From: Candidatus Poribacteria bacterium
Lineage (GTDB): Bacteria; Poribacteria; WGA-4E; UBA9662
Direction: 5' to 3'
Length of the DNA: 56,521 nucleotides
Assembly (NCBI GenBank): GCA_002709695.1
Contig: PAQF01000032.1
Coordinates: 1 to 56,521, forward strand
A program made the translations under genes and the position numbers. A model generated the notes under the pieces. That model was not told the DNA's origin. It saw only the letters and a list, made by a program, of their open reading frames with translations, and ran no database searches. Of the stretch, positions 1 through 56,521 are shown in pieces; the stretch's first letter is position 1, and the number at the start of each line of letters is the position of its first letter.

Positions 1-364
1 TTTGTGTGTTTAAACTGCCTTAATTGAGTTCCTACGCTCAATCAAGCTGTTTATATATCGGCAGGATATAAAAAAACATTAGGATTTAAGCAAAAAAAAT
101 AGAAAAAAGGTGAAAAATTTAAAAAGAGACCTGCTTAGTCTAATATAAATTAATTTAAAAATTGTCCCTTCCAAGAAAAACTGTACATCCCAAGCGATGC
201 CAAAAGTCCCAAGATGTTTTGGGAGATGGCTAAGGCTTGAAACCCACTTTTTCCAGTTGATTCCCCTTTGGCTTATCCTTACTGAGTTGTTTGCAAATCA
301 ACAATCATGGTAAAATGATACATCTAAATTCTGAGGACAAATAGAAGTCATTGGAAAGGAACCA
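1..364. other. Leading non-coding stretch
   Basis: I see no credible gene here. The first 180 bases are strongly AT-rich with A-runs. The last 80 bases hold the candidate promoter and ribosome binding site of the aldolase gene that starts at 365. The tail of a gene lying to the left cannot be recognised. Confidence 0.5.
287..316 (+). promoter_or_regulatory. Candidate extended -10 promoter for the DapA-family gene
   Basis: A TAAAAT box (311-316) is preceded by TGG, which fits an extended -10 (TGn). A weak -35-like TTGTTT lies at 287-292, 18 nt upstream. The GGAAAGGA ribosome binding site follows at 353-360, just before the ATG at 365. This is seen in the sequence only; no transcription start is known. 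Confidence 0.4.
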
Positions 365-1321
365 ATGCACCGAAAACTAGCAACCAACGGGCATTACCAA
401 CCCAAAGGAGTAATCCCAGCCAGCCTAATGCCATTTAGAGCAGATCTAGAAATCGACGAGGCCACCTACCGAAGCCATTTGAGAGAGCTCGCTTCAGTTA
501 ATGGCATTTCTGCCATTACTATCAATGGTCATGCAGCTGAAGTTCATGCACTAACTTTAAGTGAACAAGAACGGAGTTTAGAACTAGCCCAAGACGAAGT
601 CGGAGACCAAATTCCACTGATTGTTGGCATCTCTACACCCAGCAGTATGAATGCCAAACAAATCGCTATTATGGCTACGGCCGGTGGTGCTTCGGCACTA
701 CTAGTGTTTCCGCCAGAAAGCATGTCTCTAGGTGGACAGCAACGGCCTGAAATGGCAATAGCCCATTTTGAACAGATAGCCCTTTCTACCAACTTACCAC
801 TAATTTTATTCCAGTACCCACTATCCAGTGGACTGGGCTATCCCCTTTCCGCCTTGCTGGATTTGTGTCAACGTTTTCCTACCATTCGAGCAATTAAGGA
901 CTGGTGCAACGACCCTGTTTTGCATGAGCAGCACATTCGAGAACTTCACGCGTTAGATCAACCTGTGTCCGTCCTATCGACGCATAGTGCCTGGTTATTA
1001 AGTTCGCTGGTCTTAGGTTGTGACGGATTGCTCTCTGGTGCAGGAAGTGTAATTGCGAATCTTCAGGTTGATATTTGGAGAGCAGTTCAAGCGAAAAACT
1101 TGGAGAAAGCTCAAGAACTTAGTAACCGATTGTACTATCTGACACATGCCTTCTATTGTAATCCCTTACTAGATATGCACAATCGCATGAAAGAAGCACT
1201 GGTTTTGTTGGATCGCTTGCCAGCAGCACATGTCCGTCCGCCCTTAGTAAGTTTGAAGCCAAATGAAGTGCAACGTGTTAAGGAACAGCTCAAGTTAGCC
1301 GGGCTAATTAAAAGACAGTAA
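365..1321 (+). CDS. Dihydrodipicolinate synthase / N-acetylneuraminate lyase family aldolase
   Basis: Class I aldolase of the DapA/NAL superfamily, cytosolic, 318 residues, slightly longer than typical (about 290-310). The TIM-barrel landmarks are visible: NGHAAE near residues 54-59 in place of the usual G-T/S-T/G-E loop, a catalytic tyrosine in FQYP (Y151), and the Schiff-base lysine in AIKDW (K178). The family condenses or cleaves a 2-oxo acid such as pyruvate with an aldehyde; substrate cannot be fixed from sequence. No lysine-biosynthesis genes are near, and the catabolic surroundings argue for a sugar-acid or related lyase rather than true DapA. A good Shine-Dalgarno (GGAAAGGA) supports the ATG chosen. 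Confidence 0.85.
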   Translation: MHRKLATNGHYQPKGVIPASLMPFRADLEIDEATYRSHLRELASVNGISAITINGHAAEVHALTLSEQERSLELAQDEVGDQIPLIVGISTPSSMNAKQIAIMATAGGASALLVFPPESMSLGGQQRPEMAIAHFEQIALSTNLPLILFQYPLSSGLGYPLSALLDLCQRFPTIRAIKDWCNDPVLHEQHIRELHALDQPVSVLSTHSAWLLSSLVLGCDGLLSGAGSVIANLQVDIWRAVQAKNLEKAQELSNRLYYLTHAFYCNPLLDMHNRMKEALVLLDRLPAAHVRPPLVSLKPNEVQRVKEQLKLAGLIKRQ

Positions 1322-1769
1322 CAGATGACCATCACTGAATTGAACTATATACGAGTGGGGTTATAAGAAAATCAAAAACAACAAGTTAAACTCAACATAC
1401 AAAAAAAAGTCAAGTTTGCTACCTCAAAGAAGTATATCATCGTCCCTTTCTACCACTACACACTGATATCGGAATCCACTAATTTTCCGCATTCTCATCA
1501 CGTGTCCATATAATCCGTCGAAACCAATTTGTCAAATGATCTTATCTCTGTTCCTCAATAAATTATAAAATGATATAACTCCAGATAAATAGAGTGGATA
1601 TTGTTCTGTTCGACTCGAGATTATGCGCTCGCGCGATACTCTGACCCGACTTACTAGTCAACCAACCTCTCCTTCTTCTAGAGAAACAATTATGATAGAA
1701 TGCTCTGAATTCTCAAGATATCCAAGCTACAAGCAAGCATAAACATACTGAAATTCATGCATCAAGGCA
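1322..1769. other. Non-coding gap
   Basis: About 450 bases without a supported gene on either strand. The stretch is AT-rich apart from a short CG-rich patch near 1626-1636. I find no strong terminator or convincing promoter; the only ribosome-binding hint for the next gene is a weak AAGG at 1764-1767. Confidence 0.5.
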
Positions 1770-3869
1770 ATGATGAATCAGTTAAAGAAATTTTATTTTG
1801 CAATTGCTTTTTGCATCTTTCATTTGGCTACAGTAGAAGGAGATGGCGCGTTGATATCAACACACCCACAACATTCGTACGCTGATACGGAAAACATTGG
1901 AAACCTAGAAGAAACCTTGCGAAATATGCTTTCGAATCAGGATAAGTATTCGTTTTCCCGCGGGTGGTGGGATTGGGACCGCTTGCGCCAACGTTATGTT
2001 GATAGTGAACGCAAGGATGAAAACTCACTCAGGATTTTGCGCGGTGTGTTTCGGGGTTTGATAATTGATTGGCACACCAAATTGGAGGCCAAAGGCGAAG
2101 ATGATTTAATGTACATCTTATTCACTACAAACAGCGGCAATAAAACAACAAGAAATGCTGATGAAGGCCGGAAACTAGTACGTGACTTACACGGAGGTGG
2201 GTATCATGGTGGCTGGGGAAGTGCATGCCGGATACGGATATACGAAGAGTTAGTTCGACAAAACATGCTTACTCCTGAAGAGAAAGAACTTTTCAAAAAA
2301 ATTGTCCATCAAAGTTTGCAACCGCAGTTTCTCGATTTCACTAAAGGTTCACAACAGGCAGACAACCACTCTTTTGGCAACGGAGGCGGTGTGGCATTGG
2401 CCCTGAAGTTATTTCCTAACGCCCCACAGGCGAAAGAGGCTCGTGATTGGCTCGACCGAATCTGGGCAAACCTAGCTGATTACGGAGATTGGACAGAATG
2501 GAATTATTATCCATACGGACCAATTTTCCTACACGGCATGCTAGATATTGCTGAGGCAACCGGCCGAATTAACACCGATCATGCACTAATCAATGCCATC
2601 GGCCAGCGCTGTCTTGGGTTTATTCACGGTGGAGGTATCCGTGGAAACCCTAATTGTGGTTCACAGGTAAGAAAAGACCTATCACAAGTCTATGCCGACC
2701 CATGGAATATGGGTTACTACAACGTCGAAACATCGAGTCGCGATGGCAACTTTTGGTATCGTATGGCCCAGCATTACAAAGACCCTGAATACCTCTGGGC
2801 CGCCGAACAGGTTGCGTTGGGAGGACGTCCTCCTGACGGAAATGTACCTGCTGAATATCAAGCTGCCTACAACAAACGCTTTGCCTGGTTTGTCAAACAC
2901 GATATAGAGCCGAAGCTACCAGCTAGCAGCTCCAAGATTGGTTTATTGAGTGCCTTTAAACATAAAATAAAGGAGCGTGTTTATCTCAACTCAGGGAGAG
3001 AACCAGAGAAACCTTTCGCCGCTTTTTTTCTTTATGACAAAAAGGACAAGCACCTTGACAACGTGGCGGGCTATCTTTATGAATATTCCATTAATGGGGT
3101 TAAACTGCTACACACATCCGGCAAATATAACAATGTCTACTCAGACAAAAAACTCAAGGGTGGGGGCACTGGCGAGGAGAGTCTCGATTCTTTGCTAGTG
3201 CTTCACAAACGGCATCCGTTTCCAATCCATCCTGACCGACAGGGTGATGAACGTGACTTTAAGCGGATAGATTTTGCCAAACATCTACCCGACTTAGCTA
3301 AAGCGGAGAACAATAGTTCAGGAGACTCATTTGGCCAGTTCGGCTTCAAAGATTTCTTTGGTCCAAGAAGCCAATGGATACGTCGTGTAATACTCACGGC
3401 TGAAGGATACCTGATTGTTGCTGACGAATACAAAGGAGACGAATCACTGGGAGCAGACTATTTGGCTGGGCCAATTTGGCACCTAGCTAAGGTCGAAGGA
3501 AAAACAACAGGATTGCAGGCAAAAAACTGGTTCGCAGCGCCAGCAATCGATCGATCATGGTGGCAAAAAAAAGAAATTGGGGTAACAGTCTACATTCACG
3601 ATGACAGCAACCTAAAATTTGGTTCCGTTCAGCAAAGCCAATCACAAGATGTTGCCCCAAATACAACTGTCTTTGCATACCGTCCAATAACAGCCGGAAA
3701 GCCAGAGCTTTTTTTAAGCATACTGGTGCCGCATTGCTTAGCCAAGTGTCCTGACACAGTTGTTCGTAACATCAAATCAGTTATTAAGCAATCTCGAACA
3801 TTTATAACCTCTATCTATGGTGTCCAAGTGATTATAGAAAGCAATGGTGGTTGGTACGTGGAACGTTAG
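1770..3869 (+). CDS. Secreted polysaccharide-lyase-like (heparinase II/III-like) protein
   Basis: A 699-residue protein with a probable Sec signal peptide (Lys pair at residues 6-7, hydrophobic core about 8-22, ending near VEGDGA), so periplasmic or exported. The central part (about residues 140-270) is helical and rich in aromatic and His residues (YHGGWGSA, QADNHSFGNGGG, WTEWNYYPYGP), reminiscent of the alpha/alpha toroid of polysaccharide lyases. The second half looks beta-rich with repeated Asp/Gly/Tyr turns, as in the lyase beta-sandwich. This is fold-level resemblance, not a recognised family, so the substrate is unknown. Two adjacent ATG codons (1770 and 1773) are possible starts. It precedes a Gfo/Idh/MocA gene, in keeping with glycan use. 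Confidence 0.5.
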   Translation: MMNQLKKFYFAIAFCIFHLATVEGDGALISTHPQHSYADTENIGNLEETLRNMLSNQDKYSFSRGWWDWDRLRQRYVDSERKDENSLRILRGVFRGLIIDWHTKLEAKGEDDLMYILFTTNSGNKTTRNADEGRKLVRDLHGGGYHGGWGSACRIRIYEELVRQNMLTPEEKELFKKIVHQSLQPQFLDFTKGSQQADNHSFGNGGGVALALKLFPNAPQAKEARDWLDRIWANLADYGDWTEWNYYPYGPIFLHGMLDIAEATGRINTDHALINAIGQRCLGFIHGGGIRGNPNCGSQVRKDLSQVYADPWNMGYYNVETSSRDGNFWYRMAQHYKDPEYLWAAEQVALGGRPPDGNVPAEYQAAYNKRFAWFVKHDIEPKLPASSSKIGLLSAFKHKIKERVYLNSGREPEKPFAAFFLYDKKDKHLDNVAGYLYEYSINGVKLLHTSGKYNNVYSDKKLKGGGTGEESLDSLLVLHKRHPFPIHPDRQGDERDFKRIDFAKHLPDLAKAENNSSGDSFGQFGFKDFFGPRSQWIRRVILTAEGYLIVADEYKGDESLGADYLAGPIWHLAKVEGKTTGLQAKNWFAAPAIDRSWWQKKEIGVTVYIHDDSNLKFGSVQQSQSQDVAPNTTVFAYRPITAGKPELFLSILVPHCLAKCPDTVVRNIKSVIKQSRTFITSIYGVQVIIESNGGWYVER

Positions 3870-4122
3870 CTCAACAAAGAAAGAAAAAAACATGACACTG
3901 TCGAGTTGTCGATGAATCTATGTTTGGATCAAAAAAACGTGGTCTATTGCACATGCTAGCCAATGTGTTGGCGCTCGACAAAGAAAAACAAAATGCTCAA
4001 CAAAATACCGGAGAGAAAACACACAGCATCTCTACTCAGACTAATCGGAGGTTCGGCTAAGTATATCTCTAACCATTCAATTAAAGTAAAAACCTGAAAG
4101 GTGATATTTAAAAAATGCAATA

Positions 4123-5178
4123 ATGGGAAAAATACGAATAGGAATAATCGGATGCGGTGGGATGGCAAAATCGCACACCGCAAGGATGAATCGAGTCTTA
4201 AAAAAAATTGAAATCACTGCCGTTGTCGACATCGATTTAAATAGAGCCGAAACAGTTGCAGAACTTCTTCCCACAAAACCAATAGTCCACAACAACTATG
4301 AGGAAATCCTTGATGATGTGGATGCAACCTTAGTAGTATTGCCACATCATCTCCACCATCCAGTGACAATCAAGTGCCTCAATGCGGGCAAGCACGTACT
4401 AGTCGAAAAACCCATGGCCAACACCGAACGAGAATGCCTAGAGATGATTGAATCCGCCAAAAGGAATGATCGAATTCTCATGGTTGGTTACTGTATGCGT
4501 TTCCATCCTCTCGTACTCAAATTCAAGGAAACTCTGGATAAAAAGACCTTCGGTGACATATTCCAACTTTCGATATGGACTGAGCAACATACACAACGGG
4601 ATCCCAGCAACTGGGTGTGTAAAGCAAAGGAAGTTGGAGGTGGGCAGTTATTCAGCCATGGTTGTCACTATATTGACCTGATGTTGTGGATGCTTGGTAA
4701 TCCGGTAAAAGGAACCCATTTAGGAACTAATCGATGTACCCCTTGGATGGAGAGGGAAGGTACTAGTAACGTTTGCCTTGAGTTTGAGGGCGGCGCTCTC
4801 GGATATCATTTCGGTACTTGGGGAGCACGAGGTACTCGGCTCGGTTATTCCTTCCACGCACATTGTGAAAATGGAATGGTCGAGCTACAACTCGAAAAGG
4901 GGCGGGTAGTCTACCTCGGTGATGCTGAGAAACACATACCTGGTGTCCATGATAGAGAGCAAAAGGAGATCATTCTCTTAGAGGAAAAACACGCTAAACC
5001 CACAGAAATAGAGATGTCACACTTTATCGAATGCATAGAAACTGGGCAGAAACCATTAACTGATCCCATTTCCAGTTTTGAGGGGTTGAAAGTAATCTGG
5101 GAACTCTACAAAGCAGAGGAAAATAATATCGTGGCAGATCTACAAGGATTTGGGTTTGGAACGATGAACTTAGACTAA
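4123..5178 (+). CDS. Gfo/Idh/MocA family oxidoreductase
   Basis: NAD(P)-dependent sugar or inositol-type dehydrogenase, cytosolic, 351 residues, normal family length. The N-terminal Rossmann fold shows GIIGCGGMA at residues 7-15, and the family signature EKPMAN lies at 95-100. The C-terminal substrate domain contains GGGQLFSHGCHYID near 172-185, the G...HxxD region that usually supplies the catalytic His. The family oxidises or reduces pyranose and cyclitol rings; the precise substrate is not readable. A purine-rich AAAGGTGAT lies at 4097-4105, rather far upstream of the ATG, so the ribosome binding site is weak. The preceding lyase-like gene suggests a role in sugar catabolism. Confidence 0.9.
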   Translation: MGKIRIGIIGCGGMAKSHTARMNRVLKKIEITAVVDIDLNRAETVAELLPTKPIVHNNYEEILDDVDATLVVLPHHLHHPVTIKCLNAGKHVLVEKPMANTERECLEMIESAKRNDRILMVGYCMRFHPLVLKFKETLDKKTFGDIFQLSIWTEQHTQRDPSNWVCKAKEVGGGQLFSHGCHYIDLMLWMLGNPVKGTHLGTNRCTPWMEREGTSNVCLEFEGGALGYHFGTWGARGTRLGYSFHAHCENGMVELQLEKGRVVYLGDAEKHIPGVHDREQKEIILLEEKHAKPTEIEMSHFIECIETGQKPLTDPISSFEGLKVIWELYKAEENNIVADLQGFGFGTMNLD

Positions 5179-5340
5179 TAATTCTCCAACACACAGTTTT
5201 TTTATTGAGACAATATAGCAAAAATCCTATCATTCTTCAACACCACAAATCTTCACCAGAGAAACCAGATGAATCATCTCCAGATGTTGAACGATGTTCT
5301 ATTCGATAAGCGAGCATAGCATCGAAGTATAATTGACGAC

Positions 5341-6251
5341 GTGAAATTTCGGCATTATTCGCTATCCGAAAAATATCTTCTTGCTCTTGATAAATATATT
5401 CAAAATCTCCGCTACTATCCCCAACCAATCACGAAGATACAGATTCAGAAACCACTATTCGACATATGCAACGAGTCTCTTCAACCAATAGTTGATGTTC
5501 TCAACACAGGACCAGGTTTTGTTATTGCCGAACGGATCCCTTTAGAAAAATATACTTTGGATGAATCACGGATAATCTACTTGTTGATTGGCCAGTGCCT
5601 GAGTCATCCTTTTGCACAAGATATTAAGGGAACTCTATTGTATGATGTAAAAGACACCGGTCAAAACGTAACCGAAGGCGCTCGATTTTCAGTGACCAAG
5701 GCTGAGAGTTCATTTCACCTAGATAATTCCTTCGGCAATACCGTGCCGGACTTCGTTGGGTTGCTATGTATTAAAGTGGCAAAATCAGGTGGTCAGAACC
5801 CGCTGATCAGTGCCTATTCTCTCCATAACGAACTGCGAGAACAATTCTCTCCGCATGTGCTCGAAACACTTTATCAACCATTCTATCTTGACCGCCGAAG
5901 ACAATTCAAAATGGGAGAATCCTCAACCTCTTACAATCCAATTTTCCAATGGGACCAAGCAGAGTTAACCATGCGTTACATGTACTACTATATTCAGGTT
6001 GGACACCAACGTGCAGGACAGTGGATCCGAATCAAGAGAAAGACTTGAACATTGTAGAAATGCTACTCCGCCGCTCAGACCTTCGTGTGGAGTTTAGTTT
6101 AACCTCCGGACAGATGCTGTTTACAAATAACCATTGGATACTCCACAATCGCACCTCATTCGAGGACTATCTTGCTCCCAAGTTTAAACGTCATTATATA
6201 CGTCTTTGGCTCCAGCGAAGGACAAGCCGCGACACCCCAATTAACATCTAG
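5341..6251 (+). pseudogene. TauD/TfdA-family 2-oxoglutarate dioxygenase, interrupted by a frameshift
   Basis: Fe(II)/2-oxoglutarate-dependent dioxygenase split across two frames. The first frame (5341-6048) carries the HxD iron ligands (FHLD, H126 and D128) and runs to GHQRAGQ. The matching continuation VDPNQEK is read in the -1 frame from about 6021 and ends at 6251; it carries the distal part, LHNRTSFEDY and the RLWL end, which in this family hold the third iron ligand (His) and the 2-oxoglutarate-binding Arg. A one-base deletion near 6018-6022 explains both frames. The upstream product alone would lack a complete active site. The GTG at 5341 has no clear ribosome binding site, so the true start may be downstream. 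Confidence 0.75.
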
Positions 6252-6258
6252 AGTCTAC

Positions 6259-6309
6259 GTTGGCTTTGCATGCTAATCCTATGGTTTATAAAGCATTCTA
6301 AAAGCCAAC
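6259..6309. terminator. Composite hairpin between two convergent genes
   Basis: An outer 9-bp perfect stem (GTTGGCTTT at 6259-6267 with AAAGCCAAC at 6301-6309) encloses a 5-bp inner stem (ATGCT 6270-6274 with AGCAT 6292-6296). It lies between the TauD stop (6251) and the dehydratase stop (6309-6311), and its 3' arm ends on the latter codon. Placement suggests a bidirectional terminator. A clear T-run is missing on both strands, so it may work only as a 3'-end structure. Confidence 0.4.
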
Positions 6310-7436
6310 TACACAGAATAAGCCAAGGAGCCATCTTCCCGAATAGGCATTCCTGTTGTGTTCATTGACTCGAATGGCGTTTGAGAAAGAAGACACTCAT
6401 CTAGCTCAACTCCAAGCCCCGGAGCTTCAGGAATCGGAATATACCCCCCTTGACGTCGGTACGAAGTCGTGAAGTACGCGTATCTGTCCGATTCATCGTC
6501 TTTGGTATACTCTTGGGTAATGAAATTAGGAATACAAGTATCCAAATGCAATGAGGCGGCTGTAACTAAAGGACCAAGGAAATTATGAACAACAACCGCA
6601 CTATGGTATGACTCAGCAATCGCAGAGATCTTCTTGCAGTGGGTGAGCCCTCCAGCCAAAGCGACATCAGGACGCACATACTGCGGGCCTCCCGTTTCCA
6701 GCAATTCTCTGAATTCCCAGATTGTGGTCAGCCGTTCACCATTTCCAATTGGGATGTTTATGCGTTTGGCCATTTCTGCTTGTGAAATAATGCTGTCAAT
6801 CTGAATTGGATCTTCAATAAAATAAAGATTGAATTTAGTCAAAGCCCCTGCCAAAGCCACTGCGTTCATTGGCGTCAGTTTTCGGTGTACCTCAACAACT
6901 AGGTCCAAACCCGCCCCGCCGCCTTCTCGTGCAGCGTTTACCATCTCACACACAGACTTAATCAATTGATCTTGTGTCATGTCTTGGTATCCATCAACCA
7001 GCGGATCAAACTTGATTGCTGTAAACCCTTCGGCAACGGCATCTTTAGCCGCTTTGTACATAGCATCAGGTGAAGGTTGGCCCATGAGCAAGTGTAATCG
7101 AATTTTGTCACGACAATTACCGCCAAGCAGTTCCCACACTGGCGCACTAAAATACTTCCCTTTAATATCCCATAACGCAATATCAACGGCACTGATCGCT
7201 CCACAAAGGACATTCCCTCGAAAAGGACCCATACGATATAAATACTGCCAATGGTGTTCAATCCTTAACGGATTTTGACCAATAAGATACTGTTCAAAAC
7301 GACGGACAACCCTCTCAACTGCTTCCGGGTAGCCCCAACAAGCAGTTTGCCCCAGTCCGCTAATACCTGTATCAGTATGAATCTGCAAGACATACCCATT
7401 ACCTGCAAGGTACGATTCTATCTTATCTATTTTCAT
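6309..7436 (-). CDS. Enolase-superfamily (mandelate racemase / D-galactonate dehydratase-like) sugar-acid dehydratase
   Basis: A 375-residue enzyme with the enolase-superfamily capping domain followed by a modified TIM barrel. Three metal-binding acids sit at beta-strand ends: E182 (VEVH), E208 (IEDP) and E234 (GNGERL). H184 in VEVH and H284 in VVVHN occupy the places of the two histidines used as acid and base by D-galactonate dehydratase and its mannonate relatives. This implies Mg-dependent dehydration of a sugar acid to a 2-keto-3-deoxy acid, cytosolic. The exact substrate is open. I chose the ATG at 7436 because GGAGGT lies four bases upstream; a longer frame begins with a TTG that precedes this site. 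Confidence 0.85.
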   Translation of the reverse strand: MKIDKIESYLAGNGYVLQIHTDTGISGLGQTACWGYPEAVERVVRRFEQYLIGQNPLRIEHHWQYLYRMGPFRGNVLCGAISAVDIALWDIKGKYFSAPVWELLGGNCRDKIRLHLLMGQPSPDAMYKAAKDAVAEGFTAIKFDPLVDGYQDMTQDQLIKSVCEMVNAAREGGGAGLDLVVEVHRKLTPMNAVALAGALTKFNLYFIEDPIQIDSIISQAEMAKRINIPIGNGERLTTIWEFRELLETGGPQYVRPDVALAGGLTHCKKISAIAESYHSAVVVHNFLGPLVTAASLHLDTCIPNFITQEYTKDDESDRYAYFTTSYRRQGGYIPIPEAPGLGVELDECLLSQTPFESMNTTGMPIREDGSLAYSV

Positions 7437-7440
7437 CTTA

Positions 7441-7446
7441 ACCTCC
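7441..7446 (-). promoter_or_regulatory. Ribosome binding site fixing the dehydratase start
   Basis: GGAGGT on the minus strand lies four bases before the ATG at 7436 and inside the N-terminal extension of the longer open frame, so it argues for the shorter protein. Confidence 0.7.
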
Positions 7447-7534
7447 AACTATGTTATTATCCGATATCGGTCGATTATGCCTACCATCATTCATCAAATG
7501 CAGATTACCAACGGCAACTTTTGTTATTCCTTGA

Positions 7535-8048
7535 AAAATCTCTCTGTGACAGTAATATCGAACGCGACGTGAGCGAGAAAAAAATCATTATACGATCCTG
7601 CCCAATTTCTGGAATGGTTATCAGCCATCATTTCCAGATCAGGGCATTGAACAAGCAACCGTTCACCGGAATCAGGAAAGCCAATTTATATGGCATTATA
7701 ACATCCACTGCGAAAACATCTCCAATGGTGAGGAAATGAGGCTCGACTTTCGTACCCAAACAAACTTACAACCAACTGCAATAGATAATGGTATGTTCGT
7801 GTTAAAAGTCATGCGGATGGAATCTATGACCAATTTGGCTGTACTGGTAAAATCACCGACGATGGTTCTTGGAAACAAGCTCTCATTAGAAATGGACACA
7901 GTGTGGTCTCTACGGGTAAAGTCAGTTAATCCTCCTTAGTTGTCTGTGATTGGATGCTTTTCGATTGGGTTTCCAAACTGGAAAAGGAGTCTGCTGTATG
8001 GGCAATGTTGGAAGATCTCCAGCGATTGAAGCCAGAACAACATGCTTG
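7535..8048 (+). pseudogene. Decayed gene of unrecognised family
   Basis: A coding-like stretch with two lesions. The frame opening at 7535 reads protein-like text (NFWNGYQPSFPDQGIE, then PTAIDNGMFVLK) until about 7800. The sense continues in the -1 frame (VKSHADGIYDQFGCTGK, then DDGSWKQALIRNG), meets a TAA at 7927-7929, and stays open in the same frame (CDWMLFDWVSKLEKESAVWA) to a TGA at 8046-8048. One frameshift plus one in-frame stop would restore about 170 residues. No start codon with a ribosome binding site is visible. I do not recognise the family. The location, directly before a sulfatase tail, suggests gene decay in this region. Confidence 0.4.
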
Positions 8049-8075
8049 AAGACTGGGAATTAAAACTGAATAAAC

Positions 8076-8462
8076 ATGAAATTTGCCTGCGGGTCTCAGT
8101 CTCCGTCCAATACTAGAAGAGGAAAAATAGATTGGCGGACTTTTGCCTTTATCGAAAGCAACTACTGGGGACGTGCTATTGTAACCGATCAGTATAAATA
8201 TGTAATGAAATATATATCAACGAATGATTTTGTCCCGATGGGGCCAGATCCAACACAACTTGGCAGAGAACAATTGTTTGATTTAGTAACAGATCCGTTC
8301 GAGATAACCAATCTTTCAGAGGATTTCCAATATCAGACTGAGCTTGAGTTGCGTAGGAAACAACTCTGGGAAAAAGAAGAGAAACTTAATCAATACCCAC
8401 TGAGTCACCACCGATCACAAGAAACAATTTCCCCGTGGAGAAATACGCTACAGCAAGCTTAG
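8076..8462 (+). pseudogene. C-terminal remnant of a sulfatase
   Basis: The 128-residue open frame contains the C-terminal signature of type I sulfatases: an ESNYWGRAIVTDQYKYV strand pattern (R-x-V/I-x-T-D-x-Y-K-Y) around residues 28-44, and EQLFDLVTDPFEITNLS near 70-86 (the L-Y/F-D-L-x-x-D-P-x-E-x-x-N-L motif). Complete sulfatases have about 450-550 residues with an N-terminal C/S-x-P-x-R formylglycine motif, which is absent here and upstream. It therefore cannot encode an active sulfatase. The preceding decayed block is not obviously its N-terminal part. Confidence is good for the family, moderate for the exact fragment borders. Confidence 0.65.
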
Positions 8463-8627
8463 GCGGAAGGGAGTTTAGTAAACCATCTTTAAGAAACAGT
8501 ACTATCGATCCTAACAGCTAAATGTTAGTCCCCCCAACATAACTCACAATACTTGAGATTGATAAATCAGCTATAATTAATTATCGAAAACAGACAAGAC
8601 ATACTTTTTAGGTGTGAGCCTACAGCT
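8463..8627. other. Convergent gap with a small hairpin
   Basis: The gap between two convergent reading frames holds a perfect 6-bp stem (CTAACA 8511-8516, TGTTAG 8523-8528, six-base loop). It is followed by C-rich rather than T-rich sequence, so it is at best a weak terminator. Confidence 0.3.
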
Positions 8628-9065
8628 TCATTTTCCATCCAAATGAACATTAGTAGCACCGAAACCAGAAACTTGTCCTCCCACTTTATCACGACACTCA
8701 AATCTCCCACCACTTCCATCTATCATCATCATTGCTTGCCTTCCGTCAGCTTTGGATTTTGACCGGAGTAAAAGCATCATTTCATTATTTACACTTGTAT
8801 TCTCACCCAAGTACGCAACCTTATAAATTTGGTCCTTACCATACATTGCCAATATTGCACTTCCATTAGGTGCTAACCCAAGATGAGCTCTTTCCTTGTA
8901 TCCATCTTTAATGATAATATCTCTACAAGTAACAGTTCCAAATGTCGCATCCTTCACACGCCCCCGAGCATCTGCATCACTACTGATAAGTGAGTTCAAT
9001 ACCATACCTAACACAACTAGCCCTGCCCCAAATGACATATACAGAACCTTATCTCGTAATTTCAT
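8628..9065 (-). CDS. Small membrane-anchored protein, Poribacteria-type hypothetical
   Basis: A 145-residue protein with an N-terminal hydrophobic segment (about residues 8-28) preceded by charged residues, which could be an uncleaved signal anchor or a signal peptide ending near DADA. The rest is soluble and beta-like with repeated short strands (CRDIIIKDGY, AHLGLAPNGSAILAMYG, QAMMMIDGSGGRFECRDK) and two Cys. The pattern of strand followed by Gly/Asn/Asp turn suggests a small repetitive beta domain facing the periplasm. From memory, similar proteins are frequent in Candidatus Poribacteria genomes, but I cannot check this here. Function unknown. Its gene is convergent with the sulfatase remnant. 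Confidence 0.7.
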   Translation of the reverse strand: MKLRDKVLYMSFGAGLVVLGMVLNSLISSDADARGRVKDATFGTVTCRDIIIKDGYKERAHLGLAPNGSAILAMYGKDQIYKVAYLGENTSVNNEMMLLLRSKSKADGRQAMMMIDGSGGRFECRDKVGGQVSGFGATNVHLDGK

Positions 9066-9193
9066 AATCTCTCCCTATTTGCTGAACTAGCCTTTATTAC
9101 CCTTAAATTCCGTTACCAATAATTCCTAAAAAATCCAAAGAACCCTTTGATACAATAAGACAATTTTACCATTAATAAAATTCGCCAGATGAT

Positions 9194-9219
9194 CTTATCC
9201 TACCTTCGTAATAGGTAAG
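9194..9219 (-). terminator. Weak hairpin downstream of the SnoaL-like gene
   Basis: CTTA-T-CCTA (9194-9202) pairs with TAGG-TAAG (9212-9219), giving 8 bp with one bulged T and a nine-base loop. It lies about 20 bases after the stop of the minus-strand SnoaL-like gene. No T-run follows directly, so termination is only possible, not shown. Confidence 0.25.
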
Positions 9220-9238
9220 AAGAATGTGAGAACAAGGA

Positions 9239-9640
9239 TCAAGGATATTCGCCCTCAATCAGATTCGGGGATCCAATCGAAGCATGAATCTGGACAAACT
9301 TCCACGTACCCGCTTCTTTTTCCAATACACCAGTCATTCGAACTATCAGTTTTTCTTCTACACCTTGCCACCTAAGATCCCAAATTTGGCGCGTGTAGAA
9401 CCAAGCAACGAGATCACGTTCTTGTATGTCAAGATGACTAAATTCGATGGTAAAATCTTCTGTACTAGCTACATGATGACGATAGTAGCCTAGTGCGTTC
9501 TCCCCCCCTTCGATAAATTCGTTTTCATCAGTTCCTATTTTGGTGAAGTGTGAGGCCTGCGATATAAGATCAATTAATTGCTGAGTATTTCCAGCAGTGA
9601 GCGCATCAAAATAAGCATGTACGGTTTCCCTAGCGTTCAA
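9239..9640 (-). CDS. SnoaL / NTF2-like small protein
   Basis: About 133 residues with the cone-shaped NTF2-like fold pattern. An N-terminal helix (ARETVHAYFDALTAGNTQQL) is followed by a second helix, then a curled beta sheet with aromatic strands (VAWFYTRQIWDLRW, EKLIVRMTGVLEKE, TWKFVQIHAS). SnoaL-like domains bind small hydrophobic ligands or act as polyketide cyclases, isomerases or simply ligand-binding proteins, so function is open. I prefer the TTG at 9640 because GAGGTG (minus strand, 9656-9651) lies 10 bases upstream; a TTG six codons earlier would place this site inside the gene. It is co-directional with the ThDP enzyme gene upstream, with a 91-base gap. Confidence 0.7.
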   Translation of the reverse strand: MNARETVHAYFDALTAGNTQQLIDLISQASHFTKIGTDENEFIEGGENALGYYRHHVASTEDFTIEFSHLDIQERDLVAWFYTRQIWDLRWQGVEEKLIVRMTGVLEKEAGTWKFVQIHASIGSPNLIEGEYP

Positions 9641-9731
9641 ACTATATTTACACCTCAATCACTATTAATTTTGGATCGTTAAAATTCGCCACACCAATAC
9701 CTCTCTTAATACTCGAAACAAACATCAGGCT

Positions 9732-11354
9732 TTACGGACGCGATCGACGCGATTCCATATTGGAATGGACATCGATGAGAACTGTCTTTCCCTCAGTGTT
9801 CAATTGCTGTGCCCGCCGAAGCGCAGGAACCATTTCACCCGGCTGTCTCACAACAATACCTACTGCCCCCAGACCTTCGGCAACTTTGGCATAGTCTCCT
9901 GTCATTTTGGTCATCCCATACCGATCACGTGCTGTTAGCATACCACCTGGGTAAGTCGCCATCCCTCCATTGTTCAAAACAATAGTGGTAATAGGAGCCT
10001 TCTCCCTCACGGCTGTTTCAATATCCAACCCAGACATGCCAAAAGCACCATCGCCCATAAAGTTAAGACAGAACTTATCAGGATTAGCCAACTTAGCACC
10101 AATCATAAGTGGAATTCCAAAACCGAGATGAGTAGTTTTACCCCACCCAATATAACTGTTCGGAACTGTAGCAGGATAAAAGGGTAAGATGGAGTCCCTT
10201 GGCCCTCCAGCATCATGCGTCACAATACTATTTTCCAAATCGAGGGTTTTCACAATATCCCCAATTACCCGGTAAGTATTGAGCGGAATTTCGTCAGAAT
10301 TCAGCAATGGCGTCCAATCTTCCATCCAAGCCTCTTTGATGACCGAAATTTCTCGAGCTATATCGGATAAAATCAGGCTTTTGGATTTTGCAAATTCAAT
10401 CATAGCCTGCAATGTTAACAGAGCATCCCCCGGCAAACCTATCTCAACAGGATAATCCTTGTTAATGTCTTCCGGACTCTCGGTGTTGTGAATAATAATC
10501 TTTCCATCTGGGATGGGTTGACCATAGGGAGTTTTTGTCAAGCTAGATCCTACAGCAAAAAGAACATCCGAATCCTGTATCCACCTACGTGCGGGAAGTG
10601 TCGTCGCACCACTACCCGCTCCCAAAGAAAGGGGATGGCGTTCGTCAAATGCTGACTTCCCAGGCATCGTACAATAAACAGGAATCCCCATCAGCTCAGC
10701 TAGCACTTGAAGCGCCTGACTAGCACCAGAGAGCAACACCCCCATACCTGCCCAAATGACAGGTTTTTCCGCCTTTAGAAGCAATTCAACAGCAACGTTA
10801 ACATCATCTGGGTCAGGAATCTGGCGTGCCCGTTTTGGCGACTTGTAGTCAATAGTCTCTTCCAATAACACCTGATCTCCCACGTCAGCAGGAATTTCTA
10901 CAATCACCGGCCCAGGCCGTCCATTTCGAAGATGATGGAAGGCCCGCCTTAAAACACTGGAAACTTGGCTAGGATGGGTAATGACCTCTCCAAAAGTCGA
11001 AACGGTTTGAAATGTACGAACTGCGGAAAAATTGGGTCGAATCGCATATTCACTCAATTGAGGGCCTGCTGGCAAGTAAAGAATGGGAACGTTATCACTA
11101 AAGGCTTGGGCAATACCACCCATAGAGTTTTCTGCTCCTGGTCCACTCTGTGTAATAACCACACCAAATTTATTACGGTGATTTACACGACTAAACCCAT
11201 CGGCAGCCATAACTGCGCCACGTTCATGCCGAAACATTATCGGACGAATGTTCTCTTTGGCAACCTCTTCTATTAGTGGATTAGATGGGAAGCAAGACAC
11301 CCATTCAACACCCTCACTTCGCAAAATTTTCGCTACTACCTGCACCGTATTCAT
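9732..11354 (-). CDS. Thiamine-diphosphate enzyme, acetolactate-synthase-like
   Basis: A 540-residue ThDP-dependent enzyme with the usual three domains. The N-terminal PYR domain contains the cofactor-activating glutamate in RHERGAV (E44). A central Rossmann-like domain (about 185-325) follows. The C-terminal PP domain has the GDGAFGM...NNGG motif (GDG 434-436, NN 461-462) that binds Mg and diphosphate. Relatives include acetolactate synthase, benzoylformate decarboxylase, oxalyl-CoA decarboxylase and glyoxylate carboligase; the sequence does not separate these. No small regulatory subunit gene is adjacent, so biosynthetic IlvB is unlikely. GGGGAG (11368-11363) is eight bases before this ATG, supporting it over a TTG one codon earlier. 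The next gene upstream encodes a BASS-type transporter. Confidence 0.85.
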   Translation of the reverse strand: MNTVQVVAKILRSEGVEWVSCFPSNPLIEEVAKENIRPIMFRHERGAVMAADGFSRVNHRNKFGVVITQSGPGAENSMGGIAQAFSDNVPILYLPAGPQLSEYAIRPNFSAVRTFQTVSTFGEVITHPSQVSSVLRRAFHHLRNGRPGPVIVEIPADVGDQVLLEETIDYKSPKRARQIPDPDDVNVAVELLLKAEKPVIWAGMGVLLSGASQALQVLAELMGIPVYCTMPGKSAFDERHPLSLGAGSGATTLPARRWIQDSDVLFAVGSSLTKTPYGQPIPDGKIIIHNTESPEDINKDYPVEIGLPGDALLTLQAMIEFAKSKSLILSDIAREISVIKEAWMEDWTPLLNSDEIPLNTYRVIGDIVKTLDLENSIVTHDAGGPRDSILPFYPATVPNSYIGWGKTTHLGFGIPLMIGAKLANPDKFCLNFMGDGAFGMSGLDIETAVREKAPITTIVLNNGGMATYPGGMLTARDRYGMTKMTGDYAKVAEGLGAVGIVVRQPGEMVPALRRAQQLNTEGKTVLIDVHSNMESRRSRP

Positions 11355-11559
11355 CAATGAAACTCCCCAAATTCTCTAACAGACCTACATGATTTAAATA
11401 TGAATCAAACAAAGCCTACCGAACCATAACACAACCCCAAAAAGAAATCGATTTCCTCTTCAGAAACAAAACTAACACCCATAACAACATTAACTGCCTG
11501 AATATGGAGTCTCCTTCCTTAAAGATGACCGTAAGCTAGACATCCCAAACGAGCCCTCC

Positions 11560-12564
11560 TCAACGCTCAACTGTAACATCATCATTTCTCAGTCCAAAAC
11601 GAAACATCATAAACCCTCCTGTCACAAACATCAACAAACTATAAATTGCGGGCGTAACAGACATTTGAGCATTGTTCAAAATACTTGTGGCGATTACGAT
11701 CGCCAGCGTTCCATTTTGGATTCCTGATTCAATTGCGATCGTGATCGACTGTGATAAATCCAGTTTCACCACCCGAGAAGTAAGAAATCCCAATAACATT
11801 GTTGTAATGTTCAAAGCTAACGCAACAATTCCAACTTGCTTGAACATCTTAGGTAGATCATCTTTCTCCGACAAAATCGCCGCCATTAGAACCAGTATAA
11901 AGAAAATTACCGAAAGAATTTTCACTGGCTTTCCCATCCTATTTGCGAAACTTTCTGACAAAGATCGCGTCGACATTCCCACCAGCACGGGAATAATTGT
12001 GATGACAAAAATTTGAAGGATCGTTTTTGCAATCGGCAAAGAAATCCTCTCCTCTTCGGCCATGAAATACTCTAGTGAAAATCTCAAAACAAACGGGATG
12101 GTAATCGCTGTAATAACACCACTGATTGCTGTCAAAGTTATCGAGAGAGCAGTATCTCCCTTGGAAACGTGGCTAATCAAATTTGAAGTTACGCCTCCCG
12201 GACAAATTGCCAAAATCATCAACCCTACCGCCAATTCAGGGCTCAACGGAAAAATCTTCGCATAACCAAAAGCGACGATCGGTAATAAGACTAATTGATT
12301 CAGCAGTCCAAGCACCGTTGCTTTTGGATAAACCATAACCCTTTTGAAATCATCGGTTGTCAAACTTAATCCCATCCCAAACATAATTACGGCCAATGCA
12401 ATTGGTAGAAAAACCTTAGTCACAATACTTTCTTCCACTGCAACCTGTTGATTTCCAGCTCGAGTCGAGTTAATGGCGTCCTGATCTTCTACAAGACCAA
12501 TCACACAAAATCCAACCGTAAAAATCACAACCAGTAAAAACAAACTAAATGATCTATGCTTCAT
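11560..12564 (-). CDS. Bile acid:sodium symporter (BASS) family transporter
   Basis: A 334-residue inner-membrane protein with about ten hydrophobic segments. Between segments it shows the family's conserved region (LMILAICPGGVTSNLISHVSKGD), where polar residues in the membrane bind Na+ and substrate, and later ESGIQNGTLAIVIA, which matches the second cross-over motif (E-x-x-x-Q-N-x). BASS proteins import organic anions such as bile acids, pyruvate or other 2-oxo acids. An N-terminal extension (about residues 1-45) holds an extra hydrophobic segment and a short polar loop. AAGGAT lies six bases before the ATG. The gene stands upstream of, and co-directional with, the ThDP enzyme, with a gap of about 200 bases; an organic-acid substrate shared by both is an inference. 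Confidence 0.88.
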   Translation of the reverse strand: MKHRSFSLFLLVVIFTVGFCVIGLVEDQDAINSTRAGNQQVAVEESIVTKVFLPIALAVIMFGMGLSLTTDDFKRVMVYPKATVLGLLNQLVLLPIVAFGYAKIFPLSPELAVGLMILAICPGGVTSNLISHVSKGDTALSITLTAISGVITAITIPFVLRFSLEYFMAEEERISLPIAKTILQIFVITIIPVLVGMSTRSLSESFANRMGKPVKILSVIFFILVLMAAILSEKDDLPKMFKQVGIVALALNITTMLLGFLTSRVVKLDLSQSITIAIESGIQNGTLAIVIATSILNNAQMSVTPAIYSLLMFVTGGFMMFRFGLRNDDVTVER

Positions 12565-12639
12565 TTTTTATCCTTATCGTGATGGAGACGGCGGCACAAC
12601 TCCATTATCGAGGAAGTGTGGTGGAAGGATACCCCCAAA

Positions 12640-13128
12640 TTAAAATTGAACGGAGGTCGAAATGCCTCCTCTCTCCAACCAAATATACATCAGACTAACA
12701 CCATAGTGATCGGCAAAATAATTCAACATCAAATGAGATCGATCGCCGTCATACATCGGACGAACCGAAAGATATTGACCAAAATTAACCGTAATACCAA
12801 ACGGAATATTCACGTTTAGTTTGCCCAACTCCCTGTTCCATTCAGAATAATTGAGTGTGGCATAGACTGAAACCGGCAACGTAGGCAAACCTTTGCTAAC
12901 GGTAAGAAAGTAGGCTTGCTTGCCTGGAGGTGAACCAATGCGGTCAGAGCTAGTACCTAAAAACAAGGCAGGTCTCCATACACTTTCGCCTTCAGTCATC
13001 AAAAACAAGCTTAAAAGCGGACTAACTTCCTTGACAACAGGATTATATTCTACACCAAACTGTAATTTCTGATGGATCCGGCAATTTAAGGTGAAACGCC
13101 AGCGAGGCCGCTCCTTTTCCGTATCCAC
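12640..13128 (-). CDS. C-terminal part of an outer-membrane beta-barrel protein
   Basis: The 162 residues form alternating amphipathic strands (RWRFTLNCRIHQKLQFGVEY, PVSVYATLNYSEW, HYGVSLMYIWLERG) and end in STSVQF, with a terminal Phe as required by the BAM insertion signal. This indicates the last strands of an outer-membrane barrel. The open frame continues upstream without a plausible start to 13194 and is cut by a TGA at 13197-13195. There is no signal peptide, so the N-terminal part of the gene is missing; the GTG at 13128 is only the first possible start. A perfect hairpin lies inside the upstream open part. Probably a truncated gene rather than a functional protein. Confidence 0.5.
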   Translation of the reverse strand: MDTEKERPRWRFTLNCRIHQKLQFGVEYNPVVKEVSPLLSLFLMTEGESVWRPALFLGTSSDRIGSPPGKQAYFLTVSKGLPTLPVSVYATLNYSEWNRELGKLNVNIPFGITVNFGQYLSVRPMYDGDRSHLMLNYFADHYGVSLMYIWLERGGISTSVQF

Positions 13129-13162
13129 AAAACGCCCAGAAACCGACCACTTGTTATTTATA

Positions 13163-13179
13163 CCACTTCCCCGAAGTGG
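13163..13179. repeat. Perfect 7-bp hairpin at the broken 5' end of the barrel gene
   Basis: CCACTTC (13163-13169) and GAAGTGG (13173-13179) flank a CCC loop. The adjoining 13180-13250 region is more GC-rich than the sequence on either side. No T-run follows, so it is not a typical terminator; a REP-like or small mobile element is possible. I saw no second copy in this window. Confidence 0.35.
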
Positions 13180-13197
13180 CGCACCCTCACCAGGTCA

Positions 13198-13766
13198 GGC
13201 ACTTCAAGTCGGCGCGGTTGAAGCAGTTGTAGTCAGAGACGAAAAAGGATTTGACTGTTGGGCGAACGTACAAAAAGTAACTGACAATAAAAAACAAAGT
13301 ATCATATAGTAAGAATTAGACATTACTGTTATCCTATGATAAGTTCGATATATGTTGTTGGGCTTTAAAAACGGAACGAAATCGCTCTTTAACTTTGCTG
13401 GGGCTTAACTAAAACTCCACGTATGCATCTTTTCAAGCTTACTTCCACAAACGCAATTATAGCATCTTCATATAAAAAATCTGTTCTTTATTTCAACTAA
13501 ATTCTAATTGAAAACTATATCGAACTATTGGAAGTAAACGATCGAAAGAATGATAAAAAAACAAGAGCTTTTGATATATAGCAAAATAATATGATTTTTG
13601 ACAGTAGAGTGTCATCAGAGTTGGCTTTAAAACCTATTTGGACGATTAATTTCGCGATTAAAACGATTACCAGATCTTGATACCGGAGCAACCATTTTTT
13701 TATCTGAACTTAAGTCCAATTTTACAATTACATTTTTAGAACAACTTAAATTTCAAAAAGATTATA
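13198..13766. other. Non-coding, AT-rich gap
   Basis: About 570 bases with no supported gene. The first 70 bases are GC-richer and continue the element around the 13163 hairpin. The remainder is AT-rich, with T- and A-runs before the DUF58 gene. I found no convincing promoter with both boxes. Confidence 0.5.
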
Positions 13767-14645
13767 ATGAATACCAAAGACATTATAAAAAAAATACGGA
13801 GGATTGAAATATCAACAAACCGTTTAGTAACTAACATCTTTGCAGGTGAATACGAAAGTGCATTTAAAGGCAGAGGGATGGAATTCGATGAAGTTCGCGA
13901 ATATCAACATGGTGACGAAGTACGAACCATAGATTGGAACGTAACAGCTAAGATGGGACACCCATTTGTCAAGAAATTCGTTGAAGAACGAGAACTCACC
14001 ATGATGCTACTAGTCGATGTTAGCGGCTCAACCAAATTTGGCACATACCAGCAGAAAAAGTCTGACATTATCGCTGAAATCTCAGCACTTCTGGCATTTT
14101 CTGCTGTTAAAAACAATGATAAAGTTGGCTTAATCTGTTTCACAGATCAGGTTGAAATGTTCATCCCACCTCGCAAGGGAAAAAAGCATGTTCTTCGGCT
14201 CATTCGTGATATTCTCTACTGCAAACCAAACAGAGTAACCACAGATTTAGGGGGAGCACTAAGTTTCCTCGAACGTATCCAAAAGCGCAAAAGTGTTGTT
14301 TTTCTTATTTCAGACTTCCGTGACAATGATTACGAGAAACCATTAAAACGGATAAACCCACGACATGACTTAGTTGCTATTTCAGTAGCGGACCGGCGTG
14401 AAACAGAATTCCCAGACGTAGGCCTAATCGAGCTTGAAGACACAGAAACAGGGGAAATAATTTTGTTCGACAGTTCCTCTACTAAGGCACGTCAATACTT
14501 CCAAGAAAAAAACCTCAGCGAAACAAAAAAACGACAAAAAATTTTTCTAAAAAACAAAATTGATAATATTGAAATTTATGCCGATCAACCATACACTCAG
14601 TCACTAATACATTTTTTTCAGCACCGGCAAAGGAAGGAAAGATAA
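13767..14645 (+). CDS. DUF58 domain protein (VWA-like)
   Basis: A 292-residue soluble protein of the DUF58 family. The signature G-x-x-F-D-E-V-R-E-Y-x-x-G-D-x-x-R-x-I-D-W-N is present at about residues 37-58. It is followed by a von Willebrand A-like fold with a MIDAS motif DVSGS (D84, S86, S88). Such proteins usually pair with MoxR AAA+ ATPases in metal insertion or complex assembly, but no MoxR gene is seen in this window, which is unusual. There are no membrane segments, so this is the short cytosolic form. The ATG at 13767 has only a weak AAAG site. Its stop lies one base before the next gene's TTG, so the two are probably co-transcribed. Confidence 0.88.
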   Translation: MNTKDIIKKIRRIEISTNRLVTNIFAGEYESAFKGRGMEFDEVREYQHGDEVRTIDWNVTAKMGHPFVKKFVEERELTMMLLVDVSGSTKFGTYQQKKSDIIAEISALLAFSAVKNNDKVGLICFTDQVEMFIPPRKGKKHVLRLIRDILYCKPNRVTTDLGGALSFLERIQKRKSVVFLISDFRDNDYEKPLKRINPRHDLVAISVADRRETEFPDVGLIELEDTETGEIILFDSSSTKARQYFQEKNLSETKKRQKIFLKNKIDNIEIYADQPYTQSLIHFFQHRQRKER

Positions 14646-14646
14646 A

Positions 14647-15381
14647 TTGATCCAAGCAATTACCTTCGACTTTTGGCAAACACTTTACGCAGATAATACG
14701 GAATTACTTAAAATACGAGAAGATCACAGAGCACATAAATGCAAAGATTTTCTGGCCCAATGCAATTATCAATTCACTTTGGAACAAATAAAGAAGGCCT
14801 ATCAAATAACACATGAAATGGTAACAGAAGCATGGCAAATCCATCGCGGGGTACCAATGGAAGAGTGTATCTCAAAGTTTTCTGAGATGTTAGAAATCAA
14901 TCTAACACCATCTCAAGCAAACCAAGTTAAATCACTCATCGGTAACTCAACCCTACTTCATTCCCCGCCTTTGGTACCTTTTATCAAAGACTTACTTCCT
15001 AAACTGAGTGATAAATATCAGCTAGGAATCATTTCTGACACTGGTATAACAGCCGGCACTTTTCTGCGCGAAATGCTGACAAACGATGGGATTTTGGACT
15101 ATTTTTCGGTACAAACATTTTCAGATGAAACAGGTTTTACCAAACCAGAAATAGTCCAATACCAAAAAACTCTCGAAAAAATGAAGATTAAACCATCGGC
15201 TGCTCTACATATTGGAGATCTCGTCCGTACCGATATCACAGGCGCAAAAAACGCGGGCATGTACGCTATTCGCTTTGCTGGCGTAACAACCGAACAGGAA
15301 AACGAAGATCTAGCAGATGCAATTCTCAGCGATTACCGACAATTGGAAAACACCATTGAAAAATTAATGCATTCTACATAA
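14647..15381 (+). CDS. HAD-superfamily hydrolase
   Basis: A 244-residue haloacid-dehalogenase-like hydrolase with a helical cap. Motif I is FDFWQTLY with the nucleophile D8; the usual second acid at +2 is Trp, a variant known in some HAD proteins. Motif II is ISDTG, motif III the Lys in FTKPEI, and motif IV HIGDLVRTDITGAKNAG with two acids. The cofactor would be Mg and the substrate a small phosphate ester, unknown here. The start is TTG at 14647, one base after the DUF58 stop, with AGGAAGGA eight bases upstream. Genes from 13767 to 17147 form a tight plus-strand group, but their functions do not form a known pathway. Confidence 0.85.
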   Translation: MIQAITFDFWQTLYADNTELLKIREDHRAHKCKDFLAQCNYQFTLEQIKKAYQITHEMVTEAWQIHRGVPMEECISKFSEMLEINLTPSQANQVKSLIGNSTLLHSPPLVPFIKDLLPKLSDKYQLGIISDTGITAGTFLREMLTNDGILDYFSVQTFSDETGFTKPEIVQYQKTLEKMKIKPSAALHIGDLVRTDITGAKNAGMYAIRFAGVTTEQENEDLADAILSDYRQLENTIEKLMHST

Positions 15382-15394
15382 AGAGAAGACCAAA

Positions 15395-16162
15395 ATGAGA
15401 ATCGGTACATATAATGTGCTAGGACTAACGGGATACCCAAAGGAAGAAGCAATAAAAACAATCGGTAGCCACCTCAGTCAAAATGCCCAAAATCACTTTA
15501 TTCAGGCTTTTCAAAAATTGGATTGTGATATCCTTGGATTACAAGAGGGCATCTCATCTCCACAGATCCAACACATTTCAATCAACATGGGCATGAATCT
15601 TGCCACTTTTCCTTCACCCATCGCATGGCCAGGACACTTGATTACCAAGTTTTCAATCCTAGAGTCACGAACGTTCAGCCACACAACAGTCAATGCGGCA
15701 GACTTACCGTTAAGCCGGTGCGCGGGTGGGGCTTTGTTAGCTCTCGATAACCATACACTGATGTGGGTGGTGGTTATTCATTTACATCCCACCCAAGAAA
15801 AACTACGTAATCTGGAAGCAGAAATCTTGCAGGATCACATCAAAAAAATGCTTGGCGATACCAATCAAGTCGTCATAATGGGCGATTTTAATTGTGAGGT
15901 AGATGAACAGATTCATACCGACCTAAAAAAACTAAAATTTACTAACGTCATGCAAGAAATTGGTGGAGGCTTGCAGTGGACAATGGATAGTGTTGGAATA
16001 AAAAAACACAAAATCGATCACATCTATGTCAGTCAAACGCTGACCTCTAGACTTGTTAAAGCACAAGTGGTTCGTGATGAAGGATTCCGACACAACGGGC
16101 CACAAGTTGAAGGATTATGGGTATACTCAGATCACTTACCGGTGATAGTAGAATTGGAATAA
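15395..16162 (+). CDS. Endonuclease/exonuclease/phosphatase (EEP) family hydrolase
   Basis: A 255-residue metal-dependent phosphodiesterase of the EEP superfamily. The expected motif order is visible: an N-terminal Asn in IGTYNVLG, the metal-binding Glu in LGLQEG (about residue 52), GDFN near 164-167, and SDHLP near the C terminus (about 246-250), with the catalytic His. There is no signal peptide, so it acts in the cytoplasm. EEP members hydrolyse DNA, inositol phosphates, sphingomyelin or nucleotides; the sequence does not decide. A purine-rich AGAGAAG precedes the ATG. It follows the HAD gene by 13 bases and precedes the dehydrogenase gene by 19, consistent with one transcript. Confidence 0.85.
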   Translation: MRIGTYNVLGLTGYPKEEAIKTIGSHLSQNAQNHFIQAFQKLDCDILGLQEGISSPQIQHISINMGMNLATFPSPIAWPGHLITKFSILESRTFSHTTVNAADLPLSRCAGGALLALDNHTLMWVVVIHLHPTQEKLRNLEAEILQDHIKKMLGDTNQVVIMGDFNCEVDEQIHTDLKKLKFTNVMQEIGGGLQWTMDSVGIKKHKIDHIYVSQTLTSRLVKAQVVRDEGFRHNGPQVEGLWVYSDHLPVIVELE

Positions 16163-16181
16163 ATCTACTAAGGAGAAATAA

Positions 16182-17147
16182 ATGTTAGAAAAGCACAGAG
16201 TTTTCATCACACGTCCAATACCAGAAGAAATTTTATCCAAATTAGAAGGAATTTGTGACGTCGAAATGTGGCATACCAGCGAAACCCCAGCCCCAACCAC
16301 AGAAAAAATTCCCGAACTCGATGGGTTGTTAACCTATGGTCACGAACCAATCACCGATGAAATGATGGCAAGCGCCCCCAATTTGAAAGTTATTTCTAAT
16401 ATGGGTGTCGGGTACGACCATATTGACACAGTAGCTGCCAAATCGCGAGGTATAAAGGTTGGAAACACGCCCGGTGTTCTAAGCGATACAACAGCTGATA
16501 TGACATTTGCACTATTATTAAGTATCGCTCGCAACGTTGTTCCTTCTAACAGATTCGTCAGATCAGAAAAATGGACATTCTATGATCCTAACATTTTTTG
16601 GGGTCAAGAGATACACCATGCAACAATAGGAATCGTCGGTATGGGCAGAATCGGTTACGCTGTTGCCAAACGCGCATTGGGTTTTGATATGAAAGTACTA
16701 TACTTCAAACGAAACCGTCGAGTGGACTGGGAAGAGTCACTGGGAATCGAATATGCAACGCTAGATCGGTTACTAGAATCGTCGGATTTCGTCACTCTTC
16801 ATCCACCTATGTCAACAGAAACACACCACCTAATTGGTAGAAAAGAACTGAAGATGATGAAACCAAATGCTATATTAGTGAATATCGCTCGGGGAGGTGT
16901 GGTTGACCACGACGCACTATACGATGCACTGGTTAATGGTGAAATTGCCGGTGCGGCTCTCGACGTAACAGAACCGGAACCAATCAACACAAACCATCCT
17001 CTTTTGTCATTAGACAATATTCTCATTTGTCCTCATCTTGGAAGTGCAACGGTCCAAACTCGAATGAAGATGGCGCAGATGGCGCACGATAACCTGATTT
17101 CCGGTTTAAATGGGGACCCCCTCCCCTATTCTGTCTTTGAGCCATAA
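16182..17147 (+). CDS. D-2-hydroxyacid dehydrogenase (glyoxylate/hydroxypyruvate reductase-like)
   Basis: A 321-residue NAD(P)-dependent dehydrogenase of normal length. The nucleotide-binding GMGRIG is at residues 153-158. The catalytic triad of the family appears as R237 (NIARGG), a Glu in DVTEPEP (264-266) and H285 (CPHLGS). It would interconvert a 2-oxo acid and its D-2-hydroxy acid, most likely glyoxylate or hydroxypyruvate with glycolate or D-glycerate, judging from overall similarity; phosphoglycerate is less likely because no ACT domain follows. AAGGAG at 16170-16175 supports the ATG. Its stop is only five bases from the end of the convergent HEAT-repeat gene, leaving no room for a terminator. 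Confidence 0.9.
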   Translation: MLEKHRVFITRPIPEEILSKLEGICDVEMWHTSETPAPTTEKIPELDGLLTYGHEPITDEMMASAPNLKVISNMGVGYDHIDTVAAKSRGIKVGNTPGVLSDTTADMTFALLLSIARNVVPSNRFVRSEKWTFYDPNIFWGQEIHHATIGIVGMGRIGYAVAKRALGFDMKVLYFKRNRRVDWEESLGIEYATLDRLLESSDFVTLHPPMSTETHHLIGRKELKMMKPNAILVNIARGGVVDHDALYDALVNGEIAGAALDVTEPEPINTNHPLLSLDNILICPHLGSATVQTRMKMAQMAHDNLISGLNGDPLPYSVFEP

Positions 17148-17152
17148 TTAAT

Positions 17153-17608
17153 TTACCTTAATGCCATTTCTGCATTCTTTCGAACCGTCTGATTGGAATC
17201 TTCCAATGCATTTTTCAAAGCTAGCTTAGCTTCCACAGAACTAATACCAACTTTTCCGAGCCCTATCACAGCTCGAGATCTTACAAACCACTCTGAATCC
17301 TGCGACGCAGCAATCAAACCTTGAATTACATCTTGATTTGATACACCAACCTGTTCAATGGCATATACTACCCAGACCCGGACAGATCCCACTGGATCTG
17401 ACAAAGATTTCAGCAGTGCTGCTAACGCGCTTTGATGGCCAATTTCCCCTAGCGCTCTGGCAACACTAGACCTAACTTCCTGATAATCATCCCCTAATAA
17501 TTCAATAAGATAAGGGATTGCACTAACATCTCCAATATGACCAAGTTCTTCAGCCGCATAACAACGCCCCCCTGGATTCTCATCCTTCAATTTTTCGACC
17601 AATATCAT
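17153..17608 (-). CDS. HEAT-repeat protein
   Basis: A 151-residue protein made almost wholly of HEAT/PBS-lyase-type helical repeats of about 30 residues: RCYAAEELGHIGD, EVRSSVARALGEIG, SVRVWVVYAIEQVG, FVRSRAVIGLGKVG and TVRKNAEMALR mark five units. Such solenoids mediate protein-protein contacts or act as phycocyanobilin-lyase-like proteins; here a scaffold role is the likeliest. It lacks a signal peptide or membrane segment. The ATG at 17608 has no clear Shine-Dalgarno. It reads divergently from the next gene at 17717 and convergently with the dehydrogenase. Confidence 0.8.
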   Translation of the reverse strand: MILVEKLKDENPGGRCYAAEELGHIGDVSAIPYLIELLGDDYQEVRSSVARALGEIGHQSALAALLKSLSDPVGSVRVWVVYAIEQVGVSNQDVIQGLIAASQDSEWFVRSRAVIGLGKVGISSVEAKLALKNALEDSNQTVRKNAEMALR

Positions 17609-17649
17609 AAAGCGTCCGTTAATTTATCAAAAGAGAAACCCTTTTTTTC

Positions 17650-17678
17650 TTGCTCTCAAAATCTATCGCACGTATAAT
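17650..17678 (+). promoter_or_regulatory. Candidate sigma-70-like promoter for the 17717-19925 group
   Basis: A perfect TATAAT (17673-17678) lies 17 bases after TTGCTC (17650-17655), which matches the first three -35 bases. It sits 38 bases before the ATG at 17717, in a divergent intergenic region. Similar TTGC...TATAAT spacing occurs at 38476-38504. Confidence 0.5.
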
Positions 17679-17716
17679 ATCAGTGATTCGGACATAAATG
17701 TAAGGGTATATTCCAC

Positions 17717-18154
17717 ATGACGACGGTTTTTCTCGTAATTGCAGCCCTAGGCCTAGCAGGAGCTGGTTTCTTTCTGGTAATTACTTTTAGTCTGCTACGA
17801 GTTGTTGGTTCACAGAGACGGAAGATCAGGCAGGAATCAAAGGAAAGACACCAAGTTGTTGAGGCAATTAAGGAAGCCACCCGGATTGCATCAGCATATG
17901 ATGCGACAATTGCCATTCGAAAATTCATCGAAACAGAACAAGTTAAGCTACCTCAATTTTTCGTTGAAACAGGCGATCCGGATGAACCATACGCTCCTTA
18001 TGACCTGAATATAGCTCGAATGTGGATGAAGCCAATTCGAATCTTGCTCGAAACAGAATTCACCTTCGGGGCAGATGCGGAAACTCAGACTGATACCTCA
18101 AACAAAGACGTAGAGAAAAAAGAGGAAGACCAACCTTCCGCCTCTGAAGAATAG
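17717..18154 (+). CDS. Small membrane-anchored hypothetical protein
   Basis: A 145-residue protein with one N-terminal transmembrane helix (about residues 4-27), then a basic stretch (RRKIRQESKERHQ) and a helical cytoplasmic domain, ending in an acidic, Ser/Thr/Glu-rich tail (from about residue 118). Topology by the positive-inside rule puts the bulk in the cytoplasm. The domain around EAIKEATRIASAYDATIAIRKFIE is not one I recognise. The gene heads a plus-strand group with the DUF4416 gene (gap 8 bases) and anmK, behind the promoter proposed at 17650. Function unknown. Confidence 0.7.
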   Translation: MTTVFLVIAALGLAGAGFFLVITFSLLRVVGSQRRKIRQESKERHQVVEAIKEATRIASAYDATIAIRKFIETEQVKLPQFFVETGDPDEPYAPYDLNIARMWMKPIRILLETEFTFGADAETQTDTSNKDVEKKEEDQPSASEE

Positions 18155-18162
18155 GTCAGTAG

Positions 18163-18732
18163 ATGGGCACGGTCGCTCCGGTTGCTCCAGTCAAGCTTAT
18201 CGTTGCCACGATTACAGCAAACGATTCGGTTTTCCAAGAGACGCGGGCCTGTTTATCACAACATTTTGATAACATCGATTTCGAAAGTAATCCATACGCT
18301 TTTGACCATACTGATTACTATCAGAAAGAGATGGGGGGAGGCCTAAGCCGCCGTTTCGTGAGTTTTACCAACCTGATAATGCCCGAAAAACTTGCTGATA
18401 TTAAGCATTTCTGCAATTATCTCGAACAGCAATTTTGTATTAATAATAAACGGCGAGTTAACCTCGATCCTGGTTATGTCACTTTGGCTAAGCTCGTCTT
18501 GGCCACAACCAAGAACCAAGCCCACCGAATTTACTTACAGCAAAGTATATACGCGGAGATCACACTAAAGTTTTTCAATAAATCTTTCCAACCTCTTGAA
18601 TGGACCTACCCTGACTATCAAAAAACCACGAGCATTAACGCCTTCAATCAAATTCGACAATCCTACCTAACCCAGCTTAGACAAGAGCAACCCGAGAAAA
18701 GGAAACACCCTTCTTATAACTTAGCCCCTTGA
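18163..18732 (+). CDS. DUF4416 family protein
   Basis: A 189-residue soluble protein matching the DUF4416 pattern: an N-terminal PVKLIVATITAN strand, FDNIDFESNPYAFDHTDYYQKEMG (a strand-loop with conserved Asp/Tyr), then RRVNLDPGYVTLAKLVLATTKN and HRIYL...YAEITL, closing with WTYPDY. These conserved blocks recur in proteins of many deep-branching Gram-negative bacteria. The role of the family is unknown to me. The family is usually encoded singly. The C-terminal 30 residues are charged and probably disordered. Confidence 0.8.
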   Translation: MGTVAPVAPVKLIVATITANDSVFQETRACLSQHFDNIDFESNPYAFDHTDYYQKEMGGGLSRRFVSFTNLIMPEKLADIKHFCNYLEQQFCINNKRRVNLDPGYVTLAKLVLATTKNQAHRIYLQQSIYAEITLKFFNKSFQPLEWTYPDYQKTTSINAFNQIRQSYLTQLRQEQPEKRKHPSYNLAP

Positions 18733-18743
18733 GCTCTTTATAG

Positions 18744-19925
18744 ATGAAATCTTTCCATTCACTATCAAACAAAGACAGCAAGAAAATTATCGGGCTTATG
18801 TCGGGAACATCCGTAGATGGTGTTGACGCGTCATTAGTTGAAATAAGAGGTAAAGGGTTTGAAACAGAAGTAAACCTCATTGCGTTCGACACACTCCCAT
18901 TCCCTACAGATATCCGACAACGCATTCTTGAACTTTTCAATCCAGAAGATTCTAGCGTAGACAAAATCTGTCAAATGAATTTTCTAATTGGAAAAATCTT
19001 CGCGGAAACAGCAATCCAAGTAATCAAATCCGCTAACCTTGAGCCTAGCGACGTCGATCTGATCGGATCACATGGTCAAACTCTCTACCATCTACCACCA
19101 AAGAAAGACGCTAAATACGTGCCCTCCACGTTGCAGATCGGAGAACCAGCTGTCATCGCCTACCACACCAAAACCCCAGTTATGGCTGACTTTCGTGTCT
19201 CAGACATGGCGGCTGGAGGCCAAGGAGCACCTCTGGTATCCTATGTCGATTTCCTCCTCTTCCGCAAACAAAATAAAACAATTGCTCTACAAAATATCGG
19301 AGGTATTGCCAACTTTACCCTGATACCAGCAAACGCAAGAGAAAACCAAGTTATCGCCTCTGATACAGGACCAGGAAATATGATCATAGACGCAGTAACT
19401 GAAATTGTTACCAATGGTCAACAGCAATTCGATCGTGGGGGTAAAATTGCCAGTGAAGGTCGCATCCATCCTCAGCTGATTCGCAAGTGGATGAACCATC
19501 CATTCATCAAAGAAGTTCCTCCAAAAACTACTGGAAGAGAAGATTTTGGACAACAGTTTGCTATGCAAACCATAAAAGACTCAAAAGACAGCAAACTATC
19601 AAACACAGACATAGTAGCAACAGTCACTGAGTTCACTGCACAAACCATATATTACCACTACAAAACCTTTCTACTGCCCCATTATACAATCGAAAAGATT
19701 CTGGTCAGTGGAGGAGGCATACATAATCACACACTTATAAAACGCATTTCTAAATTACTTGATCCGATCTCAATCGAGCCAGCACCATTCAATGACGCTA
19801 AAGAGGCAATTGCATTTGCCGTTCTCGCAAACGAGGCAATTCACGGACACAAGGGAAACCTGCCACAAGTTACAGGTGCGGAAACCTCAATGATTCTAGG
19901 AAAGTTTGTGCCTGCACCACCATAA
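18744..19925 (+). CDS. anmK: Anhydro-N-acetylmuramic acid kinase
   Basis: A 393-residue kinase of the ASKHA fold that opens and phosphorylates 1,6-anhydro-MurNAc to MurNAc-6-phosphate during peptidoglycan recycling in the cytoplasm. The N-terminal phosphate loop GLMSGTSVDGVDAS (residues 17-30) is diagnostic. Others are GSHGQTL (about 109-115), SDTGPGNMIIDA and LVSGGGIHN, the second phosphate loop of the family. Length is normal (about 370-390). No strong Shine-Dalgarno is seen before the ATG at 18744. It is the last gene of its group and converges on ftsE. No MurQ or other recycling gene is nearby. Confidence 0.95.
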   Translation: MKSFHSLSNKDSKKIIGLMSGTSVDGVDASLVEIRGKGFETEVNLIAFDTLPFPTDIRQRILELFNPEDSSVDKICQMNFLIGKIFAETAIQVIKSANLEPSDVDLIGSHGQTLYHLPPKKDAKYVPSTLQIGEPAVIAYHTKTPVMADFRVSDMAAGGQGAPLVSYVDFLLFRKQNKTIALQNIGGIANFTLIPANARENQVIASDTGPGNMIIDAVTEIVTNGQQQFDRGGKIASEGRIHPQLIRKWMNHPFIKEVPPKTTGREDFGQQFAMQTIKDSKDSKLSNTDIVATVTEFTAQTIYYHYKTFLLPHYTIEKILVSGGGIHNHTLIKRISKLLDPISIEPAPFNDAKEAIAFAVLANEAIHGHKGNLPQVTGAETSMILGKFVPAPP

Positions 19926-19998
19926 CCGGACGGTCTTAAAATGAAGCAAAGAGAACAGGATGATAACTTTAAAAAGATTCGAACCCAACATAATTTAT

Positions 19999-20655
19999 TT
20001 AGGTTTCTATAACCCGGCCGTCTTCGATCCGAATCACCCTCTTACCAAGTTGTTGCACCAATGCCAAATCATGTGTAGCAACCAAGACAGTTGCTCCGCG
20101 AAAATTAAAAGTCTCAAACAAATGCATAATCTCCAAAGATAATTTGGGATCCAAGTTTCCTGTTGGTTCATCAGCCATCAGTAACAATGGATTGTTTACC
20201 GTTGCTCTGGCTATAGCAACGCGTTGCTGCTCACCACCAGAGAGTTCCTCTGGATACGCGTTTCGCCTATGAACCAATCCCATCTGGTGAATCAATTGAT
20301 TAACGTTACTTTGAATCTCTGACCTTTTAGCACCTGTAACTTTCATTGTAAGAGCTATATTTTGTTGAACTGTCTTATTGGGAAGAAGTTTAAAATCTTG
20401 AAACACAACCCCCATCTGGCGACGCAATTTTGGGATCTCGGAACTGCGAATTCGGTTTAAATGCTTCCCAATCACTACCACATCGCCTGAGGTCGGTATC
20501 AATTCACGATATAATATTCGTAGAAGGGTCGTTTTGCCAGTCCCACTAGGACCTACCAAAAAGACGAAATCCCCAGAATCAACATTAAAACTGACGTTAC
20601 GAAGGGTTTGGATATCCTTTTTATAACTCATGTCAACTTTATAAACTTCGATCAT
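19999..20655 (-). CDS. ftsE: Cell-division ABC transporter ATP-binding protein FtsE
   Basis: A 218-residue ABC ATPase with the FtsE signature: Walker A GPSGTGKT (35-42), ABC signature LSGGEQQ (138-144), Walker B LLLMADEP with the catalytic Glu (about 157-164), and the D-loop GNLD. FtsE binds FtsX at the septal membrane, and the pair activates peptidoglycan hydrolases during division. The start ATG at 20655 gives the normal MIEVYKV opening; a GTG 18 bases earlier is possible. The partner ftsX normally follows ftsE immediately, but here it is 15.7 kb away on the other strand (36352). The gene follows topA after 49 bases, making accD-topA-ftsE a minus-strand group. Confidence 0.88.
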   Translation of the reverse strand: MIEVYKVDMSYKKDIQTLRNVSFNVDSGDFVFLVGPSGTGKTTLLRILYRELIPTSGDVVVIGKHLNRIRSSEIPKLRRQMGVVFQDFKLLPNKTVQQNIALTMKVTGAKRSEIQSNVNQLIHQMGLVHRRNAYPEELSGGEQQRVAIARATVNNPLLLMADEPTGNLDPKLSLEIMHLFETFNFRGATVLVATHDLALVQQLGKRVIRIEDGRVIET

Positions 20656-20704
20656 TTCTCTCAACCACTTCACGGAATAACTCTATGAGCATTCTAATTC
20701 TACG

Positions 20705-23029
20705 TTACTTCGATCTTCTGCGCCTTTTAGGCGGATTTTTCCTTTTTTTATCTAATAAATCTATGGCGGATTCCAGAGAAATGCTCTCTGGCTCCACATC
20801 TTTGGGAACAGATACGTTAGTTTTACCATCTGTAATATACGGACCATAACGCCCGTTTTTAACTAAGATTTGGCCTTGTGTCGTTGGATCCACCCCTAAG
20901 TCGGCTATCGGCTTTGCTTTTTCTGCATTGACTTTATCCGCTTGTTCAATAACGGCCTTACATTCCGCTAGGCTGATAGTCTTGGGATTATAATTCTCGG
21001 GCAAAGACACAGTTTTACTGCCAACTTTAAGGTAAGGACCATAACGACCAACATTGGCGATAACATCTTCATCATCCACATTTTTCCCCACCACACGAGG
21101 CAATATCAAAAGCTGCAATGCTTCTTCTAAACTTAGCGTGTCAATACTTTGACCTTTCTCCAAAGAAGACATTTTGGGCTTCGTATCATTTTTCCCACTA
21201 CCATCTTCACTCCAATCACCTAACTGCACATAAGCACCGAACCGACCGATGCGCGCGATAACTGGCAACCCAGATCCCGGATCAACACCAATTTCCCTCT
21301 TCTTTATGATATCTTCTCTCTTAACAGTCTCAGACTTATTATCGAGATTCTCCTTAAATGGTCCATAGAATTTTTTGACAGCAGCCTGCCAATCATGCTT
21401 CCCTTCTGAAATAGTGTCAAAATCTGTTTCCAATCGGGCAGTAAATTCATAATCTATAATATTCGTGAAATGCTCGGTCAAAACCGCGTTAACCAGCCCT
21501 CCAATATCCGTTGGACCTAAGCGGTTCTGTTCCAATCTTTCAACATAACCGCGGTCAATAATGGTGCTGATAGTCGGCGCATACGTAGATGGCCGTCCAA
21601 TCCCATACTCCTCCAATTCTTTAACAATGCTGGCATCCGAATATCGAGCTGGAGGTTCAGTAAAATGTTGTCTAGGTGTAACTTGCTCAAGCAACATATC
21701 GGTTCCTTCTTCCAACCGAGGTAATATCGTTTCTTCAAGCTGGTCCGAAACAACCCGCAGGAACCCATCAAATTTGATTATTCCGCCAGAAGCCCTCAAG
21801 GTATAGTAATCATCAGACGTATTAATATCAATAGTAGTCCTTTCAATGATTGCCGGATTCATCTGACTAGCAACAGCACGATCCCAGATTAATTTATAAA
21901 GTTTAAATGTCCTATCATCTAAATACGCCTTAACTGAGTGAGGCGTACGAGCAACTGAAGTTGGACGAATCGCTTCATGTGCTTCCTGAGCCCCTTTCGA
22001 TTTACCTTTAAAGACTCTCGGTTTGCTTGGACAATAATCTGAACCAAACTCAGACGCAATATGCTCTCTCGCCTCGCTCAGAAAACTTGGAGACAAATTT
22101 AGAGAATCCGTTCTCATATAGGTAATTAAACCTTGTTCTCCTTCGCTACCAACATTAATGCCTTCATACATTTTCTGGGCAATAAACATTGTTTGCTTAG
22201 CTGAAAAACCCAGCTTACGATTTGCAGATTGCTGCATTGTAGAAGTAATATAAGGCGGCGCTGGATTCCTTGTTTGCTTTTTCTTTGTAATCTTGTAAAC
22301 ATAATATTCACTCGCCCTTAACCTTACCACCATTTCATCTGCCAATTCTTGGTGGGGTATATCAAATTTTTTTAGCCGTTTGCCTTCTTTAGCATAAATT
22401 TCGGTTGCTAACCTAACATCCCCATCATCCTGACATTTAAAATCTGCGTTAATAGACCAATATTCTTGCGGTTCAAAACTCTTTATTCGCTCTTCTCTTT
22501 CAACAATTAGACGTAACGCTACTGATTGTACCCGACCGGCTGACAAACCTTTAGCAACCTTTTTCCATAGAAATGGCGAAAGTTCATATCCCACCAACCG
22601 ATCTAATACACGTCGTGCCTGCTGGGCATCTACCAAATTCAAATTGATACGCCTAGGATTTTGCATTGCATTTTGAATGGCAGTTTCCGTTATCTCATGA
22701 AAGACAATTCTTTCAGTCTGATCAAGGTCAATCCCCAACGCTTCTATCAAATGCCAAGCAATTGCTTCTCCCTCCCGATCAGCATCTGTTGCTAAATACA
22801 CCCTATCAACGCTTCCAGCAATTTTTTTCAGTTTGGCGACAACACTTGCAGCCTTATCAGGGATTTCGTAATCCGGCTCAAAGTCATTTTCTATATTGAC
22901 CCCCATCTTGCTTTCCGGTAGATCCCTTATATGCCCAAAAGATGATTCAACTAAATATTCGCTACCCAGAAATCTGGAAATAGTTCTCGCTTTGGTCGGC
23001 GATTCAACGATAACTAGCTTTTTACTCAT
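20705..23029 (-). CDS. topA: DNA topoisomerase I
   Basis: A 774-residue type IA topoisomerase that relaxes negative supercoils. The N-terminal Toprim domain shows VIVESPTKA with E9 and DADREGEAIAWH (D82, D84, E86). The active-site tyrosine is Y304 in LITYMRTDS. The C-terminal quarter has repeats of the NGRYGPYI/VGRYGPYLK type (three copies, near 565, 660 and 735), the Topo_C_Rpt module. The Cys4 zinc ribbons found in E. coli TopA are absent. The very basic tail (KKRKNPPKRRRRSK) is likely DNA-binding. AAGG is only one base before the ATG, so translation initiation may be weak; a hairpin lies 14-41 bases upstream. Confidence 0.95.
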   Translation of the reverse strand: MSKKLVIVESPTKARTISRFLGSEYLVESSFGHIRDLPESKMGVNIENDFEPDYEIPDKAASVVAKLKKIAGSVDRVYLATDADREGEAIAWHLIEALGIDLDQTERIVFHEITETAIQNAMQNPRRINLNLVDAQQARRVLDRLVGYELSPFLWKKVAKGLSAGRVQSVALRLIVEREERIKSFEPQEYWSINADFKCQDDGDVRLATEIYAKEGKRLKKFDIPHQELADEMVVRLRASEYYVYKITKKKQTRNPAPPYITSTMQQSANRKLGFSAKQTMFIAQKMYEGINVGSEGEQGLITYMRTDSLNLSPSFLSEAREHIASEFGSDYCPSKPRVFKGKSKGAQEAHEAIRPTSVARTPHSVKAYLDDRTFKLYKLIWDRAVASQMNPAIIERTTIDINTSDDYYTLRASGGIIKFDGFLRVVSDQLEETILPRLEEGTDMLLEQVTPRQHFTEPPARYSDASIVKELEEYGIGRPSTYAPTISTIIDRGYVERLEQNRLGPTDIGGLVNAVLTEHFTNIIDYEFTARLETDFDTISEGKHDWQAAVKKFYGPFKENLDNKSETVKREDIIKKREIGVDPGSGLPVIARIGRFGAYVQLGDWSEDGSGKNDTKPKMSSLEKGQSIDTLSLEEALQLLILPRVVGKNVDDEDVIANVGRYGPYLKVGSKTVSLPENYNPKTISLAECKAVIEQADKVNAEKAKPIADLGVDPTTQGQILVKNGRYGPYITDGKTNVSVPKDVEPESISLESAIDLLDKKRKNPPKRRRRSK

Positions 23030-23043
23030 ACCTTAAATTATAA

Positions 23044-23070
23044 ATAACCTAATACTAGGCAACAGGTTAT
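23044..23070 (-). promoter_or_regulatory. Hairpin in the topA leader
   Basis: ATAACCT (23044-23050) and AGGTTAT (23064-23070) form a perfect 7-bp stem with a 13-base loop. It lies between the accD stop (23142) and the topA ATG (23029), ending 14 bases before it. It could end the accD transcript or structure the topA leader; a short TTTATAATTT follows in the transcript direction. Confidence 0.35.
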
Positions 23071-23141
23071 ATAAATTCTCCTTCTTTATTAATCTTCAAC
23101 ATCACATCCAAAAGCAAAAAAACAGACTTTAAATTTTAAAA

Positions 23142-23933
23142 CTAAACGTTAATATTTTCAGATGTACTACAGAAATCGAGTAAATCTACGATGAGATCTC
23201 TCATGTCATGTCGGTGTACAATTTGATCGATCATCCCATGCTCCAACAGGAATTCAGCTCTTTGGAAATTCTCTGGGAGTTTTTCTCGGATACTAGCAAC
23301 AGCTCTCGGCCCAGCAAACCCAACCCGGGCCCCTGGTTCAGCAAAAATAACATGACCGAGTGAAGCGAAACTAGCTGTTGTTCCGCCAAACGTCGGATCT
23401 GTAACAACAGATAGATGAAATAATCCAGCTTCAGAATGTCGCACACATGCAGCTGCAGTCTTCTCCATCTGCATCAGAGCAAGAGTTCCTTCTTGCATCC
23501 GCATTCCGCCACTAACAGAAATAGTAACCAACGGCAAATTTCGGCTTGTCGCACATTCAATAATACGAGTCAGCTTTTCGCCAATAACAGAACCCATACT
23601 CCCCCCCATGAACCGGACATCACCCACCGCAATTGCAACAGGGAAGCAACCAATTTCCGCTACACCAGTCATCATTTCGGATCGTCGGCCAGTTTTTTTA
23701 GCATCACGTGCGAGTTTCAATTCATAATCAGGGAACTCTAGAGGATTTACCGAAAACAATCCGGTATCCAACTCAATGAAGCTATCTAAATCAACTAAAT
23801 GAGCAAGCCTCTCTTCAGGACCTATGGCAAAATGATAACCGCACAGAGTACAAACTTGCTTGGCTGAAACATACGAATCTGAAGGGATTTGTGTGCTACA
23901 ATCTGGGCAGGTAACCGTAGTTAAGTCAGACAT
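23142..23933 (-). CDS. accD: Acetyl-CoA carboxylase carboxyltransferase subunit beta
   Basis: A 263-residue beta subunit that, with AccA, transfers carboxyl from carboxybiotin to acetyl-CoA to give malonyl-CoA for fatty-acid synthesis. The N-terminal zinc ribbon is complete: C9, C12, C28, C31. The crotonase-like core has ISVSGGMRMQEG, DPTFGGTTASFASLG and GARVGFAGPR, all typical. Length is a little short of E. coli AccD (304) mainly because the C-terminal tail is short. It is the first gene of the minus-strand group with topA and ftsE. The divergent plus-strand envelope operon begins about 0.4 kb away; accA is not in the window. Confidence 0.94.
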   Translation of the reverse strand: MSDLTTVTCPDCSTQIPSDSYVSAKQVCTLCGYHFAIGPEERLAHLVDLDSFIELDTGLFSVNPLEFPDYELKLARDAKKTGRRSEMMTGVAEIGCFPVAIAVGDVRFMGGSMGSVIGEKLTRIIECATSRNLPLVTISVSGGMRMQEGTLALMQMEKTAAACVRHSEAGLFHLSVVTDPTFGGTTASFASLGHVIFAEPGARVGFAGPRAVASIREKLPENFQRAEFLLEHGMIDQIVHRHDMRDLIVDLLDFCSTSENINV

Positions 23934-24349
23934 CTAGGGTATGGATTTCTGCGTAAAACAGTCTTAACAATAGACAAGTGTTCAGACCAAACCACTGCCA
24001 AGCAAAACAAAAATAAGTTACTTCAGCAGCAAGAATGGGTATTAGACGAATTCTTTGATCGCGCAAAGCCAAGTTACAATAAGAATCCCAAACATATATT
24101 GTGCTTAAGAACACGTTAAACTTACTTCAAGACAATATTCAACACCAATAAATCCGTATAATATCTTTCAAGACCATTGTTGTCAAGTAAAAAGGAAAGC
24201 CTAAACCAGCACTCGGACTACATTCCACCCATAAAATGTATGTTGCATGAAGTCCAAGGATTATGATATTATTTGTTGGATTTTTCTAAGAATATATCCC
24301 CTTGAAATGCGTCGATATGTTGGTCAGCTTTAATATACAAATCTCCTTA
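23934..24349. other. Divergent intergenic region
   Basis: About 415 bases separating accD from the plus-strand envelope operon. It should hold both promoters. A perfect TATAAT at 24157-24162 has no matching -35; TTGCAT (24243-24248) with TATTAT (24267-24272), 18 bases apart, is a weaker candidate nearer the lipoprotein gene. No gene is supported. Confidence 0.4.
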
Positions 24350-25153
24350 ATGTATCCCCGAACTCAAAAGATGTTTTTGATCTTCATCGCTGGGATGTTG
24401 GCAACCTGTAACTTTGCTTGTGACAATGGGGAGAATTCTGAAGACAGAGAGCCTCCCGCTATCCCCCGTGGGGTTAAAAGTATTACAGGAAACAATGAAA
24501 TAACTATCGAATGGTTCCCAAACGGGGAATACGACCTATCTGGTTACAGAATATGGAAAGGAAATGATGGACAAAACTTTGACTTGTTAGCAGAAGTGTC
24601 AATACCGCAGTCACAGTACACAGATCAAACTGCACAAAACGGAGTTACCTATCATTATGCAGTTTCAGCATTCGATATCAATGGCAACGAAAGTGATCTG
24701 AGCCCAGAAGAGGTGTATGATACCCCCCGGCCATCAGGGCAAAACGTCACTCTACACGCTTACGACTTATTTCCTTCACGGAGTGGATTCCACTTTGGAA
24801 AGCGAGAAAATGGAGCCATAGACTGGAAAGACTCTGACATCTACTTTGCCTTTGACGAGGAAATCAACGCCCCATATCTATATACAGATAATGGCACTCA
24901 GATTCAAGACATGGGATATCATGAATACTTTGAAGAAATTAATGTATCCCCTACAAAGGGGTTTACAACTTCCTTTATAGAATTGATTGAAGGACACATC
25001 TACGTTTTGCTTCTCCCTTCAGGAAATTATGCTAAATTATGGTTACTTTCTGTTTCGTCCGAGGCCATTACCCTCGATTGGGCATATCAAGCAGACCGGA
25101 AAAACCCTCAACTCGCACCAACATTCCGGCCAGAACCCAGAGTATATGACTAA
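24350..25153 (+). CDS. Fibronectin type III domain lipoprotein
   Basis: A secreted protein of about 267 residues from the ATG at 24350. A signal sequence (MFLIFIAGMLATC) carries two candidate lipid-attachment Cys (LATC and, four residues on, NFAC), so an outer-membrane or periplasmic lipoprotein is likely. The mature N-terminus holds one fibronectin type III domain (from PPAIPRGVKSI through SDLSPEEVY), with the classic Trp and Tyr core residues (ITIEWFPNG, YHYAVSAFD). The C-terminal half (about 145-265) is a beta-rich domain I do not recognise. Starts at 24302 (TTG), 24317 and 24371 are also possible. Its stop overlaps the next gene by eight bases, so translational coupling is likely. Confidence 0.7.
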   Translation: MYPRTQKMFLIFIAGMLATCNFACDNGENSEDREPPAIPRGVKSITGNNEITIEWFPNGEYDLSGYRIWKGNDGQNFDLLAEVSIPQSQYTDQTAQNGVTYHYAVSAFDINGNESDLSPEEVYDTPRPSGQNVTLHAYDLFPSRSGFHFGKRENGAIDWKDSDIYFAFDEEINAPYLYTDNGTQIQDMGYHEYFEEINVSPTKGFTTSFIELIEGHIYVLLLPSGNYAKLWLLSVSSEAITLDWAYQADRKNPQLAPTFRPEPRVYD

Positions 25154-25883
25154 TAATTTAACTAGTATACTAGAGTTTTTTTTCTTTTTTTGTGCCTCAA
25201 TAGTTATCGCGGAAACAACCTCGTTACTGGAAAACGAAAATTACACGTCGATACGTGTTGGTGAAGAACTCATTTATAAGGCAAAATTCGCCGGATTGGT
25301 GGCCGGCAAACAAATTATAGCAATTGACAAAAAAACAAAGTTTAACAACCAGAAAGTCTTCCAAGTTCGATCGGAATCCCAATCTGGCGGTTTGTTTGGT
25401 AAAATATACCACTTCCTTGACCACAAAAAGAGTTACATTACAACAGAAAAATTATTTCCTATTCGGCACACGAAATATATAGAAGACCAAGATTATAGAG
25501 CAAATGTGGAAGTGGATTTTGATCAAAGAAATGGACAAATCTATTATTTGAAAAACAAGAAATCATATGAATTTTCATCGCCTGTTGGTATTCAAGACGA
25601 GTTATCAATGATATTCTTTGTACGAACAAAGAAGTTAGAAATAGGTAAACACTATCAATTCCCACTATTTGTTAGAGGTAAACCACAATACGTCACTCTT
25701 AATGTTAATAAGCGTGAAACTTTAAAGACTAAAATTGGTCAGAAACGAACAATCGCTTTGGAAACTTCTCACGGTCATAGGATATGGTTGACAGACGACA
25801 ATTTGCGGATACCTGTCCGAATTGAAGCCAAATTGCGATTTGGGAAACTGACTGGTACACTTGAAAAAATCAACCTTAGATAA
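25146..25883 (+). CDS. DUF3108 family periplasmic protein
   Basis: A 245-residue protein with a signal peptide (hydrophobic LEFFFFFCASIVIA, about residues 9-22, with IAE as the likely cleavage region). The body matches DUF3108: GEELIYKAKFAGLVAGKQIIAI at the N terminus, then paired strands and YHFLDHKKSYITTE, GIQDELSMIFFVRT and a final RIPVRIEAKLRFGKLTGTLEKI, which closes the beta barrel. DUF3108 proteins are periplasmic and of unknown function, often near envelope genes. I chose the ATG at 25146 because it lies on the end of the lipoprotein gene (8-base overlap) and gives a clean signal peptide; the frame stays open farther upstream. Confidence 0.8.
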   Translation: MTNNLTSILEFFFFFCASIVIAETTSLLENENYTSIRVGEELIYKAKFAGLVAGKQIIAIDKKTKFNNQKVFQVRSESQSGGLFGKIYHFLDHKKSYITTEKLFPIRHTKYIEDQDYRANVEVDFDQRNGQIYYLKNKKSYEFSSPVGIQDELSMIFFVRTKKLEIGKHYQFPLFVRGKPQYVTLNVNKRETLKTKIGQKRTIALETSHGHRIWLTDDNLRIPVRIEAKLRFGKLTGTLEKINLR

Positions 25884-28800
25884 GTGAAAGAACTTTTTCG
25901 TCAAACACAACCTTACCAATCAATTGTTTCATCGTTAGGTTCTCAGCGCATTAAACCTTGGATTAGGGGTTTACACGGTTCTTCCGTTGCTTTCCTTCTC
26001 TGTTCGCTAGCTGAAGACTTAGCTAATCAATCATTTATAGCTATTTTTCCATCACAAAGCGAAGCAGAAAAGCTAGCCCAAGACCTCAGCAATGATATAG
26101 AGGTATCCGTATTTCCAGAATATCAAAATTTTCTGTACCAAGGTATTTCACCACCCAAAAAATATATAGCGGACCGAATGGAATGTTTTAAGAACCTGAT
26201 AAATGGTAAGCCTACCTTTATTTCTACCTCTATCAAGGCGCTACTCCAGAAAGTGCCACCAAATCCGGTTATCAATTCATATCTCCGCACCTTAAAGATT
26301 GGCCAAGAAATTGATTTGTCAGAACTCACCACATATCTGGTTAACAGCGGATATAGAAAAGTTGAACTTGTTGAAGCAAAAGGGGACTTCGCTAGACGTG
26401 GCAACATCCTAGATATTTACCCTTTAAATCATGACTGGCCAATACGAATTGACCTATTCGGTGATGAGGTCGAGGATATACGTTTATTCGACTTTAACAC
26501 ACAAAGATCTACCAAAAATATAAATCAAGTCACCCTTATTCCCGCTCGTGAAATCACTTTCACCGACGCAATCGTAAACCAATGGCGAAACCGGGCAGAG
26601 ACCTTGATTGCATTAAAATCATCTCCCAAATATACATTTGAAATTGAACAAATCACATACCGATTGGAGGAAGGAATAGACCTAGAAGGACTTGAGTCGA
26701 TTATACCAATGTTACACAACGATATGTCTACTCTACTGGACTACGTGCCACCTGACACAATTACTACTCTAATAGAACCAAGTTGGGTAAAACGCGAAGC
26801 ACAACAACTAATTGAACAAGCAGAACAAATCTACCAGAAAAAATGGGATGCCAATCAGTTCATGGTTCCAACAGATGAGACATTTATACCTGTAGACCCT
26901 CTGATTTCAAAATTAGAGGCATTGCAGACTATATACATATCGCTGACACCTCCGCCAACACCAGTTACTAATAAGTTTGAAGAAATTCAATTTGGGATGC
27001 GTCCACTCGGTTTGCAACGTGGCAACTATCAAATGAATTTTGAAAAAATCAAAACATGGTCAGAAGATGGCTACTCTACTACCATATTTTGCGAAAACCA
27101 GAAACTCTCGCAAAGATTTGAGCATATTCTGAACGAACGAAACTTTCCTGATTCAAGAACGCATGTCCGCACAGGTAATCTCAGTGAAGGATTCATCAGT
27201 GAAGATGAGAGAATTGTTGTGATGTCCGATCACGAGGTGTTCGGTCGAACACAACGGCCAAGGAAAAAACCAAAATTTAAGGACGGCGCGTCAATTGCGA
27301 GCATTATTGACCTTCAGGTAAACGATTTTGTGGTACATGTTTCACATGGTATTGCTGTCTACCAAGGTATCAAGAAAATCGAAGTGGACGGTAAATTTCA
27401 GGATTTCATTAAGCTTGAGTACACGAATAATGACATTCTTTATGTACCAACGTATCAAATTAATCTAGTACAGAAATATATCGGTGGAAACGAAAAAGAT
27501 TACAAACCGAAGATAGACCGGCTTGGTGGAACAACTTGGAAAAACACAAAGTCAAAAGCACAAGCGGCGATCGAAAAGATGGCTGAAGAACTGTTAAGTA
27601 TATATGCCAAACGTAAAAGTACGGAAGGCTTTGCTTTTCCCTGTGACTCACCATGGCAACAGGAATTTGAAGCTTTATTTCCGTTTGAAGAAACCCCCGA
27701 CCAAATTGAATCAATTACCAATGTAAAATCAGATATGGAAAAATCCCAACCCATGGATCGATTAATATGCGGAGATGTGGGTTATGGAAAAACGGAAGTT
27801 GCATTACGTGCTACTTTCAAAGCCGTAGCAGCCGGCAAACAAGTTGCCGTCCTCGTTCCAACAACAGTACTCGCCTTACAACATTTTAACACATTCCAAA
27901 ACCGATTTAACCCATTCCCAATTTGTGTAGAAATGCTGAGCCGTCTAAAAACCCCCAAACAAATGCAATCAATAAAAGAAGGTATCGCAAAAGGCACTGT
28001 TGACATTGTCATTGGTACACATGCATTGATCTCCGAAAAAATTAAGTTCCACGACCTTGGTTTACTCATCATTGATGAAGAACACCGTTTCGGAGTGAAA
28101 CACAAGGAAAAAATCAAGCAAATCCGATCAACAGTTGATGTGTTGACATTAACAGCTACTCCTATTCCCCGAACACTACACATGTCGATGGTTGGAATTC
28201 GAGATTTCAGTTTGATCAATACACCACCTGAAAACCGTTTGCCCATTGAAACCTATATCATGGAATACAACCCAGATATTGTAAAAGACAGCATTCTACG
28301 AGAAATTGAACGAGGAGGACAAGTCTTTTTTGTTCATAATCGCGTTCAAAGCATTGCTAGTATCGCAGCACACCTCGAGGAACTCTTACCACAGGCAAAA
28401 ATTGCTATTAGTCATGGGCAAATGCCGGAACGGCAACTCGAAAAAATCATTACAGACTTCATGGATCATAAATATGACGTTCTTTTGTCTACAATGATCA
28501 TCGAATCAGGAGTTGACATTCCCAATGTAAACACGATTATAATTAACCGCGCGGACGCGCTTGGTCTTGCCCAGCTTTATCAGCTTCGAGGACGCGTTGG
28601 CCGCGCAGACTTGCAAGCATATGGTTATCTTTTCTACCCACAAGGCCAAGCCATCACCGAAGGGGCCCAGAAACGCTTGCGAGTTATCGAAGAATTTACC
28701 GACCTAGGGTCTGGATTCAAAATCGCGTTGCGTGACCTCGAAATTCGGGGTGCTGGCAATATGCTCGGCTCGCAACAACATGGCCACATCGCAACAATTG

Positions 28801-29312
28801 GTTACGATCTGTATTGCCAATTGCTTGAAGAAACCATAAAAAAATTGAAAGGAGAGGAGATTAATGAAACGATTGATGTACGAATTGACCTTCCATTAGA
28901 AGCATATTTACCAGACAATTATGTTCCTGACAGCCGACAAAAGATTTCGTTCTACAAAAAGATCGCCAACCTGAAAACCACAACAGAACGTCGGGAATTG
29001 GAAGCCGAATTCCAAGACCGCTTCGGCACCATTCCAGAACCTGTGCACTTTTTATTAGACACAGCTGAATTGAAACATCATTGTCAAGAAATTGGGATCG
29101 AAAGAATATCCTTTGCTGAGAACAAAATCAACATCGCTGTCAACCCAGAAAAGGCTCAGATTAATCCACAACAAATAATCAAACTTATGCAACAAGATAA
29201 AAGAATTTCGCTCATACCTCCATCTCGGCTACAAATCGATTCAAGAGGTTTAAGTGGGAGGAACTTTATTTTAGTAATTAGGAGCATTTTAAAAAAACTT
29301 CAGAGTGATTAA
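25884..29312 (+). CDS. mfd: Transcription-repair coupling factor Mfd
   Basis: A 1142-residue DNA translocase that removes stalled RNA polymerase from lesions and recruits UvrA. The N-terminal UvrB-like module (AKGDFARRGNILDIYPL, about 155-175) is present. The RNA-polymerase interaction domain follows (VNDFVVHVSHGIAVYQGI, about 475). The RecG-like motor has Walker A GDVGYGKTE (about 630), DEEH in IIDEEHRFG (about 730), TATPIPRTL, and motif VI QLRGRVGR. A TRCF C-terminal domain ends the protein. The length is full. GTG at 25884 directly follows the DUF3108 stop. Its placement before PpiC and SurA genes is reminiscent of the mfd-PpiC-surA order I recall from some other Gram-negative groups. Confidence 0.97.
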   Translation: MKELFRQTQPYQSIVSSLGSQRIKPWIRGLHGSSVAFLLCSLAEDLANQSFIAIFPSQSEAEKLAQDLSNDIEVSVFPEYQNFLYQGISPPKKYIADRMECFKNLINGKPTFISTSIKALLQKVPPNPVINSYLRTLKIGQEIDLSELTTYLVNSGYRKVELVEAKGDFARRGNILDIYPLNHDWPIRIDLFGDEVEDIRLFDFNTQRSTKNINQVTLIPAREITFTDAIVNQWRNRAETLIALKSSPKYTFEIEQITYRLEEGIDLEGLESIIPMLHNDMSTLLDYVPPDTITTLIEPSWVKREAQQLIEQAEQIYQKKWDANQFMVPTDETFIPVDPLISKLEALQTIYISLTPPPTPVTNKFEEIQFGMRPLGLQRGNYQMNFEKIKTWSEDGYSTTIFCENQKLSQRFEHILNERNFPDSRTHVRTGNLSEGFISEDERIVVMSDHEVFGRTQRPRKKPKFKDGASIASIIDLQVNDFVVHVSHGIAVYQGIKKIEVDGKFQDFIKLEYTNNDILYVPTYQINLVQKYIGGNEKDYKPKIDRLGGTTWKNTKSKAQAAIEKMAEELLSIYAKRKSTEGFAFPCDSPWQQEFEALFPFEETPDQIESITNVKSDMEKSQPMDRLICGDVGYGKTEVALRATFKAVAAGKQVAVLVPTTVLALQHFNTFQNRFNPFPICVEMLSRLKTPKQMQSIKEGIAKGTVDIVIGTHALISEKIKFHDLGLLIIDEEHRFGVKHKEKIKQIRSTVDVLTLTATPIPRTLHMSMVGIRDFSLINTPPENRLPIETYIMEYNPDIVKDSILREIERGGQVFFVHNRVQSIASIAAHLEELLPQAKIAISHGQMPERQLEKIITDFMDHKYDVLLSTMIIESGVDIPNVNTIIINRADALGLAQLYQLRGRVGRADLQAYGYLFYPQGQAITEGAQKRLRVIEEFTDLGSGFKIALRDLEIRGAGNMLGSQQHGHIATIGYDLYCQLLEETIKKLKGEEINETIDVRIDLPLEAYLPDNYVPDSRQKISFYKKIANLKTTTERRELEAEFQDRFGTIPEPVHFLLDTAELKHHCQEIGIERISFAENKINIAVNPEKAQINPQQIIKLMQQDKRISLIPPSRLQIDSRGLSGRNFILVIRSILKKLQSD

Positions 29313-29322
29313 ACATCATACT

Positions 29323-29329
29323 AAGGAGG
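29323..29329 (+). promoter_or_regulatory. Strong ribosome binding site fixing a TTG start
   Basis: AAGGAGG ends five bases before the TTG at 29335. It lies inside the longer open frame that begins with a GTG at 29305, so translation most likely begins at the TTG. Confidence 0.7.
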
Positions 29330-29334
29330 AAAAA

Positions 29335-30303
29335 TTGTTAAAACATAGTTTCACTAACATAGTTTTCTTATTTTTTCTATTGGTCCACTTCAATACCTTT
29401 ACGCATGCAACAGAAGTCGTAGCAAAATTTACTTGGAATGGAGAAACCCAAGAAATTACTGCTGAAGACCTAGAAGCAGAAATTGAAAAACTACCTGCTT
29501 ATCGACAAGAGAATGTTAACAGAACAATATCTGACAAAATCGAGTTTCTTAACGAATTCCTCAATGAGAAACTGCAATTGCTCAGTGCCCAAAAAAATGG
29601 TTTTGATAATAATAAGAAGTTACTCGAGAAAGTCGAAGATTATCGTCATCAGTTAATGGTTGAACAACTCACCAAAATCGAAGTAGATGAAAAGATCTCC
29701 TACTCAGAAGAGGAGCTACGAAACTATTACCAAGAACATTCGGATGATTATATCGTGGCCGAAGAGGTTCGCACTACTTGCATATCTATAAAAGAAGACG
29801 AAGAACTTGCACAAAGCGCCCTTGATCAAATATTAGAAGGTACAGATATTATCGATATGGCGAAGAAACTTTCGGAAGAAAACAAGCTTGATGGACCAGG
29901 TTCAGGGCAAAACGATCCAGGTGATACAGGTTTCTTCGACAGAAATGTCTCGGAAAGTTGGAAACCCTTTATTGACGGTGCTTTCGAACTCAAAGTTGGA
30001 GAAATGACCGAAGAACTCGTAGAAGTCGAATATGGGGATGAATATTATTATATGATCTTTCGCAAGGAAGAACACCGTCCAGAACGACAGGAAACTTTCG
30101 AAGAAGTAAAGGATCAAGTTGAAAGAATTATTGAAAGGGAAAAGAAACGCGAACGCATTCTAGAATGGGTTGAGGAAGTCACAAAAAAAGGAAAGCTCCT
30201 AAAACATCCTGATCGTATTCCTGAATCTGCGGTAAAACCAAGCGAAGAAAGCTCCGAAGAAGAAACTAACGAAAAAACAGAAAAGGAGACCGAAAATGAA
30301 TAG
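29335..30303 (+). CDS. PpiC-like parvulin peptidyl-prolyl isomerase, secreted
   Basis: A 322-residue periplasmic protein from a TTG start, with a signal peptide (hydrophobic IVFLFFLLVHFNTF, cleaved near THA). An N-terminal SurA/PrsA-like helical region (about 30-140) leads to a parvulin-type domain (about 143-245). In the parvulin loop, where many families have GGdLGwf, the sequence is DGPGSGQNDPGDTGFF. The C-terminal 30 residues are a Glu/Lys-rich acidic tail. It would help fold outer-membrane proteins. The next gene is a clear paralogue, so a tandem duplication lies here. The stop overlaps that gene's ATG by eight bases (30296-30303). The GTG at 29305 is less likely because of the strong site at 29323. 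Confidence 0.85.
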   Translation: MLKHSFTNIVFLFFLLVHFNTFTHATEVVAKFTWNGETQEITAEDLEAEIEKLPAYRQENVNRTISDKIEFLNEFLNEKLQLLSAQKNGFDNNKKLLEKVEDYRHQLMVEQLTKIEVDEKISYSEEELRNYYQEHSDDYIVAEEVRTTCISIKEDEELAQSALDQILEGTDIIDMAKKLSEENKLDGPGSGQNDPGDTGFFDRNVSESWKPFIDGAFELKVGEMTEELVEVEYGDEYYYMIFRKEEHRPERQETFEEVKDQVERIIEREKKRERILEWVEEVTKKGKLLKHPDRIPESAVKPSEESSEEETNEKTEKETENE

Positions 30304-31303
30304 GATCATCGTATTTTTGTGTTTACTATTAACTGGCCCCTTTTTAATTGGTTGTGGCAGTAAGACCGAAAAAATAAAAGGAACAATAATTGCAGAATTC
30401 GATTGGGAGGGCAAAAAACATCATATTACACTTGAAGAAATGATGCAGGAAATATCTGAACTCCCTGAGTACAAACAGGAACAGTATCAAGAGACTAAAG
30501 AAGGTCTTGAAGAATATATGACACTTATGGCCGAAAGTCGTCTGATTCTAATGATTGCCCAAGATAATAACCTGCAAGATAACGAAGAAATTCAAGAAAA
30601 AATACAAGACTATCTTCACGAGCTGATGCTGGAAAAAATAACCGATCTTGAGGTCGAACAAAAAATAAAGCTTACTGAAGACAACCTGAGACTTTACTAT
30701 GAAGAAAACAAAGAGGAATACATCGAACCAGAACAAGTTCGATTAACTTGTATCACCGTCAAAAACGAAGAACGGGCAACAGAAACTTTTCAGCAAATAG
30801 AAGACGGCGCTGATATCAAAGAATTGGCCCAGACACTATCGGACCGCGGAGAACTTGATGGACCTGGAGCAGACCCAGAGGACCCTGGTAATACCGGTTT
30901 TATTAGCTACAACAGTTTCTCCGATATCGTCAAACCTTTTGTTGATGCCGCCTTTGCCCTTGAAATCGGGAAAACTCATAACGAGATCATTCGTGCAGAA
31001 GTGCAAGGAGAACCCTATTTCATGATATTTCGGAAAGAAGAAGAGAAAGCAGAACGCCAACAACCCTTTGAAGAAGTTCGCGATAGTGTTGAGAGCAGTG
31101 CAGAACAGGATAAACGGGATAAACTCCTAGAAGATTGGCTTTCCAAGCTCCGAGAAAAAGCTGAAGTCAAAGTCTATGAGGACCTGATTCAAGTTCCAGT
31201 TGAACCAGAAACCGAACCTGATGAAGCAGAAACTTCAACAGGGACAGTAGGTACCGAAGAGCCAAACGAAACACCAGAAAGTTCACCTGGTTCAACGGAA
31301 TAA
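30296..31303 (+). CDS. PpiC-like parvulin lipoprotein
   Basis: A 335-residue paralogue of the preceding protein, with a lipoprotein signal: hydrophobic core FLCLLLTGPFL and lipobox LIGC (Cys20). The architecture is the same: N-terminal chaperone-like helical region, then a parvulin domain at about 147-245 with DGPGADPEDPGNTGF in the loop, and a Pro/Glu/Thr-rich C-terminal tail, probably disordered. As in its neighbour, the substrates would be outer-membrane or periplasmic proteins; attachment to a membrane separates its role. It overlaps the first paralogue by eight bases and is followed after 17 bases by surA. Identity between paralogues is moderate by eye, so the duplication is not recent. 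Confidence 0.85.
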   Translation: MNRIIVFLCLLLTGPFLIGCGSKTEKIKGTIIAEFDWEGKKHHITLEEMMQEISELPEYKQEQYQETKEGLEEYMTLMAESRLILMIAQDNNLQDNEEIQEKIQDYLHELMLEKITDLEVEQKIKLTEDNLRLYYEENKEEYIEPEQVRLTCITVKNEERATETFQQIEDGADIKELAQTLSDRGELDGPGADPEDPGNTGFISYNSFSDIVKPFVDAAFALEIGKTHNEIIRAEVQGEPYFMIFRKEEEKAERQQPFEEVRDSVESSAEQDKRDKLLEDWLSKLREKAEVKVYEDLIQVPVEPETEPDEAETSTGTVGTEEPNETPESSPGSTE

Positions 31304-31320
31304 ATGCACGTCGAAAAAAC

Positions 31321-32631
31321 ATGCTAAATTCTATACTATACCAATCTCGCCTTAAAAAAACTGGCCTGCTGATTGTTATTTTTGCCTCTTTGATTCAGAT
31401 AGCATATGGTCGAACATTCGATCGAATTATTGGCTTTGTGAACGACGAGGTAATTACTGCTTGGGAAATAGAAACGCTGGTAAAACAACGGGCAATGGAA
31501 CTCCAGCGTTTCTATAATTTCAACGAACAAGAAGCACGTCAACAGGCTGATAAAGACCGACCTCAATTACTTGATCAATTCATCCGTCAGATGCTACTGG
31601 TCGAAACTGCGTTAACACTTAAAATTGAGGTCACGGACGAAGAAATAGACCTTGCAATACAAAACTTCAAAGATCAGACAAAAATTACAAACGAAGAAGA
31701 GTTTCTTAAGCAACTGAAACGCGAAGGGTTCACCATAATATCTTATCGTGAACAAACCAAACGGAATCTAATGGCAGAGAGACTTGTAATGCAACGAATA
31801 CTACCCAAGTTACAAGTTCGAGATTCCGATGTCCAGAAATTCTTTGACGATAACCGAGACCAATTCGATGAAAAAAGTGACCTTATCAACTTAAGGCACA
31901 TTTTCATTGCTTTTCAACCAACTGAAGTAAATCGTCAAAAAACAATTAAAACATTAAATGAATTTATAATTGCTGTTAAAGATGGTGGAAATTTTGAAGT
32001 TCTAGCTCAGCAAGTTATTAAAGATAAAATCGCTGATGAAAAGGTTGCTACTCTGGTAGAACTTCCCATTACCGAAGTTAAAAAGCTTTCTGAACCTTTT
32101 TCAACGACACTAACAACACTAGGAGCAAATACCGTCAGCAAACCGATTGAAAGCAGTGAAGGGTATTATGTTTTCAAAATCGAGCGTAAGGATAATGAAA
32201 ACATTGCTTTTCGTCACCTCAACGTGCCTTTCGAAATCAATCAAGATTCAGTTAATACCGCCAACAATACCATACAAACTATCATTGAAAAATTGAATCA
32301 GGGTGAAGACTTTTCTATCTTAGCCCAAAACTTTTCTGAAGATGCTAAAACAAAAGAAAACGGTGGAGATCTCGGACCTCACTCATTGGACGATTTGACT
32401 CCAGATATCCGTCCTGTAATCGAGAAACTTGGAAAAGGAGAATACAGTAAACCTGTAAAAACTTCGTCAGGCATCCACATTTTCAAAGTTGACAGTCGCC
32501 TTCCTTCCGAACTCACACAAGCAGAAAAAGATCAAATCCGAACTCTCTTACGCGAAAAGAAGTTCCAAGAAGAGTGGAAAACCTACACAGATCTTCTTCG
32601 AAGTATCGCCTTCATCAAAATCAACGAATAA
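31321..32631 (+). CDS. surA: SurA-like periplasmic chaperone with two parvulin domains
   Basis: A 436-residue protein with a signal peptide (hydrophobic LLIVIFASLIQIAYG, about 17-31). The SurA N-domain begins IIGFVNDEVITAWEIE and spans about 35-175. Two parvulin domains follow, at about 187-290 (NLRHIFIAF onward) and 295-390 (FRHLNVPF, KENGGDLGPHSLDDL, SSGIHIFKVD). The second has the canonical GGDLG loop; the first lacks it. SurA escorts unfolded outer-membrane proteins to the BAM complex and in E. coli is the main chaperone of LptD. Here the next gene, after 17 bases, encodes an LptD homologue, so the context matches the known client. Confidence 0.93.
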   Translation: MLNSILYQSRLKKTGLLIVIFASLIQIAYGRTFDRIIGFVNDEVITAWEIETLVKQRAMELQRFYNFNEQEARQQADKDRPQLLDQFIRQMLLVETALTLKIEVTDEEIDLAIQNFKDQTKITNEEEFLKQLKREGFTIISYREQTKRNLMAERLVMQRILPKLQVRDSDVQKFFDDNRDQFDEKSDLINLRHIFIAFQPTEVNRQKTIKTLNEFIIAVKDGGNFEVLAQQVIKDKIADEKVATLVELPITEVKKLSEPFSTTLTTLGANTVSKPIESSEGYYVFKIERKDNENIAFRHLNVPFEINQDSVNTANNTIQTIIEKLNQGEDFSILAQNFSEDAKTKENGGDLGPHSLDDLTPDIRPVIEKLGKGEYSKPVKTSSGIHIFKVDSRLPSELTQAEKDQIRTLLREKKFQEEWKTYTDLLRSIAFIKINE

Positions 32632-32648
32632 ACTAGGCAAAAACATAA

Positions 32649-35600
32649 TTGAATAGGCAAGTACACCAATCGATTCGCTTATTTCAGTTGCATAATAAAT
32701 GGAAATTCAAAAAGCAAAAAAAACCTTACCAGTTTAAACCTATAGGTCATTCCTACATCCATTTCTATCACTCTCAACTCAATTATTCAGCAACTTTTTT
32801 AATCTTATTCCTCTGCTTATCAACTGGGGTTTGGTCCCAAGAGACTGTTCCTCCAGCTAGTTCGATCAACACCAAGACCAACGAATCAACTGAGAATATT
32901 ACTCGTAAGGAAGAAACTCCCCAAGAGAAACGACCAGTTCGTCTGGACCCAGAAAACGCTTCTGGGGAAAAAGACCGCATTATTGGTAAAGGCCACAACC
33001 TTATTGTGAACAAAAACCTTGTAGAAATCCACGGGCAAGCATTGGTTAAAACAGAAGAAATTGTACTTCGATCAGACCAAATTTGGGCCGACTTCGACAA
33101 AGATATGGTAAAAGCATATGGAAACGTGAAACTGGTTGTTGGTAACGAAGAAACTTTTTCGAACGAATTAATTTACAATATGACAACTAAGGAAGGTGTT
33201 GTCCATGAAGGATTTACCTACAGCGAACCGTGGTACTATCGAGGCAAAGAAATTTTTAAAATCGGAGAGAATGAATCCTATATACGCGGAGGATCGATTA
33301 CCAGTAGCCCATTGAAACACCCTCACTACGATTTTTTAGCTTCGAATATCATCGTCAAAACCAACAAAGAACTCATTGCCAAACACGTTATACTGAGAAT
33401 TGGTGGTTTTCCACTTTTCTATTTTCCTGCCTATCGTCGAGACCTCCGAAAAGACAAACAAGCGAAACTTATCTTTAGACTAGGCACAGATAGCTACCAA
33501 GGACCGTTCATGAGTATTGAACTGCCCATTTCTCGACGACGTCGATTTAATGGATCAATTATGTTCGATCAAAGTTCTCGTCGTGGTCGTGGAGGTGGTA
33601 CTGACGGAGGATATCGCGTCAATGACGTTGGATTCGATGAGATATTCATTCCATTTCTGCCAGATGCAACACCAAGTGAAAAAGTAAAATTAAGAGACCT
33701 CGCTTCCGAGCTTGTCGATCGTTTAGACGGAGAGTTTGATCATTATAAACTCCGTCAGTTATTCTTCAAATATATGATTACAGAAGAAGATGTCAAACGC
33801 GCACATACAAAGATACAAGAAGTCAAAGTTAAATTACAAGCTGACAACGCTGACTTCGGAAAAATCGCCGAGGCTAACTCCGATGATGACCAAACTCGTT
33901 ACCAAGGAGGCGCTCTAGGGTTTCTAGTTCAAGGAGAAAGAGACCAAGACGGCAAGTTAAGGCTTGACCCAATTCTAGAAGAAGTAGCCTTCGCGCTCAA
34001 AGCAGGCGAAACCAGTAAAATATTGCAAACAAAACACGGATTTCATATCTTGAAGGTTGACCAAATTCTCGATATTTATGGTGAGCACGAGATTTCTCTA
34101 CGTCGTATCGATATCAATATTAGCCCTAGCGAAAAAACAAGGGAAACAACAAGAGAAACAGCTGAAAAAATACAAGAACGTGCTGCTGAGGGCGAAAGTC
34201 TCTCACTACTTGCGAGCGAATTTGAGGAAGCAGTAGTTTCTGACGTAATGATGCCACTCAACAAAATGGACAGCCAATGGAAGTATTCAGTTCGTCGTCT
34301 CGAAAAACCAGATGAAGTAACACCAACTGTAATGACAGACCAAGGCATCTATATTTTCCAACTTATTGAAAAAGAAGACACTCCACTCTTCGATACAATC
34401 GCACGTGAATTCGAGGAAAAGGTTGGCCAATCTATGGTCGAAGAGTTTGAAAAGCGTCTAGCTGAAAAAGCTGAAGCTGAAAAAAAAGTGTCCGATCCAA
34501 AAGAAATAGAACAGAATGGAGAATTGGAAGAAGAAGAAAAAATTAAAACCTATACAAAACACGGATTTAAAGGTCGATGGGAACACGAACGTGCGGTTAC
34601 ACGAGAAGCACAACAACTCGACCGAGGAGAATCAAGCAACGTTATTGAAAGTAAAAGAGGATATCATCTAATTAATGTTAAGAAAAAACGAACTTACCGT
34701 GGGGATTTATTTTTCTATACCAACGACCAGTACTCATTTTCACGGGAAGAAGCCACCCGAATCGGGCAGCGAACGGCCTTGCGATGGGGACATTATCATA
34801 GCATCTACACACCATGGGACAACCGAGGAGAAGGCCGAAAGCCATTAAATTTTATGGGCCGCATCGAATTACAATCTGAAAGTTATAAGGAAGGATTCGG
34901 AGATTCTGAATCAGCAATTGATTCGTTCGGTATGTTTACTTGGGGATCCGCATTCTCAGCAATCGACGAACTTGACACCGATGATGACGGGAATCTAACT
35001 TTCTCAACACAAACAATAGGTGAGTTTCTTGGTCGACTTCAAGTAAACCACAGCCTAGACTTAACCGGCGAAGGCACAAGTACTCTGCAGAAGCTTCCAG
35101 AAGCAAACGTTTCCTTATCCCGAATGCGACTTAGTAATTTACCCATATTCAAAAATATAAATGACCGAATGGTTCAAATAGCAGAGAAAGTAAATACCAA
35201 CATGCCTATTCTGTCCCTCATAAGCTTCCCAACCTTAGAAAACGCCAGCTTTGATCTGGACCTGAACTTTGGAAATTTTTTCCGCGATCGATACCAAGAA
35301 GAGGAAAACGTATACTTGTTGGCAGGAGTCGTTGGCTTCGACGTACGAAAACAATCAACACTAAAAGTCTCATCAACCCGCGAAGCGAAACTGGATCTAA
35401 ATCTAAATACTAACTTTGTTTGGCATGATAAAGATCGCGAAGGAAATCGACACATATTTCGTCGGGTTTACGATATACAAGCTGATGTCAGCAATATCCT
35501 GTTTCGAATTTATGACATCAGTTTTATTCCCGGTGCAAGGAGAATGAGGCACCAAATGAATTCTACTGTCTCTGCCAGTTATGCTCCAGCTGTCGACCGT

Positions 35601-36350
35601 GAAGACAATTTATATCCATTTGGGCCAAGTACCTATTTCTATGAAGCAAAAGATCTGACCTACCGCTTCGATACCAGTATTGAGATCAAAACAAAAAAAA
35701 ATAAAACGCCGTTACGAATCCTTCAATTCCGAACGCGGTTACGAGCAGACTATACTGATTACGCCGCTGAATGGAATCGAAAGTATGATTTCATTGAAAG
35801 TGACATAACAATGACGCCATTAGCCAAACAAAATATGAATATCATGATCCGTACGACACACAACCCAAATGAATCCGAACTCGACAAAAAACGATTCAAG
35901 CAAGTTGGATTTAGATCAAACATTAACTATCGACAAGAAAAATGGGATTTTTCGATTGGCAACTCATTTAGTAAAAGGACATCTCGTGCATCCCGTCGAA
36001 TTAACTTCAGTTTTCAGTTCCGGCCTAATTCGTTGATTGAAATCGATTTAGGAGCGGATTATGATTGGATTGAAAAACAGTTCTATTCACAACGAATGAC
36101 ACTCCGTCGCAACTTAAACGTCTGGGATCTTCGAATTTCGTGGCACCGAGTTGGAATCAAACGTAGGCCACCCTATAATAATGTACGCCAAGACTTCACA
36201 TTCCAACTTAATTTACTAGCTGATCCAGCCGTCGCAGTTGGTCTTGGCTATGATGCGACAACCGAGACGTGGGGATTCCGTAGCTTGCCAGTGGGTGTAC
36301 CTTATAATGCCTTTGGGGTTGGCAACGGACTAAGTAGATCTTATTTCTAA
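32649..36350 (+). CDS. LptD-like LPS-assembly barrel protein with inserted parvulin domains
   Basis: A 1233-residue outer-membrane protein. A hydrophobic stretch at about 48-62 (TFLILFLCLSTG) is the signal peptide after a long basic N-terminus. Residues about 105-260 are the OstA/LptA-like jellyroll (IVNKNLVEIHGQALV, ending IGGFPLFYFPAYR). A first barrel part covers about 270-330. Residues about 384-473 form a parvulin-like domain (ILEEVAFALKAGETSKIL, HGFHILKV), followed by a degenerate second unit (482-577) and the tail of a third (655-680, LDRGESSNVIESKRGYHLINV). Barrel-like sequence resumes from 685 to the end, which is Phe. LptD normally has no such insert. LptD inserts LPS into the outer leaflet; SurA, its chaperone in E. 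coli, is encoded next door. Confidence 0.85.
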   Translation: MNRQVHQSIRLFQLHNKWKFKKQKKPYQFKPIGHSYIHFYHSQLNYSATFLILFLCLSTGVWSQETVPPASSINTKTNESTENITRKEETPQEKRPVRLDPENASGEKDRIIGKGHNLIVNKNLVEIHGQALVKTEEIVLRSDQIWADFDKDMVKAYGNVKLVVGNEETFSNELIYNMTTKEGVVHEGFTYSEPWYYRGKEIFKIGENESYIRGGSITSSPLKHPHYDFLASNIIVKTNKELIAKHVILRIGGFPLFYFPAYRRDLRKDKQAKLIFRLGTDSYQGPFMSIELPISRRRRFNGSIMFDQSSRRGRGGGTDGGYRVNDVGFDEIFIPFLPDATPSEKVKLRDLASELVDRLDGEFDHYKLRQLFFKYMITEEDVKRAHTKIQEVKVKLQADNADFGKIAEANSDDDQTRYQGGALGFLVQGERDQDGKLRLDPILEEVAFALKAGETSKILQTKHGFHILKVDQILDIYGEHEISLRRIDINISPSEKTRETTRETAEKIQERAAEGESLSLLASEFEEAVVSDVMMPLNKMDSQWKYSVRRLEKPDEVTPTVMTDQGIYIFQLIEKEDTPLFDTIAREFEEKVGQSMVEEFEKRLAEKAEAEKKVSDPKEIEQNGELEEEEKIKTYTKHGFKGRWEHERAVTREAQQLDRGESSNVIESKRGYHLINVKKKRTYRGDLFFYTNDQYSFSREEATRIGQRTALRWGHYHSIYTPWDNRGEGRKPLNFMGRIELQSESYKEGFGDSESAIDSFGMFTWGSAFSAIDELDTDDDGNLTFSTQTIGEFLGRLQVNHSLDLTGEGTSTLQKLPEANVSLSRMRLSNLPIFKNINDRMVQIAEKVNTNMPILSLISFPTLENASFDLDLNFGNFFRDRYQEEENVYLLAGVVGFDVRKQSTLKVSSTREAKLDLNLNTNFVWHDKDREGNRHIFRRVYDIQADVSNILFRIYDISFIPGARRMRHQMNSTVSASYAPAVDREDNLYPFGPSTYFYEAKDLTYRFDTSIEIKTKKNKTPLRILQFRTRLRADYTDYAAEWNRKYDFIESDITMTPLAKQNMNIMIRTTHNPNESELDKKRFKQVGFRSNINYRQEKWDFSIGNSFSKRTSRASRRINFSFQFRPNSLIEIDLGADYDWIEKQFYSQRMTLRRNLNVWDLRISWHRVGIKRRPPYNNVRQDFTFQLNLLADPAVAVGLGYDATTETWGFRSLPVGVPYNAFGVGNGLSRSYF

Positions 36351-36351
36351 C

Positions 36352-37203
36352 ATGATTAAATATTGGTTTGAGGAATCTGTTTCCAACATTCGACACGGTG
36401 GAATAGTCAGTTTGCTCAGCATCATTATCATCACACTTACCGTAATCATTTTGAGTAACCTAACCATTATTCGGAACTACCTACACAAAGAAATAAAAAC
36501 TCTTAAAGCAGATGCTCCAATCATAGCCTTTTTAGAAGACAATTTAGATACAGAAACGCTCAACAAACTGCGAATAGACCTCCAAAGAGCAAACGAAATC
36601 AGTAATATCACTTATGTCTCAAAAGAAACAGCACTTAAAAAAAGCCAAGAGACATTTGGAAAATACAGCCAAGCTATCATGGACGGCTTCGCAGACATAA
36701 ACCCACTTCCTGCCTCATTTGAAATCCATTTGAACGAGCCTATTCTCGCCCCAAATGCCCTCCCAGATATTGCCAACTGGGTGGGCAGTCTTACTGGTAT
36801 TGAAGACGTAACCTATGAACAATATAGCTCCAATTTTATCAATAAGACAGAAACCGTGGTCCTAATATTTAGTATATTAATGGGAGGATCTTCAATCGTA
36901 ATTGTTTCCTTCTCAATTATGCTAACCGTCTATTTTAGGAGGGAAGAAATAAAAATCTTGCGAATGGTCGGTGCAGGACACCTATATATTATTCTACCAT
37001 TGGTCAGTCAAGGAATATTTCTGGGCTTCATCGGAAGCATCTTGGGATTATTGGGAATATACTTGATATTCTATCTACTCTCACAACAAATAGGCGACAT
37101 CGAATTTATGACATCTACTCAATTTCTCGCTATCATCCTCATTGGCACTTTGCTTGGTTTTATTGGCAGTTTGTTACCTATAAAACGTTATATGGAAGTT
37201 TAG
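36352..37203 (+). CDS. ftsX: Cell-division protein FtsX
   Basis: A 283-residue inner-membrane protein with four transmembrane helices. Helix 1 (about 20-42) starts after a cytoplasmic stretch with ESVSNIRHGG; a periplasmic domain (about 45-165) follows with AFLEDNLD, YVSKETAL and LPASFEIHL, all typical. Three C-terminal helices lie at about 170-195, 215-245 and 258-280, with FRREEIKILRMVGA between. FtsX with FtsE controls septal peptidoglycan hydrolysis. The ATG at 36352 begins two bases after the lptD-like stop. Its FtsE partner is far away and on the other strand. Confidence 0.92.
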   Translation: MIKYWFEESVSNIRHGGIVSLLSIIIITLTVIILSNLTIIRNYLHKEIKTLKADAPIIAFLEDNLDTETLNKLRIDLQRANEISNITYVSKETALKKSQETFGKYSQAIMDGFADINPLPASFEIHLNEPILAPNALPDIANWVGSLTGIEDVTYEQYSSNFINKTETVVLIFSILMGGSSIVIVSFSIMLTVYFRREEIKILRMVGAGHLYIILPLVSQGIFLGFIGSILGLLGIYLIFYLLSQQIGDIEFMTSTQFLAIILIGTLLGFIGSLLPIKRYMEV

Positions 37204-37255
37204 ATCGCCAAAAACCAAATTTACATTTAATAATACACTGTCCATAGGATTTTCA

Positions 37256-38329
37256 TCAGACCGACTCACCAAAATCATCAGTGATTGCGTGTAGAAACTG
37301 ATCGTTTTCCTCAGCCGTACCAATTGTCACACGAAGACAATTTTCGAGTAACCCAGGACGACTGAGGTTTCGGATTAGCACACCGTGACTCAATACTTTA
37401 TTAAAAACTTGATCTGCAGGTTTGCTGGTCTGGAAAAGGATAAAATTAGAATCTGTAGGTATTGGTCGGCACCAATCTATTGCAACCAGTCGATCATAAA
37501 CTCGCTTTCGTTCCTCCAATATCGAGTTTACGTAGGGTTTAAGAATCTCCCTATACTTAATTATAAGCATGGCTACGGCCTGTGAAAATCTATTCAAATT
37601 ATAAGGCATCCGAACCTTGTTTACCTCAGATACAACATCCGGGTGTGCTACCATATAGCCACAACGAATCCCCGCTAACCCATAAGCTTTAGAGAATGTG
37701 CGAGTTACGATTAAATTCGGATGTTGATGGACTAAACTGAGAAATGATTTTCCTGAAAATTCGAAGTAAGCCTCATCTAGAATTAAAATGGTATCTGAAC
37801 GCGACAGGATTTGGTGAAGGATATTCTCCGAAAACAAATTTCCAGTTGGATTATTTGGATAAGCCAAAAAGACCAAATTTTTGGGGTACTTATCAAGGTA
37901 TGATTGCCATGTTTCGCCTACCAGTTCAAAATTTGAGCCAAGTTTTATCTCAGTAAATGGTACGCCAAAAACCTGAGCAAAAATCCGGTACATCGAAAAG
38001 GTTGGGCTTGGAAAAAAAGCCCGTACATCAGACTTGGCAAATATCTGAAAAATGTAGCTGATCAGTTCATCTGACCCATTACCAACGACAACCAGATCTT
38101 TATCAACATTAATCATTCCAGATATTGCAGTCCTCAACCGGTTTGAACTCGGGTCAGGGTAACGATGAAATCTTAATTTGCCAATTTCCTTTAAAACTTC
38201 CTTTAAAATCTCGTTTGGAAGGTCAAAAGGCGACTCATTAGCATCCAATTTCACACAATGATCAGGCTGCTCTACATGATAAGGGCTGAGTTCCGAAAGA
38301 TCTGCCCGAAAAAATTGTTTTAGCTCCAT
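37256..38329 (-). CDS. hisC: Histidinol-phosphate aminotransferase
   Basis: A 357-residue fold-type I PLP aminotransferase. The Schiff-base lysine is K214 in TFSKAYGLAGIR, which is HisC-typical. Also visible are KLDANESPF near the N terminus, the GNGSDELI loop at about 83-90, PNNPTGN (159-164) and LDEAYFEF. It catalyses imidazole-acetol phosphate plus glutamate to histidinol phosphate, in histidine synthesis; related paralogues use phenylalanine or tyrosine precursors, which sequence alone does not exclude. No other his gene lies in the window. It converges on ftsX with a 52-base gap that holds no clear terminator. Confidence 0.88.
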   Translation of the reverse strand: MELKQFFRADLSELSPYHVEQPDHCVKLDANESPFDLPNEILKEVLKEIGKLRFHRYPDPSSNRLRTAISGMINVDKDLVVVGNGSDELISYIFQIFAKSDVRAFFPSPTFSMYRIFAQVFGVPFTEIKLGSNFELVGETWQSYLDKYPKNLVFLAYPNNPTGNLFSENILHQILSRSDTILILDEAYFEFSGKSFLSLVHQHPNLIVTRTFSKAYGLAGIRCGYMVAHPDVVSEVNKVRMPYNLNRFSQAVAMLIIKYREILKPYVNSILEERKRVYDRLVAIDWCRPIPTDSNFILFQTSKPADQVFNKVLSHGVLIRNLSRPGLLENCLRVTIGTAEENDQFLHAITDDFGESV

Positions 38330-38475
38330 TGCCTATCTGTCATTTCCTAAATAAAGGATATACCAACATACCTGTCGCACAAATTAACAACCCAGACACC
38401 CTCGGATTATATCATTCCTAATAAATCAGTTCAACACAGACCGAGTCAATCAAATCAATATGAATATTCGTTTGC

Positions 38476-38504
38476 TTGCATGAGACCAATCAAAACAGTA
38501 TAAT
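38476..38504 (+). promoter_or_regulatory. Candidate promoter for the DUF6807-miaB pair
   Basis: A perfect TATAAT (38499-38504) is 17 bases after TTGCAT (38476-38481). It is 84 bases before the GTG at 38589. The same arrangement is seen at 17650. Confidence 0.45.
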
Positions 38505-38588
38505 ATTGCGATTATTTCAGCTGAATTTAAATGCAGGAAAAAGAATCTGAAATTTCGTTTGGCAGTGTGTCCGCAATCGAAAACATAA

Positions 38589-39410
38589 GTGAAAAAAGTG
38601 GCCTTATCTTTTCATGAAGAGGTTGGATCATCTCTATCCATCTTTAATGATTCAAACCTAATTCTAACTTATAATTACCATAGAGATCTAAGCAAACCGT
38701 ACTTCCATCCGGTTAATGCTCCCAATACACAAAGTGTTACAAGCAATACCCCTGAAGATAATACCAACCATCACGGACTTTGGTTCGGATGGAGCAACGT
38801 AAACGGTATCAATTTTTGGGCTGGGGAAGAAGGTAAAATAGAGCACAATAAATTCCAAACACAAGAGATTTCAGACCATTCCGCGAAGATTATTAGCACC
38901 AGCAATTGGTCTGTAGCAGACAAAAAAACGCTAATTGAACAAACCAGTGAGATAATTGTTCACGAACCTCTGGCCGACCAGCATATTATCGATCTTAATT
39001 TTTCGTTTCATCCCCTATCAGAAGATATCCTTTTGCCAGCAAGCGATAGTAATTATGGCTTATGTTATCGATCACCTTATCGAGAAAAACAAAAAGTAAT
39101 CAATTCTGACAGCCGCATAGGAGAATGGGAAGTAAACAAAAAACCAGCTACATGGTGTGATCTCCTCGCTCTAGAAGGTAATATGACGGTAGGAACAGCA
39201 ATTTTCGACCATCCATCCAACCCTCGATATCCAACAAAATTCACTGCAACAGATGAGGATTTTGGCTTTATTTCCCCTTCGCTTACCATGGATGAACCAT
39301 ATACGATTAAAGCTGATGAATCGCTACACCTAAGATATCGAGTTCTAATCCACCTTGAAGATCTTTTCACATTTGATTTATGGAAATGCTACAAGGAATA
39401 CATAAAATGA
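38589..39410 (+). CDS. DUF6807 (PmoA-like) family protein
   Basis: A 273-residue protein of the family annotated DUF6807 or PmoA-like (unrelated in function to methane oxidation as far as I know). Conserved blocks: YFHPVNAPN, EDNTNHHGLWFGWSNVNGINFW with its His pair (about 56-77), then WCDLLALEG and FDHPSNPRYPTKF. It looks like a beta-sandwich of the aldose-epimerase type, probably acting on sugars. A second copy is at 55472. The start is GTG at 38589; a clear Shine-Dalgarno is lacking. Its TGA overlaps the ATG of miaB by four bases (ATGA), so the two are translationally coupled. Confidence 0.82.
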   Translation: MKKVALSFHEEVGSSLSIFNDSNLILTYNYHRDLSKPYFHPVNAPNTQSVTSNTPEDNTNHHGLWFGWSNVNGINFWAGEEGKIEHNKFQTQEISDHSAKIISTSNWSVADKKTLIEQTSEIIVHEPLADQHIIDLNFSFHPLSEDILLPASDSNYGLCYRSPYREKQKVINSDSRIGEWEVNKKPATWCDLLALEGNMTVGTAIFDHPSNPRYPTKFTATDEDFGFISPSLTMDEPYTIKADESLHLRYRVLIHLEDLFTFDLWKCYKEYIK

Positions 39411-40786
39411 AAAAACTGTTGCCTGTGTACAAGAATGAATCAATTCCCAAACTCCAATCAGAATCAGGCCCGCAACACCCAAAAAAGTCTTTCTATATTG
39501 AAACTTACGGCTGCCAAATGAATGTCAGTGATAGCGAGTTAATGACAGGAGTCTTAACAAAGGCCGGATACGAAATAACAAATGACATCAACTCAGCTAA
39601 CGTCGTTTTAATAAACACTTGCGCGATTCGAGAAAACGCCGAGGAAAAAGTCCTGAATCGACTTGAGCACTTAAATGCCATTAAACGCCGAAACACAGAG
39701 ATGGTTCTAGGAATCTGCGGGTGCATGGCACAGCATATGCGAACGATGGTCCTTGAAGCTGCACCGTATATCGATTTGATTCTTGGACCAGACGCTTATC
39801 GAAGTCTACCACAAGCTCTCGATTCTATCAACTCAAAAGATACATTCGTGAATCTTAAACTTGATAAATCAGAAGATTATGCTGACATATCTCCAATTCG
39901 AAAAGATGGGATTCGAGCGTGGCTAACTATCCAGCGAGGTTGTGACAAAATGTGTAGTTTTTGTGTGGTTCCATTCACACGAGGACGAGAACGAAGCCTA
40001 CCTATTCCCATGTTAGTAAAAGAAGTAGAATCCCTTGTAGATGAAGGTTTTAAAGAAGTCGTTTTGCTCGGACAAACAGTAAATTCATACTACGATGGCA
40101 CCCACAATTTCGGGGACTTACTGTTCGCTATCAACCAAGTGGAGGGAATTGAACGAATTCGATTTACATCCCCACACCCTAGCGACGCCACAAAAACAAT
40201 GATCGACGCAATAGCAAGTTGCGAAAAAGTCTGCAAACAAATCCACTTACCTTTACAATCTGGATCGACAAAAATCTTGTCTGACATGCACAGAACCTAT
40301 ACTGCCGATGAATATCGAGAACTTGTATTTGATCTGCGAAACCAAATTCCGAATTTGGCCATTTCCACAGATATTATCGTCGGATTTTGCGGCGAAACTG
40401 AAGAGGATTTCCAAAAGACACACGACTTAATAAACGAGATCCGCTATGACTCAGCATTTATGTTCAAATACTCAGATCGAAACGGAACTCTTGCCAACCG
40501 AACGCTAAAAGATAACGTGCCAGAAGAAGAAAAAATACGCCGTTTACAAACTATCATAGACCTACAATACCGTATTTCACACGAAATCAACCAAAAACGG
40601 GTTGGTGAAACTATCCAAGTTCTAGTTGAAGGCGAATCGCGGAAATCCAAGGCAGATTACTTTGGAAAAGATGATACTTTTAAAACCACTGTTTTTCCGC
40701 GAAAAAACGCCCAAATTGGCGAGACTGTAAATGTCAAGGTTCACACAGCTTCTGCAAATACTTTAATCGGAAACGTAACTTCTTGA
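39407..40786 (+). CDS. miaB: tRNA-2-methylthio-N6-dimethylallyladenosine synthase MiaB
   Basis: A 459-residue radical-SAM methylthiotransferase that modifies A37 of tRNAs reading UNN codons. The N-terminal UPF0004 domain contributes C36 (YGCQMN), C72 (NTCAIREN) and C106 (GCMAQ) to one [4Fe-4S] cluster. The radical-SAM motif is C179-x3-C183-x2-C186 (CDKMCSFC). A TRAM domain ends the protein (GETIQVLVEGES). The ATG overlaps the stop of the DUF6807 gene; an in-frame ATG 27 bases earlier would give nine extra residues. AAGGA (39394-39398) lies eight bases before the chosen start. The features match MiaB rather than MtaB or RimO. Confidence 0.94.
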   Translation: MKKLLPVYKNESIPKLQSESGPQHPKKSFYIETYGCQMNVSDSELMTGVLTKAGYEITNDINSANVVLINTCAIRENAEEKVLNRLEHLNAIKRRNTEMVLGICGCMAQHMRTMVLEAAPYIDLILGPDAYRSLPQALDSINSKDTFVNLKLDKSEDYADISPIRKDGIRAWLTIQRGCDKMCSFCVVPFTRGRERSLPIPMLVKEVESLVDEGFKEVVLLGQTVNSYYDGTHNFGDLLFAINQVEGIERIRFTSPHPSDATKTMIDAIASCEKVCKQIHLPLQSGSTKILSDMHRTYTADEYRELVFDLRNQIPNLAISTDIIVGFCGETEEDFQKTHDLINEIRYDSAFMFKYSDRNGTLANRTLKDNVPEEEKIRRLQTIIDLQYRISHEINQKRVGETIQVLVEGESRKSKADYFGKDDTFKTTVFPRKNAQIGETVNVKVHTASANTLIGNVTS

Positions 40787-41024
40787 AGAAAAATTTATGC
40801 AACTTATCATAGCCATTCAAAAAACCTGTTTGCATGCGTTACTAGCAATTTCAAATCAAGGTAAAACGTTCAGTATGACAAGGGTCGCCGGATTTTTGGA
40901 AAGATGCTGATTGAATACACAGAATTAGTTGGCCCCCAACTGACCTTCTCGCCTGTTTGTTTCATTACGAATAGACTCAGCACCTGTGGGCAAAACAATC
41001 AGAAAAAGGAGCGAGAACCTGCTC

Positions 41025-41816
41025 ATGAGAAAAATTAAGCTCAAATCAAAAGTTCATGTTGAAACCATGAGAAAAAGTGGGAAGGCAGCCTCGATTATGC
41101 TTCAACGCATCGGAGAAGCAATAGAGCCAAACATTTCTACTTACCAATTAGACCAAATATGCCGAGAAACAATTAAAGAGTTCGGTGGTAAATCTTCGTT
41201 TCTAGGCTATCAACTACCAAATCACCCTCCATACCCAGCAACAATATGTGCTTCAATAAATGAAGAAATTGTACATGGCGTACCACACAAAGATAGGATC
41301 TTAAAAAAAGGTGACATTGTTAGCATAGATACCGCTATTTTCTTAGATGGATTCCATGGTGACAACGCTTTTACATTTGCCGTAGGTAAAATCTCTGATC
41401 AAGCACAACAACTTCGTGAGGTTACAAAAGCATCATTATATGAAGCAATTGGTCAAGCTAAATCTGGGAATCGCCTTGGTGACGTGTGCCACGCTGTTCA
41501 GTCTTATGTTGAAAACCGAGGGTATTCAGTCGCACGTGACTTCGTTGGGCATGGTATTGGCCGAAAAATGCACGAAGCTCCACAGGTTCCGAATTACGGA
41601 GAACCGGGGACAGGCATCCGTTTAAAGCCAGGCATGGTACTAGCAATTGAGCCAATGATTAACATCGGAACTAGTCAATCAGTTGTATTAGAGGACGGTT
41701 GGACTGCAGTGACAGCTGATTTAAGTTTATCTGCACATTTTGAACACACAGTCGCAATTCTTTCAGACGGTCCTGATATTCTGACCGATAATTTTGAACT
41801 TTGGAATAATTTTTGA
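41025..41816 (+). CDS. map: Methionine aminopeptidase, type I
   Basis: A 263-residue enzyme that removes the initiator Met from nascent proteins. All five metal ligands are visible: D102 and D113 (SIDTAIFLDGFHGDNAF), H176 (GHGIGRKMHE), E209 (AIEPM) and E240 (HFEHTV). I chose the ATG at 41025, which gives the usual MRKIKLKSK opening; a GTG at 40986 would add 13 residues. AAGGAG (41007-41012) is 12 bases upstream. No N-terminal zinc-finger extension. It heads a housekeeping group that continues with eno 16 bases downstream. Confidence 0.94.
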   Translation: MRKIKLKSKVHVETMRKSGKAASIMLQRIGEAIEPNISTYQLDQICRETIKEFGGKSSFLGYQLPNHPPYPATICASINEEIVHGVPHKDRILKKGDIVSIDTAIFLDGFHGDNAFTFAVGKISDQAQQLREVTKASLYEAIGQAKSGNRLGDVCHAVQSYVENRGYSVARDFVGHGIGRKMHEAPQVPNYGEPGTGIRLKPGMVLAIEPMINIGTSQSVVLEDGWTAVTADLSLSAHFEHTVAILSDGPDILTDNFELWNNF

Positions 41817-41823
41817 TTTTTAG

Positions 41824-43128
<1,305 letters not shown>

Positions 43129-43144
43129 TGGGCGAGTAAACTTT

Positions 43145-43435
43145 ATGCGAATTATCCAATCATTTTTCGTTATCATTACCACGTTGTTGTTTTTAATAAA
43201 CTTACGTTGTTTTTTCAATGAATTCAGTAACTGGCGTAAAGCAATTCATGCCCAAAACTCCTACTCACAAGAAATTGCCGGCCTGAAAGCAAAATTGGAT
43301 CAATTGAAAATAGAAAATACCAAATTGCAGACGGATCCATTAACACGAGAACGTCTTGTTCGAAAATATGGATACAGTTATCCTGATGAACAGATATATC
43401 GCATCCTACATTCCGAAACCCAATTCTTTAACTAA
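43145..43435 (+). CDS. FtsB/DivIC-type septum formation initiator
   Basis: A 96-residue bitopic protein. A transmembrane helix (FFVIITTLLFLINL, about 7-20) is followed by a periplasmic coiled coil (about 40-65, SQEIAGLKAKLDQLKIENTKL) and the closing block LTRERLVRKYGYSYPDEQIYRI, which is typical of FtsB and DivIC. These proteins form part of the FtsQLB complex that activates septal wall synthesis. The ATG at 43145 was chosen because the longer open frame upstream overlaps eno and is its shadow. It follows eno by 16 bases. Which of FtsB or DivIC it is cannot be told from sequence alone. Confidence 0.85.
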   Translation: MRIIQSFFVIITTLLFLINLRCFFNEFSNWRKAIHAQNSYSQEIAGLKAKLDQLKIENTKLQTDPLTRERLVRKYGYSYPDEQIYRILHSETQFFN

Positions 43436-43442
43436 AAAAAAG

Positions 43443-43472
43443 TTGACAAATCTAAGCGATATAATTTACTAT
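43443..43472 (+). promoter_or_regulatory. Candidate promoter for the tRNA cluster
   Basis: A perfect -35 TTGACA (43443-43448) is 18 bases before TACTAT (43467-43472). The first tRNA begins at 43502, allowing a leader of about 20 bases. A TATAAT at 43460-43465 is only 11 bases from this -35, so it is probably not the working -10. Confidence 0.5.
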
Positions 43473-43501
43473 TTACAAGCTGTTTACCAGCCTAGCATAA
43501 A

Positions 43502-43591
43502 GGGCGAGTGGTGAAATTGGTAAACACAACGGACTTAAAATCCGTCGCTCCTAATACGAGCTTAAGGGTTCAAGTCCCTTCTCGCCCACCA
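43502..43591 (+). tRNA. tRNA-Leu (UAA)
   Basis: The acceptor pairs GGGCGAG (43502-43508) with CTCGCCC (43581-43587). The discriminator is A and CCA is encoded (43589-43591). The anticodon arm ACGGA-CTTAAAA-TCCGT gives anticodon TAA at 43536-43538. The long variable arm marks a class II tRNA, as expected for Leu. The T arm GGTTCAAGTCC is normal. Confidence 0.97.
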
Positions 43592-43611
43592 CTTTCGCAG
43601 CGTGGACTTGT

Positions 43612-43685
<74 letters not shown>

Positions 43686-43691
43686 TTTGGA

Positions 43692-43730
43692 AAATGGGAA
43701 ATGTGATTCATTGAAGAGCGTTTCCCATTT
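43692..43730 (+). terminator. 10-bp hairpin between the two CAU tRNAs
   Basis: AAATGGGAAA (43692-43701) and TTTCCCATTT (43721-43730) form a perfect 10-bp stem with a 19-base loop, and CTTTTG follows. It lies six bases after the initiator tRNA and nine before the next tRNA. The U-rich end fits an intrinsic terminator, though the stem is A/T-rich and the loop large; it could alternatively be a processing signal. Confidence 0.5.
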
Positions 43731-43739
43731 CTTTTGCCT

Positions 43740-43813
43740 GCCGGTGTAGCTCAACTGGTTAGAGCGTACGACTCATAATCGTGAGGTTGGGAGTTCGAGT
43801 CTCCCTGCCGGCA
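43740..43813 (+). tRNA. tRNA with CAU anticodon, probably elongator Met
   Basis: Anticodon CAT is at 43774-43776. The acceptor GCCGGTG (43740-43746) pairs with TGCCGGC (43806-43812), including two wobble pairs. The discriminator is A and CCA is absent. The body GAGCGTACGACTCATAATCGTGAGG resembles elongator tRNA-Met (for example of Bacillus) more than tRNA-Ile2. Ile2 cannot be excluded, and tilS, whose substrate is tRNA-Ile2 (CAU), starts 13 bases downstream. Confidence 0.85.
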
Positions 43814-43826
43814 ATCCTTCCATAAA

Positions 43827-45209
43827 ATGAGAAATATTCCCGAGCAGTTTTCTCATCGTATATGTCAATTCATATACAAGTATAATATGATTTCTTCTAA
43901 GGAAACTGTCCTTGTTGCTGTTTCGGGGGGGCCAGACTCACTGGCACTACTCCACTTGCTCAACAACCTCAAAAACCAACTTGGCTGTCATCTCCACATA
44001 GCACACTTAAATCACGGCCTAAGACCAAATGCAATTGAAGACACAAACTACGTTTGCCAACAAGCCAAAATCCTGAATCTTTCAGTGACAGTTAGAACGA
44101 TTTCTTTGTCTAGCACTTCCGAAGCGAGCGCAAGACAAGCCAGATATCAATTCCTTGAGCAGGTTTCCAATCGAATAAAGGCGTCAAAAATCGCGCTCGG
44201 CCACCATGTTGAAGATCAAGCAGAAACAGTTCTCATGCGCCTTCTCCGTGGTTCAGGAACAACTGGACTCCAAGGAATTCTTAAGGTACGAGAAGATAAA
44301 TTCATCCGACCACTCCTTACTTCTTCACGCACCGAGATTGAAGAATTTATCGATGCGTTGGGTTTAACACCACGTCTTGATGAATCAAACATGGATCGAA
44401 GTTACTTGAGAAACCAAATTCGGATTGACTTAATACCACATCTCAAAAAGCACTACAATCCGAATATCCAAGAATCTCTAAACCGTACGGCCGAGATTCT
44501 TCAATTAGAATCAGATTTTATGGACACGATTGCTAATACAGCTTTTAATGCGTGCAAAACCGAAGTAAACATACTAAAACGAAATGAATTCCTTATGCAT
44601 CATCCCGCTATTCAACGTCGAATTCTTCGATTGGCTATAACAAAACAAATAGGTCTCAGCACCAATTTTTATTACAAACATATAGAAGCTATGATTGACT
44701 TAATTAACGGTCATTTACCAAACGGTAGAGTTCACCTGCCAAATAACCTGGTTTTCTCTCGTGCTTATAACAAACTAACACTAGAACAATCTCCTTCTCC
44801 TTTAAAAACTATCGCATTCCAATACGAGGTGACTGCCTCAAAAAACATTACTGATCTTCCTGCAATAGATGGCAGAATTTCAGCTTCAGTAAAAAGCAAC
44901 TTACCTATAAAGTATCCTGATGGCAAATTTGCCGCAGTCTTTGACTGGAATATTAGCCGATTCCCACTCTCTGTTCGCAACCGCCGTAATGGGGATTCCT
45001 TCCACCCTTTTGGGATGAAAGGAAGAAAAAAAATAAAAGACTTTCTTATTGACGCTAAAGTACCAGAAGTGGAACGCGATCGCATACCATTGCTGGTCTG
45101 CGGCACTCAAATCATGTGGGTCATCGGTTACCGAACGAGCAACCTGTTTCGGGTCAATAAAAACACCAAAAGAGTATTATATGTCACCTATGAGAACGTT
45201 AATCAGTGA
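43827..45209 (+). CDS. tilS: tRNA(Ile)-lysidine synthase TilS
   Basis: A 460-residue N-type ATP pyrophosphatase that converts C34 of tRNA-Ile2 (CAU) to lysidine, so that it reads AUA. The PP-loop is SGGPDS (33-38), followed by HLNHGLRPNA and LGHHVEDQAETVLMRLLRG, both conserved. The C-terminal TilS domain (about 370-455) contains RRNGDSFHPFGMKGRKKIKDF. Length matches E. coli TilS (432). The ATG at 43827 begins 13 bases after the CAU tRNA. It overlaps the start of hpt, which is also common in other bacteria. Confidence 0.95.
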   Translation: MRNIPEQFSHRICQFIYKYNMISSKETVLVAVSGGPDSLALLHLLNNLKNQLGCHLHIAHLNHGLRPNAIEDTNYVCQQAKILNLSVTVRTISLSSTSEASARQARYQFLEQVSNRIKASKIALGHHVEDQAETVLMRLLRGSGTTGLQGILKVREDKFIRPLLTSSRTEIEEFIDALGLTPRLDESNMDRSYLRNQIRIDLIPHLKKHYNPNIQESLNRTAEILQLESDFMDTIANTAFNACKTEVNILKRNEFLMHHPAIQRRILRLAITKQIGLSTNFYYKHIEAMIDLINGHLPNGRVHLPNNLVFSRAYNKLTLEQSPSPLKTIAFQYEVTASKNITDLPAIDGRISASVKSNLPIKYPDGKFAAVFDWNISRFPLSVRNRRNGDSFHPFGMKGRKKIKDFLIDAKVPEVERDRIPLLVCGTQIMWVIGYRTSNLFRVNKNTKRVLYVTYENVNQ

Positions 45210-45723
45210 ACCTGAGATTAAAGATCGTGTTCGTCAAATTGGAGCGGAGATCTCTGAGGATTATAATGCACGAACGCCAACACTTGTTTGTGTATTGAAA
45301 GGAGCTCTTATCTTCTTCGCTGACCTTATAAGAGTTATCACATTGGATGTTAACTGTGAGTTTGTCCAGACTTCAAGTTACCATGACAAAACATTGTCTT
45401 CTGGCGAAGCTAAGTTAGTTTTCAATTCCAAACTCAACTTTAAAAACATTGATGTCATTATTATTGAAGACATTATTGACACAGGGATTAGCCTCACTTC
45501 GTTAATTGCTGAAATTCAACGTACAATTCCAGCAAGTCTCAAAGTCTGCAGTTTGCTAAACAAACCATCTCGTAGAATAAAACCTGTACAAATCGATTAC
45601 TTAGGCTTCGAAATCGAAAATCATTTTGTTGTTGGTTATGGTCTAGACCACGCTCAAAAGTACAGAAACCTACCATACATTGCAATTTTGGATCCAAACG
45701 AAATTAGGGAACAAATCATATGA
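45181..45723 (+). CDS. hpt: Hypoxanthine phosphoribosyltransferase
   Basis: A 180-residue purine salvage enzyme that makes IMP (or GMP) from hypoxanthine (or guanine) and PRPP. The PRPP-binding loop is VIIIEDIIDTGIS (92-104). Also visible are VCVLKGALIFFADL, FVQTSSYH at the flexible loop, and GYGLDHAQKYRNLPYI at the C terminus. The start at 45181 overlaps the end of tilS by 29 bases; an ATG at 45190 is the alternative. The tilS-hpt pair is a well-known neighbourhood. Purine genes purL and purQ follow. Confidence 0.93.
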   Translation: MSPMRTLISEPEIKDRVRQIGAEISEDYNARTPTLVCVLKGALIFFADLIRVITLDVNCEFVQTSSYHDKTLSSGEAKLVFNSKLNFKNIDVIIIEDIIDTGISLTSLIAEIQRTIPASLKVCSLLNKPSRRIKPVQIDYLGFEIENHFVVGYGLDHAQKYRNLPYIAILDPNEIREQII

Positions 45724-45765
45724 TATACTATAAAGAGAATAAGCTTATAAAAACCAAGAGCTAAG

Positions 45766-48150
45766 ATGAACTTCAAGAGAATCCCTATTCAAAATGCCAA
45801 TAACGCAGAACTGTTGCGCATCAGCCAGGAAGGTTTACTATCACTAAACTTAGCAGAAATGCAAGCAATTCAATCACACTTTTCAGGAATCGGCAGAGAT
45901 CCAACTGATGTGGAAATCGAGACTTTGGCACAAACATGGTCAGAGCATTGTGTTCACAAAACTTTCCGTGGTTTAATCGAATATATCGAAGACGATAAAC
46001 AGCCTATTATAATAAATGGACTGCTCAAAACAACAATTATCCAGGTAACAGAAGAACTGAATAAAAGCTGGTGTGTATCCGTTTTTGAAGACAATGCAGG
46101 CATTATCGAATTTGATGATACACACAATATTGTTTTCAAAGTCGAAACCCACAACCATCCATCTGCGATTGAACCCTATGGTGGTGCAGGTACAGGAATT
46201 GGAGGTGTAATTCGCGACTCACTAGGAACAGGTTTAGGTGCAAAGCCAATCCTAAACACAAATGTTTTCTGCTTTGGATTACCCAATTTAAACTACAACC
46301 AACTACCTAAAGGCGTACTTCACCCTAAACGTGTTTTCAAAGGTGTTGTCTCCGGCGTCAGAGACTATGGCAACCGGATGGGAATTCCAACAGCAAACGG
46401 AGCAATTCTTTTTGACTATCGGTATACTGGAAATCCACTCGTTTACTGTGGAAATGTTGGGATTATTCCCGCAAACCGATGTCAGAAGAAAGTTGTACAT
46501 GGCGACGCAATTGTTGTTATTGGAGGAAAAACGGGCCGAGATGGAATCCACGGTGCAACATTTTCATCGCTCGAACTCGATGATTCATCCGAAAACCTTG
46601 GAAGTATCGTCCAAATTGGCAATCCAATTGTAGAGAAAAAAGTTACAGACGTATTAATTCAAGCACGAGATCTAAATCTATACAATTGTATCACTGATTG
46701 TGGGGCTGGAGGGCTATCGTCAGCCATAGGCGAAATGGGTGCTGACTTTGGAGCCGAAGTTTATTTGGATGATGTCTCATTGAAATACGAAGGATTGGCC
46801 CCCTGGGAAATCTGGCTATCAGAAGCACAAGAGCGCATGGTAGTTTCTGTTTCACAACATAACATTGATCCGTTTTTAGAAATCTGCCGATCCGAATCTG
46901 TGGAGGCTACTATTCTGGGAAAGTTCACTGACACCCAAAAATTACAAATACATTATCAGAACCAAATTGTAGCTGATTTGAGCATGGACTTTCTTCACCA
47001 CGGAATTCCGAGAATTACCAAACAAGCAGTTTGGAAAAAGCCCATACACCCCACACCCAATTTTAAGAGATCTAAGGACTTAACTGGGACCCTCCACAAG
47101 ATCCTCGCGTGTCCAAATGTCGCCAGTAAAGAATGGGTCATACGTCAATACGACCACGAAGTACAAGGAGGTATGGTGGTTAAACCTCTGGTCGGAATAG
47201 AAAATGACGGTCCGAGTGATGCTTGCATAACATTACCAATTCTCGGTTCAAAAAAAGGAATCGTGGTGGCCAACGGTATAAATCCTCTTTTCGGAGACAT
47301 TGACCCATACCATATGGCAGCCTCCGCCATTGATGAAGCAATCCGTAATGTCATTGCTGTCGGTGGACGTTTTGACCGTATAGCATTATTGGATAATTTC
47401 AGCTGGGGTAACCCCGACAAACCAGATCGGCTAGGAGGGCTCGTTCGTGCGGCACAGGCATGTTACGATATAGCATTGACTTACGGCACCCCATTTATTT
47501 CCGGCAAGGACAGCCTATATAATGAATACCGTGATACTTCAACCGGGGAGCAATTAGCAATTCCCGGTACCCTACTTATCTCAGCAATTAGTGTGATTGA
47601 CGATGTGGACAAAGCAATCACTATGGACACAAAACTAGCAGGGAATCTAATTTACGTTATAGGCCAAACTTACGACGAAATTGGAGGGAGTCACTATACT
47701 GCCATCCATAATTTCGTCGGAAACAGTGTCCCAGTAGTTCGCCCCAAAACGGGAAAACAGATAATCCAATCTTTGAACCATGCTATCGACCATCGACTTA
47801 TTAGATCGTGCCACGATTGCTCCGAAGGAGGAATTGGCGTAGCGTGTGCGGAGATGGCATTCGCCGGAGGGTTTGGAATGGACCTAGATTTATCCAATGT
47901 CCCCAGAAGCAATCAAACAAATGCTGATGACGTAATTATGTTCTCGGAATCAAACAGCCGGTTCATCGTTGAAATATCCCCAGAAAACCAGACAGAGTTC
48001 GAAAACGAGCTAAACGGTGTAGTGTTCAACAAAATAGGTCAGGTAACCGAAGGAAACACATTCCTTGTAAAAGGAGTTGCTGGAGATAAAATCGTCGACA
48101 CAACCATTGATCAACTCAAAGCAAGCTGGCAAGGAACTTTCAACTGGTAA
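45766..48150 (+). CDS. purL: Phosphoribosylformylglycinamidine synthase, PurL subunit
   Basis: A 794-residue ATP-dependent amidotransferase subunit of purine synthesis that turns FGAR into FGAM, using ammonia delivered by PurQ. The small-type PurL pattern is clear: QTWSEHCVHKTFRG (about 50-63), VETHNHPSAIEPYGGAGTGIGGVIRD near 127-152, DCGAGGLSSAIGEM, and in the second half SGKDSLYNEY and HDCSEGGIGVACAEM. It has two AIRS-like halves. It lacks the fused glutaminase of E. coli PurL. PurS, the third subunit expected with this form, is not seen in the window. Gap to purQ is 29 bases. Confidence 0.94.
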   Translation: MNFKRIPIQNANNAELLRISQEGLLSLNLAEMQAIQSHFSGIGRDPTDVEIETLAQTWSEHCVHKTFRGLIEYIEDDKQPIIINGLLKTTIIQVTEELNKSWCVSVFEDNAGIIEFDDTHNIVFKVETHNHPSAIEPYGGAGTGIGGVIRDSLGTGLGAKPILNTNVFCFGLPNLNYNQLPKGVLHPKRVFKGVVSGVRDYGNRMGIPTANGAILFDYRYTGNPLVYCGNVGIIPANRCQKKVVHGDAIVVIGGKTGRDGIHGATFSSLELDDSSENLGSIVQIGNPIVEKKVTDVLIQARDLNLYNCITDCGAGGLSSAIGEMGADFGAEVYLDDVSLKYEGLAPWEIWLSEAQERMVVSVSQHNIDPFLEICRSESVEATILGKFTDTQKLQIHYQNQIVADLSMDFLHHGIPRITKQAVWKKPIHPTPNFKRSKDLTGTLHKILACPNVASKEWVIRQYDHEVQGGMVVKPLVGIENDGPSDACITLPILGSKKGIVVANGINPLFGDIDPYHMAASAIDEAIRNVIAVGGRFDRIALLDNFSWGNPDKPDRLGGLVRAAQACYDIALTYGTPFISGKDSLYNEYRDTSTGEQLAIPGTLLISAISVIDDVDKAITMDTKLAGNLIYVIGQTYDEIGGSHYTAIHNFVGNSVPVVRPKTGKQIIQSLNHAIDHRLIRSCHDCSEGGIGVACAEMAFAGGFGMDLDLSNVPRSNQTNADDVIMFSESNSRFIVEISPENQTEFENELNGVVFNKIGQVTEGNTFLVKGVAGDKIVDTTIDQLKASWQGTFNW

Positions 48151-48179
48151 CCCAATAAAACAGAGAAAGACAACAGCAT

Positions 48180-48941
48180 ATGGCAAAACCCAAAGTCCTA
48201 ATTCTTCGCACAGCTGGGACAAACTGTGATTATGAAACAGATTACGCCTTTCAATTAGCAGGCGCCCAAACGAGTCTCATCCATATAAACCAATTAATTA
48301 ATAACCAAGTGGCCCTTAGTGATCACAGCATCATGGCAATCCCAGGTGGTTTTTCGTACGGCGACGACATCGCTGCAGGAATTTTGCTCGCTAACGAATT
48401 GAAGTTCAAACTGATCGAAAAAATCATAGAATTCGTCGATAAAGGAGGATTGATACTTGGCATATGTAATGGATTTCAAGTATTAGTTCGATCTGGCCTT
48501 CTCCCTAGGATAACTCCCCACCAAACCAATCAACAAGCAACATTAGCAATGAATACATCAACAAAATTTGAGTGTCGTTGGGTAAATCTGCAAATGGATA
48601 AAAACTTATCTGTCTTCACCAACGGGTTGAAAAACAATCTATACTTGCCCATTGCACACGCAGAAGGAAGGTTTATTGCCTCGGATAAAATCCTAGACCA
48701 ACTCGAAGCAAACGGCCAAATAGTATTCCGTTATACTACTCCAGATTATCCACAAAACCCAAATGGATCTCATAGAAACATCGCTGGTGTTTGTGACTCT
48801 ACCGGAAGGATCCTGGGAATGATGCCTCATCCAGAGCGTTACCTTGTCCGATATAATCATCCCCGCTGGACACGAGAACACTTGCCAGAAGAAGGAGATG
48901 GGCTGGCGATTTTTCGAAATGCTGTTGACTATGTTACCTAG
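48180..48941 (+). CDS. purQ: Phosphoribosylformylglycinamidine synthase, PurQ glutaminase
   Basis: A 253-residue class I glutamine amidotransferase supplying ammonia to PurL. The catalytic triad is visible: C96 in GICNGFQ, H217 and E219 in MPHPER. The N-terminal RTAGTNCDYETDYAF and PGGFSYGDDIAAG blocks are PurQ-type. Length is somewhat above the short Bacillus form (227), through added surface segments such as residues 190-205. Its TAG ends one base before the TAA of the convergent TPR gene, so no terminator can lie between them. Confidence 0.94.
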   Translation: MAKPKVLILRTAGTNCDYETDYAFQLAGAQTSLIHINQLINNQVALSDHSIMAIPGGFSYGDDIAAGILLANELKFKLIEKIIEFVDKGGLILGICNGFQVLVRSGLLPRITPHQTNQQATLAMNTSTKFECRWVNLQMDKNLSVFTNGLKNNLYLPIAHAEGRFIASDKILDQLEANGQIVFRYTTPDYPQNPNGSHRNIAGVCDSTGRILGMMPHPERYLVRYNHPRWTREHLPEEGDGLAIFRNAVDYVT

Positions 48942-48942
48942 T

Positions 48943-50889
48943 TCATTCGACTAACTTCTTGGCTTGGTTAAGGCGCTTACGAAGTTTCTTGTGATAACGA
49001 TTGTTTTTCAGAAAACTCTCCCACACAGCAATTGCCCCATTGGTATCACCAACCGACATATAATAATCCCCAAGTACAATTGGTGCCGCATCAGACCTCG
49101 GATCTTTTTCAATTGACGAATTTAAAAAACCAGTTGCAGTTTCCACATCTCCCTTCAACAAAGCAATCTGACCTCGACCATAATCAATTAAAGCATGATC
49201 GGGATAGTCTTCATTAAGACCTTCGATAATTTTAACAGCTTCTTCCTTTTTCCCAAATTTATAGTCTGACATACCAACATGAACTAATGATTCAAGATAC
49301 TGACCAATTAGAGCACGCTTTTCAGCTTCGCCCTTTGCTTTCTCAAGCTCTCGCATCACACTACGGCCAGCAATACGATACTTATTTTTCGCACGCGAAT
49401 AACTAGCATATTTATAACATAAATCCCCGAGTTCTCTCTGAACTTCATAAGTATTACCTTTACCATCCACTAAATCTTGATACAAACCAGCCCTTTCGGT
49501 ATTATTCATTCGGTAATGTAACACTTCTGCTAAACTCTGGATCGCGTCCACATACTCCATGTTCCCAACGATTGCCCGTTCAAGATATTCCATTTCTTTT
49601 GCAGGCTCTTTTGTCTTCTTGTAAATTAAGCTCAATTTCCAGTAGATCTCAGGGTCCTTTTTACGATTAAATCCTAAGACTGACTTATAAGTTTCAGATG
49701 CTTTTTCATATTCTTCATTTATGTATTGATTTTGTCCCGAGCGAATAATGACATCTAAAACTTCCTTATCTCTCCTTAAAGCTTGCCGTAGCACTTCATC
49801 TGCACGCGAATGCATACCAAGTTTCCGATAGCAAATCGAAAGTCTTACGTGAGAATAAGGATCAATTTTGGCCTCATCGGCTTTAGCAAGATTTATAGCA
49901 CGAAAATAGAGAGCGCCTGCATCACGATAGTTCTCCTCTTGGTAGGTCATGTTAGCAATCATCAACATAGCATCATAAAAAGTTCCCTGCTCATCAGTCT
50001 GAATTGTCCCAAAAGTGGACATAACCTCCTCTGGACTCACACCAAAACCAGAGTTTTGAAGCAACTCTTTCACATTACCCATAGCAGCACTTCGTCCAGA
50101 TGAATTTCGTGGCTTATCCCTTTCCAACCGGTCACGCTGTTTCTGTAAGGCACGCCCAGCCCTAGTTGCCAGCGGATTATCAGGTTCAGGTACCACAGCA
50201 CCAAGCGATTCCAATTCTCTTTTTGCCTCGCTTGATTGATCACTTGCCTCTTCCAATAACCCATATTTCCTTACTACTCGCTGATAGGTATTCTTTGCTT
50301 CCTCAGTGTTCTTCAGGTAGTTTCTTTCAATCTGAGCTTTATTAATAAGTGCTGTTGCAGCACGCTCGTTTTTAGGATTACGATTAGCGAAATTATCATA
50401 AACTTCGGCAGCCTTTTTGAAATTCTGAGCTTTCTCGTAGCTTTTGGCTAACATCAATTGAGCTTTGTTAGCCCACTCCAAATTTGAAAATTTGTTGATG
50501 ACGATATTAAAGGATTTCTCAGCTTCCTCATATTTCTCAGCTTTAAAATGGCAAATACCAGATTTATAATTAGCTTCTGCTGCTTCTTGACTTTCAGGTG
50601 CAGTTGCGACTAAATTTTGATAGATTTCAAGGCCTTGTTTAGGCAGGTCCATCTTTTCTATATAGAGCTTAGCCAATCCAAGTTGGGCTTTTCGTCCATG
50701 TTCACTACCAGATTTAGTTTGGATGATCTCGTTGTAGGTGTCTACAGCACCTTGATAATCCTTTTCCGCAACAAATTTTTCAGCTTGTCCCAGTCCACCG
50801 GATGTTGATAAACACCCATACATAACGGCAAAAGATACCACTATTACCATAACCAATACTAGTTTTCGTATTTTCATAATCTGTTCCAT
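48943..50889 (-). CDS. Tetratricopeptide-repeat lipoprotein
   Basis: A 648-residue protein with a lipoprotein signal: hydrophobic VLVMVIVVSFAVMYGC with the lipobox Cys at about 26. Nearly all the rest is TPR and Sel1-like helical repeats (for example AEKFVAEKDYQGAVDTYNEI, AQLMLAKSYEKAQNFKKAAEVY, ALLKGDVETATGFLNSSIEKD), as in outer-membrane assembly or secretion scaffolds. A low-complexity charged stretch lies at about 235-275. The start at 50889 has AGGA six bases upstream (50899-50896); an ATG 12 bases later is also plausible. A longer frame starting at 50976 overlaps the next gene and lacks support. Role unknown. Confidence 0.8.
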   Translation of the reverse strand: MEQIMKIRKLVLVMVIVVSFAVMYGCLSTSGGLGQAEKFVAEKDYQGAVDTYNEIIQTKSGSEHGRKAQLGLAKLYIEKMDLPKQGLEIYQNLVATAPESQEAAEANYKSGICHFKAEKYEEAEKSFNIVINKFSNLEWANKAQLMLAKSYEKAQNFKKAAEVYDNFANRNPKNERAATALINKAQIERNYLKNTEEAKNTYQRVVRKYGLLEEASDQSSEAKRELESLGAVVPEPDNPLATRAGRALQKQRDRLERDKPRNSSGRSAAMGNVKELLQNSGFGVSPEEVMSTFGTIQTDEQGTFYDAMLMIANMTYQEENYRDAGALYFRAINLAKADEAKIDPYSHVRLSICYRKLGMHSRADEVLRQALRRDKEVLDVIIRSGQNQYINEEYEKASETYKSVLGFNRKKDPEIYWKLSLIYKKTKEPAKEMEYLERAIVGNMEYVDAIQSLAEVLHYRMNNTERAGLYQDLVDGKGNTYEVQRELGDLCYKYASYSRAKNKYRIAGRSVMRELEKAKGEAEKRALIGQYLESLVHVGMSDYKFGKKEEAVKIIEGLNEDYPDHALIDYGRGQIALLKGDVETATGFLNSSIEKDPRSDAAPIVLGDYYMSVGDTNGAIAVWESFLKNNRYHKKLRKRLNQAKKLVE

Positions 50890-50902
50890 CTCACGTCCTA
50901 TC

Positions 50903-52033
50903 CTAATACATGTTCTTATTCTCAAATTCCTCAATAAGATTATGGACATATCTCCGATCATAACCTTCTCGTTCAACCAGCAAGTCGCAATCTACCATAT
51001 TCCATTCATCCTCTCCTTTACCAGCTTCAATTATTGAGTTAGTCAACCAAGCAGTACGAATACCATTAATCCCCGAAGTGTAGTTTGTCTTGTAGTCACC
51101 TTTAACCAATCCAACAATTTGATCAACCTTACTTTCCGGATAACCTTCTGGGCGATCATATAGAAGCTCTTGGGTTTCTCCATCATTCGGAGTGTAATGA
51201 ACGCCGCTTTTAATTTCGAGTTTTCCTCCATCACCTTCTAGAATAACCCACTCTTCAAATCCAATATGAGTGTTACCAACAATTTTTATACGACCAACCG
51301 CCCCACTATCCATAGTGACTTCAGACTCAGAATTAATCTCAACAGATTTCTGAACCAAATTTCCCTCGTCATCTTCAAACATCATGTTTGTGGTTCCATA
51401 CAATTTCTCAGGAAGAAAACCTGTCATCCACAGAAAAATATCTTGTAGGTGGCTCCCTGAATCATTGGGTTGTCCACCACCAGAAAACCTAGGGTCGCCA
51501 CGCCACCCACCGCCACCCCATCTTTGCGCTAAATAGACATCAAACTTCTTGATATCACCAATCAATCCGTCCGAAATTGCTTTCCTACCAGTCAGATACG
51601 TATTAGAATAATGACGCTGATATCCTATAACCAAGTGCAGATCTCGCCCCATGGCCATCCTTGTAACAGCGATTGCATCTCCCACATGATTTGCCATTGG
51701 CTTTTCGACCATCACACTGCAACCTGCTCGCAAAGCATAACGGATATTCAAATCATGCAGAGAGTGTGGAGAGAAAATTCCAACAATATCAAGATCTTCT
51801 TTGTTCAACATTTCAATGAACTCATAATCGCCAAGATAACGCTTGAAACTGTCTTCTTTATACCCTTCGACTTGTTCTCGCATTGAATTTTCCAATGCAT
51901 TGAGACTATCCTCACTTGTATCAGCAGCCGCAACCAAATCAACATCATCACGAGTTGCAAATGCGAGTGTGTTTCCACGCCCAGCCCCTCCTGGGCCAAT
52001 CACGCCAACTCGAATCCTATCGTTCTTACTCAT
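50903..52033 (-). CDS. Gfo/Idh/MocA family oxidoreductase
   Basis: A 376-residue NAD(P)-dependent dehydrogenase. The N-terminal Rossmann motif is GVIGPGGAGRG (10-20) and the EKPMANH signature is at 110-116. The C-terminal domain carries RWGGGGWRGD and GGGQPNDSGSHLQDIFLWM, the last providing the G...HxxD-like site. Sugars or cyclitols are the likely substrates. AGGAG lies 12 bases before the ATG. It is followed on the same strand by the TPR lipoprotein gene after 13 bases, an odd functional pairing, and is divergent from the TIM-barrel isomerase gene at 52331. Confidence 0.9.
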   Translation of the reverse strand: MSKNDRIRVGVIGPGGAGRGNTLAFATRDDVDLVAAADTSEDSLNALENSMREQVEGYKEDSFKRYLGDYEFIEMLNKEDLDIVGIFSPHSLHDLNIRYALRAGCSVMVEKPMANHVGDAIAVTRMAMGRDLHLVIGYQRHYSNTYLTGRKAISDGLIGDIKKFDVYLAQRWGGGGWRGDPRFSGGGQPNDSGSHLQDIFLWMTGFLPEKLYGTTNMMFEDDEGNLVQKSVEINSESEVTMDSGAVGRIKIVGNTHIGFEEWVILEGDGGKLEIKSGVHYTPNDGETQELLYDRPEGYPESKVDQIVGLVKGDYKTNYTSGINGIRTAWLTNSIIEAGKGEDEWNMVDCDLLVEREGYDRRYVHNLIEEFENKNMY

Positions 52034-52223
52034 TATTTATCAAATCTCCTGACAAATTTGACTCACATTTTATATTAAACGGCATTTATAAAAATAGCGA
52101 TATAAGCCACATTATACCTACTGACTTAAAATCGAAGCAAGCTAATTTATTTACTTCCAATCTTAAGAATTCTAGAAATTTCAAAAAAACTGTGGTAGTG
52201 TATATTATATAAATAACAAACGC

Positions 52224-52248
52224 CTGTGTCCTACATTAGGCAACACAG
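52224..52248. other. Hairpin in a divergent intergenic region
   Basis: CTGTGT (52224-52229) with ACACAG (52243-52248), then CCT (52230-52232) with AGG (52238-52240), form 9 bp with a two-base bulge (52241-52242) and a five-base loop. It is upstream of both divergent genes (50903-52033 and 52331). No T-run follows. It might be an operator or a 5'-UTR structure. Confidence 0.3.
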
Positions 52249-52330
52249 TAAAGACTGAAAAATTGGCATTGTTTATCGAGGTGAAATTCTCACATCTCCC
52301 CCAAGACAGAGTTACTATCAGGAGAAACTC

Positions 52331-53146
52331 ATGAATCAATTTAAATTTGGTTTGAACACGAGTACTATTCGGCCTGCAGGGCTAATGGATAAGATAAAAA
52401 TTGCTGCCTCAGCCGGTTATGAAGCAATAGAATTATGGAACGATGACCTAACAGAATACGAAGAAAACGGTGGCTCACTTACTGATATTAAATCAGCACT
52501 AGAGGATCACGGCCTAATTGTACCAACAGTTATTGCCTTACACGGATGGTTAAATACAACTGGAGATGCACACATGCAGGCAATTGAAGAAGCCAAACGT
52601 CGCATGAATCAGGCAATTTCTATCGGCTCCCAACGAATCGTTGCCAGCCCCCCAATGGAGCAAACAGACCTGGAACTTGGGGGAAAAAATTACCATGAAC
52701 TACTTGAAATTGGGCGAGAACTGGGCATATCACCATCCATGGAATTCCTTGGATTTGTCCAAGGTGTAAATCAAGTTAAAGATGCTTGGAAAATTATCGA
52801 AAATGCAAATCACCCTGATAGTACGATCGTCCTCGATCCATTCCACATCTTTCGAGGTGGCGGAGAGGCTGAAGACATGCAGGAAATACCTGCCGAAAAA
52901 ATATCAGTTTTCCATTTTAACGACGCTCCATCCTCGCCGGCACAAAACATGCAAACTGATGCAGACCGCGTGTATCCAGGCGATGGCATCCTTGACCTTG
53001 GAAAAATGATTTCAATTTTAGGTTCTTCTGGTTACACTGGTGTCATCTCATTAGAACTATTCAATCCAAATTACTGGGAAAAAGACCCACTCGAAGTAGC
53101 AAAAATTGGTTTGGAAAAAATGAAATCAGTCGTAGCAAACCAGTAG
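52331..53146 (+). CDS. Sugar phosphate isomerase/epimerase-like TIM barrel protein
   Basis: A 271-residue protein of the xylose-isomerase-like TIM-barrel superfamily (IolE, IolI and relatives). The metal-binding set for such enzymes is seen at strand ends: E138 (SMEFLGF), D169 and H172 (VLDPFHIF), H195 (VFHFND) and E242 (SLELFN). It would isomerise or epimerise a sugar or inositol derivative, or dehydrate a keto-inositol. A clear GGAG (52321-52324) precedes the ATG by six bases. Its neighbours, two Gfo/Idh/MocA genes and DUF6807, support sugar catabolism as the context. No signal peptide. Confidence 0.87.
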   Translation: MNQFKFGLNTSTIRPAGLMDKIKIAASAGYEAIELWNDDLTEYEENGGSLTDIKSALEDHGLIVPTVIALHGWLNTTGDAHMQAIEEAKRRMNQAISIGSQRIVASPPMEQTDLELGGKNYHELLEIGRELGISPSMEFLGFVQGVNQVKDAWKIIENANHPDSTIVLDPFHIFRGGGEAEDMQEIPAEKISVFHFNDAPSSPAQNMQTDADRVYPGDGILDLGKMISILGSSGYTGVISLELFNPNYWEKDPLEVAKIGLEKMKSVVANQ

Positions 53147-53161
53147 TGTACCATCTGACGA

Positions 53162-55456
53162 ATGAGATGGAAATCGTTTCTACACGATAAGCTAAGACAG
53201 ATACGAAAATCCGGTATTCAACCGTACCATGCCTTAGTCGTTGTTTCAGCATTTTCATTCGCCACTGCCCTTGGCTTCTGGATTCATAAGTTCTTTATTT
53301 TTCAACCAAAAACATCAGAAATCATAGGTTGGATCAGTGCTAATAACTACCCGAAACATCAAGAATTTTTCTATTACATTTTAGCACTGACCGGTATCCC
53401 AGTAACGATATTTATCTATACGATCTTCTGGGTTACCTTTTCTCAGTTTACCGCCAAATGGGTACGCCAACCAACAGTTCTATTGCTGAAACAAAACGCT
53501 CTCGCCTCCTCATTCATGCTGTTGACATGTTATCGGATTTGGGACTTAAATAGAAGCCCGTTTTTGGGATTGCTCCTGCCGATGGTATTAGTACTTGTAA
53601 CTAAAATCGGGATCATCGTAAAACAACTAAGAAAACGAGATAGTGCAATACCAACTCCACCTGTTACAATAACCAATCAAAATCAAGCCTACAAATCCAT
53701 TACTGATAAACTATCGACCCATCCAATTTCTCAGCTTTTTAAATACCTGATCCTACCCATTCTAATCTACTCACTACTTTATACTGGACAGAGTTCTTCA
53801 ACTATTGATTTATTTCATGAAGGGGAGCAATTGGCACCCCTAAACGAAATGGTATATGGCCATATACCATTTCGAGATATATACCTACAACATGGATTAT
53901 TTCAGAATGCAGGACTAGCTTGGTTGGGTGGAAAAATATTTGGTGTCTCCCTCGAAGGTGTCCGAAAAATGTCGCGCTTTTTAGGGCCATTTGGTTACGT
54001 TGCAATTTACTTGCTTGGCACACAGCTTTTTCGTTTCGGTGCCATACCATCTATCCTTCTAACTGTAATCATTTCATCCGAAGGAAATTGGGTGACAACC
54101 AGACATAGCCTCGCTTTAATCAGTTTTGCTTGGGTTGCCAATTATCTGAAAACCCATCATCATGACGGACTATATGCTGGTTGGAACTCCCTAAAAACAA
54201 CAGAACTATCCCTTTCACCTTATTCAGCTCAAAACATAGAAAGTCATGTTCGGCAAAAGCTAAAATACACTTTTAAATATAGCATCACCTTCGGTTGGAA
54301 ACTAATCACGGCGGGTTTCTTTGCTAATCTAGCTTTCTGGTACAGTACTGAAATCGGGCTATATACACTTTCATCAATCAGCATATTCCTTCTAATCTAT
54401 GGAATTCGACACCCTCTTCCAAAAGCCAAGCAGTTATTACCACTAGGATGCTACAATATGGGCGCTTTAATTGGAAGCGTACCAATTTTAACCTATTTTA
54501 CTTTCCATGGTGCATTGGACGATTTAATTACCAATACCTGGATTCAATGCAGATATCAAGTTTCGACTTGGGGACTACGCTTTCCATCGCTAGCAAGCAT
54601 ACTGGAACCACTAAATAACCCTGAAGTTCAAAATCAATGGCTAGTTTTCCTGAAAAGTGAAGGATTTCGGTGGTATCTTCCAATAGCTGTCTTTGTAGTA
54701 GTTGCCAGTTATTTGGTATATAGATCAACCTACAGAGAGATGTGGGACAGTGAAGGTTGCACCCTACTTTTTCTCACCCTTCTAGGCGGAGCAACTTTTT
54801 TCCGAACTGCTCTTGGTCGATCTGATGGAGGACACTTGATTTTCGGATCGACATTTTTATGGGTAATTGGTATCCTGATTATAGAACGTGGAATTGATCG
54901 GATCATCCGTCAAAAAACGAATCGAGTTTGGGTAACCCTCTTTATTAGTATTCTAAGTGTGGGCGCGTCTTACTATTTACAAGAGGTACACCATCCACTA
55001 CGTGCGTTCAACTCACGAGTGAATCAACTTATGAACCGAAACGTGAAACCAGCAGAAAAACCCCAAATACTAAATAGAACAGGGCGGGAAAACATACAAA
55101 CCAACCAAGCAGAGCACGTTGCCCGTGTCGTTAACTATATTCAAAATCACACACGACCTAACGAGAAGATCTTTGACTTTACTAGCCAAGGCGCTTACTA
55201 TTTCTTTGCTAACCGTCCAAGTGTCACACGATACCACCAAATCGCTTATGCCTCAACATCTAATATGCAAATGGAAGTCATTTATAGTTTGGAGAATAAC
55301 AAAACAAACCTAGTAATATTTAAAACTGGTGGTTGGTTTGATAAAATCGATGGTATACCCAGTGAACAAAGACATCCAATTATCTCCCAATATATAAAAG
55401 AACATTATAAACTGGCAATCGACATCAACGGCACGCAAATTTTAAATCGCATGTAA
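53162..55456 (+). CDS. Large polytopic membrane protein, GT-C glycosyltransferase-like
   Basis: A 764-residue integral membrane protein with roughly ten or more hydrophobic helices: several between residues 20 and 145, more from about 195 to 470, and two around 540-600. A loop after the helix at about 195 reads DLFHEGEQLAPLNEMVYG (near 216-233) followed by PFRDIYLQHGLFQN, an acidic-His pattern seen in large bacterial membrane proteins of the GT-C kind. The C-terminal 150 residues are soluble (NRTGRENIQTNQAEHVARVV onward), probably periplasmic. A role in transferring sugars from a lipid carrier is plausible but unproven; no family is certain. It begins 15 bases after the isomerase gene. Confidence 0.65.
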   Translation: MRWKSFLHDKLRQIRKSGIQPYHALVVVSAFSFATALGFWIHKFFIFQPKTSEIIGWISANNYPKHQEFFYYILALTGIPVTIFIYTIFWVTFSQFTAKWVRQPTVLLLKQNALASSFMLLTCYRIWDLNRSPFLGLLLPMVLVLVTKIGIIVKQLRKRDSAIPTPPVTITNQNQAYKSITDKLSTHPISQLFKYLILPILIYSLLYTGQSSSTIDLFHEGEQLAPLNEMVYGHIPFRDIYLQHGLFQNAGLAWLGGKIFGVSLEGVRKMSRFLGPFGYVAIYLLGTQLFRFGAIPSILLTVIISSEGNWVTTRHSLALISFAWVANYLKTHHHDGLYAGWNSLKTTELSLSPYSAQNIESHVRQKLKYTFKYSITFGWKLITAGFFANLAFWYSTEIGLYTLSSISIFLLIYGIRHPLPKAKQLLPLGCYNMGALIGSVPILTYFTFHGALDDLITNTWIQCRYQVSTWGLRFPSLASILEPLNNPEVQNQWLVFLKSEGFRWYLPIAVFVVVASYLVYRSTYREMWDSEGCTLLFLTLLGGATFFRTALGRSDGGHLIFGSTFLWVIGILIIERGIDRIIRQKTNRVWVTLFISILSVGASYYLQEVHHPLRAFNSRVNQLMNRNVKPAEKPQILNRTGRENIQTNQAEHVARVVNYIQNHTRPNEKIFDFTSQGAYYFFANRPSVTRYHQIAYASTSNMQMEVIYSLENNKTNLVIFKTGGWFDKIDGIPSEQRHPIISQYIKEHYKLAIDINGTQILNRM

Positions 55457-55471
55457 ATACGGAGTAGCATC

Positions 55472-56338
55472 ATGTTCTTACTAAATCAAGTTGGTAACAC
55501 ATTACGCCTAACATGGCAAGATGAAATCATTATGGATTATAATTTTCCACCGGATGGATATCGACCATACTGGCATCCGCTCCGATTACCAGACTCACCG
55601 ATTGTAACGATGAACCAACCTGAAGATCACATACATCATCAAGGTATGTGGATGGCTTGGAAAATGGTAAATAACGTGAATTTCTGGGAACAGCCAGCCC
55701 CCGATGCAAATCCAGCTGGATACGGTCGAATTGTTCATCAAAAGATACAAGACCAATCAGTTAATCAGAATGGGGCTTCTTTCACTACCGAAAATTCCTG
55801 GATTGATTGGTTAGGAACCAAACATCTTTCTGAAAATCGGACGACTTTTGTACACCCACCAACCACGAACAATTTAGTTATTGATATCTCGTTTGATTTT
55901 AAGTCGAACGACCAGGACGTAATCTTTGACTTGAAACGGGGAAAACCCGGTGGTGGAGGGCTTTTCTATAGTGGTCTAACCATCCGGTTTGATAACATAT
56001 TAACTCCAGGGAAAGTCTTGGATGCTAACGGTCAAACTAATACTGAAAAAATATTTGGTAATCAGAGTGAATGGTGTAGTTTAGCAGGAGTTCATCCAGA
56101 AGATAATCACGCTTATGGCGCTATAATAATTGATTCTCCATCAAATCCTCACCATCCAACAACGTGGTGGGTCCGCAACACCAAAAATTACGGTTTATTA
56201 CACCCATCACCAACTTATTACGAGCCTATCACTCTAAAGAAAAATGAAGTTTTAACGTTTAAATATCGCGTGATTTTGCATCGTGGCGATATAAACAACA
56301 AACTAGTAAATACAATCTCACAAGATTACAAAAAATAA
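55472..56338 (+). CDS. DUF6807 (PmoA-like) family protein
   Basis: The second DUF6807 protein of the window, 288 residues. Conserved blocks match the copy at 38589: YWHPLRLPD, QPEDHIHHQGMWMAWKMVNNVNFW with paired His (about 51-74), then SEWCSLAGVH and DSPSNPHHPTTWWVR. The aromatic and His-rich pocket suggests sugar binding in a beta-sandwich. It has a clear GGAG (55461-55464) before the ATG. It is followed after 13 bases by a Gfo/Idh/MocA gene, so a coupled oxidoreductase-DUF6807 step is likely; similar pairings are frequent, to my memory, in Poribacteria and Planctomycetes. Confidence 0.85.
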   Translation: MFLLNQVGNTLRLTWQDEIIMDYNFPPDGYRPYWHPLRLPDSPIVTMNQPEDHIHHQGMWMAWKMVNNVNFWEQPAPDANPAGYGRIVHQKIQDQSVNQNGASFTTENSWIDWLGTKHLSENRTTFVHPPTTNNLVIDISFDFKSNDQDVIFDLKRGKPGGGGLFYSGLTIRFDNILTPGKVLDANGQTNTEKIFGNQSEWCSLAGVHPEDNHAYGAIIIDSPSNPHHPTTWWVRNTKNYGLLHPSPTYYEPITLKKNEVLTFKYRVILHRGDINNKLVNTISQDYKK

Positions 56339-56351
56339 AAAGGAAGATTAT

Positions 56352-56521
56352 ATGTCCAAAATGAAAGCGGGGATTATTGGGTGCGGTGGTCGAGGACGCG
56401 CACATGCCCAAGGTTACCAGGCATCAGATGACGTCGATATTATTGCCTGTGCTGACCCTATTGAAGATAGTGGGAACAATTTTGCCGAGCATTTCAGTGT
56501 ACCAAAAGTTTATCAGGACTA
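56352..56521 (+). CDS. Gfo/Idh/MocA oxidoreductase, N-terminal part
   Basis: The first 56 residues of a gene cut by the window edge. KAGIIGCGGRGRAHAQGY is the Rossmann NAD(P)-binding loop, and IIACADPIEDSG follows as in the family, with the acidic residue after the second strand suggesting NAD preference. AGGAAG (56341-56346) precedes the ATG. It follows the DUF6807 gene closely and probably shares its transcript. Confidence 0.85.
   Translation, partial: MSKMKAGIIGCGGRGRAHAQGYQASDDVDIIACADPIEDSGNNFAEHFSVPKVYQD

Follow-up and report, generated by a model that had tools for sequence, protein, structure and literature searches.

Why would the LPS translocon of a bacterium carry parvulin domains within its own barrel? 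LptD is an essential protein, and few outer-membrane barrels are harder to fold; in E. coli, its folding requires SurA, LptE, and exchange of disulfides. In a 56,521-nucleotide stretch of a Candidatus Poribacteria genome (contig PAQF01000032.1, hereafter the window), an earlier note made from the sequence alone had read one large open reading frame as an LptD homologue with parvulin-type domains inserted in its barrel region. This reading was borne out by Pfam, by a profile of ordinary LptDs, and by AF2 modelling with Foldseek, and the features of the locus are collected in the table below.

The gene is a single 1233-codon reading frame without internal stop. It starts at a TTG, and because its first 110 codons contain no in-frame ATG or GTG, the exact N-terminus of LptD is uncertain. 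The closest named locus, from a Poribacteria MAG, is 86% identical across the full LptD protein. The LptD Pfam models (PF19838/PF04453) gave no match to the window protein itself, on which Pfam picked up the parvulin part alone, and the identification relied instead on relatives and on searches with profiles. The relatives match LptD_2 (PF19838, up to 4.7e-9) and OstA_2, and LptD_2 matches were found in 48 Poribacteria genomes, most of them above the model's cut-off. A profile built from seven LptDs of other phyla matched the window frame twice, at 33009-33626 before the insert (E 5.8e-52) and at 35370-36239 after it (E 9.3e-11), and recovered one ORF per Poribacteria genome tested, with no second LptD. 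In profile-profile comparison with these ordinary LptDs, the stretch from jellyroll to β4 aligned over 217 columns (E 2.5e-46), up to residue ~327, which marks the start of the insert.

The full-length AF2 model was of moderate confidence (pLDDT 77.5, pTM 0.59). Its top PDB matches in Foldseek were nevertheless LptD structures (4q35, 5iv9, 7omm; E from 9.2e-22, target TM-score up to 0.62), with a large rmsd of 9-19 Å because the whole multi-domain chain was aligned. The jellyroll matched LptA (2r1a) with an rmsd of 2.0 over 101 columns, and the barrel has ~26 strands plus a small terminal hairpin, a strand count that rests on the moderate-confidence model. The genome also encodes LpxC (4.0e-87) and two LptF/LptG genes. 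We conclude that the product of 32649-36350 is LptD, the only one found in this genome. The order of parts given in the earlier note, a jellyroll and first barrel portion, then a barrel resuming past the insert and ending in Phe, agrees with both the model and the profile matches.

Table. Features of the lptD locus and related loci. Positions are those of the window unless a locus is named; bit scores for parvulin domains P1 and P2 refer to a local parvulin profile.
Feature	Position	Strand	Basis or remark
mfd	25884-29312	+	TIGR00580; first gene of conserved neighbourhood
ppiC-type gene, PpiA	29305-30303	+	PF13145 1.9e-11; conserved
ppiC-type gene, PpiB	30296-31303	+	PF13145 6.2e-11; conserved upstream of surA-lptD
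surA, 436 aa (SurA_N and two parvulins)	31321-32631	+	Pfam/NCBIfam; domain alignment
lptD with parvulin insert	32649-36350	+	1233 aa; ORF list, Pfam, homology to ordinary LptDs either side of insert, AF2 and Foldseek
Probable signal peptide, residues 46-64 (YSATFLILFLCLSTGVWSQ)	32784-32840	+	read from sequence; start codon uncertain
N-terminal jellyroll (beta-taco), residues 105-265	32961-33443	+	AF2 secondary structure, Foldseek LptA 2r1a, profile match
Barrel strands β1-β4, residues 275-325	33471-33623	+	AF2 strands, model positions 176-236; homologous stretch in non-poribacterial LptDs
P0a, first half (β1-α1) of split outer parvulin, residues 326-363	33624-33737	+	hhalign alone 91% probability, template 1-33; AF2 E2-18/H25-42
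P1, complete parvulin, residues 364-476	33738-34076	+	best PF00639/PF13616 stretch; HMM 106.7 bits; AF2 pLDDT ~90 or more
P2, complete parvulin, residues 477-577	34077-34379	+	HMM 95.0 bits; AF2
P0b, second half (α2-β2-α4-β3-β4) of split outer parvulin, residues 578-684	34380-34700	+	HMM positions 47-102; hhalign; AF2 H264-297, E318-324, H331-339, E354-371
Barrel strands β5-β26 and short C-terminal tail ending in Phe, residues 685-1233	34701-36347	+	AF2; LptD profile match
ftsX, directly downstream of lptD	36352-37203	+	PF18075/PF02687
Family f7 SurA genes without parvulins	L057:6692-7741, L058:8865-9539, L059:6473-7177, L130:5181-5858		
Second insertion of the sister class	L061 (G060) LptD residues ~751-879; L127 (G059) ORF 1-2334, residues ~247-378		

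The insert occupies ~359 residues (326-684) between strands β4 and β5. Rotamase PF00639 matched the window protein at 1.1e-26 over three stretches, a parvulin content far above chance, and the insert-only AF2 model (pLDDT 88.6) had PDB matches with E < 0.001 exclusively to parvulin proteins (Foldseek; PPIase 8hm4, PpiD 8zht, SurA 1m5y). Both the parvulin HMM search and the structure prediction proposed in the earlier note returned parvulins. Elements in the model run β1-α1, P1, P2, α2-β2-α4-β3-β4: an outer parvulin, P0, is split around the nested P1 and P2, and the insert consists of three full parvulins. When joined, P0a and P0b aligned end-to-end with a SurA-only parvulin profile (hhalign) at a score of 91.5, against 65.8 for P0b alone and control maxima of 78.5 for 200 column-shuffled versions and 76.2 for 83 other LptD segments. 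The first strand of P0 is continuous with β4 and the last strand of P0b with β5 in the AF2 model. A variable acidic linker lies mid-P0b in the window's order and is absent in deeper lineages, and SurA_N was not among the Pfam matches of the LptD protein. The earlier note had described three parvulin tails at residues 384-680; parvulins are indeed present, but the insert spans 326-684 and the tails are the C-terminal halves of full domains. A reading as three tails only is ruled out, as the N-terminal halves are also detected by HMM, hhalign, and AF2.

Parvulin-inserted LptDs were found in 82 of 85 Poribacteria genomes, comprising 56/56 of those of good quality and 21 of 22 genera, and the three genomes without a match are assemblies broken into 600 to 880 contigs and 78-90% complete. 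The fusion is thus lineage-wide, as the earlier note had supposed, and the search for the same architecture in related genomes that it had suggested was positive. Among the matches listed from ~780 genomes of other phyla, LptD-part and parvulin-part matches fell in separate, shorter ORFs and none was a fused LptD, although a divergent case is possible; phylum searches centred on the closest LptDs outside Poribacteria took in two genomes each. No parvulin was found in 20 unusually long LptDs. Among the bacteria sampled, the three-parvulin design was not seen outside Poribacteria. Likewise, the open literature (subscription journals and preprints excluded) yielded neither a published LptD with parvulin domains nor a study of Poribacteria LptD, consistent with the earlier note's remark that it knew of no described LptD of this form.

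Since surA lies directly upstream of lptD and their domains are related, an assembly chimera of the two genes, or a frameshifted or misread ORF, could in principle produce such an architecture, and the earlier note had itself named an assembly chimera as a danger to its reading. However, the 82 of 85 genomes that share the architecture were assembled separately and include single-contig ones, the insert, its flanks, and surA are similar in codon use, and the domain positions within the insert form their own clades that follow species. These observations refute an artefact, to which we assign practically no probability. One genome (G079, 9% contamination) carries two complete lptD-parvulin genes (C35, C130), which probably represent two strains rather than a paralogue.

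The side of the membrane on which the insert would lie can be estimated by counting strands. A conserved LHCW/LHDW turn sits between strands 24 and 25 of the AF2 model, and C724/C725 of E. coli LptD are located in the periplasmic β24-β25 turn (PMC12644819). Because the LHCW/LHDW turn corresponds to β24-β25 as in E. coli, even-to-odd turns including β4-β5 are expected to be periplasmic, and the insert would accordingly face the periplasm; strand parity disfavours an extracellular location. As modelled, the insert appears to adjoin the jellyroll, four strands away from where the lateral gate is expected. In the sister class there is a second parvulin insertion, also in an even-to-odd turn (β10-β11), in which the order is permuted, with the C-terminal half first and the N-terminal β1-α1 after it, possibly representing a circularly permuted parvulin.

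Conserved residues further constrain what these domains could do. The first His of the parvulin catalytic pair (RHI... and GxHI...) is missing in P0, P1, and P2 of the window protein and in nearly all LptD parvulins of its relatives, and no LptD parvulin domain in the alignment of window and relatives has both. The second parvulin of the neighbouring SurA retains both histidines. As no LptD parvulin keeps the pair, the insert parvulins likely bind rather than isomerise, to judge from sequence. As for cysteines, the mature window LptD has none, so that inter-domain disulfides of the E. coli type cannot form in it. In LptDs of other phyla, the inter-domain pair consists of a TTC in the jellyroll and the LHCW of the β24-β25 turn, corresponding to residues ~221 and ~1157 of the window LptD. 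This pair is retained in sister-class genome G060, and G059 also keeps the turn Cys; every member of the window's class that was sampled has lost the turn Cys. T. pallidum LptD likewise lacks the conserved Cys positions (PMC8407342), and the inter-domain disulfide is hence not universal in LptD.

The gene order mfd-ppiC-ppiC-surA-lptD recurs phylum-wide wherever contigs are long enough to show it. In one family (f7), the SurA adjoining lptD is without both parvulin domains and only its N/C core is left, while LptD keeps its three parvulins. In the same family and in G059 (L057, L058, L059, L062), a two-domain ORF of ~650-740 aa replaces the two PpiC-type genes upstream of surA. Elsewhere in the window, two separate DUF6807 genes are found at 38589-39410 (PF14100 4.5e-50) and 55472-56338 (1.2e-60), and the large ORFs at 1770-3869 (699 aa) and 53162-55456 (764 aa) gave no Pfam match at 1e-5.

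Comparison with a congener gave a dN/dS of 0.13 for the insert (P1 and P2 0.12-0.13, P0a 0.058) and 0.03-0.04 for barrel and jellyroll. The insert is under purifying selection and evolves ~3x faster than the barrel and jellyroll. P0, P1, and P2 fall largely in separate clades of the domain phylogeny and look vertically inherited across the phylum. An ML tree placed P1 with SurA S1 of a deep lineage (UFBoot 99); the donor cannot be named, however, because ~100 columns are too few.

These features leave several potential roles for the insert. We favour, at about even chances, a module that binds clients as SurA does, without catalysis, and acts in cis while LptD is being assembled. Speaking for it are the expected periplasmic location, parvulins of a binding type, the nearby surA, and a place early in the chain. 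Once exported, the three-parvulin module would fold early as a soluble periplasmic unit and could hold aromatic-rich segments of the following 540-residue barrel without isomerase catalysis, by analogy with client binding by SurA P1 in E. coli, which binds aromatic-rich peptides (PMC11401910). Module and neighbouring SurA would help LptD reach the BAM machine and fold there, and after assembly the module would stay under the barrel, where it may steady the jellyroll/barrel joint. Counting against a cis chaperone is the faster evolution of the insert relative to barrel and jellyroll (0.13 vs 0.03-0.04), and an extra chaperone looks redundant given that SurA and two further PpiC proteins are encoded alongside. 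A broader version, in which the three nested parvulins act in cis as chaperone for the barrel they belong to and, in f7 with its parvulin-less SurA, supply that function in trans too, appears doubtful.

The lost His pair, the inferred periplasmic site, and the surA neighbourhood fit both a folding aid and a docking role. As a docking platform, the parvulins would not chaperone LptD but bring partners (SurA, LptA, BAM, or the PpiC proteins encoded nearby) to the periplasmic mouth of the translocon, or else, like LptM/LptY in E. coli, stabilise the joint between jellyroll and barrel. This we consider possible though short of probable: the insert adjoins the jellyroll and β1-β4, its loss of the catalytic pair suits such a role, the contrast in f7 between SurA without parvulins and LptD with three might reflect labour divided in trans, and in E. 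coli the jellyroll is bound by LptY and the lateral gate by LptM (PMC12644819), yet no partner is known in Poribacteria. Lost catalytic residues, a strongly varying linker length, and the rearranged parvulin in another periplasmic turn of the sister class could also point to an evolutionary passenger, an insertion of ancient date that does little itself and is merely tolerated where it sits, in a periplasmic turn. A module of 359 residues without use would be expected to decay, however, and this one is retained in every good Poribacteria genome with a dN/dS of ~0.12-0.13 (0.058 for P0a) and its predicted folds intact, which makes a passenger very improbable. A module suspended from a turn at the mouth of the barrel, with P0 strands running into β4 and β5 in the AF2 model, might instead fold up into the lumen and replace the LptE plug; this is improbable, as three parvulins (~359 residues) are ~2x the size of LptE and the acidic linker and faster evolution better match a soluble, exposed module.

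Compared with known systems, the window protein shares with LptD (OstA/Imp) the jellyroll and ~26-strand barrel, the best PDB matches, homology on both sides of the insert, and a genome with LpxC and LptF/G, whereas the 359-residue three-parvulin insertion at the β4-β5 turn and the cysteine-free mature protein set it apart. Each insert domain has the parvulin fold of SurA, PpiD, and PrsA, and P1-P2 are in tandem as in SurA, but the insert is without the SurA N-domain or C-terminal helix core, adds a split parvulin that encloses P1 and P2, contains no domain with the His pair, and is built into a barrel protein. Treponema pallidum TP0515 is another LptD that has an unusual extra region specific to its lineage; in that case the region is a C-terminal domain, unstructured and placed within the barrel by modelling, with parvulins unmentioned (PMC8407342).

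A phylum whose LptD bears parvulins, and whose main class is without the disulfide partner cysteine, represents a natural experiment on barrel assembly. Its cis-tethered, probably non-catalytic module offers a test of binding versus isomerisation by SurA P-domains, and the nested arrangement of parvulins within a split parvulin within a barrel constitutes an additional route by which barrels gain soluble domains.
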